DNA of 33,002 nt from a virus. Within the stretch, counting starts at the first letter, position 1; every line of letters begins with the position of its first letter. The DNA lies in IMG/VR virus record IMGVR_UViG_3300040801_002615, positions 1 to 33,002 of that record. One strand, given 5' to 3'. The position numbers and the translations under genes are program-made. The notes below the pieces were generated by a model. The model worked only from the letters and a program-made list of their open reading frames with translations, was not told where the DNA came from and made no database searches. This document shows positions 1 to 33,002 of this stretch, one piece after another.

Positions 1-210
1 CTGTTCAGCGGCGAGTTCCAGTCCCGCCAGGGCCTGGACCCGGCGCGACTGGCCGAACTCTGCCACACCATGGCCGCCCTGGTGACCTTCGTCCACGGTC
101 ACGGCTGCCTGTTGGTGGATGGCAACGAACTCAACTGGCTGGTGCTGGGTCCCGACCACACCCGGGTGGCGCTGATCGATGTGGATTCCTTCCAGACCCC
201 TGGTTATTAA
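1..210 (+). pseudogene. Host protein-kinase-like gene, interrupted by the prophage
   Basis: The frame is open from the window edge to a TAA at 208-210. It carries a kinase-like catalytic-loop segment (HGHGCLLVDGNELNWLV) followed by ALIDVDSFQ, which stands where the DFG region of a kinase fold would be. Proteins of this type, as I recall them, continue well past this point with the rest of the C-lobe, so the gene is cut short. The proposed phage end begins at 201, so the last few codons and the stop come from phage DNA. The 5' part lies outside the window. Family assignment rests on these motifs only. The rest of the gene is not recognisable in the right flank. Confidence 0.6.
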
Positions 211-249
211 GGGGACGTGAGATAAATCCATCCCGTATGTGAGATAAAT
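201..249 (+). repeat. Left end with two transposase-binding repeats
   Basis: GTGAGATAAAT occurs at 217-227 and again at 239-249, exactly 22 bp apart. In Mu the transposase-binding end sites are about 22 bp long and R1 and R2 are adjacent, so this spacing fits tandem L1/L2 sites. Related motifs lie at the same offsets at the right end. The terminal TG at 201 is the proposed cleavage point. This is inferred from pattern and position only. Confidence 0.65.
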
Positions 250-335
250 GGGAAGAAAAAAGAAGATTCGGGGCTATCTGGGATGGGAAAACTGAAAACT
301 CCTTGCATATATCGCAAGAAAAACGGCCTCTGCTT
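250..335. other. Non-coding DNA between left end and head module
   Basis: This stretch separates the end repeats from the stop codon of the gpG-like gene. It contains an A-rich run (253-262) and a weak short inverted repeat (CTTGC at 302-306, GCAAG at 314-318). In Mu the packaging-start (pac) signal lies close to the left end, so this region is a possible pac location, but no signal can be recognised. No convincing terminator for the leftward operon is seen. Confidence 0.3.
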
Positions 336-773
336 TCAGCCCTCCAGATACACCGCCAGAATGTCCAGAATCGCTTCCTGATCTCCCTGCGAAATCTCGC
401 CTGAAGTCGGATCAGCAGTCAGCAACCCCCGCCGGGGCATCTTGCGAGTCCCAAACTCGTGATAAGTGGCATAGGGTTGTCCAAACCCCACCACCACATC
501 CGTAGCACTCGCCTGGTGGCTCAGACTCAGCAGCATATCTCCGTACCGGTCGAGGATTGTGCCGTTACCGTCCGATGGGTATTGATTGGCGGTCGAGGCG
601 GCCCAGGGTGCCCACGCTTGGCCGGTGGGATCGGATTGGGTCTCGAATCGCCCTGATACCCGGCTCTCCAACTCCATGCCGATGCCATCCAGAACCGGGG
701 TCAGATCACTGACCTTAGCCAGTAACTGATTGAAATAGTCGCGCACGCCTTGGTCGTGCAGATTCACCTTCAT
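336..773 (-). CDS. Phage virion morphogenesis protein, Mu gpG-like
   Basis: This 145-residue protein resembles the phage virion morphogenesis family (Mu gpG / P2 gpS tail-completion type), which acts at the head-tail joining stage. Visible family features are the early LLAKVSDLTPVLDGIGMELE helix, the FETQSDPTGQAWAPWA segment, LDRYGDMLLSLSHQ, and YATYHEFGTRKMPRRG, typical of this family. The ATG at 773 overlaps the TGA of the upstream gene by one base, which implies translational coupling; a GTG at 776 would add one residue. It is the last gene of the leftward head operon, next to the prophage left end. In Mu, gpG follows gpF in the same way. Confidence 0.85.
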   Translation of the reverse strand: MKVNLHDQGVRDYFNQLLAKVSDLTPVLDGIGMELESRVSGRFETQSDPTGQAWAPWAASTANQYPSDGNGTILDRYGDMLLSLSHQASATDVVVGFGQPYATYHEFGTRKMPRRGLLTADPTSGEISQGDQEAILDILAVYLEG

Positions 774-1609
774 CACGGTGATAGCCCCGCTCGCTGGGCC
801 GCCGTGGCGAGTTGTGCGTCGGCGGCTTTTAGCTTCTGATCGATCAACTGTCGGACATCACGGCCCCGCTGGTTGGCAACCCCAACGTTGTACCCAAACC
901 CAGGATCGATCCCCGCAGGCACTTGCATCACCTCCCCGGTGCGCCTATTGATCCACTCCCTGGTGGGTAGCATCGGGCGATTTTTCACCATCTCCTCGCC
1001 GCGTGGCGTTTTCCCCCGCTCATACTCTCTCTGGGAGACAGCGACCACCCGGCAGCGACACCCCCAGCCATTCGGCGGGTAGTGTGTTGCCCAGAACGGA
1101 TCATCCACCGGCAGCACCAGGTTGTGCCACTGGCGATGCTCGTCCCGAACCCGGGAATCGTCCTTGGTGATGTAGCGCAAATAGGGGTGAGTGCGCTTAT
1201 TCCGCTGCACCCGCTCCCACAGGCCCGAGGCGTAGGCCATGCGGGTGTTCACGTTATAAATGAGTTTCAGGCGCCTGGGATCGAACCGCGTCTGTACCTG
1301 CTCGCCGGTTTGCGGATCGCGCACATCGACGGTGCCCCACCAACCAGCCTGCGCCAACACGCCCTTGATATCCCGGGTCCAGTCTCGCCGGGATAGATCG
1401 CCCTGAACGCTGGCAGTGATGCCGTCGTGAATGCTTTGCAGGAGATCCAGCCGGGCCAGCCGGGAGACGGTGAACTGGTGGGCGTGTTCCTCCTGCCACA
1501 GCGCCCGCCAGTCGAAGGTGGGGGTGAGTTGCTGGCGGCGTTGCAGGTAGCGGACGGCCTCCGCCGGGGCGAGGGAGTACAGCCGGGCGAATTGCTGCGC
1601 CGGTGTCAC
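773..1609 (-). CDS. Head morphogenesis protein, Mu gpF-like (SPP1 gp7 family)
   Basis: This 278-residue protein matches the Mu F-like / SPP1 gp7 minor head protein family, which associates with the portal during head assembly. The N-terminal half is helical. The diagnostic segment is near residues 165-190: HRQWHNLVLPVDDPFWATHY followed by PPNGWGCRCRV, the conserved PPxGxxCRC motif. Upstream, RYITKDDSRVRDEH is also typical. The start overlaps the end of the portal gene by 4 bp and the stop overlaps the start of the gpG-like gene, so the three genes are coupled. The length agrees with phage members that lack extra C-terminal domains. Confidence 0.88.
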   Translation of the reverse strand: MTPAQQFARLYSLAPAEAVRYLQRRQQLTPTFDWRALWQEEHAHQFTVSRLARLDLLQSIHDGITASVQGDLSRRDWTRDIKGVLAQAGWWGTVDVRDPQTGEQVQTRFDPRRLKLIYNVNTRMAYASGLWERVQRNKRTHPYLRYITKDDSRVRDEHRQWHNLVLPVDDPFWATHYPPNGWGCRCRVVAVSQREYERGKTPRGEEMVKNRPMLPTREWINRRTGEVMQVPAGIDPGFGYNVGVANQRGRDVRQLIDQKLKAADAQLATAAQRAGLSP

Positions 1610-3042
1610 TGCGTATCCCCATCGGGCGTGATGTCGGCATTGGCGGCCAGACGGGCGGTGAATACCAGTTGCGTCAACATCTCATGGAGGGCGCTGGGGT
1701 CGCTGGCCCCGAGCAACGTGGTCAGTCGGGCCAGGAACTCGCCAGCGGTGAGGTTGCCTGCCCCGTCGGCGGCGGCCTGGATGGGATCGACCATGGGCGA
1801 GAGCACGGCTTCCCAATCACCGGCCAACTCTTCATAGAGCGCTCGCAGACCGTCCTCGTTGGGTTGTTCTGCGAACGCGACGGGTGTGGCGGGTGGTGTG
1901 GGTGTGGTCACCTCCGCGATGTCGTCCTCTCGCAGGTTGTAGCTGCGCATCCAGTAGGTCTTGGTAAACTTCAGCCCTGCCCCGCTCAGGGTCTGGTCGC
2001 GTTTGGCCTGGCGGTCGTTCACCTCGTCTTGCTCCCACATGGTGAACTTCGGTGCTTGGGTGTTCTCCCCGGCGTTGAGATCCACCATCCAGCGGATAAG
2101 CTGGTTCATGGCGGATTCGACCATCCGGGCCTCGTCGTCGCGTAGCGTATCGGCTACCTCCAGCCCCGCGGTGGCGCTTGCGTTGGTACTGGAGGCTTCG
2201 GTGGTCTGGTTCTGGCCCAGCAGCGCGATGGCAATCTCACCCCGGCAGTAGTGCAGTAGCTCCGAGTACGCATCGGCGGTGCCGGATTTGTTCGATTCGA
2301 TGATCTGGACGCTGGCATCGTCGGGAATTACCGCAACGGCGTCCTGCACCATGGATTCCAGACGGTCCAGGAGGTCGTCTACCTCGGTTTTCGGCGTGCC
2401 CCGGGGTGTTTGGCCCACTAACCAGGGCGTGCCGTACTTCTCGGCGAACTTGACCCAGAACTTCAGGCCACCCCGCTTGAACGTGGTGGGCCAGAACACC
2501 AGCGACAGATCGCCAACGCCGTAGGGGTTGGCGTAACTCGCCCCCTGGCGGGTAACCAGAAACTTCCGGGGCGGTAGCACCTCGCCCTGGAGAAGATGTC
2601 CACGGGAGCGAAACCGTAGCTCCCCGTCCCCGTCGTAGACGAACCATTTCGGCGGTTTGGCGATCACCTTACCCGGTACCGTCCAGCCCTCGCGGTGTGT
2701 CCAGATCACTTCCAGCGGCTGATAGCCATAGAGCGACCCATCCAGCATATCGGCAACGATCTGGCCGATATCCAGGTGGGCTAGCGCCTGCTGGACTCGT
2801 TTTGCCAGGCGCTGCGGGCCGGCCTCTGCCTCGATGGACCATTCCAGCCCCCGCACCGCGGCCTTCCGGCGACGGATACAGCCTGCCACGATGGGGTCAC
2901 TGCGCAGGTTCTCATAGACATCGATGTCGCGACCCATCCGCTTCAGGATTGGGTCGGGATTCGGAAGATAGCCCCCGAACAGGCTCGCGAACTCCGGGCT
3001 ATGTTCCCGGGTGGCGATATGCTGACTCAGCCGATCAAGCAT
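1606..3042 (-). CDS. Portal protein, Mu gp29-like (DUF935)
   Basis: This 478-residue protein is the portal vertex component, forming the dodecameric ring through which DNA enters and leaves the head. It shows the DUF935 pattern: SDPIVAGCIRRRKAAVRGLEW near residues 48-68, SLYGYQPLEVIW in the middle, the KFAEKYGTPWLVGQTPRG segment, and LGQNQTTEASSTNASA, equivalent to the conserved LGQxxTTE stretch. The C-terminal 100 or so residues after the DUF935 core are more variable. It overlaps the terminase gene by 8 bp and the gpF-like gene by 4 bp on the same strand, consistent with one head-packaging transcript. Confidence 0.92.
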   Translation of the reverse strand: MLDRLSQHIATREHSPEFASLFGGYLPNPDPILKRMGRDIDVYENLRSDPIVAGCIRRRKAAVRGLEWSIEAEAGPQRLAKRVQQALAHLDIGQIVADMLDGSLYGYQPLEVIWTHREGWTVPGKVIAKPPKWFVYDGDGELRFRSRGHLLQGEVLPPRKFLVTRQGASYANPYGVGDLSLVFWPTTFKRGGLKFWVKFAEKYGTPWLVGQTPRGTPKTEVDDLLDRLESMVQDAVAVIPDDASVQIIESNKSGTADAYSELLHYCRGEIAIALLGQNQTTEASSTNASATAGLEVADTLRDDEARMVESAMNQLIRWMVDLNAGENTQAPKFTMWEQDEVNDRQAKRDQTLSGAGLKFTKTYWMRSYNLREDDIAEVTTPTPPATPVAFAEQPNEDGLRALYEELAGDWEAVLSPMVDPIQAAADGAGNLTAGEFLARLTTLLGASDPSALHEMLTQLVFTARLAANADITPDGDTQ

Positions 3043-4510
3043 CGTAGCCCTCCAGAAGCGTGGCGCTGGCGCGGCGGCGGCGACTGGCCACGGTGACCGG
3101 GCCGCTGTTCAGTTCCCGGCTGGCGAAGTAGGCCAGGGCCAGGGCGACAGCGCTATCCCCGTGACGCTGGCCCTGGTCGGCGCCGGTCTGGCGACCATCG
3201 GGAATGCGGGGCACACCCTTGATGACTTCCACGGCCCGCAGATCCGCCAGGATATCGGCATCCTTCGGCAGCTCGTCCAGGTCCCCATCCTCCAGCGCCG
3301 CTTTCACCGGGGGCATGTGCTCGCGATACCAGGCTTCGCTCAGCATCACCTGCTGGATGCGGCTGCCGTAGTGCTGCATGGCCCGCTCGGCGAGGTACTG
3401 GCCGTTGCCCCGGGCGTCGAACGCGCCGCCCATCAGCCGTAGCCGATCCAGCACGTAGACGATGGCCTGTTCCTGTTGGCGAAAGGGGGTGTTGCGCATC
3501 TCCAGCACGCAGGGGCAGCGCCGGCGTAGGGTCTGTTCTTGCAACAGGGGGATCAACACGGTGAGGTCACCGGTGCGCCCGAAATCTTCACCCACGAAAG
3601 CTAGCGCCTCCGGCGGGAGCGTGGCGAGAACCGGTCCCAGGTGGGTATCCAGCCACTCCGCCATTTCCGCCTCGCGGATGTGGTCGGGTAGCAGCTCGAA
3701 GCCCTTACGGGCCGTGTAGCGGAACACCGGCGTTGCCGCCGACATGCGCGATTCGATCAGCGCCCTGCTCAACCAGGCCCCGCCAGACTCTGCGGGGATG
3801 CAGAACAACTCCTCGTCGGCGTTGGGTTCATAGCGCTTGATCAGCGCCTGTCGCCAGTCATGTTGTGCAGCGGGTGACCACGGTTGATCCGTCACCTGGC
3901 AGATGCGCCTATAAAGGCCATCCTCAAGCGCATCGTCCAGGGTCACCCGGTGGAGGCCATAGTCGAAGCGCCCCGAGCGGATGTCGTTCACCAGGGTGTT
4001 GAAGGGGTTATCCACCCCGTTGTGGGTGCTGATGATGCGAATGCACCCGCCCCACATGGTCATGGCCATGGCCGACTTCAGGATTGCCGCCAGGTCGTCA
4101 CAGAACGCGGCCTCGTCCACCACCAGGCGCTCGCCGGGGCGGCCCTTGCCCCGGAGCTGGCGAGGGTTGCTGCTGAAGGTGATGATGGCGTGGCCGCTGT
4201 CGAATTTGATCCGGAAGGAGGTGATAGCCCGGTCACCCTCCTCGAAGATGGTCTCCTCGATCTGGCTCGCGGCTGCCTGGAAGGCTCTGGCCCACTGGGC
4301 GCAGTCCTGAATAAAGCCGGCGGTCATGTCCTTGTCGTAGGAGATGTAGTAGACATTGGCGCCGGTCTTGGCCGCGGCGTGTAGGACCGAGTCGGCGGCC
4401 TCGCTATAACTCAGGCCGATGCGGCGGGATTTCTCGATGATCTTCACCGGGCGGGTATCTTCCACCCAGCGCTCCTGGTACGGGAGCAGTATCGCCCCGG
4501 AGATGCTCAT
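3035..4510 (-). CDS. Terminase large subunit, Mu gp28-like
   Basis: This 491-residue ATPase-nuclease packages DNA. The N-terminal motor has a variant Walker A, EKSRRIGLSYS at residues 26-36, as in Mu-type terminases that lack a canonical P-loop. Walker B with the catalytic glutamate is RLVVDEAAF around 128-136, followed by the coupling motif STHNG at 161-165. The C-terminal RNase-H-like nuclease is marked by FVGEDFGRTGDLTVLIP around residue 305, with later acidic residues near HGDSAVALALA. The start overlaps the small-subunit stop (ATGA), and the stop overlaps the portal start. Length and motifs agree with an intact enzyme. Confidence 0.93.
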   Translation of the reverse strand: MSISGAILLPYQERWVEDTRPVKIIEKSRRIGLSYSEAADSVLHAAAKTGANVYYISYDKDMTAGFIQDCAQWARAFQAAASQIEETIFEEGDRAITSFRIKFDSGHAIITFSSNPRQLRGKGRPGERLVVDEAAFCDDLAAILKSAMAMTMWGGCIRIISTHNGVDNPFNTLVNDIRSGRFDYGLHRVTLDDALEDGLYRRICQVTDQPWSPAAQHDWRQALIKRYEPNADEELFCIPAESGGAWLSRALIESRMSAATPVFRYTARKGFELLPDHIREAEMAEWLDTHLGPVLATLPPEALAFVGEDFGRTGDLTVLIPLLQEQTLRRRCPCVLEMRNTPFRQQEQAIVYVLDRLRLMGGAFDARGNGQYLAERAMQHYGSRIQQVMLSEAWYREHMPPVKAALEDGDLDELPKDADILADLRAVEVIKGVPRIPDGRQTGADQGQRHGDSAVALALAYFASRELNSGPVTVASRRRRASATLLEGYDA

Positions 4511-5058
4511 TCGCTGAGGCCCGTCAGGATCGCGGCCCGCATGGCCTCGACCCCGTCGTCTGATAGTCCCGCCCGGCGGGCGGCGGTTTCGGCCAGGGCG
4601 GCGGCGTTCTCGGCGGCGCGGGCCAGTACCTGGGACTCGTGTTTCTTTTGCTGGAGGCTGACCACACCGAGTTTGTTTAGCGTCATGGCGGCGGTGAACA
4701 GCGGCTTCAGGCGCTCTTCAGGGGCGGCGTCGTCGTCGATTTGCTTGAGGGCCAGTAAAACTTTGAACATCTCGGACTGCACCAACGAGATCGACGCGGC
4801 CAGGCGGTGGTCTGGCTCATCGCCCGCCGCTTCGGCGATGGCCTGAGCCGCGCGGGTGGAATCCCGGATGTCGGCCAGCCGCTCCTCCAATTGCTGGCCG
4901 TAGCGATGCAGGGCGGACTTGGAAATCTTAACATCGTGCTCCTGCTCGATGTTTTGGGCGATCCACTCGTAGCCGCTGAAGCCGGATTGCTCCAGCATCC
5001 GGTCAATTTTCTTGCGCAACTCGTCGGGGAGTTGCACCACCGTTGAACGCCGGGGCAT
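4507..5058 (-). CDS. Terminase small subunit, Mu gp27-like (DUF3486)
   Basis: This 183-residue protein matches DUF3486, the small terminase family of Mu-like phages, which recognises the packaging site. The N-terminus has the characteristic LPDELRKKIDRMLEQSGFSG (residues 10-29), then a helix-turn-helix-like stretch with KISKSALHRYGQQLE (residues 44-58). The rest is helical and alanine-rich with ISLVQSEMFKVLLAL. It overlaps the large subunit by 4 bp and lies 4 bp downstream of the gp26-like gene. The order small terminase, large terminase, portal is that of Mu. Confidence 0.9.
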   Translation of the reverse strand: MPRRSTVVQLPDELRKKIDRMLEQSGFSGYEWIAQNIEQEHDVKISKSALHRYGQQLEERLADIRDSTRAAQAIAEAAGDEPDHRLAASISLVQSEMFKVLLALKQIDDDAAPEERLKPLFTAAMTLNKLGVVSLQQKKHESQVLARAAENAAALAETAARRAGLSDDGVEAMRAAILTGLSE

Positions 5059-5062
5059 AGGG

Positions 5063-5368
5063 TCACCAATACTTCTTGGGCCGACCGATACCCGGCTCGT
5101 CCTCCGCCGTGTATTCGGCCATGTTGATGCCGTGGCGGGTCAGCCGGGCGTGCCACCGGCCATTGGGGCTCACCTCCACATGCACATGGCCGCCTTCGGC
5201 CAGGTACTCCAGTTCCTGGCGCAGCTCGTGGTCAGTGGAATCGGGGTAGATCGCCTGTACCACGGGCAGCACCGACTCGGCGTAGGCGCCGATGGGCCGG
5301 GCGTTGTTCAGGGTCAGGATGATATGCCACCGCACGGCTTCGCGGCGCACACGTTGGGCATCAATCAT
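5063..5368 (-). CDS. Mu gp26-like winged-helix protein
   Basis: This 101-residue protein sits between the DUF2730-like and DUF3486 genes, where Mu has gp26. The sequence is consistent with a small winged helix: an N-terminal helix RREAVRWHIILTLNNARPIG (residues 8-27), a second helical part HELRQELEYLAEGGHVHVEV, then a beta-like stretch GRWHARLTRHGINMAEY. Proteins at this position in Mu-like phages resemble ArsR-type regulators in shape, but their role is unknown. It overlaps the upstream gene by 8 bp. The assignment rests on position, length and general shape. Confidence 0.65.
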   Translation of the reverse strand: MIDAQRVRREAVRWHIILTLNNARPIGAYAESVLPVVQAIYPDSTDHELRQELEYLAEGGHVHVEVSPNGRWHARLTRHGINMAEYTAEDEPGIGRPKKYW

Positions 5369-5777
5369 TTTTGAGCAAACCTCTGTTACGGGCCATGAGT
5401 TCGAGCGTGTTGGCCAGGGCGTCCAATTTGGCTTCGATCACCGACTGGTTGCGGATGTGGTCCTCTCGGCGGACGTACAACACCGGGAGACTGGCCCGGA
5501 GCGCCTGGAGGTCCTCCTCGACCGCCTTGTGGTCGCGCAGCAGTGTTTGCATTCCACTGGCCAGGGTGGAGTGTTCGTGCTGGAGGATGCCCAGTCCATC
5601 GGCCACGACGTCGTGGTCGGTCTGTAGCTGGATGTAGCGGTTATCTAGTTGCTGAATGTGGGCGTCTATGCCGTCCACAGCCCGTTTTAGGAGCTTTGAG
5701 ATGATGGCGATGAGAAAACCCGACCAGGTAACCACTAGCCCGAGCAGTGTTAGTCCATCGTTCCAACCGATTTCCAT
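5361..5777 (-). CDS. Mu gp25-like membrane-anchored coiled-coil protein (DUF2730)
   Basis: This 138-residue protein begins with one membrane segment (GLTLLGLVVTWSGFLIAIIS, residues 8-27) and continues as a long helical coiled coil rich in Q, D, L and H. That is the architecture of DUF2730 proteins, encoded just upstream of the terminase genes in Mu-like phages. Its function is not established. A short purine-rich stretch (AAGGG on the minus strand) lies about 7 nt upstream of the ATG at 5777. It is the first gene of the leftward head operon and faces the regulatory gap at 5778-5936. Confidence 0.72.
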   Translation of the reverse strand: MEIGWNDGLTLLGLVVTWSGFLIAIISKLLKRAVDGIDAHIQQLDNRYIQLQTDHDVVADGLGILQHEHSTLASGMQTLLRDHKAVEEDLQALRASLPVLYVRREDHIRNQSVIEAKLDALANTLELMARNRGLLKND

Positions 5778-5792
5778 GGGAGGACCCTTGTG

Positions 5793-5818
5793 TCTGGGAT
5801 CTCAGGGATGATCCCAGA
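5793..5818. promoter_or_regulatory. Inverted repeat over the leftward operon start
   Basis: TCTGGGAT (5793-5800) and ATCCCAGA (5811-5818) form a perfect 8-bp inverted repeat with a 10-nt loop. It lies 15 bp upstream of the gp25-like start codon and covers the position where the leftward transcript from the activator box should begin (about 5801). It could be an operator or a leader hairpin. No U-rich tail is seen, so a terminator is unlikely. Confidence 0.4.
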
Positions 5819-5888
5819 TCCGGGCTCCTTCAATCTTGTAAACCAGTTTACTTATTGCCCGGGGCTGGCGGTGGGTAGGCTAGGGGCG
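5808..5888. promoter_or_regulatory. Divergent activator-dependent promoter region with dyad box
   Basis: The dyad GTAAACCAGTTTAC (5838-5851) sits between the leftward head operon and the rightward accessory operon. A 15-base sequence including it, TTGTAAACCAGTTTA, is repeated exactly at 16522-16536 before the protease gene. With the dyad centred at 5844.5, rightward TAGGCT (5876-5881) and leftward GATCAT (minus strand of 5808-5813) lie at -10 positions if the dyad is centred near -43.5, the Mor geometry known from Mu. The symmetric box could therefore drive both operons. No good -35 elements are seen, as expected for activator-dependent promoters. Confidence 0.6.
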
Positions 5889-5936
5889 TTCGTGATAGTG
5901 AACTCCCAGAATTCTACAACCCCGGAGGGTAGCAAT

Positions 5937-6461
5937 GTGAAACGCGAGGAAATTGCCCGCGAGGTGGAACAGCGCGGCTGGCAGGGGCCGCGGGTTACCC
6001 AGGCCGATGTGGACGGCGTTATCCAGGCGGTGACCTACCACCAATTCCCCGGTACCACGGTGATGGTTTGCGCCATCATCCTGGAGAACGGCGCGGTGGT
6101 CACGGCGGAGTCGTACTGTGCCGATCCGGAGAACTTTGATCCGGATCTGGCACAGCGGATCGCCTTCGATAAGGCGAAGGACAAAATCTGGGCGCTCGAA
6201 GGCTACCGATTGCGGTGCGATCTGGCCGAGGCCCGCTACGCGGCGGAGAGCGGCTACGTCCTGGTGGAGGTGGATTCCGAGCGCCTGGCCCATGGGTTGC
6301 TGGATCGCGAGGCGGTGCTGGAGGCGGTGCGCGAGATCCTGGATGTCGAGGATCCGGATCAGCTTCGCGAGCAGATGCAGACGTTCCGGAACCACATCGA
6401 GCGCGATGGATTTCTGCCCCCGCCGCTGGAGGGTGTGGAGTATCAGGTTCCGGAGGGTTAG
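5937..6461 (+). CDS. Gp49-like phage protein (N4 gp49 / Sf6 gene 66 family)
   Basis: The GTG at 5937 was chosen because GGAGGG at 5924-5929 lies 7 nt upstream; the longer open frame to 5790 has no such site and would cover the divergent promoter. The 174-residue product carries the N4 Gp49/Sf6 gene 66 domain at about residues 25-95. Its marks are AVTYHQFPGTTVMVCAIILE, NGAVVTAESYCADPENFD, and AFDKAKDKIWALEGYRLR. The biochemical role of this family is unknown. The C-terminal 80 residues are acidic and helical and I do not recognise them. It is the first gene of a rightward accessory cluster. Confidence 0.75.
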   Translation: MKREEIAREVEQRGWQGPRVTQADVDGVIQAVTYHQFPGTTVMVCAIILENGAVVTAESYCADPENFDPDLAQRIAFDKAKDKIWALEGYRLRCDLAEARYAAESGYVLVEVDSERLAHGLLDREAVLEAVREILDVEDPDQLREQMQTFRNHIERDGFLPPPLEGVEYQVPEG

Positions 6462-6469
6462 TAACGGCG

Positions 6470-6910
6470 ATGTTCTACGACCTCCTCTACACCCTCACCC
6501 GGCAGGATAACGACGGGCAAGAGAAAACCTGGCCTATCGTGATTCGCAACGTCCCCCTGGCGGATACCGACAGGATGCGCATGTTGCAGGGTGAGGGTGA
6601 CGGACCGATGAAGCGCCCCACCTGGTCGCTGTACGGGGCGTTTCTGGAGAGCCTGTACAGCGCCCGCCAGTCCGCCAATCCGCAGGTGGTGGAGGTGCAT
6701 GATGCCGATACGGCCACCTTCCAGGAGTTGGTGAGCCGGCGGATGCCGCAAGCGGATCGGGTGATCGCCGCCTTTCTGGCCGGGATACTCTCCGAGGGGC
6801 AGGTGTGTCAGGCCCTGAAGATGGATCGCCAGCAGGTGCGGCGGCGCAAGGATCAACTGGTGGAGCTGGGGCGCCAGGACGCGGCGAAGTTGTTGGGGCG
6901 GTCGGGTTGA
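6470..6910 (+). CDS. Hypothetical phage protein with possible C-terminal HTH
   Basis: This 146-residue protein starts at the ATG at 6470, 8 bp after the Gp49-like gene, with GGAGGG (6452-6457) upstream. It opens with MFYDLLYTLTRQDNDGQEKT and I do not recognise a family for the N-terminal part. Residues about 110-140 (SEGQVCQALKMDRQQVRRRK) look like a helix-turn-helix, with a short turn before MDRQQV and a basic recognition helix. If so it may bind DNA. The position in the accessory cluster gives no further clue. Confidence 0.6.
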   Translation: MFYDLLYTLTRQDNDGQEKTWPIVIRNVPLADTDRMRMLQGEGDGPMKRPTWSLYGAFLESLYSARQSANPQVVEVHDADTATFQELVSRRMPQADRVIAAFLAGILSEGQVCQALKMDRQQVRRRKDQLVELGRQDAAKLLGRSG

Positions 6911-6936
6911 GTTCCCCCATTTCAAGAGGTGATGTG

Positions 6937-7362
6937 ATGTCCGAGAACAGCAGTGACGGCTACCGCGAATGGTCAGTGGTCGAGTTGATGGGCCACAGCA
7001 TGATCGCGGGCCTGGTGAGCGAGCAGAGCATCGGCGGTAGCGCGATGGTGCGGGTGGATGTGCCGGCGGTGGATGATCAGCCGGGGTATACCAAGTTCTT
7101 CTCGGGCGGCGCGATCTATGCGATTACGCCGGTTTCCGAGGAGATCGCGGTGCAGCATGTGCTGCGGATCCGCCCGCCGGTGCAACGCTTCGAGACCCGC
7201 CCAGTGCGGCGGGTGGCCGGGCAGTTGGCCTATCAGACGGTGGATGAGGAGCTGGAGGCGGAGTACCCGCCCGATGACGCGGACCCGAATCCGCGCTACG
7301 AGCTGACGGCGGAGGAGGCAGCCGCAGTCATTGATCCTCATGATGAGGAGTTCAGGCTGTGA
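6937..7362 (+). CDS. Conserved phage hypothetical protein
   Basis: The ATG at 6937 follows AGAGGT (6925-6930) with 6 nt between. The 141-residue product begins with EWSVVELMGHSMIAGLVSEQ, then MVRVDVPAV, and FFSGGAIYAITPVSEEIA. I recall this pattern from many phage proteins of about this size with no assigned function, with a predicted beta-rich N-terminal half. The C-terminal 40 residues are strongly acidic (DEELEAEYPPDDADPN and EEAAAVIDPHDEEF). The stop overlaps the GTG start of the next small gene. Confidence 0.7.
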   Translation: MSENSSDGYREWSVVELMGHSMIAGLVSEQSIGGSAMVRVDVPAVDDQPGYTKFFSGGAIYAITPVSEEIAVQHVLRIRPPVQRFETRPVRRVAGQLAYQTVDEELEAEYPPDDADPNPRYELTAEEAAAVIDPHDEEFRL

Positions 7363-7505
7363 GCGTCGGCAGTGGGATTGCCATTGCGGGCATCTGGGTA
7401 GGCGGCGCGGTAATGGTTACCGGCCTGGAGAGCGCCCTGGCGATTGGTGGGGTGGTGGCGGTGCAAGTGTTGTTGACTGGGCCGCTGATTACCCGGGGGC
7501 GCTGA
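7359..7505 (+). CDS. Small membrane peptide, 48 residues
   Basis: The GTG at 7359 overlaps the previous stop codon (GTGA) and has AGGAG at 7346-7350 with 8 nt between. The product is almost entirely hydrophobic and glycine-rich: GIAIAGIWVGGAVMVTGLES then ALAIGGVVAVQVLLTGPLI and a short basic tail TRGR. It should form one or two membrane segments. The function is unknown. Coupled translation, a good ribosome site and the tight fit between neighbours support it as a real gene. A phage holin-like or accessory membrane role is possible but not shown. Confidence 0.6.
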   Translation: MSVGSGIAIAGIWVGGAVMVTGLESALAIGGVVAVQVLLTGPLITRGR

Positions 7506-7506
7506 G

Positions 7507-7716
7507 ATGGCAGCGCAAGATGCCAACGCGGACGCTCTCAACGTGCTGCGTTTGGCTACAGAATGGGAATCGTGGCTGCAACGAAACCGCAGAGGCAGCA
7601 CCTTCTCAACCTTTGTCGACGAATTCGGCTATGACGAAATTGGGGCGGATACTATCTACCGGCGAGTGGAAGCAGTCCGACAGATGGCTTTCACCCATAT
7701 CCCAAAAGGCCGATAA
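7507..7716 (+). CDS. Small hypothetical protein, 69 residues
   Basis: The ATG at 7507 is one base after the stop of the membrane peptide, so translation is probably coupled. The product is a short helical protein (LNVLRLATEWESWLQRNRRG, then FSTFVDEFGYDEIGADTIYR and RVEAVRQMAFTHI). I do not recognise the family. It is the last gene of the rightward accessory cluster and ends just before a strong inverted repeat. Confidence 0.55.
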   Translation: MAAQDANADALNVLRLATEWESWLQRNRRGSTFSTFVDEFGYDEIGADTIYRRVEAVRQMAFTHIPKGR

Positions 7717-7723
7717 GGGGGGC

Positions 7724-7756
7724 AGCACCGCCGAAAAGGGGGTTTTCGGCGGTGCT
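7724..7756. terminator. Perfect 14-bp inverted repeat between convergent genes
   Basis: AGCACCGCCGAAAA (7724-7737) pairs perfectly with TTTTCGGCGGTGCT (7743-7756) around a GGGGG/CCCCC loop. It lies between the ends of the rightward accessory cluster and the leftward membrane-protein gene, the usual place for a bidirectional terminator. The A/T pairs are inside the stem rather than outside and no external U-run follows, so intrinsic termination is plausible but not canonical. Confidence 0.6.
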
Positions 7757-7767
7757 CAGGGGGGTTT

Positions 7768-8520
7768 TCAACTCGCCTGCCGACGCCCGAACAACCGAGC
7801 GATGCCGGTAACCACCGCACCCAACAGCCCCAGCACCACAACCAGCCCCACCCCCCAGAGTGTGATTGCCACCAACCATGACCCGATGTCGTCGCTGGAC
7901 GCCCCGCTGTTCGCGGCAATCACGAAAAACGCAATGCAGGCGCCGACGATGGCCAGGCCCCATCCCGTCGATATCTGCTGATCATTCGACGAGGTGACTG
8001 TGGCCCCGGCCTCGATCGGCATCTTCGCCTGCATCTCCTCCTGACTCTGCCCCGGGTAAAACTCCGCGAACAGCTTCTTCCCCCTGGGCGAGTTCAGGGG
8101 CAGCATCGGTTCCGTGGTCTTGCATGAGGGGCAGATGGTCTTGGTCGCCGCGATCCGGTAGATGGTGTAGATGATCCCGGGCAGTAACCAGAACAGAAAC
8201 AGCACGATTTGCAGCAGGAGCGACCCGGGCATGTGTTTCTCGGGTATCCCGATATCTCCGCACTCCTGGCAGATCCGCCGCTTGGCCCATTCGGCGGCTT
8301 GCAGGTCCGCCTTGGCAGCGTCCTGTTTCGCCTGTTCCCGCGCCAGGCGGGCCTCGCGCTGCTGGCGCATCTTGGCCTTGCGGGCGGCGTTCTGTTGTTG
8401 GCGGGTGGCCGCCCTGGCATCGGCGGGCTGGCCCGCCCTGGCCCTCCGCACCGCCTCGCTCTCGATGGCCGGGCCACCGCCCATGAATCCGTCGTTGTTG
8501 CCGTTGCTGTCTTTCTTCAT
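7768..8520 (-). CDS. Membrane protein with LITAF-like split zinc ribbon
   Basis: The ATG at 8520 has AGGAG 7 nt upstream on the minus strand, which favours it over a longer reading. The 250-residue product has a basic, Ala/Gln-rich helical N-terminus (about residues 20-80). CQEC follows at 84-87, then a hydrophobic segment LLLQIVLFLFWLLPGIIYTI at 101-120, then CPSC at 130-133. Two CxxC knuckles separated by a membrane-type helix is the architecture of LITAF-like zinc domains. Two further membrane segments lie at about 186-204 and 213-240. The gene is next to the repressor on the same strand, so it may be expressed in the lysogen; superinfection exclusion is one possibility. This is inference only. 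Confidence 0.65.
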   Translation of the reverse strand: MKKDSNGNNDGFMGGGPAIESEAVRRARAGQPADARAATRQQQNAARKAKMRQQREARLAREQAKQDAAKADLQAAEWAKRRICQECGDIGIPEKHMPGSLLLQIVLFLFWLLPGIIYTIYRIAATKTICPSCKTTEPMLPLNSPRGKKLFAEFYPGQSQEEMQAKMPIEAGATVTSSNDQQISTGWGLAIVGACIAFFVIAANSGASSDDIGSWLVAITLWGVGLVVVLGLLGAVVTGIARLFGRRQAS

Positions 8521-8622
8521 CGTGGGGCTCCTGAGTAGTAATGAATTGGAGTGGGTGCCTTCATACCCCAAAATATCGTCATCTATCCCGCGCCTGCGTT
8601 ATTTCGTGACGCGATGTACCAC

Positions 8623-9072
8623 CTAGCCGGTGGCGTTCTTCGCCAACTCTCGAAGCTGGTTTACTGCGCGTTCCAGTGCTTGGATGTCGTGTACCGCTGC
8701 CTCTAAATCGTCCAACCGTTTCAGTTCTGTGGCCCGAGCGAAAATCGCGGTCATGATCGCTTCGCGCTTTGAATCGGATTCAACGCCTTCCACCAAGGTG
8801 ATGAGCGGTGACCATCGGCTGGCCGTCGTTGTGGGCAGGATCCGCAGATCCCGAGAGAACTTGACCCCCCGTCCCGTCGCCAGCCAGTCGATAGTGACGC
8901 CAGTGGCGCTGGCAATGGTGGCCGCAGTCTCCAGGCCAGGCATTTTCCCCCGATTCACGTAATCCCGAATCGAGGATTCAGGCACCCCGCACCGGCGAGC
9001 GAACGCCTTGACGGGCTCGTCGCCAATGGCCTCAGCGATGCGGGTTCCGATATCTGTATTGTGATTTTCCAT
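8623..9072 (-). CDS. CI-type phage repressor
   Basis: This 149-residue protein is the likely lysogeny repressor. The N-terminal domain (about residues 8-68) is a CI-like helix-turn-helix: TRIAEAIGDEPVKAFARRCG, VPESSIRDYVNRGKMP as recognition region, and the family-typical ending ATGVTIDWLATGRG. The C-terminal 80 residues are helical (SKREAIMTAIFARATELKRL and DDLEAAVHDIQALERAV), probably for oligomerisation. No LexA-type peptidase domain is present, as in Mu c. Start ATG 9072 was chosen because the domain begins just after it; an upstream ATG at 9144 would run through the operator region. It is divergent from the early operon. Confidence 0.85.
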   Translation of the reverse strand: MENHNTDIGTRIAEAIGDEPVKAFARRCGVPESSIRDYVNRGKMPGLETAATIASATGVTIDWLATGRGVKFSRDLRILPTTTASRWSPLITLVEGVESDSKREAIMTAIFARATELKRLDDLEAAVHDIQALERAVNQLRELAKNATG

Positions 9073-9129
9073 GGCACATCCAGACCTACTGCCACTAGCT
9101 ACGGTGTGCAAATGCTGCGCGAGAAAGCG

Positions 9130-9176
9130 TTCATAAGCGGGCAATTCCGTGCTACCATCGGGTTGTTTGACAAACA
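9130..9176 (+). promoter_or_regulatory. Early promoter and operator palindrome
   Basis: TTCATA (9130-9135) and TACCAT (9153-9158) are separated by 17 bp and each match four of six consensus bases for a sigma-70 promoter. Just downstream, TGTTTGACAAACA (9164-9176) is a perfect 13-bp palindrome with a single central base. It lies across the expected transcription start, so a bound repressor or the gp16-like regulator would block the early operon. The region sits between the divergent repressor and early genes, as expected for a lytic/lysogenic switch. The binding protein is not determined. Confidence 0.55.
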
Positions 9177-9188
9177 GAGTAACACGCC

Positions 9189-9446
9189 ATGAAGAAGTTG
9201 AAGACGCCAGAACAAGCCCGGGCAGAGTTGCGCCGCCGGGGCGTGACGGTTACCGCCTTCGCAAGAAAGCATCGCATCAGTCGTGCCATAGTTTTCGAGG
9301 TGTTAGGCGGTCGGAAGAAGGGGCATTACGGCGAGTCGCACCGCGCCGCAGTGCTCCTCGGCATCAAGGACGGCATCCTGGATAACAGCGATGCAGCCAA
9401 AAAAATTTGCCCAGAGGGTGCGACAAGTCGCGCTATAGATAGCTGA
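9189..9446 (+). CDS. Early DNA-binding regulator, BcepMu gp16 family
   Basis: This 85-residue protein matches the BcepMu gp16-type family of small phage regulators. Visible elements are TPEQARAELRRRGVTVTAFA (residues 6-25), the helix-turn-helix FARKHRISRAIVFEVLGGR (24-42), and the signature GRKKGHYGESHRAAVLLGIK (41-60). It occupies the position of Mu ner, the first early gene divergent from the repressor, so a Cro/Ner-like role is likely. No clear Shine-Dalgarno precedes the ATG. The short leader contains the palindromic operator. Confidence 0.82.
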   Translation: MKKLKTPEQARAELRRRGVTVTAFARKHRISRAIVFEVLGGRKKGHYGESHRAAVLLGIKDGILDNSDAAKKICPEGATSRAIDS

Positions 9447-9463
9447 ATCAGAGGAGTCCCCCC

Positions 9464-9871
9464 ATGAAACACCCCCGTTTACTACCCCTTTCCCGCATCT
9501 CCGGCCCCGCGGTGGAGCAGCTACCGGGCACCGATGTCCGGCTGCACCGGCTCGCCATCAACGTCGACCCGATCACCGGTGCTGACGAAGACGGGATCAT
9601 CGAAATCCACATCTACATGCTCCCCACCTACGACGGTTGGAGCCAGGCCACGGATATGGTCGCCTGGATCGTCCAGGAGGTGGACCGTGGCGCCGATCCC
9701 CGGGAGATCTACGAGGCCCTGATCGGCTCCGATTGGTCGGTGGGCTACGACGCCGTGGTGCCGGTCCTGTGGGACGGCGACGGTAGCGATGAGCAGGGCG
9801 TCATGATGCCGCGCCTCCTCGACCCCACGATGAAGTGGGCGGCGGGTGTTGCCGGGGAGGGTCGGTCATGA
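9464..9871 (+). CDS. Hypothetical early protein, 135 residues
   Basis: This is an early-operon gene with AGGAG at 9452-9456 upstream of its ATG. The product is acidic and mixed alpha/beta (RLHRLAINVDPITGADEDG, IIEIHIYMLPTYDGWSQATD, MVAWIVQEVDRGADPREIY). I do not recognise a family. The stop overlaps the next start (ATGA), so expression is coupled. A role in early regulation or host takeover is likely by position only. Confidence 0.6.
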   Translation: MKHPRLLPLSRISGPAVEQLPGTDVRLHRLAINVDPITGADEDGIIEIHIYMLPTYDGWSQATDMVAWIVQEVDRGADPREIYEALIGSDWSVGYDAVVPVLWDGDGSDEQGVMMPRLLDPTMKWAAGVAGEGRS

Positions 9872-10188
9872 CACGTCTATATCCTGACCGCACCTGGGAA
9901 CGCTGCGACCGTGACGGCCTGCGGGTCCAGAGCCTCCGGGGTGGTTGCCTCGGCAGCACCGAATACGGCGATGAGCTGAGCACGCACACGCCAGGACCCG
10001 ACCTCTACGATGCCGTGTTCTCGGGGCTCTGCCAGCAGCGCACCAGCATCAGTGGCTGGTGCCGTCGTCACGGGGTGGACCGTGACGAGGCCCGCGCCGC
10101 ACTGCTGGGCAAGGCCACCGGCCAGCGGGCCGCCGTCATGGTGGCCGATCTGATGGCCGCGGCTGGACTGGAGGTGCGTCATGTCTGA
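9868..10188 (+). CDS. Small early protein with possible HTH
   Basis: The ATG at 9868 overlaps the previous stop codon. The 106-residue product has an unrecognised N-terminal half. Its C-terminal half (residues about 50-100) reads LCQQRTSISGWCRRHGVDRD then EARAALLGKATGQRAAVMVA. This resembles the organisation of the gp16-like regulator upstream: a helix-turn-helix followed by a G-K-x-G-x-R-A-A pattern. It may be a distant paralogue, which is inference. Overlap with the next gene by 8 bp supports operon expression. Confidence 0.6.
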   Translation: MTRLYPDRTWERCDRDGLRVQSLRGGCLGSTEYGDELSTHTPGPDLYDAVFSGLCQQRTSISGWCRRHGVDRDEARAALLGKATGQRAAVMVADLMAAAGLEVRHV

Positions 10189-10486
10189 GACCCGCCAGAC
10201 CGGCAACCAGAGCGGTGAGAAGCTGCTGGTGATCCAGGATCACCTGTTTCGGCACTTCCTTCACGGCATCACTCCGGGCGATCTCGCCCGGGTGACCGGC
10301 TACTCCCCCAGCTACATCTCTCGCGCTATCGCCACCCTAGAAAAGGCCGGGTGGGTGGAGCGCATCCCCGAAACCAAGCGACTGCGGGCCAGTATTCGGA
10401 TGGCTCGCTATGCAGTGGCGATCCTCAAGGAGATGGAGAAGGCCACCCAACGATTGAGCGACTTACAAACCCGTATCGGAGATTAG
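10181..10486 (+). CDS. Winged-helix regulator, early operon
   Basis: This 101-residue protein has a clear winged helix-turn-helix: VIQDHLFRHFLHGITPGDLA, then VTGYSPSYISRAIATLEKAG as the recognition helix, and WVERIPETKRLRAS as the wing. It resembles small IclR/MarR-like DNA-binding domains found in early regions of transposable phages. The C-terminal helix (AVAILKEMEKATQRLSDLQT) may dimerise. The start overlaps the previous gene by 8 bp. The target is unknown. Confidence 0.72.
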   Translation: MSETRQTGNQSGEKLLVIQDHLFRHFLHGITPGDLARVTGYSPSYISRAIATLEKAGWVERIPETKRLRASIRMARYAVAILKEMEKATQRLSDLQTRIGD

Positions 10487-10488
10487 AA

Positions 10489-11616
10489 ATGGCCCGCAAA
10501 CCCGATGTAATAGATGTGACGCCCGAGCATAGCGAACCCAGAGGCACCAGCTTGGTGGGCGTGGATAGCGACAGCGCACGGGAAGCGCTGGAGCGCATGA
10601 ACCAGGAAGCGCAGTTGATTGATGATCGCTACGGCGATGGGTTGCCCTACGACCGTGGGCGGGTGGTGTCAGAGGCCCGATTTTATTTGACGCAGTCGGC
10701 TACAGCCATGCTAGAGGCTGGACGGCGTTTAGTGCTGCTGAAGGAGCGTGAGGGTCACGGGGAGTTCCGCTCCATCCTGGAGACCGAGCTTGGCCTGAGT
10801 AAGTCCGTGGCACATCGCATGATGCAAACGGCCGTACGCGCCGCAAATGTCCCAACGTTGGGACATTTGGGAAAAGTCGTTCAGTCAAAAGCTAAGCTGT
10901 TTGAGCTGATGGTGTTGGATGATGACAGCCTAGAAGCCCTGGGCGAAGGCGCCACCGTCGCGAACCTCACCCTCGACAAAGTCGAGCGCATGTCGGTCCG
11001 CGAACTCCGCCAGGCCCTACGCGAAGCCCAATCAGAGAAAACCGCCAACGAAAAACTCCTCGATCACAAGAACCGCCGCATCGACGAGCTATCCCGCCGT
11101 CTGGAGCAATCCACCCCAGACGACACCATGGAGCAGATGCTCCGGGAGGTCACCGGCCGTTACAACAGCATCTCGGGGTTCCTGAACGGCCTACGGAACG
11201 ACTTCCGGGCGATCCTCGACTACCAGGCCGTGCAGGGTGGCGACCATCGCGAGGTGCTCTCCGGGATCGTCGGGCAGATCCAGCGCCACGTGCTGGAGCT
11301 GCGCGAGGAGTTCGCCCTGCTCGACACCGTCGGCGACAGCCTACGGCCCTGGGAGAACTGGGTCGACCCAACGCCCAACATCACCCCGGCGGAGTACCGC
11401 CGCATGAAGGAAGAGGCCCGCTTGCAGGAGGAGGCCGCCCGGGCCATCGAGGAGGGTGGTTTGCACCCCGACTGCCCTGCTGCGGCCAGTGCCGACGACG
11501 ACACCAGCCCCTCGGACTACTCGCCCGAGGAGGTCCGTGACGGTGTCCACATCCCCCCGCTACCACCCCGCACCGCCATCGGTAAACGCGACGACGACAC
11601 CGACCCGGACGCCTGA
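10489..11616 (+). CDS. DUF3102-like protein of the early operon
   Basis: The ATG at 10489 has GGAG at 10478-10481 with 7 nt between. The 375-residue product carries a DUF3102-like helical domain at about residues 65-125 (RFYLTQSATAMLEAGRRLVL, LKEREGHGEFRSILETELG, LSKSVAHRMMQTAVRAA). The hallmark is a KExxGHGEF-type segment followed by a possible DNA-binding helix pair. A long coiled coil follows (about residues 165-215) and the C-terminal tail is acidic and proline-rich. The function is unknown; position just before the transposase suggests replication or regulation. A perfect 26-bp palindrome lies within the gene at 10844-10869. Confidence 0.72.
   Translation: MARKPDVIDVTPEHSEPRGTSLVGVDSDSAREALERMNQEAQLIDDRYGDGLPYDRGRVVSEARFYLTQSATAMLEAGRRLVLLKEREGHGEFRSILETELGLSKSVAHRMMQTAVRAANVPTLGHLGKVVQSKAKLFELMVLDDDSLEALGEGATVANLTLDKVERMSVRELRQALREAQSEKTANEKLLDHKNRRIDELSRRLEQSTPDDTMEQMLREVTGRYNSISGFLNGLRNDFRAILDYQAVQGGDHREVLSGIVGQIQRHVLELREEFALLDTVGDSLRPWENWVDPTPNITPAEYRRMKEEARLQEEAARAIEEGGLHPDCPAAASADDDTSPSDYSPEEVRDGVHIPPLPPRTAIGKRDDDTDPDA
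10844..10869. repeat. Perfect 26-bp palindrome inside the DUF3102-like gene
   Basis: The half-site CAAATGTCCCAAC is followed directly by its exact reverse complement GTTGGGACATTTG with no spacer. It encodes part of NVPTLGHLG just after the DUF3102 domain. The exact symmetry exceeds what coding needs. It may be a protein-binding site, a hairpin in mRNA, or a DNA-processing site. Confidence 0.8.
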
Positions 11617-11618
11617 TC

Positions 11619-13379
11619 ATGTCCCCCGCGCTCATCCGTGCCCTGCAAGCCGTTGCCGCCGAAGCCGCCGCCGCTGGCCACGGCGGCAAGGGCGCGGTGT
11701 ACGACGCGGCCTGCGAACGCCTGGGCATGACCAGGCCCACCCTCTACCGCAAACTCAAGGAGGTCACAATGACCGCCGCCCGCAAACGGCGCACCGACGC
11801 CGGTGAGGTGACCCTGCCCATAGAGGAAGCGCGGATCATCTCCGCCTACCTCATGGAGGGCTACCGCGCCAACAACAAGCGCATCATCACCCTGGTTGAT
11901 GCCCTGCGAGAACTGCGCGCCAACAGCCAGGTACTCGCCGGGCGGGTGGACACCGAGACCGGGGAATACACCCCCCTGTCCGAGTCCGCCGTCAGCCGTG
12001 CCCTGTACCACTACCAGCTACACCCCACCCAGCTACGCCGGCCCGCCCCGGCGCAGCCCCAGCGCTCGCTCCACCCCAACGATGTGTGGCAGATCGACGC
12101 CTCCATCTCGACACTCTTCTATGTACCCGAGCGCCAGCCCCTGGCCGACATGGCCCCCAGTGAGTTCTACAGCGGCAAGCCCCAGAACTTCGAGAAGATC
12201 AAAAAGCAGCGCCTCACCCGCTACGTGGTCACCGACCACACCAGCGGGGCGATCTTCGTCCACTACGTGGCCGGGGGCGAGAGCATCGTCAACCTCGCCG
12301 AGTGCTTCTTCCAGGCTATGGCCGAACGCCCCGGGCAGGCCCCCTACGGCGTGCCCTATCACCTGGTGCTGGACCCCGGATCCGCCTCCGAGTCCGGCGC
12401 CTTCAAGGGGCTGCTGCGCCGCCTGAAAATCACCCCGGTGGTCAACGCCCCCGGTAACCCCCGGGCCAAGGGCCAGGTGGAGAACGCCCACAACCTGGTG
12501 GAGATGCACTTCGAGCACGGCTTCAAAATGACCACCGTGCCCGATCTCACCTGGATCAACGGCCAGGCCAACCGCTGGATGATCTGGTACAACTGCCAGC
12601 AAGTCCACACCCGCCACGATCGGACCCGGCGGGATAAGTGGCTGGAGATCCGGGACGACCAACTCCGCCTGGTGGACGTCACCCTCTGCCGGCAACTCCT
12701 CACCCAGACCCCCGAGACCCGCAAGGTCAACGACTACCTGGAGGTGGAGTTCCGGGGTGCTAGCTGGTCCGTGCGTGCCGTGCCCAAGGTTATGGTGGGC
12801 GAGACCCTCGCCGTCACCGTCAACCCGCTGAACCCCGACACCGTCTACGTGGTGGATACCGCCCAGGGCGAAGAAACCCTGATCGAGATACCCCGCGTCA
12901 ATACCGACGACCACGGGTTCCGGGAAGGCGCGGCGCTTATCGGCCGGGAGTACAAAAGCCACAAGGACACCGTGGCCGACACCCACCGCAAGGGCCTGGA
13001 GCGACTCGCTACCGAGACCACTACCGACGAGGCCGCCGCGGTGGCCCGGAAGGATAAAAAAATACCTTTCGGTGGTCGCATCGACCCCTATCGCCATCTC
13101 GACGACGTGCCAGACGTAGCGGTGCTCCCCCGCCGTGGCCACCGCCACGGCCCCGAGGCTCCGGTGGTGGCCGAACTCACCCTCACCGTGGTGCAGGCCG
13201 CCCAGCGGCTGAAAGCGCTGCTCGGCGAGCGCTGGACCCCCGCCCACTACCAGGCCCTGGGGGAGCGATTCCCGGATGGCGTGCCCGAAGGGGCGATTGA
13301 TCAACTCGCCGCCGAATGGGGCGATGCCCCCACCACCCCCGGCAAACCCAACCTGCGGGCCGTTGGAGGTGAGCGCTGA
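11619..13379 (+). CDS. DDE transposase, MuA-like
   Basis: This 586-residue protein catalyses strand transfer for integration and replicative transposition. The catalytic triad is visible: Asp160 in NDVWQIDASIS, Asp252 in YHLVLDPGSASES, and Glu288 in NPRAKGQVENAHNLVE. The D-x35-E spacing is that of retroviral-type integrase cores. An N-terminal helix-turn-helix (GKGAVYDAACERLGMTRPTL, residues 24-43) and the following 100 residues should bind the phage ends and enhancer. The C-terminal region after about residue 360 would be the MuA-like beta-barrel and ATPase-contact part. It is somewhat shorter than MuA (663 residues). Its stop overlaps the ATPase start. Confidence 0.93.
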   Translation: MSPALIRALQAVAAEAAAAGHGGKGAVYDAACERLGMTRPTLYRKLKEVTMTAARKRRTDAGEVTLPIEEARIISAYLMEGYRANNKRIITLVDALRELRANSQVLAGRVDTETGEYTPLSESAVSRALYHYQLHPTQLRRPAPAQPQRSLHPNDVWQIDASISTLFYVPERQPLADMAPSEFYSGKPQNFEKIKKQRLTRYVVTDHTSGAIFVHYVAGGESIVNLAECFFQAMAERPGQAPYGVPYHLVLDPGSASESGAFKGLLRRLKITPVVNAPGNPRAKGQVENAHNLVEMHFEHGFKMTTVPDLTWINGQANRWMIWYNCQQVHTRHDRTRRDKWLEIRDDQLRLVDVTLCRQLLTQTPETRKVNDYLEVEFRGASWSVRAVPKVMVGETLAVTVNPLNPDTVYVVDTAQGEETLIEIPRVNTDDHGFREGAALIGREYKSHKDTVADTHRKGLERLATETTTDEAAAVARKDKKIPFGGRIDPYRHLDDVPDVAVLPRRGHRHGPEAPVVAELTLTVVQAAQRLKALLGERWTPAHYQALGERFPDGVPEGAIDQLAAEWGDAPTTPGKPNLRAVGGER

Positions 13380-14539
13380 TGCGTGCCCTGAAAGCCCTCC
13401 TTCGCGCCCACGGCCAGACCCAGGAGAGTCTGGCCCGGGCGGTGGGCATCAGCCGCCCCACCTTGTCGCAGATCATCAACCACGGGATCTGGCCGACCCG
13501 GCCCGAAAAAAAACACCTCGCGGATCGGCTCCGCGAGGTGCTGGTCGGGTACGGCATCCAATCCCGTCAACTGGATACCGTGGGTCTGGGGTCTACCCCG
13601 CCCCCGCGGAGCAACCCCGTCAGTCCCCCCATTGAGGACATCGCCATGTTACTACGTAAACAGCAACTCCTGCCAACCACCCGCAAACACTTCGCCCTGC
13701 CCCGTGACCCCTTCGGCGAGATCCACAGCGCCGAGGAGGTGTTCGTCTCCCCGGAGGTCCGCTACGTGCGGGCCGCCCTGGCCCAGGTGGCAACCAGCGA
13801 AACGTTTTTGGCCATCGTCGGCGAATCCGGCGCCGGGAAATCCACACTCCGGCGAGACCTCGTTGACCGGATCGGGCGGGACAACCTGCCGGTGGTGGTC
13901 ATCGAGCCCTACATGCAGGGCAGCGAGGATACCGAGGCCAAGGGCAAACCCCTGCGGGCCACCGACATCGCCGCCGCCATCATCCGCACCATCGACCCCA
14001 TGGCCACCATCCGCCAGACGGCGGAAGCCCGCTTTGCCCAGCTCCACCGGGTGCTTCGCGATTCGCGCCGGGCGGGCAATCGTCATGTGCTGATCATGGA
14101 GGAAGCCCACACCTTATCTATATGGACGCTCAAGCAGTTGAAGCGGATCTACGAGTTGGAAGACGGCTTCCAGCGGCTCCTCTCCATCGTCCTCATCGGT
14201 CAGACCGAACTGGGGCTCAAGCTCGCCGAGAACCGCCCCGATGTGCGCGAGGTGGTGCAGCGTTGCGAGGTGGTCTATCTCGACCCCCTGGATGCGCACC
14301 TGGAGGAGTACCTGCAACACCGCCTCCAGCGGGTGGGCAAGGCGCTGCCCGAGATCATCGACCGCAGCGGTCTGGAGGCCCTGCGCGATCGGCTCACCGT
14401 CCCCGCCCGGGACCGGCGCCAGTGCGAGGTGTCGCTGCTCTACCCGCTCGCGGTGGGCAACCAGTTGATCGCGGCGCTGAACCTCGCCGCCGATCTCGGC
14501 GCGCCGGTGGTCACCGCCGACATCATCCGGAGCCTCTGA
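13379..14539 (+). CDS. AAA ATPase, MuB-like transposition target protein
   Basis: This 386-residue protein should bind target DNA, deliver it to the transposase and give target immunity, as MuB does. The N-terminal helix-turn-helix is at residues about 12-40 (GQTQESLARAVGISRPTLSQ). Walker A is GESGAGKST at 148-156 and Walker B is HVLIMEEAH at 236-244. A downstream IVLIGQTELGLKL is sensor-like. The ATG overlaps the transposase stop, so the pair is coupled. Oddities: an eight-A run at 13506-13513 directly before a strong stem-loop, early in the gene. MuB itself is 312 residues; extra length lies between the HTH and the ATPase domain. Confidence 0.9.
   Translation: MRALKALLRAHGQTQESLARAVGISRPTLSQIINHGIWPTRPEKKHLADRLREVLVGYGIQSRQLDTVGLGSTPPPRSNPVSPPIEDIAMLLRKQQLLPTTRKHFALPRDPFGEIHSAEEVFVSPEVRYVRAALAQVATSETFLAIVGESGAGKSTLRRDLVDRIGRDNLPVVVIEPYMQGSEDTEAKGKPLRATDIAAAIIRTIDPMATIRQTAEARFAQLHRVLRDSRRAGNRHVLIMEEAHTLSIWTLKQLKRIYELEDGFQRLLSIVLIGQTELGLKLAENRPDVREVVQRCEVVYLDPLDAHLEEYLQHRLQRVGKALPEIIDRSGLEALRDRLTVPARDRRQCEVSLLYPLAVGNQLIAALNLAADLGAPVVTADIIRSL
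13506..13540 (-). terminator. Intrinsic-terminator-like structure on the minus strand
   Basis: CACCTCGCGGA (13514-13524) and TCCGCGAGGTG (13530-13540) form a perfect 11-bp stem with a 5-nt loop. On the minus strand the stem is followed at once by eight T (13513-13506), the layout of a rho-independent terminator. It lies inside the sense ATPase gene, so it would stop antisense transcription only. On the plus strand the same element is an A-run followed by a hairpin. Confidence 0.6.
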
Positions 14540-14541
14540 CC

Positions 14542-15063
14542 GTGCTGGTGCGCTGTCCAGTCTGCGGGGCCTCGGCAACCCTGGAGGTGCTGGTGTCCCA
14601 CGACGATGCCCGCGAGGCCCTGGCGGCGCTCGCGGGGCTCGGGGATCCGCTGGTGCGCTCGCTCATCCGGTATCTGTCGTTGCACCGCCCCGCCACCCGG
14701 GATCTGACATTTCGCCGGGTGGCGCGGCTCCTGAACGAGCTGCTGCCCGATCTCAAGGCCCAGCGCATCACCCGCAACGGCCAGCGGGTGGAGGCCCCGG
14801 CCGACGCCTGGATCTGGGCCATCGACGCCATGCTGGTGGCCCGGGATGAAGGCCGTCTCCGGCTGCCCCTGAAGGGCCACGGCTATCTCTACGAGTTGCT
14901 CTCCTGCTACCAACCCCACGCCACCCGGGGCGGTGCCAATGTGCCAGCCCACCCCGATACCAGCAGGCCGTCGCCCGCCGGATCCCGGGTGGCCTCGGCC
15001 ATCGACGCGCTACAGCACCGTGTGGGTGTGAACCCCCAACCTGAGGAAGACCACCATGATTGA
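14542..15063 (+). CDS. Conserved transposable-phage protein with N-terminal zinc knuckle
   Basis: The GTG at 14542 follows GGAG at 14529-14532. The 173-residue product starts with CPVCGASATLEVL, but only one CxxC is seen, so metal binding is uncertain. The middle (about residues 40-130) is a helical domain: IRYLSLHRPATRDLTFRRVA, RLLNELLPDLKAQRITRNGQ, and LPLKGHGYLYELLSCY. I recall similar proteins directly after the B-like ATPase in Mu-like phages, without a proven role. Coupling to replication is plausible by position. It overlaps the next gene by 8 bp. Confidence 0.68.
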   Translation: MLVRCPVCGASATLEVLVSHDDAREALAALAGLGDPLVRSLIRYLSLHRPATRDLTFRRVARLLNELLPDLKAQRITRNGQRVEAPADAWIWAIDAMLVARDEGRLRLPLKGHGYLYELLSCYQPHATRGGANVPAHPDTSRPSPAGSRVASAIDALQHRVGVNPQPEEDHHD

Positions 15064-15439
15064 ACCCTGGATCGAACGCGAACTGGTCGCCGGCCTGCAA
15101 GGTCTGCTGGCGCTGCGCCTCGACGGCGCCCCGGCGGCCGATATGGTCAACCGCACCCTGGATACCTGGCTGGTGGCGTTGGAGCCCCACGCCCGGGGCT
15201 GGCACGAATCGCTGGATGCCCGCCGCGTCAAGACTGCGTTCCAGCGGCTGTTTTCCACCTGCGAGCGCTGGCCCGCGCCGAAAAAGCTGCTGGAGCACAT
15301 GCCACCCCGCGAACGGGGTGGGGTGCCAGCGTTGCCGAAGCTGGACAGTGGACAGCGGGAACGCAACCGCACTCGCCTGGCCGATCTGGTGGACCGGCTG
15401 AAGAAGCGCAAGGCCATCACCCAGGAGCCGCTGGCATGA
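15056..15439 (+). CDS. Hypothetical early protein, 127 residues
   Basis: The ATG at 15056 has a good GAGGA ribosome site about 9 nt upstream. The product is helical and basic: WIERELVAGLQGLLALRLDG, DARRVKTAFQRLFSTCERWP, PAPKKLLEHMPPR, ending with LADLVDRLKKRKA. I do not recognise a named family; the WPAPKKLLEHMP phrase recalls phage replication accessory proteins but this is weak. It overlaps the previous gene by 8 bp and the GemA-like gene by 4 bp, which places it in the early replication operon. Confidence 0.62.
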   Translation: MIEPWIERELVAGLQGLLALRLDGAPAADMVNRTLDTWLVALEPHARGWHESLDARRVKTAFQRLFSTCERWPAPKKLLEHMPPRERGGVPALPKLDSGQRERNRTRLADLVDRLKKRKAITQEPLA

Positions 15440-16050
15440 GCCGGCGCGCCCTGAACCGGCGGGCGCTGATGGCCAAGCTCCAGGTGGCCCGCCACCAACT
15501 GGGCATGGACGATGACGCCTATCGGCTACTCATCGCTCGGCATGGTGCCAGCGGCGATCCCCCCTCCAGCACGACGCTGTCCGATGACGCCCTGGTGGTG
15601 GTGGTGACGGAGCTGGAGGCCAAGGGCTGGAAGCCCGCGGCCCCCCGCCGCTCCACCCGACGCCAGCTCGCCACCGAACCGCTACACCTGAAGATCCGGG
15701 CGCTGTGGCGGTTCCTCCATGAGATCGGGGTGGTGCGCCACCCCGATGAGAAGTCCCTGGCCGCTTACTGCAAGCGCCTCACCGGGGTGGAGGATCTGCA
15801 CTGGATCAACCTCCGGCAGGCCGAGCGGCTGGTGGAGAGCCTGAAGAAGTGGGGAGAACGGGAGCTGCCCGCGCGGCTGGAGGCGCGGCGGGTGGCCCTG
15901 GTGACAGCGGGGTGTCTTGAAGATCGCCACAGCCTGGACCATCTTATCGGCCACGTGGCCGGCCGTTTGAGTCCGGCGGGATACGATGCACTCCACGCCA
16001 CCTGGAATTATTTTGATGGACTGGAAGATGGACGAGAAAGTCGTCCGTGA
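15436..16050 (+). CDS. gemA: GemA-like regulatory protein (DUF1018)
   Basis: This 204-residue protein matches the GemA family of Mu-like phages, reported in Mu to affect host gene expression and DNA supercoiling. Typical features are ALMAKLQVARHQLGMDDDAY then RLLIARHGASGDPPSSTTLS at the N-terminus, LHLKIRALWRFLHEIGVVRH in the middle, and KRLTGVEDLHWINLRQAERL at about residues 115-135. The start overlaps the previous stop and the 3' end overlaps the Mor-like gene. Position near the end of the early region, just before Mor, is the same as in Mu. Confidence 0.85.
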   Translation: MSRRALNRRALMAKLQVARHQLGMDDDAYRLLIARHGASGDPPSSTTLSDDALVVVVTELEAKGWKPAAPRRSTRRQLATEPLHLKIRALWRFLHEIGVVRHPDEKSLAAYCKRLTGVEDLHWINLRQAERLVESLKKWGERELPARLEARRVALVTAGCLEDRHSLDHLIGHVAGRLSPAGYDALHATWNYFDGLEDGRESRP

Positions 16051-16381
16051 TGGCCCGGAATTGCTGGTCAACCTCTGCGAGGTGATCAGCCGCCAGGTCC
16101 GCGAGGCGGGCCTGGACTGGGAGACCGCCGACACCGTGGCGCTCGCCGTGGTGGAGAGCATGGCCGAGCAGTGGGGCGGCCAGAGTGTCTATTTTCCCAA
16201 GGGTTCGCACGCGCAGATGCGACTGCGCAAGCGCGATCTGGACATCTACCGCGAGTTCACCGGCCACAACCACGCCGACCTGGCGGCCCGCTACGGGGTC
16301 AGCAAGGTCTGGGTCTACGCCATCGTGAGAAGACTTCGCGAAGAGATCCGCAAGCACGGCACCCAGGTTGACCTGTTCTGA
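16016..16381 (+). CDS. Mor/C-type transcription activator
   Basis: This is a 121-residue protein if it starts at ATG 16016 (GGAA 8 nt upstream); ATG 16028 is also possible and an in-frame ATG at 15986 less so. The Mor family pattern is clear: GPELLVNLCEVISRQVREAG, then LAVVESMAEQWGGQSVYFPK, a basic linker RLRKRDLDIYREFTG, and the C-terminal helix-turn-helix NHADLAARYGVSKVWVYAIV. In Mu, Mor turns on middle transcription and its relative C turns on late genes. Only one such gene is seen, so it may serve both roles. It is the last early gene and sits next to the dyad at 16524. Confidence 0.88.
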   Translation: MDWKMDEKVVRDGPELLVNLCEVISRQVREAGLDWETADTVALAVVESMAEQWGGQSVYFPKGSHAQMRLRKRDLDIYREFTGHNHADLAARYGVSKVWVYAIVRRLREEIRKHGTQVDLF

Positions 16382-16589
16382 GGCCCTGAGAGGGGCTGCT
16401 CCCTACCTAACCCCTGGTTTCCCCCGTCAGCGCCTTCTAGGTGCGTCATGACGCGTTATGACGGTATTTCCGCTGCCTGGCCGATCTGCCTGCCACCGCC
16501 AGCAGTCCCCACCCCTCGTTTTTGTAAACCAGTTTAATAGATTGGCCCCCGGCCGCCGGTCATGATGACCCTATTTACGGGAGGGCACC
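16382..16589. other. Largest gap between genes, at the prophage midpoint
   Basis: The gap lies between the Mor-like and protease genes, and the midpoint of the element (about 16502) falls within it. It contains the palindrome GCGTCATGACGC (16443-16454) followed by a near-repeat CGTTATGACG (16454-16463), and the activator dyad at 16524-16537. In Mu a strong gyrase site lies at the genome centre just upstream of the protease gene I, so the same element may be here. A weak imperfect hairpin follows the Mor stop (16382-16400). Confidence 0.5.
16522..16574 (+). promoter_or_regulatory. Late promoter with activator dyad
   Basis: TTGTAAACCAGTTTA (16522-16536) is identical over 15 bases to 5836-5850. 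CATGAT at 16561-16566 matches four of six -10 consensus bases and lies 37 bp from the start of the dyad; the first copy has its -10-like TAGGCT at 38 bp. It precedes the protease-capsid-tail operon. The Mor-like protein encoded just upstream is the obvious candidate to bind here. Confidence 0.62.
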
Positions 16590-17522
16590 ATGGCAGTAAT
16601 ACCCCTGTTTCGACCCGGTCGGCACACCGACATCTCCGGCCAGACGCTGACCTTCAGCGAGGCGGACTGTCAGGCATCGGCCGCGGCCTACGATCCGGCA
16701 TTGCATGAAGCACCGTTGGTGGTGGGTCACCCCCAGACTGATGCACCCGCCTATGGGTGGGTCTCCGCGCTGCGGTTTGCCGAGTCCGAACTGGTGGCTG
16801 AACCCCATCAGGTGGACCCCGCTTTCGCTGAGTTGCATGGTAGCGGACGGTTCAAGAAGGTTAGCGCGGCGTTCTTCCGTCCGGACTCGCCGAACAACCC
16901 CAAACCCGGCGTGTGGTATCTCCGCCATATAGGATTTCTGGGCGCGCAACCTCCGGCGGTGAAGGGGCTGAAGGCTGCCCAGTTCGCCGACGGTGATGAC
17001 TACCTCACCGTGGAGTTTGCCGAACCGGTGACCGCCGATCCGATGGCCAGCGATGCACAGACTCGCCTGGAGCGCGAGAACGCCCAACTGCGGGCCGCTA
17101 TCCAGCAGATGCACCGCGACCAGGAGCAGGAGAGGCTGCGGCTACGCCATGTTACCCATCAGGAAAAAGCGGCCAAGCTCGTGGCCGAAGGCCGGATCAG
17201 CGAACGCGACGCTCTTGTGGTGGTGGCCGTGCTCGATGCGCTGGCCGATGACGCCCGGGTGGCCTTCGCCGAGGGCGAAGCGCCGACGGAACTCCATACG
17301 GCACTGCTGGACAGCCTGGGCGGTATCCCCCCCCGGGTGGAGTTCGCGGAGGTGGCCACGAAGGACCGGGTCGCCAGGGTGGAGGATGACACCGTGCGCT
17401 ACAGCGAAAACACCAACCCCGAGCGCATCCCCCAGGACCAGGCCATCCGCGCGTATCAGAAAGAGCACGGCGTGAACTACTTCGCGGCGGCCATGGCCGT
17501 CATGTCCAAACCCCAGCAGTAA
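16590..17522 (+). CDS. Prohead protease and scaffold, Mu gpI-like
   Basis: The ATG follows a strong GGGAGGG ribosome site (16580-16586). The 310-residue protein has the Mu gpI layout: an N-terminal protease domain (about residues 1-130; APLVVGHPQTDAPAYGWVSA, GRFKKVSAAFFRP, WYLRHIGFLGAQPPAVKGL) and a C-terminal scaffold part that is a coiled coil (about 155-200) with a helical tail ending in a head-binding-like segment. The conserved GHP and the SAAFF segments carry likely catalytic residues. In Mu the same gene gives the protease and, from an internal start, the scaffold. It heads the late operon. Confidence 0.86.
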   Translation: MAVIPLFRPGRHTDISGQTLTFSEADCQASAAAYDPALHEAPLVVGHPQTDAPAYGWVSALRFAESELVAEPHQVDPAFAELHGSGRFKKVSAAFFRPDSPNNPKPGVWYLRHIGFLGAQPPAVKGLKAAQFADGDDYLTVEFAEPVTADPMASDAQTRLERENAQLRAAIQQMHRDQEQERLRLRHVTHQEKAAKLVAEGRISERDALVVVAVLDALADDARVAFAEGEAPTELHTALLDSLGGIPPRVEFAEVATKDRVARVEDDTVRYSENTNPERIPQDQAIRAYQKEHGVNYFAAAMAVMSKPQQ

Positions 17523-17531
17523 GGAGCGCCA

Positions 17532-18485
17532 ATGAGCCGCCTATCCAGCCTAAGGGTCGTCGATCCGGTCCTGTCCAACCTCAGTATCGGCTACAGCAAC
17601 GCCCAGCTCGTCGCCGATCAGTTGTTCCCCTACGCGCCGGTTGAGCGTGAAGGGGGCAAGATCCCCATGTTCTCCAAGGAAGCGTTCCGGGTGTACCAGA
17701 CCGAGCGGGCGCTGCGGGCCAAGAGTAACCGCATCAACCCCGAGAACATCACCGACCAGGACATCGTGCTCGATGAGCATGATCTGGAGTACCCCATCGA
17801 CTACCGGGAGGATGCCGAGTCGGCATTTCCGCTCCAGGCCCACGCGACCATGGTGGTCACCGAGGGCATCCGGCTACGGCATGAAAAGTACTGCGCCGAC
17901 CTCGCCCAGAACACCGCGAGCTACCCGGTGGGCAACAAAATCGTGCTCTCTGGCACCAGCCAGTTCACCGACGGCTCGAACTCCGACCCCGAGGGGGTGA
18001 TCGACGACGCCAAGAGCGCCATCCGGGCCAAGATCGCCCGCCACCCGAACACCATGGTGATCGGCTACCCCAGCTACAAGACCCTCAAGCGCCACCCCAA
18101 GCTGCAGGCGATCCTCTCCGACACCCGCCCGCGCATGGTGCAACTGGCCGATCTGCGAGAGCTGTTCGAGATCGAGAACATCATCGTCGGCATGGGCACC
18201 TTCGTGGCCGATGGCGGTGATGTGTTCAGCGACATCTGGAGCGACAACATCGTGCTCGCCTACGTACCCGCGCCCCTGCCCGCGGGTGGTGGTGCCGAGG
18301 GCGAGGGCAACCGGCGGAACATGTACAACCCCTCCTACGGCTACACCCTGCGTAAGCGCGGCTGGCCGCAGGTGGACACCCGTACCGAGGACGGCAAGCT
18401 CGAAATCGTCCGAAACACCGACATCTACCGCCCGTACCTCCTCGGCGCCGAGGCGGGCTACCTGATCTCCGATACCAACGGCTGA
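17532..18485 (+). CDS. Major capsid protein
   Basis: This 317-residue protein directly follows the protease/scaffold gene with AAGGAG 5 nt before its ATG. It has the appearance of a phage coat protein of the HK97 fold: GYSNAQLVADQLFPYAPVER, GGKIPMFSKEAFRVYQTERA, a spine-helix-like segment AESAFPLQAHATMVVTEGIR, and the late RNMYNPSYGYTLRKRGWPQV. I recall this type (starting with VVDPVLSNLSIGY-like text) as the coat protein of many siphophages and Mu-like prophages. No separate Mu gpT-type sequence is seen elsewhere. It would assemble hundreds of copies into the head. Confidence 0.87.
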   Translation: MSRLSSLRVVDPVLSNLSIGYSNAQLVADQLFPYAPVEREGGKIPMFSKEAFRVYQTERALRAKSNRINPENITDQDIVLDEHDLEYPIDYREDAESAFPLQAHATMVVTEGIRLRHEKYCADLAQNTASYPVGNKIVLSGTSQFTDGSNSDPEGVIDDAKSAIRAKIARHPNTMVIGYPSYKTLKRHPKLQAILSDTRPRMVQLADLRELFEIENIIVGMGTFVADGGDVFSDIWSDNIVLAYVPAPLPAGGGAEGEGNRRNMYNPSYGYTLRKRGWPQVDTRTEDGKLEIVRNTDIYRPYLLGAEAGYLISDTNG

Positions 18486-18531
18486 GACTGAGCCCAACCC
18501 TGACTGACCCTTACTTACAGGAACCACGACG

Positions 18532-18723
18532 ATGACCGACGAGAAAGACACCACCAAGGGCGGCGTACCCGAGGAGTTCCCCTACGTGGTGGGCGACACC
18601 CCCATCGTTCACAACGGTCTGCGCTACGAGCCTGGCCAGACCATCATGTTGACGGATATGGAGGCGCTGCATCTGGGTCCCCGCGTCCAGCCCGTGCCCA
18701 CCAAGGGAGGTAGCCGGAAATGA
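18532..18723 (+). CDS. Small protein after the capsid gene
   Basis: This 63-residue protein follows the capsid gene with AGGA about 9 nt upstream. The central part reads VVGDTPIVHNGLRYEPGQTI then MLTDMEALHLGPRVQPV, a short beta-type domain like small phage proteins that lie next to coat or tube genes. A similar fold is suggested for the 59-residue protein at 21335-21514, although they are not close in sequence. The stop overlaps the next start. Function unknown; Mu has a small gene (35) at this point. Confidence 0.62.
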   Translation: MTDEKDTTKGGVPEEFPYVVGDTPIVHNGLRYEPGQTIMLTDMEALHLGPRVQPVPTKGGSRK

Positions 18724-19052
18724 TGACCCAACAGGTTGTCCTCACGTTATCCATGACCGCCGCGGCGGCACAGCCACGGTTGCGTTTCATCGGCTTCGAT
18801 GGCGGCGTGCCCGCGGCGGGTGCTGCCGTGGTCGGTGTCACCGAGGCCAGTGCCGCCCTGGGTGAACAGGTGCCCGTCAACGCCCAGGGCGTGCTGCTGG
18901 TGGAGGCTGGCGGCGCCGTCGCCGTGGGCGCCGAGGTGGAGACGGACGCCGCCGGCAAGGCCATTGCCCAGTCCGCTGGCGTGACCTGCGGCCGGGCGCT
19001 GGATCTGGCCGCCGCTGACGGTGACATCATCCGGATCCTCCGGGGCGGCTGA
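18720..19052 (+). CDS. Possible capsid decoration protein (DUF2190-like)
   Basis: This 110-residue protein has a GGGAGG site upstream (18705-18710) and overlaps the previous stop. It is small, beta-rich and glycine/alanine-rich: VVGVTEASAALGEQVPVNAQ, GVLLVEAGGAVAVGAEVETD, AAGKAIAQSAGVTCGRALDL, AAADGDIIRILRGG. This repeats the logic of DUF2190-type head decoration proteins, which end with a G-x-A-L-x-x-A-x-x-G-D pattern. It would bind the outside of the capsid. Evidence is pattern and position. Confidence 0.62.
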   Translation: MMTQQVVLTLSMTAAAAQPRLRFIGFDGGVPAAGAAVVGVTEASAALGEQVPVNAQGVLLVEAGGAVAVGAEVETDAAGKAIAQSAGVTCGRALDLAAADGDIIRILRGG

Positions 19053-19085
19053 TACCGACCAACACAACCAATACCGGGCGTACTG

Positions 19086-19376
19086 ATGCTAGCGCAAATC
19101 CTGTCTGAACCCAGCGGCCAACCGTCGACCATGCGTGTCATCACTCTGGTCGCACATGTTGCGTTCTGGGGTGTCTGGGCTGCTCTGTCGATCATGGCTG
19201 GCCGGATGATCCAGATCGAGGAGCCCGTGCTGCTGCTGCTGCTGGGACAGAGCGGACTGAAGTTGGGGCAGCGCTGGGTGGAGGGTAAGAGTTCGGTGGC
19301 CACAGCGTCCCAGGGTGGCCGGAAAACCCTGCCCACCGTGGAACTGCCCACCAGCAGGCCGGCAGCCGCACCATGA
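19086..19376 (+). CDS. Small membrane protein, holin candidate
   Basis: This 96-residue protein has two hydrophobic stretches: MRVITLVAHVAFWGVWAALS (residues about 16-35) and EEPVLLLLLGQSGLKLGQ (about 45-62), then a polar, proline-containing tail. Two membrane segments with a charged C-terminus is a common small-holin layout, and I recall similar phage membrane proteins annotated as holin-like. No endolysin lies beside it, which weakens the call. The ATG lacks a strong ribosome site. Its stop overlaps the DUF1320 gene start. Confidence 0.5.
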   Translation: MLAQILSEPSGQPSTMRVITLVAHVAFWGVWAALSIMAGRMIQIEEPVLLLLLGQSGLKLGQRWVEGKSSVATASQGGRKTLPTVELPTSRPAAAP

Positions 19377-19879
19377 GTGGCTACGCCACCCTCACCGACC
19401 TCGCCCGCATGGCCACCGGCCATTGGGAGGAGTTGGCCCAGCACACCGGACGCGATGCCCGGGTGACGGGCGAACTCCTCCACCTCACTGCCACGGGCGG
19501 GGATCGGAGCGGGTACGACGCGGCGGTGATCGCCCTGGCCGATGAGTCCCACGCCACGCTCCTGGACGCCCTGGAGCGGGCCAGCCGCTTCGCCGATACC
19601 TACCTCGCCCCACGCTACCGGGCGGTGATGCCCCTGTCCGAGGGGCTGGTGCTGAGTAGTGACCTACCCAGCGCCGTGGCAGCGGTGGCACTGCGCCGGC
19701 TCTACGGCCACGCGGTGCCCGAGGAGGTCCGCCAGGGCACCGCCTGGGCCGATGCCTACCTGCGCGACATCAGCACCGGCAAGGTCTCGCTGGGTGGCGA
19801 GGACACCGCCACCGCGCAGGCCCCCGGCGAGGTGCGGGTACGGGCACCGGGCAAGTCGTTCGACTGGGATAAGTACTGA
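19373..19879 (+). CDS. Head-tail connector, Mu gp36-like (DUF1320)
   Basis: This 168-residue protein matches DUF1320, the Mu gp36 family thought to form part of the head-tail connector. Features are the N-terminal YATLTDLARMATGHWEELAQ, the helix ATLLDALERASRFADTYLAP, then RYRAVMPLS, and the C-terminal AWADAYLRDISTGKVSLGGE, where the conserved G-K-x-x-L motif stands. It overlaps both neighbours by 1-4 bp. The next gene is gp37-like, as in Mu. Confidence 0.85.
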   Translation: MSGYATLTDLARMATGHWEELAQHTGRDARVTGELLHLTATGGDRSGYDAAVIALADESHATLLDALERASRFADTYLAPRYRAVMPLSEGLVLSSDLPSAVAAVALRRLYGHAVPEEVRQGTAWADAYLRDISTGKVSLGGEDTATAQAPGEVRVRAPGKSFDWDKY

Positions 19880-20325
19880 TGGATTTCCTGGCGCTGGAGG
19901 AGGCGATCATCACCCGGCTGCGGGAGACTCTGCCGGAGACTCTGCGGGTGCTCTCGGCGCTCGATCTCGCCACCGTCGCCAAGGGCACGCTCCCCGCCCC
20001 CTCGGTGCATGTGATCTACGACGGCTACGACATCGTGGAGCAAAACCCCGCCCGCTGGCGGATGGTGCAGCGCTGGCTGACGGTTGTGTGTGTGCGCTCG
20101 GTCACCGCCGTGCAATCGGGGGCGGGCTCGCGGGATGCGGCCGGCCCGCTGCTCGGCGACGTGGTGGCCTCGCTCCACCACTGGCAACCCGCTGTTGCCG
20201 ACCTGGATGCCCGGTCCCTGGAAATCGACTCCGCACCCCGCCCCGGCTACACCGCCGGATCCGGGTTTTTCCCCCTGGCCTGGACCACTACGGTCACGGT
20301 CAAGACCCATCCTGAAAATTACTGA
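19879..20325 (+). CDS. Mu gp37-like protein (DUF1834), tail terminator type
   Basis: This 148-residue protein follows the gp36-like gene with a one-base overlap, as gp37 follows gp36 in Mu. It opens with DFLALEEAIITRLRETLPET and has PAPSVHVIYDGYDIVEQNPA then RWRMVQRWLTVVCVRSVTAV, giving the mixed alpha/beta layout of DUF1834 proteins, which act at the head-tail interface. A later part reads DAAGPLLGDVVASLHHWQP. The length is normal for the family. Confidence 0.8.
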   Translation: MDFLALEEAIITRLRETLPETLRVLSALDLATVAKGTLPAPSVHVIYDGYDIVEQNPARWRMVQRWLTVVCVRSVTAVQSGAGSRDAAGPLLGDVVASLHHWQPAVADLDARSLEIDSAPRPGYTAGSGFFPLAWTTTVTVKTHPENY

Positions 20326-20336
20326 GGAGAGCACCT

Positions 20337-20573
20337 ATGAATCTTCGACTCGTGCTCCTCGTGGCGATGCTGGGGGCGGCGCTGCTGTCCACCGGCTGCC
20401 AGGAGGAGTTGGTGAGCCTGGCGGATCGGGCGGTGACGCGCTACTGCGATCGCTCACCCCCCCAGCGCCGGTTGTTGCGCGACGTGGTGGCCGAGGCCGT
20501 GGCCCCGAACACCATCGAGATCACCTGCGTCGTCGATGCGGTGACCCCCACCCCGGAGATGTCCGATGAGTAA
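20337..20573 (+). CDS. Small predicted lipoprotein in the tail operon
   Basis: A strong GGAGA site precedes the ATG. The 78-residue product starts with a signal sequence (MNLRLVLLVAMLGAALLSTG) ending at Cys21, so lipid attachment and outer or inner membrane anchoring are likely, although Ser at -3 is not the commonest residue. Two further cysteines (RYCDRS and ITCVVD) could pair in the periplasm. Possible roles are outer spanin (Rz1-like, although it is not proline-rich), a superinfection barrier, or an amurin-like lysis factor. It overlaps the tail tube gene by 8 bp. Confidence 0.62.
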   Translation: MNLRLVLLVAMLGAALLSTGCQEELVSLADRAVTRYCDRSPPQRRLLRDVVAEAVAPNTIEITCVVDAVTPTPEMSDE

Positions 20574-21297
20574 CACAAAAATCGGCATGTATGCCGGTGA
20601 TGTGCTGGTGAGCCTGATGGCCGATGGCGGCGCCTGGGAGAACTACCGGGGGCCGTTCAACGCCAACAAGATCGAGATCAACGACGGCAACATGGAGATC
20701 AAGCGGCGGATATCGCGTATGCGCGATACCTACGGCGCCGCGCTCGCCACCGCCATCATTCCGCAGCCGGCGAGCATCGGGATTGATTTCGACGATGCCG
20801 CCGCCGACGTGGTGGCGATGATGTTTCGCTCCACCGCCGAGACTCTCACCCAGGGCTCCGGCACCGTCACCGCCGAGACCCACGCCCGGGAGATTGGCCG
20901 CTGGATCAAACTCGCCTACGGCAACATCGACGAGGGGTCGGTGGTGGTGGATACCGATGCGGGCGCGGGGCTGGGTAGCGCCTACGAGATCAAATACCGG
21001 GGCGGATTTATCCGGTTTCTCTCCGGCACTGGCGATGCCGATATCGACTACGCCTACAGCGCCGTGGACGGCACCAAGATCCGGGGTGGGACGAAGCAAC
21101 AGGTGCGGATGCGGCTGCACCTGGACGGGCGCGATCTGGCCGACAACAGCCCGGTGGAACTCTGGGTCCACGACGCCACCGTGGGACCGTCGGCGGGGCA
21201 GAACGTGCTGGCCACCGACCCCGTACTGACGACGCTGTCCGGGGAACTGGCGGTGCCCTCCGGAGGCAGCACCGCCTACGAGATCCACTACAAATAA
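20566..21297 (+). CDS. Major tail tube protein, siphovirus type
   Basis: This 243-residue protein lies between the connector genes and the tape measure gene, where the tube protein is expected. It is beta-rich with a phage-tube look: KIGMYAGDVLVSLMADGGAW, FNANKIEINDGNMEIKRRIS, the central AREIGRWIKLAYGNIDEGSV, and IKYRGGFIRFLSGTGDADID. The C-terminus ends with LSGELAVPSGGSTAYEIHYK. No sheath protein gene precedes it, unlike Mu, so the tail should be non-contractile. I recall similar proteins in D3112/B3-type phages. Confidence 0.76.
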   Translation: MSNTKIGMYAGDVLVSLMADGGAWENYRGPFNANKIEINDGNMEIKRRISRMRDTYGAALATAIIPQPASIGIDFDDAAADVVAMMFRSTAETLTQGSGTVTAETHAREIGRWIKLAYGNIDEGSVVVDTDAGAGLGSAYEIKYRGGFIRFLSGTGDADIDYAYSAVDGTKIRGGTKQQVRMRLHLDGRDLADNSPVELWVHDATVGPSAGQNVLATDPVLTTLSGELAVPSGGSTAYEIHYK

Positions 21298-21334
21298 TCC
21301 GGCCGGATTGGCCCCTATATATAAGGAGTAACCC

Positions 21335-21514
21335 ATGGCCCAGAAAGCTGACGACAAACCGGACGACAAACCCGAAGAAAAACCCGGCTCCGGGTTTGTC
21401 ACGGTCACCCTGAAGAAGGGGCACACACACAAGGGTGTCTGGCGCCCGGCGGGTGAGAAGGTGGAGGTCACCCCCGCCCGGCGGGACTGGCTGGCCAAGC
21501 GCGGGGTGATCTGA
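21335..21514 (+). CDS. Small 59-residue protein, DUF7210-like
   Basis: The gene is short but has an AAGGAG site 8 nt before its ATG. The N-terminus is a charged, unstructured stretch with KPDDKPEEKPGSG. The remainder (VTVTLKKGHTHKGVWRPAGE then KVEVTPARRDWLAKRGVI) has the pattern of small phage domains with a conserved HTH(A/K)G and a closing W-L-x-x-x-G-x-I. They are usually found next to head-tail or tube genes (compare Mu gp38). Role unknown; it may be a minor structural or assembly protein. Confidence 0.72.
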   Translation: MAQKADDKPDDKPEEKPGSGFVTVTLKKGHTHKGVWRPAGEKVEVTPARRDWLAKRGVI

Positions 21515-21533
21515 CCTCGCGCCGACGCCCACC

Positions 21534-21558
21534 CATCGCCACCCGTCGGGTGGCGATG
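21534..21558 (+). other. Perfect 11-bp hairpin before the tape measure gene
   Basis: CATCGCCACCC (21534-21544) and GGGTGGCGATG (21548-21558) form a perfect stem with a GTC loop. It lies in the short gap before the tape measure start and is followed by a C/T-rich stretch without a U-run. It may be an RNA stability or attenuation element separating tube from tape measure expression. No good ribosome site is seen between it and the next ATG. Confidence 0.5.
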
Positions 21559-21580
21559 TCCTCTCCCCCCCATTCGATAG

Positions 21581-24500
21581 ATGCCCATGGCCCGTAACCT
21601 CGAACTCCAACTCCGTATCCAGGCCATCACCGAGGGCCTGGATACCGTTCGTGGACTGATCGGCGGCCTGGCCGATCTGGGCGTCAATACCGACGAGGCC
21701 GCCGACCAGGTTGAGTTGCTAGGCAATATGCTCGATCACCTGACCAACCAGCAGGAGTTGATCGAGTCATTCCGCACCCTCAAGAAGCAGACCGTCGATA
21801 ACGGCAAGGCGCTGGACGAGGCCCGCGCCCACGCCGCCGCCCTGGGCCAGGAACTGGCCAACACTGAAAACCCCACCCAGGCCCAGACCAAAGCGTTCGA
21901 GAAGGCCCGTAAGGCCGTCAACGAACTGGAGGCCGAACACCAGCGCAACACCCTGGCGCTCCAGGAACACCGCCAGGCCATGGCGGATGCGGGCATCGAC
22001 ACGGCGAACCTGGGGGCCGAGCACCAGCGGGTACGCCAGGCGCTGCGGGCCACCGAGCAGGAAATCACCGACCTGACCCAGAGCCTGGAGGCGCAGAGCC
22101 TGGCCATGGAGCAGGGCGCCCAGGCCGTGGCCGATGCGGCCCAGCGGGCAGGCGAGGCGGCGGCAGAGGCCGTTGCCGACGCGGGGGGATCGGCGGAGGA
22201 AGCCGCCGCGGCTGCCGAGCGGGCCATCGAGGCGGTGACCGCCGCTGGTGAAGCGGCTGCCGACGCGGTCGGCGAGGCAGGCGGATCGGCCCAGGACGTG
22301 GTCACCGCCATGACTGACGCGGCCACCGAGGCGGCGGAGGAGACCCGGGCCACGGCCCAGGCCACGGCCCAGGCCGGTCAACGCAGCAACAGCGTGCTGG
22401 GTCGGTTGCGCCAGGGCTTCGGGTCGTTGCGCAGTAACATGCTGCTGGCCGGACAGGCCACCCTGGTGTTCGACTGGATCGCCGACAAAGCCGGGGCGGT
22501 CATCGCCAAGGTGGTGGATCTGTCCAACCGCTACGCCGAACTCACCGGCAAGCTGGGCCAGGTCACCGAGAGCAGCGAGGAACTGGCCGCTGCCCAGCAG
22601 GCGGTGTACGACATCGCTCAGGACACCCGGTCGGTGATGGACAGCACCGCCGAACTCTACGCCAAGGTCGCCAAGGCTGGCGCGGACCTGAACCTCACCC
22701 AGCGCGAGACCGCCGATATCACCCGCCTGGTGAACCAGGCGTTCAAGATCGCCGGTACCGACGCGCACGCGGCTGATGGTGCTATTCGCCAGCTTGCCCA
22801 GGGCCTGGCGAGTGGGACACTCCGAGGCGATGAGTTCAACTCCATGATGGAGGCCAGCCCCCGGCTGATGGAGGCGCTCGCCGAGGGGCTCGGGGTGGCC
22901 AAGGGTGAGCTGCGGGGGATGGCGGAACAAGGGGCGCTGACCTCGGAGCGGATCATTGCGGCGCTCATGTCGCAGACCGATACGATTCAGAGCGAGTTCG
23001 AGGAGTTGCCGAAGACCGTCGATGGCGCAGTCACTCAGATCGAGAATGCGTTCCTGCGCTATGTGGGGCAGATGGATCAGGCGACCGGCGCATCGGATTT
23101 GTTCGCCACCGCAGTAGAGGGGTCGGTGGCGGTGGTGGACGCCGCCGCTGAGAAAATCGCAGCGCACATCGGTGCGGTAGTGGCGGTACTGGTGGCCAGT
23201 CTGATACCGGCGCTGGTAGCGTCGCAGGCGCGACTCACCGCGTGGGCGGTGAGTGCCGTATCGTCATTTCAAATCACGGCAGGGGCGGCGGGGCTAACAG
23301 CCAAGGCCATGACTGCGGTCTCGGCGGCGCTGAAGCCGTTACTGGCGCTAGCCGCCGGATTCCTCTTCGGGCAGTACCTCTATCAGCAGTTCGCGGTTGC
23401 CAGGAAGGCCGGGGTAGCCCTGGTCGCAGCGTTGCTGGAGACGGGGGAGGCGATCCGCTATGCCTGGGAAGTAACCAAGGCGGTGTTCACCGATGACACA
23501 ATCGAGGATGCCACCCGCCGTCATGAGGAGCGCCTGGCCGAACTCCGCGACAACATGACCCAGGGGTTCATTGACGCGGGCAAGCCACTGGAGACCCTGG
23601 CCGGTGGTGTCGACGACCTCGCCGACTCAGAGGAACGCGCCATCAACCTCGGTCTCGACCTGGCCGAGACCATCAAGAAGATCGGTGAAGAGTTCCAGAA
23701 GACCGGCGATAAATCCGCCGCGCTCGACACCCTCATCAAAACCCTGAGCGATGAGGGCGCTTTCACCAACGGCGCTGATGGTGTCGCGCTGTTGGTCGAT
23801 GGTCTCACCCGCTTGCAGGAGCAGATCGGGCTGACGGATGAGGAACTCACAGATGGGTTGCTCGGCACCCTGAGTGGCCTCTCCGGCGACGAACTCCGGG
23901 ATTTCCAAGCCGCTGCGGAGCAGGCATTCTCCCAGGGCAAACTCTCCGCCGAACAGATGGCCGTGGTGCTCGATGGCGTAACCGCCGCCAGTCTCGAAAA
24001 ACTGGGCCAGACCGCCAAGAAGGCAGGCGACGAGGCCATCGCCGTGTTCGAGGGCCTGGCCCGTGAAGGGACTGCCGCCGCCGCCGACATGGCGGGGGCC
24101 TTCCAGGACGCCCTATCCAAGGCCGCCACCCCAGACCAGGTGGCCGAACTGCAATCCCTCTGGGAGGAGTACGGCCGCACCGGCAAACTCTCCGCCGATC
24201 AGGTGGCCGATGCGCAGCTCGCCGTGCAGCGCCGTCTGGTGGAGATCGCCCAGCAGTCCGACAGCACCACAAAAGCGTTCCAGGCTCTCGGGCTGAAAAG
24301 CGCCGAGGCCCTGGCCCTGGCCACGGCCGAAGCGGAACGCAACTACGAACGCCTCAAGGCCGGGGGTGCCACCACCGAGCAGTTGAAGGCAGCGTTTCTT
24401 GCCTACGCCGAGGCCGCCGTCCAGTCGGCAACCGCCACCGGCCAGACCGTCGACGCCAGTGTCGAGGCCGAAGCGGCCACGCTGGGGCTGTCGACAGAAC

Positions 24501-25726
24501 TCGCCGACCTGGTGGCCAAGTACGACGAGGCCGCCAAAGCGGCGGCGGCGCAGGCCGAGGCGCATGCTGCCGAGATCGAGAAGGTTCACGAGCTGGCGGA
24601 TCAACTCGCCGCCGAGCGCGAGCAGCGCCGCGCTGCCGTGGAAGCGGCCAACGCCCAGGCGGTGGCCAACGCCAAGGCCCGCGCCGAAACCGCGAAGGCC
24701 GCGCAGGCCGCCGATCGCAAGGCGGAGGCGGAGGAACGATCGGAGCGGGCCACCCAGCGGGCCGCCGCGGCGTCATCCTTCTTCAGCAAGATCATCCAGG
24801 GCGCTACCAACTGGGTCGCTCGCTACGGCGAGCAGGCCGTGGAGGCGTTTCAGAGCGTGCGCACGACTGGCCGGATGGCGACCACCTCGGTTGACGAGCT
24901 GGACCGTCGGATCCAACACAACACCGAGACGCTCACCAAATCTAACTATGCCTACGCCCACTCCAGCGGCGCCATCAAATGGGCCAACAGCGTCTGGAAC
25001 GCGGCGCTGAGGGTGGAGCAGGCCGTGCTCGTGGAAACTAAAGCGGCGCGCAAGGCCGTGGAGGCCGTGGAGGCGCTTGGCGAGCAATCCGACCTCAGCG
25101 CCCAGGACGTGGCACGACTCGAACGCTACGCCCGCTACTCCACCGATAGCTTTAAGTTGTTGGGCGATAGTGACCTGTCCAACCTGGAATCCGCCATCGA
25201 GCGCGCCCGTGATCGAGTCGACGAACTGCGACGATCCGCCCGGGATGCGGCGGCCCAGCTATCGGATCTGGCCGACAGCATCCAGGCGAACACCGCCCAG
25301 ACGCTGCGCGAACTGATGGCCGTGGAGGAGCGGCGGTACCAGCAGCAGTTGGAGCAGATCGACGAACTGGCGGATCAGGCCGGCGCCTCTGGTGCTGCCG
25401 AGGCCCGGCGCGCCAGGCAGGCGGCGCGTGAGGAGCACCAGCAGCGGATCGCCGAGATCAAGGACCGGGCGGAGGAAGAGAAACGGCAAGCGGAGGAGCG
25501 GGATGAGGAAGAGCGCCGCGAACGACCCGCGCCGCGAGAGCGAGAGGATACCCGGGATCGCCAATCGGGTGCTTCGCCCCCAGTCCAGGCCGGCACTGAC
25601 CTACCCACCCGGCGAGTAATCCTGGAAGGTCCGCGGGGTGACGAGGTAACCGTACTGGTCGACAACGATGAGGTGGAGCAGCGCCTACTCAGCGTGCTGG
25701 CCAGTGGCCGAATGGTGGTGCAATGA
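21581..25726 (+). CDS. Tail tape measure protein
   Basis: This 1381-residue protein sets tail length. Residues about 30-260 are helical and alanine-rich with repeating A-E-A-A and GGSA segments (for example DAGGSAEEAAAAAERAIEAV). The tape-measure core around 290-480 includes ELYAKVAKAGADLNLTQRET, ALAEGLGVAKGELRGMAEQG, and LTSERIIAALMSQTDTIQSE, typical of TMP N-domains. Hydrophobic segments lie at about 527-550 and 582-606. The C-terminal half is coiled coil and ends with a charged RQAREEHQQR-type region. ATG 21581 or 21587 may be used; neither has a clear ribosome site. At roughly 1.5 angstrom per residue the tail would be about 200 nm. Confidence 0.9.
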   Translation: MPMARNLELQLRIQAITEGLDTVRGLIGGLADLGVNTDEAADQVELLGNMLDHLTNQQELIESFRTLKKQTVDNGKALDEARAHAAALGQELANTENPTQAQTKAFEKARKAVNELEAEHQRNTLALQEHRQAMADAGIDTANLGAEHQRVRQALRATEQEITDLTQSLEAQSLAMEQGAQAVADAAQRAGEAAAEAVADAGGSAEEAAAAAERAIEAVTAAGEAAADAVGEAGGSAQDVVTAMTDAATEAAEETRATAQATAQAGQRSNSVLGRLRQGFGSLRSNMLLAGQATLVFDWIADKAGAVIAKVVDLSNRYAELTGKLGQVTESSEELAAAQQAVYDIAQDTRSVMDSTAELYAKVAKAGADLNLTQRETADITRLVNQAFKIAGTDAHAADGAIRQLAQGLASGTLRGDEFNSMMEASPRLMEALAEGLGVAKGELRGMAEQGALTSERIIAALMSQTDTIQSEFEELPKTVDGAVTQIENAFLRYVGQMDQATGASDLFATAVEGSVAVVDAAAEKIAAHIGAVVAVLVASLIPALVASQARLTAWAVSAVSSFQITAGAAGLTAKAMTAVSAALKPLLALAAGFLFGQYLYQQFAVARKAGVALVAALLETGEAIRYAWEVTKAVFTDDTIEDATRRHEERLAELRDNMTQGFIDAGKPLETLAGGVDDLADSEERAINLGLDLAETIKKIGEEFQKTGDKSAALDTLIKTLSDEGAFTNGADGVALLVDGLTRLQEQIGLTDEELTDGLLGTLSGLSGDELRDFQAAAEQAFSQGKLSAEQMAVVLDGVTAASLEKLGQTAKKAGDEAIAVFEGLAREGTAAAADMAGAFQDALSKAATPDQVAELQSLWEEYGRTGKLSADQVADAQLAVQRRLVEIAQQSDSTTKAFQALGLKSAEALALATAEAERNYERLKAGGATTEQLKAAFLAYAEAAVQSATATGQTVDASVEAEAATLGLSTELADLVAKYDEAAKAAAAQAEAHAAEIEKVHELADQLAAEREQRRAAVEAANAQAVANAKARAETAKAAQAADRKAEAEERSERATQRAAAASSFFSKIIQGATNWVARYGEQAVEAFQSVRTTGRMATTSVDELDRRIQHNTETLTKSNYAYAHSSGAIKWANSVWNAALRVEQAVLVETKAARKAVEAVEALGEQSDLSAQDVARLERYARYSTDSFKLLGDSDLSNLESAIERARDRVDELRRSARDAAAQLSDLADSIQANTAQTLRELMAVEERRYQQQLEQIDELADQAGASGAAEARRARQAAREEHQQRIAEIKDRAEEEKRQAEERDEEERRERPAPREREDTRDRQSGASPPVQAGTDLPTRRVILEGPRGDEVTVLVDNDEVEQRLLSVLASGRMVVQ

Positions 25727-26121
25727 CCGCTACTACGACGCTGACCTATGACGGAACCACAATCGACTTGCCGGGGGATATTCAGTGGACCGACGAGTTC
25801 GCCTGGAGTCCCGTGGTTCAGCAGTCGGAGTACGCCTCCGACGGGACGCTGATTCTGGAGGAGACGCTACGGCAGGCAGGCCGCCACATCACGTTATCCA
25901 CTGGCGCGTTCGCGCTGGTGAGTCGGGCCACGGTTGACGCGCTACGGGGTTGGGAGTCCATGCCAGGTATTCAAATGACCCTGGTGCTGGCGGATGGCGT
26001 ATCTCGGGCGGTGCAGTGGCGTCGACCAGGTATCCAGGCCAGGCCCTGGCAGGATTATCACATCGCTCCACCAGCGAGTGATGACCCCTTTACAGTGACA
26101 TTGAATTTCTTGGAGATATGA
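25723..26121 (+). CDS. Tail protein after the tape measure
   Basis: The ATG overlaps the tape measure stop (ATGA). The 132-residue product is beta-rich: TTTLTYDGTTIDLPGDIQWT, EFAWSPVVQQSEYASDGTLI, VLADGVSRAVQWRRPGIQ, and DDPFTVTLNFLEI. Proteins of this size and position in siphophages often connect the tape measure to the tail tip (distal-tail type). I do not recognise an exact family. It is tightly packed between the tape measure and the large tail-tip gene. Confidence 0.68.
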   Translation: MTATTTLTYDGTTIDLPGDIQWTDEFAWSPVVQQSEYASDGTLILEETLRQAGRHITLSTGAFALVSRATVDALRGWESMPGIQMTLVLADGVSRAVQWRRPGIQARPWQDYHIAPPASDDPFTVTLNFLEI

Positions 26122-29100
26122 TGCCCGACCTGATCCCAGCCGACGCCATCGTGCTGCTCGAACCTCAGATCATGTCCCAGGCGGACAACGCCGGGGGCCT
26201 GATGACCGGCAACGTGATCCCAGATAGCCAGGTAGGTAACCTGTTCCAGCCCATATCCAGATGGGCCAGGGCCTACGGCGAAGTCGACCTGCAAAAGGTA
26301 TTTTTCGGTGTGCTCACCGACAACACCGCCACCTACGCGGGCGTCCACATGATCATGACCGCCCGCCCCGAGGACCCCCGGGTCTCCGCGGTGATGATGA
26401 CCCTGGACAGCTACACCAGCGTCCGTGCCGACGCGCAGAATGCTATTGAGAGCTACCTGGCGGCGGGGCCGTCCACCGGTATGCGGCTGTTCGAGGATCA
26501 GCTCCAGGGGGCTCGGGCCATCACCGTCTGGATGCACCCAGACGAGCCTATCCCGGAGGTGGGCGATGTGCTGGTGCTCTCGGTGGAGTCCGATCTGTAC
26601 GCCGCTGCGCAGCAGTATGTGCGCATCAGTAAAATCGCCTCAGATATCGTGCGCACGTTCCGGATTGACACGTCCGTAGGCCCGTTTGAGGCCCGGGTGT
26701 TAACCCTGGAAATCGGGACGACACTGCGCCAACGATTTCCGGGCATCGCCCCGAGCTGGAAATCCACCGCGATCAGCCCCACGCGGGTCCGCGAAACCCA
26801 AATAGCCGATAGCGCGGTGTACTACGGGGTACAGCCCCTGGTGGTGGCGGCCTCGGTGGGTGATGCCGTGCTCTCAGTGGCGTCGGTGTTCGATACCCTG
26901 GTGCCCTCCACCCAGCGAGAGAACCCGCTGGTGGATCAGCGCCTGGCGGGTGATCGCACGGTGGTATTTGCCAGTGGTCAGGGCAGTGTGCGGCGAGAGA
27001 TCGCCGCTGGCATATCGTTTGAGGGGGGGCCGTTTTTCCTGGGCGGCCCAGTCGCGCCAGGGTCAGTGATCATCCGCGCAGGATCGCCCAACCAGTTGAC
27101 TGACAATGGTGCCGGACAATGCCTGCCGGGCGTGGGCGTCACCGTGGGATATCATGCCGAAATAGACTATGCCACCGGCAATGGACTGATGGTATCCGAT
27201 GGTACGACCGGCAACATGCGCGACACAGCGGACTATGTGCCTGCTGGCGCCCTGGGGCAGCCTAGCGAGACGTTGGCGATCCCCATTGAGATCACCAACC
27301 GCCAGTTAACGTATGTTTTTAGCCTCAATCCCATTCCTGCCCCTGGGACTACCAGGTTGTCGTTCCGATCGCTGGGCAAATGGTACACAGCCTCGGAGCA
27401 GGGTAACGGGGAGTTCAGCGGCGCGGCCATCGGGACGCTCAGTTTCGCCACGGGTTCCGGCCAGATCACCCTGCCGAGCTATCCCGACGCTGGTACTGCA
27501 ATCCTGATCGCCTGGGGTACAGCTATCCACTACGAAGCCCGGGTGACCACCCCACTCGCTGTGTGGCCGTATTTTGTGGTGACGCTCGGACCCTGCGAGG
27601 CCACCACGGTGGACATATCCTGGCTATCGGACGGTGTCACCTACACAGTGACGGATGATGGGTCGGGCAATCTCAGCGGCGCGGATGGGTCCACGGGGTC
27701 CATCAACTACACCACGGGCCGAGCTGTTATTCGGCCACGGCACCTGCCGGATGTGGGGAGTTCCGTCGATACCACGGTTACTACCCTGGCCGGTGGTGCT
27801 ACCGCGGGTGAATCGTTTACGGCTGGATCCAGCGTGATCAGTGTCACGCTGGCTGATGCGCCGGAGCCCGGCACGGTGGAGGTCACGTGGACTGAGCGGT
27901 ATTTGTATACCAGCTACTCCGGAAAAACCCGGGAGAGATTTTACACCCGACGGGTCCGAGACGATGGCGTAGGTGGGTTTGTCAACATTAGTGGTGCCAC
28001 CATCAACTACGTCTCGGGCGGGATCTCGATCCCGACGGGCATCACAAAAATTAATGCCTATTATTCGTGGCTCAAGAAGGAGTGGAGGCAATATAGTCAC
28101 GTCACCGAGCTGGTATCGGGATCCCAGATCCAGGTAACCTACCTGCCCGCCAATCCCACCACGACACCCGCGGCGACCAACTCCCTGGCCGTGGGGCCGC
28201 TCCTACTGGATCTGACCGATCCTGATGGAGATCTGCCAGTAGTACCCGGATCAATAGCCCTGGTGCTGGGCGATCCGTCAGCGCTGGACCACGAATCTAC
28301 AGCCGAGTTGGCTACACGGGGGGTAGATCTACTACGGGATCGCAGTGGATCGCTGTACGCCAACATCGATACCCAGAACAACAGCGGTGTGTTGGCGGGG
28401 GCCATGGACTATGCCAGCGGTTTATTGAGCCTGGATTTCTGGCAAGCCCGGGATATTAGCGTCCACGGTGCGACGCTTTACGGTCTCGCGGTGGCCTACG
28501 GCGACTTCGAGCTGGGTGACCCGGCATTTCGCACGGCAGGCGCGCCCCTCGGGGCAGGCAGCCTGATCGTCACCGCCACCCGCCCCGATGGATCGCCGGT
28601 GACGGCCACGTCGGACCTGTCCGGGAATCTCAGTGGCGATCGAGTCACCGGCACGGTGGATCAGGAAACCGGTGTAGTGCAGGTGTATTACGGGGAATAT
28701 CTCGACGACGCTGCTCTGACCCCAGCGCAAAAAGCAGAGGAATGGTACGACCCAGCGGATGTGGCGGAGGGCCAGATCTGGCGCCCCTGGCCGGTGCTAG
28801 CCCACACCCTGCGCTACTCCACCGTGACCCTCACCCGGGTGCCCCTGGATGCCGATCTGCTGGGGCTGGACCCGGTACGGCTCCCCGGGGATGGGCGCGT
28901 ACCGATCTACCGTCCAGGCCAGATCGCGGTGATCACCGAGACGGCCACGGAGACCCTGGCCGGGCCGCACACCGCCGGGGCCACCGTGCAGCTACCGGTG
29001 ACCGGGCTGGCGGAGATCGTGATCCGGGATGCTGAGGGGGCGGCGATCAGCGCCGCTCAGTACGAGGTGGACGATCAACTGCTCCTTGATGGGCAGGTTC

Positions 29101-29723
29101 GCTGGGCGGATCCGCTGGACCTCACCGGGATCACCACCCCGTTGGTGGCCGTTTATCGTTGGGAGGATATGCGCCAGATCACGGATGTGGAGGTGACTGG
29201 GGATATCACCCTGGGTCAGCCGCTGGCCCATGACTATTCCGAGGCGGCGCTGGTCGCATCGGCACTACCCTACGGGGATAGGTGGGCTCATATCGGGGTG
29301 CTGTTTTCCCAGACGTCGTGGCTCAACGAATGGCTGAATGTGCAGCAGGGGAACCCGACGCTCTGGCAGTACGACGCACTAAATCACCCGATCGAGATCG
29401 ACAATCGAGGTGCGGTGACCGGGCGCTGGGCGTTTGTGTTCCAATCGACGAATAGCGGGTATCTGGTCGAGGAGAAACTGGGTGTGCTGGTAGCCGGCCA
29501 CGACATTGCCTCTGATCTGGCGCCCCTGAACCCGGCCACGGGCACCCCGTATTTCGTCATCCGTGCTGCCGGCTGGGGTGCTGGCGGCCATTCCATAGGG
29601 CACTGCCTGCGATTCAACACATGGGGGGCCGCGGGATCAGCCTGGATTGCACGGTGTGTGCTGTCTGGGCCGGCAACGGCGCTGACGGATCAGATCGCTA
29701 TCCAGGTGAGGGGAGACCAATGA
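26118..29723 (+). CDS. Large tail-tip structural protein with repeated beta motif
   Basis: The start is ATG 26118 or, with better spacing from GGAG (26112-26115), ATG 26121. The 1201-residue product has an N-terminal part unlike any family I can name (VLLEPQIMSQADNAGGLMTG, TYAGVHMIMTARPEDPRVSA). From about residue 330 a motif D-x-G-x-G-x-x-x-G...G-x-I-x-Y-x-T-G recurs about five times (near residues 335-355, 412-452, 496-537, 587-639 and 814-857), for example DDGSGNLSGADGSTGSINYT. This suggests a chain of beta domains on the virion, as in tail-tip or fibre proteins. The C-terminal 350 residues are also beta-rich. It overlaps the next gene by 4 bp. Confidence 0.72.
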   Translation: MMPDLIPADAIVLLEPQIMSQADNAGGLMTGNVIPDSQVGNLFQPISRWARAYGEVDLQKVFFGVLTDNTATYAGVHMIMTARPEDPRVSAVMMTLDSYTSVRADAQNAIESYLAAGPSTGMRLFEDQLQGARAITVWMHPDEPIPEVGDVLVLSVESDLYAAAQQYVRISKIASDIVRTFRIDTSVGPFEARVLTLEIGTTLRQRFPGIAPSWKSTAISPTRVRETQIADSAVYYGVQPLVVAASVGDAVLSVASVFDTLVPSTQRENPLVDQRLAGDRTVVFASGQGSVRREIAAGISFEGGPFFLGGPVAPGSVIIRAGSPNQLTDNGAGQCLPGVGVTVGYHAEIDYATGNGLMVSDGTTGNMRDTADYVPAGALGQPSETLAIPIEITNRQLTYVFSLNPIPAPGTTRLSFRSLGKWYTASEQGNGEFSGAAIGTLSFATGSGQITLPSYPDAGTAILIAWGTAIHYEARVTTPLAVWPYFVVTLGPCEATTVDISWLSDGVTYTVTDDGSGNLSGADGSTGSINYTTGRAVIRPRHLPDVGSSVDTTVTTLAGGATAGESFTAGSSVISVTLADAPEPGTVEVTWTERYLYTSYSGKTRERFYTRRVRDDGVGGFVNISGATINYVSGGISIPTGITKINAYYSWLKKEWRQYSHVTELVSGSQIQVTYLPANPTTTPAATNSLAVGPLLLDLTDPDGDLPVVPGSIALVLGDPSALDHESTAELATRGVDLLRDRSGSLYANIDTQNNSGVLAGAMDYASGLLSLDFWQARDISVHGATLYGLAVAYGDFELGDPAFRTAGAPLGAGSLIVTATRPDGSPVTATSDLSGNLSGDRVTGTVDQETGVVQVYYGEYLDDAALTPAQKAEEWYDPADVAEGQIWRPWPVLAHTLRYSTVTLTRVPLDADLLGLDPVRLPGDGRVPIYRPGQIAVITETATETLAGPHTAGATVQLPVTGLAEIVIRDAEGAAISAAQYEVDDQLLLDGQVRWADPLDLTGITTPLVAVYRWEDMRQITDVEVTGDITLGQPLAHDYSEAALVASALPYGDRWAHIGVLFSQTSWLNEWLNVQQGNPTLWQYDALNHPIEIDNRGAVTGRWAFVFQSTNSGYLVEEKLGVLVAGHDIASDLAPLNPATGTPYFVIRAAGWGAGGHSIGHCLRFNTWGAAGSAWIARCVLSGPATALTDQIAIQVRGDQ

Positions 29724-29833
29724 TTCACGTTTACCGATCTACTGACACTGGCGCCCCTACCCTGACCTCCGAGGCTGGGCCACTGACAGAGCAGGTGGAT
29801 GCGTTTACGGTTGAGGTGAGGGGGGATCGTTAA
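29720..29833 (+). CDS. Very small 37-residue tail-operon gene
   Basis: The ATG at 29720 overlaps the previous stop and follows GGGGAG at 29710-29715. The product opens with IHVYRSTDTGAPTLTSEAG and ends EVRGDR. I recall this opening (H-x-Y-R-S-T-D-x-G-A-P-x-L-T) from the N-terminus of much longer phage structural proteins, so this may be a reduced or truncated copy. The next gene begins at the base after its stop. Ribosome site and coupling support expression. Confidence 0.6.
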   Translation: MIHVYRSTDTGAPTLTSEAGPLTEQVDAFTVEVRGDR

Positions 29834-30754
29834 ATGCGGTTGCTAGTGGCCAGCCTGGATTCAGCCAATTACGGTTCGTATTTTAATAATTCCAACATTC
29901 AACGGGACATGAATGCCGCTGGTTATTTCGCTAATGTCAGCGGTGATGCTTTCGACAACTGGGGCAATTTCCGGATCAGCACAGCCGAGACCGATGCAGA
30001 TGGGGAATCCGTACTGACAGAAACCGTTTTTTTTAATCGCCCTGAGGGAGAGATTTGGGAACAAGATTTGACGGTCGGGAACATGACCTTTCGGGTTCGT
30101 CACGGCTGGGTAGTCAATGGCCTCTGGGGCCTAGTGATTGAGCGACTCAGCGGCGTCGGCGCGTGGTATCTGCGCTGGAATGGTGACTACGGCTCTGATG
30201 CGGCTTCTCAGTATGGAGAGATTAGCCAGTCCGCCACGATACCTAACGTGACGGGATCGGTAACCGTCTACGCGAAGTGGAATAATGATAATGCCCTGGA
30301 TGATCCTGGTGGTGATGCCCAGGTCGTGTATGCGGTCATCAACGGTGATCTGACCAAACATCAACTGGCCAGCTCGTCGGGTATTTATGGGCAGAATTTC
30401 ATTCGATCGGGCGACGACGAGGATGGCGAAACTGCTGCCCTTGATCGTGCGGTCTCGGTACTGCTGTCGGTGGGAGACGTGCCCAGCGCCGATTTTCTGT
30501 CCGCAGTGCTCGGTGGGCTGCACACCCTGCCGGAGTTGCAGTGGGATGGGACGGTGACGCTCGACGATGGGACGGCTGTGCCCGCCACAATACGGGTCCG
30601 AAATGCCGATACCGGCAGTTTGATCAGCGAGTTTTCCGCAGGGCTGGATGGTCAGTTCGATATCTCAGTTTTTGTTGAGCCGGGACCCTATGAGGTCGAG
30701 TTTCGGTATGCCGGTACCCGCCCCATGGTGTATGGGCCGTACTACGCCGCCTAA
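29834..30754 (+). CDS. Tail structural protein with C-terminal regulatory-like beta domain
   Basis: This 306-residue protein starts directly after the stop of the 37-residue gene. The N-terminal 200 residues form a beta-rich part I do not recognise (SYFNNSNIQRDMNAAGYFAN, RVRHGWVVNGLWGLVIERLS, VTGSVTVYAKWNNDNALDD). The C-terminal 80 residues (TVTLDDGTAVPATIRVRNAD, SLISEFSAGLDGQFDISVFV, EPGPYEVEFRYAG) look like a carboxypeptidase-regulatory-like beta sandwich, common in phage adhesins. The 5' part is visibly richer in A and T than neighbouring genes, which may mark an exchanged host-recognition module. Confidence 0.62.
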   Translation: MRLLVASLDSANYGSYFNNSNIQRDMNAAGYFANVSGDAFDNWGNFRISTAETDADGESVLTETVFFNRPEGEIWEQDLTVGNMTFRVRHGWVVNGLWGLVIERLSGVGAWYLRWNGDYGSDAASQYGEISQSATIPNVTGSVTVYAKWNNDNALDDPGGDAQVVYAVINGDLTKHQLASSSGIYGQNFIRSGDDEDGETAALDRAVSVLLSVGDVPSADFLSAVLGGLHTLPELQWDGTVTLDDGTAVPATIRVRNADTGSLISEFSAGLDGQFDISVFVEPGPYEVEFRYAGTRPMVYGPYYAA

Positions 30755-32500
30755 ATGGCCACGCTGACGGTCACACTATCACCAGCGGACAACCCGGTAC
30801 CGCCACTGGTAGTGCCTCTGTCGTGGCTGCCTGGGCGATCCGGTCCACCCCCACCAACCAGCATGGCTGTGGTGCTGGATCCGTTCGCGTCGCCGACCTC
30901 GCCGCTGTCTGTGGTGCTGCCCGGTGGCGACCCCGGCGGTGGCGACCCCGGCGGTGGCGACCCCGGCGGAGGTAATCCTCCACCCCTCTCCCCGGTACCC
31001 AATCGCATCACCGGCCTACACACCGTCTGGGCCACTGGCCACCCAGGGCCAACAGGGACAGGGCGCCCGGGCTGGATAGCGCCCCAGGCGCGTGGAGCGG
31101 GTACGGCAGCACCCTGGGGCACCGCGTGTAGTGCTGAGCGATCCGCTACCGCACCCTGGAGGCGCCCCACCTGGCGCGACAACCGACGCACCACGCCCTG
31201 GGGGCCAGCCATACCCCGGGTGAGGGGTCTCACTGTGCCGTGGATCGTGCCCGGGTGGCGAGATCGTGGCCAAGGGTTACCGTGGGCTGGCCGGATGGCC
31301 CCTGCTGAGGCGGCTACGGGAATCCGCTGGATCGTACCTGGCCAGCAGGATCAGGCCCGCCGGCTACCGTGGTCGCCAGGCGCACAGCGCTACGGCTCGA
31401 TCGATGCGGCCATCTACATCGAGTGGCCAGACGACCCGCCAGGCCCCGGGGACATTCCCACCTACCCCGGGGTGCCTACCCCCATTTTCGGACAGGTAAT
31501 CCGCATGCAGCCAACACTCACCATCACAACCAGCGGCGGCGACCCGCTGCGGTGCTCGGCGGCCAGCGTCGAGATCAACCGCGATAGCTGGGGCTGGACC
31601 TGGTCTGCCACGGTCCTGGACCGCGCCAGCGTGGATCTGGTAGCGCCGTCTGGCGGGCAATACCAATCTGTGGTCATCACGATCAACGGCCACGCCTGGA
31701 CCGGGCTGGCGGAGAGATGGCAGGACAACAAAAAATTCGGGGTGAGAGGCTACACCATCAGTGGTCGATCCCTGGCGGCGGAGCTGGCGGAACCTCATGC
31801 AGCCCCACGATCCCGATTGGAGGCGCAATCGATGAGCGCTGCCCAGTTGGCCAGCACTGAGTTGTCCGCCACCCCTTGGACCCTCGACTGGGATATCCTC
31901 GGGTGGATCGATTGGACTGTGCCGGCGAATACGTTCAGCTATGCCGGGTTGAGGCCCGTCGAGGCCGTGATACAGGTGGCCCGGGCGGTGGGAGCGGTGG
32001 TACAGGCGGATCCGTCGCTGCGGGTTCTGCACGTCGCAGCACGCTACCCGGTCAGCCCCTGGAGCTGGTCAGCAGCCACACCGGATGCAGTGTTACCCGA
32101 GGCGGCTGTAACTAACTGGGCTGGTAGCTATGAGCCTCGCCCGGCCTATAACACCGTGTATGTGTCGGGCAAACAAACAGGGGTGTTTGCCGAGGTACGG
32201 CGCCAGGGCACCGCCGGGGATAGCCCGATGCCGGATACGATCATCGACCCGTTGCTGACGGATATCACCGCCAACCGGGAACGGGGACGAAATGAACTGT
32301 CCGGGGTGGGTGAGATCGTCCAGGAGCAATTGACCACCGTGCTGATGCCGCCGCCGTTGGCGCCTGGGGTGATACTCCCAGGGCGATTGTTAGAGGCCAC
32401 CCGGGATGGGACGAGCTGGAGGGGAGTGGTCACGGGCACACGGGTGCAGTATCAGTCGGGGTCTGTGCGCCAGTCCCTCAGTGTGGAGCGCCACCTATGA
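30755..32500 (+). CDS. Tail hub-like protein with N-terminal tryptophan repeat
   Basis: The ATG directly follows the previous TAA. The 581-residue protein has three parts. Residues 1-80 are proline- and glycine-rich and include a GGGDP-type repeat. Residues 92-206 hold a strict 14-residue repeat with one Trp per unit, usually in PW. Residues about 250-581 look like a phage hub domain (gpP/gp44 or gp27 type): TLTITTSGGDPLRCSAASVE, DNKKFGVRGYTISGRSLAAE, RPVEAVIQVARAVGAVVQAD, and YNTVYVSGKQTGVFAEVRRQ followed by LLTDITANRERGRNEL. It probably sits at the tail tip. Overlap with the last gene is 4 bp. Confidence 0.7.
   Translation: MATLTVTLSPADNPVPPLVVPLSWLPGRSGPPPPTSMAVVLDPFASPTSPLSVVLPGGDPGGGDPGGGDPGGGNPPPLSPVPNRITGLHTVWATGHPGPTGTGRPGWIAPQARGAGTAAPWGTACSAERSATAPWRRPTWRDNRRTTPWGPAIPRVRGLTVPWIVPGWRDRGQGLPWAGRMAPAEAATGIRWIVPGQQDQARRLPWSPGAQRYGSIDAAIYIEWPDDPPGPGDIPTYPGVPTPIFGQVIRMQPTLTITTSGGDPLRCSAASVEINRDSWGWTWSATVLDRASVDLVAPSGGQYQSVVITINGHAWTGLAERWQDNKKFGVRGYTISGRSLAAELAEPHAAPRSRLEAQSMSAAQLASTELSATPWTLDWDILGWIDWTVPANTFSYAGLRPVEAVIQVARAVGAVVQADPSLRVLHVAARYPVSPWSWSAATPDAVLPEAAVTNWAGSYEPRPAYNTVYVSGKQTGVFAEVRRQGTAGDSPMPDTIIDPLLTDITANRERGRNELSGVGEIVQEQLTTVLMPPPLAPGVILPGRLLEATRDGTSWRGVVTGTRVQYQSGSVRQSLSVERHL
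30923..30970 (+). repeat. 15-bp tandem repeat encoding a Gly/Asp/Pro linker
   Basis: GGTGGCGACCCCGGC is repeated exactly at 30923-30937, 30938-30952 and 30953-30967, and a diverged start of a further unit follows. It encodes repeats of G-G-D-P-G within the hub-like protein. The unit is a multiple of three, so copy-number change would lengthen or shorten the linker without breaking the frame. Confidence 0.85.
31028..31372 (+). repeat. 14-residue tryptophan repeat (42-bp period)
   Basis: Tryptophans fall at residues 92, 107, 121, 135, 149, 163, 177, 192 and 206 of the hub-like protein, spaced by 14 (six times) or 15 (twice). From unit three on most are in PW, and WIVPG occurs twice (163, 192). 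Intervening residues are rich in R, G, A and T. DNA identity between units is low, so the repeat is old or kept by protein selection. Confidence 0.85.
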
Positions 32501-32718
32501 ATCTGTATCGGGAGTTCAGGGGGTTGTTTGCCGACGCGCCGGTGCAGGTGGGGACGATCACCGTTGACAATGGGGACGGGACGGTGGTGGTGGAGGTGCC
32601 GCAGGGGTGGTCACTGCGGATTGATGGGAGCGGGACGGTGGGGGCTGTGGTGTATTTCGAGCGGGGGCGGATTGTGGGGGACGCGCCGAATCTGTCGGTG
32701 GTAACGCTAGATGTGTGA
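32497..32718 (+). CDS. Small terminal tail-operon protein, 73 residues
   Basis: The ATG overlaps the stop of the hub-like gene. The product is beta-rich: FADAPVQVGTITVDNGDGTV, VVEVPQGWSLRIDGSGTVG, AVVYFERGRIVGDAPNLSVV. I recall small proteins of this form as the last gene of tail operons in Mu-like siphophages, without a known role. It ends 36 bp before the right-end repeats. Confidence 0.68.
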   Translation: MNLYREFRGLFADAPVQVGTITVDNGDGTVVVEVPQGWSLRIDGSGTVGAVVYFERGRIVGDAPNLSVVTLDV

Positions 32719-32753
32719 AAAGCGGTTTCCTATGTCGTAACGTTTCGCGAGCG

Positions 32754-32804
32754 TCAAATATTGCGCGGCTGGGTTTCAAATATCGCGCGCGGCTTTAGCA
32801 AGCA
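32754..32804 (-). repeat. Right end with two transposase-binding repeats
   Basis: TCAAATATTGCGCG (32754-32767) and TCAAATATCGCGCG (32776-32789) match at 13 of 14 bases and are 22 bp apart. Read inward from the proposed tip at 32804 they lie at offsets 15 and 37, the same as the two left-end repeats, and share the pattern CGnGnGATAnnT with them. The arrangement matches Mu R1 and R2. Confidence 0.65.
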
Positions 32805-33002
32805 GCACTTCGAGTCCGACCGCCAGGTGCGGAGCGCCCTGTCCGAGCAGGTGGAGCGGCTGCCGAGTTACCGGATCGCCTTCCTGGAGCGCTTCGATGC
32901 GGTGCGTATCCAGTGGTTCCTGCTGAACCATCTGGGCGACGGTGCCCAGGCCCGGCAGCGCTACCGGTTGATCGATCAGGTGAAGGATCTACTGGGCCTG
33001 TC
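32805..33002 (+). pseudogene. Host coding sequence, 5' end replaced by the prophage
   Basis: An open frame runs through the right phage end to the window edge without a stop. The host part reads HFESDRQVRSALSEQVERLP, SYRIAFLERFDAVRIQWFLL, then NHLGDGAQARQRYRLIDQVK. It is helical and charged and I do not recognise the family. No start codon with a ribosome site is visible in the host part, so its beginning has been lost or lies elsewhere. It does not look like the missing part of the kinase fold interrupted at the left end, although a C-terminal extension of the same protein cannot be excluded. Confidence 0.5.

Follow-up and report, generated by a model that had tools for sequence, protein, structure and literature searches.

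Dyads Repeated before Two Divergent Late Operons of a Mu-Like Prophage: Predicted Binding Sites of Its Mor-Family Activator

Late Gene Blocks and Box Copies in the Window

The window, that is, the whole stretch of DNA analyzed here (33,002 nucleotides, a complete IMG/VR record), comprises a leftward late block 1, a rightward early block, the mor gene, and a rightward late block 2. Late block 1 (336..5777, minus strand) is the lysis/head block and contains two small genes, at 5361-5777 (PHROG 462) and 5063-5368 (PHROG 436), together with the genes encoding the small and large terminase subunits, the portal, a Mu-F-like protein, and a virion morphogenesis protein. Late block 2 (16590..32718, plus strand) encodes the head maturation protease/scaffold, the major capsid protein, the head-tail adaptor, the major tail protein, and the tape measure protein, and includes the tail-tip genes. 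The Mor-family late activator gene (16016..16381, plus strand) was assigned by similarity to PF08765 (E 1.5e-30), to phrog_532, late transcriptional activator (E 2.2e-32), and to Mor of phage Mu (PDB 1rr7, E 1.7e-9), and its product combines the PF08765 domain with a C-terminal HTH, as in the Mor/C family. It is the only Mor/C match in the window; neither a second paralog nor, with it, a C cascade was found there. The Mor sequence (9l0y) and the late activator C (9vw8, 9l0x) are represented in recent PDB entries, which might allow the box code described below to be read structurally.

Several other features surround these blocks. A CI-like repressor gene with a CI-type HTH lies at 8623-9072. 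A rightward accessory cluster, opening with a gp49/gp66-type gene (PF13876), occupies the side of late block 1 where relatives carry a lysis cassette, and no such cassette was recognized within 5778-9100. The left prophage end contains the repeat GTGAGATAAAT at 217-227 and 239-249, and the left end of phage Fc02 carries the similar GTGAGATAAA. The DNA outside the prophage ends (right flank from ~32795) apparently represents one interrupted host gene.

The 15-mer TTGTAAACCAGTTTA, which contains the dyad TAAA-N4-TTTA, was originally reported as two error-free copies more than 10 kb apart, and a whole-window search found exact matches only at these positions, 5836-5850 (copy 1) and 16522-16536 (copy 2). 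Still only these two sites are found when up to three mismatches are allowed, against 0.12 expected, and one of 100 shuffled windows had two sites; the copy number is thus well above chance. Both copies are intergenic. Copy 1 (no strand assigned) is located at the start of late block 1, between it and the rightward accessory cluster, and copy 2 (plus strand) lies 140 bp past the mor stop codon and 53 bp ahead of the head protease gene. The longer dyad GTAAAC-CA-GTTTAC, proposed for both copies, is complete at copy 1 (5838-5851), but copy 2 (GTAAACCAGTTTAA) lacks its final C. Read leftward, copy 1 is TAAACTGGTTTA (as a leftward promoter, AAGTAAACTGGTTTACAA), and copy 2 read rightward is TAAACCAGTTTA; the identity of the two copies is partly a consequence of the near-palindrome.

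Predicted Promoter Layout at the Boxes

Each box heads a late block and has a weak -10 element at a fixed spacing beyond it, with no -35 element, which is the layout of the Mu Pm promoter. The Mor site in Pm is a 16-bp element with two 5-bp inverted repeats and a G/C-rich 6-bp spacer, extending from -51 to -36 with its center at -43.5, and the promoter has a -10 but no -35 (PMC4390567, PMC4287176). We located the Pm 16-mer, AGTAAAGCCGGTTAAT, from the published description and the annotated Mu sequence; it is followed by TATCCT at offset 25, the same arrangement as in the relatives of the window.

The -10-like hexamers noticed originally are all present, namely CATGAT at 16561..16566 (plus strand; at offset 25-30 from the 12-bp dyad, matching Mu Pm), TAGGCT at 5876..5881 (plus strand), and the mirror-image GATCAT on the minus strand at 5813-5808. 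The latter is the -10-like hexamer of the putative leftward late promoter, at offset 26-31 as in relatives, while TAGGCT is a weak candidate directed toward the gp49 accessory cluster. When scaled to Mu Pm, with the dyad at -51 to -36 (PMC4287176), the predicted starts are 16574, 5888, and 5801, the same values as in the original prediction. The predicted leaders, ~24 nt from 5801 and ~16 nt from 16574, are of ordinary length. Judged by the distance to the -10 element (offset 25-26 versus 25 in Pm), the dyad center would be near -43.5 relative to the predicted +1, as had been proposed by analogy with Mor in Mu, and the same layout is seen in relatives. A search for sigma-70 -35/-10 promoters in both box stretches of the window found none, in agreement with the absence of a -35 hexamer from Pm.

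With two short A/T-rich arms in inverted orientation flanking a short spacer, the boxes reproduce the geometry of the Pm element, but G+C makes up only half of the spacer in the window box, unlike the G/C-rich spacer of Pm. The proximal UP subsite upstream of the dyad is also A/T-rich, with an A/T fraction of 0.62-0.95 at -55 to -51 over 42 sites, although these positions overlap the outer arms in some box classes; the partial UP element of Mu Pm resembles this stretch.

In the window and in most relatives, a G+C-rich palindrome is centered on the -10 hexamer: GGGATGATCCC (5805..5815) at the leftward promoter and GGTCATGATGACC (16558..16570) around CATGAT. Complementarity of the palindrome arms was observed at 126 of 230 positions, compared to 87 (sd 6) for re-paired arms, in a set of 46 sites, some of them related. 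The palindrome embedding the -10 element may be a second control element.

Boxes and Block Orders in Related Phages

Searches with the terminase, transposase, and protease yielded relatives in ~100 viral loci, nine bacterial contigs, and 20 further genome regions; the named phages PhiKM, KP12, Fc02, and Mu were also compared. A search of viral contigs with the window Mor as the sole query found no relative. Scans for the exact box gave mostly chance matches, with a single one (L175) in a Mu-like phage.

The original prediction proposed looking for the box upstream of the late operons of relatives, and phage-specific dyads do recur at both places with fixed -10 spacing. In the first set of relatives, the scan for TAAA-N4-TTTA produced 26 matches versus 4.4 expected from base composition, nearly all of them either ahead of the lysis/head operon or immediately 5' of the protease gene. 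A nAnnnT hexamer aligned in the direction of the late genes follows the 12-bp dyad by 25 or 26 bp in 17 of 18 cases, compared to at most 4 of 18 at any other non-overlapping neighboring pair of offsets; these 18 dyads were picked regardless of the -10, and the relatives are not fully independent.

The promoter model, first seen in the TAAA class, was later applied to other classes by a scan that required only a shared inverted repeat and the -10 spacing. One dyad with this spacing is common to both promoters in 19 of 21 phages at shuffle P <=0.01, the failures being L125 and L106. The passing phages include classes unlike the window box, namely AATGG..CCATT (L103, L104, L107, L108, and L120), TTTTAAA..TTAAAA (L123, L124, and L129), and TTTTCG..CAAAA, which in Fc02 is represented by TTTTCGCYCCTTCCAAAA ahead of the holin and protease genes. 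A further class, TTTTAGC..GCTAAAA, was assigned in L127. The protease and lysis genes of PhiKM and KP12 are preceded by the boxes TAAAGCAGATTA and TAACGCGCTTTA. In L106, both late blocks are headed by a repeated dyad of another class, CGGAACCCGTTCCG, found near the protease gene and again close to position 2641 of the reversed locus. Possible extra boxes were observed in tail blocks, at 17224 in L109 and at 4903 and 10719 in L110 (TAAACGCCTTTA, TAATCCCCTTTA; PhiKM and KP12). Finally, most Mu-like relatives whose genes are in the usual order have no Pm-type site before the protease gene, which would be expected where one late promoter farther upstream is enough.

At some sites, the predicted +1 falls on the start codon or within one or two bases of it. 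This was seen in L090, L092, L097, L098, L117, L103, L127, L129, and L111 (20152), and likewise at site 1 of L087 and L127, with no Shine-Dalgarno sequence visible at these sites. In Fc02, the predicted late starts are close to record positions 11754 and 20152, the latter coinciding with the A of the protease ATG. This suggests that the late mRNAs of these relatives are leaderless, whereas the predicted leaders in the window are normal.

The blocks themselves occur in at least four orders, and in each of them both late blocks are headed by boxes of a single class. The head(-) early(+) capsid(+) order is found in the window and many relatives, early(-) head(+) capsid(+) in Fc02, PhiKM, and KP12, head(-) early(-) capsid(+) in L129, and capsid(-) early(+) head(+) in L127. 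The head module was originally thought to have been relocated in this prophage, but the inverted head block is not private to it, being common to many relatives. The transposase of the window is 42-46% identical to those of B3-like phages, and its gene order, head(-), early(+), mor, capsid-tail(+), is not the B3-type order, in which the early genes are reversed and the late genes colinear. The boxes appear to be portable, one per late block. Inverted blocks could work because each late block carries its own box; of the earlier proposal that the box explains how the inverted module stayed functional, the presence of a box at each block start is borne out, and tolerance of inversion due to the box is what we infer from it.

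The direction of copy 1 can be judged from the same relatives. Its leftward reading, TAAACTGGTTTACAAGATTG, has counterparts in TGAACTGGTTCACAAGACGG before the lysis/head operon of L034 and TAAAGCCCTTTACAAGATTC before the head operon of L017, which makes it the conserved orientation. Copy 1 is flanked by a qualifying hexamer on both sides, and most likely it fires leftward, from a start at ~5801, a direction that rests on homology to other head promoters. A possible addition to this reading, which we consider somewhat doubtful, is that copy 1 is a bidirectional Mor promoter also driving the rightward gp49 cluster. TAGGCT at offset 26-31 to the right of copy 1 has its A and T correctly placed, and in L034 a near-identical dyad, flanked on both sides by qualifying hexamers, separates a leftward cluster containing gp49 from the lysis/head operon. 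On the other hand, a hexamer like TAGGCT is expected by chance in about one of ten cases, and it is only when copy 1 is read leftward that the AGATTG following the dyad agrees with copy 2. Of the three units once assigned to one activator, the head and capsid-tail blocks are supported, whereas for the accessory cluster the evidence is one degenerate hexamer and the L034 arrangement.

Box Specificity and the Proposed Regulation

The similarity of boxes follows the similarity of Mor proteins. In the 14 phages for which all genes were available, the correlation is 0.71, and the partial correlation given the transposase and protease is 0.64 (P 2.5e-4), whereas, given Mor, the transposase makes no significant further contribution. 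For 19 phages, the HTH part of Mor correlates with the box given the rest of Mor (partial correlation 0.27, P 8e-4). Among Mor proteins whose boxes are known, those closest to the window Mor share only about 36-47% identity with it. A distant 39-kb Mu-like record, G811, contains TAAACCAGTTTAATAGATT, 19 bp of which are identical to window positions 16525-16543 (G811/L219). The G811 box is located directly after the mor gene, upstream of the late genes, and is followed by a perfect TATAAT at offset 25; the recognition helix is SLVWVYEI in G811 and SKVWVYAI in the window Mor.

Given the position and -10 spacing conserved in relatives, the match to Mu Pm, the covariation of box and Mor, and the near-identical G811 box by mor, we predict from sequence comparison, with high confidence, that both copies are binding sites of the prophage's own Mor-family activator. 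Repeated palindromic sites are typical of repressor operators, and the prophage does encode a CI-type HTH protein (8623-9072), so that the dyads might instead be operators from which this or another prophage regulator silences the late operons in the lysogen. We consider this very improbable: the repressor and early-gene region has no nearby copy of the box, the center at -43, the fixed -10 spacing, and the missing -35 define an activator position, and the box class tracks Mor. Binding of a host protein in place of Mor, conceivable in that host factor sites can be short palindromes, is equally hard to credit, as the exact dyad is rare in host genomes and its sequence shifts from phage to phage in step with Mor. 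Many copies in the host had been named as evidence against a Mor box, but each of two multi-megabase host genomes of relatives contains a single site of the TAAAGCGCTTTA class, which in one of these genomes lies at the site of the prophage. That a palindrome was repeated by chance in the intergenic gaps, where A+T content is higher, is a practically negligible possibility given the place, spacing, and sequence class conserved across relatives. The operator, host-factor, and chance readings were thus rejected on the Mor-linked box class, the activator spacing, the rarity in hosts, and the conservation.

For Mor binding at both copies, we suggest the following scheme. After induction, the early operon would be transcribed through mor, its last gene, and a Mor dimer would bind each dyad, centered at ~-43.5, replace the -35 contact, and recruit sigma-70 RNA polymerase. 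Lysis/head transcription would then proceed leftward from near 5801 and protease-capsid-tail transcription rightward from near 16574, and with a box per block, the blocks could be inverted relative to each other yet switched on together. Since the window yielded a single Mor/C gene, the late operons are probably under direct control of Mor, with no separate C step like that of Mu. We infer a two-step cascade (early, Mor, late) in place of early, Mor, middle, C, and late in Mu.

It is an even call whether this scheme extends to a large group of Mu/B3-like transposable phages, in which one Mor-class activator would run all late genes from portable boxes at block starts. Blocks in this group would be freely inverted and reordered (at least four orders), box and Mor would co-diverge into separate specificities, many late mRNAs would be leaderless at AUG, and the -10 would lie in a G+C palindrome, a possible second control element.

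Comparison with Known Systems

Mor and C of Mu are textbook activators. In the literature searched, Mor/C sites are described for Mu only; the present comparison predicts boxes, -10 elements, and transcription starts for ~20 phages that fall into several specificity classes. These predictions offer an account of how late modules pointing in opposite directions can switch on together and a natural set of variants from which to read the DNA-recognition code of Mor.

Mu Pm and the window share a Mor-family activator, a dyad with the TAAA half-site, the -10 distance, the absence of a -35, and a box directly downstream of mor (copy 2). Unlike the window boxes, which are predicted to serve two divergent late blocks directly, Pm drives the middle operon that makes C. 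In having one activator for several late operons with related elements of dyad symmetry, the window resembles the Mu promoters Plys, PI, PP, and Pmom with C (PMC4287176). The window protein itself is nearer to Mor than to C (30% versus 25% in the alignment), a PDB search ranks Mor first, and no second Mor/C gene was found. Fc02 and other B3-like phages share with the window transposase A/B, mor as the last gene of the early operon, separate late clusters, and a dyad repeated ahead of the holin gene and of the protease gene; RNA-seq of Fc02 showed that the late genes form separate clusters, of which the first opens with the holin-endolysin genes and the second consists mainly of virion structural genes (PMC9936078). 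Fc02 differs in having colinear late genes, a reversed early operon, and its own box. The closest named relatives, Escherichia phage PhiKM and Klebsiella phage KP12 (terminase 59%, Mor 45-48%), differ from the window in the B3 gene order and in possible further boxes in the tail block.
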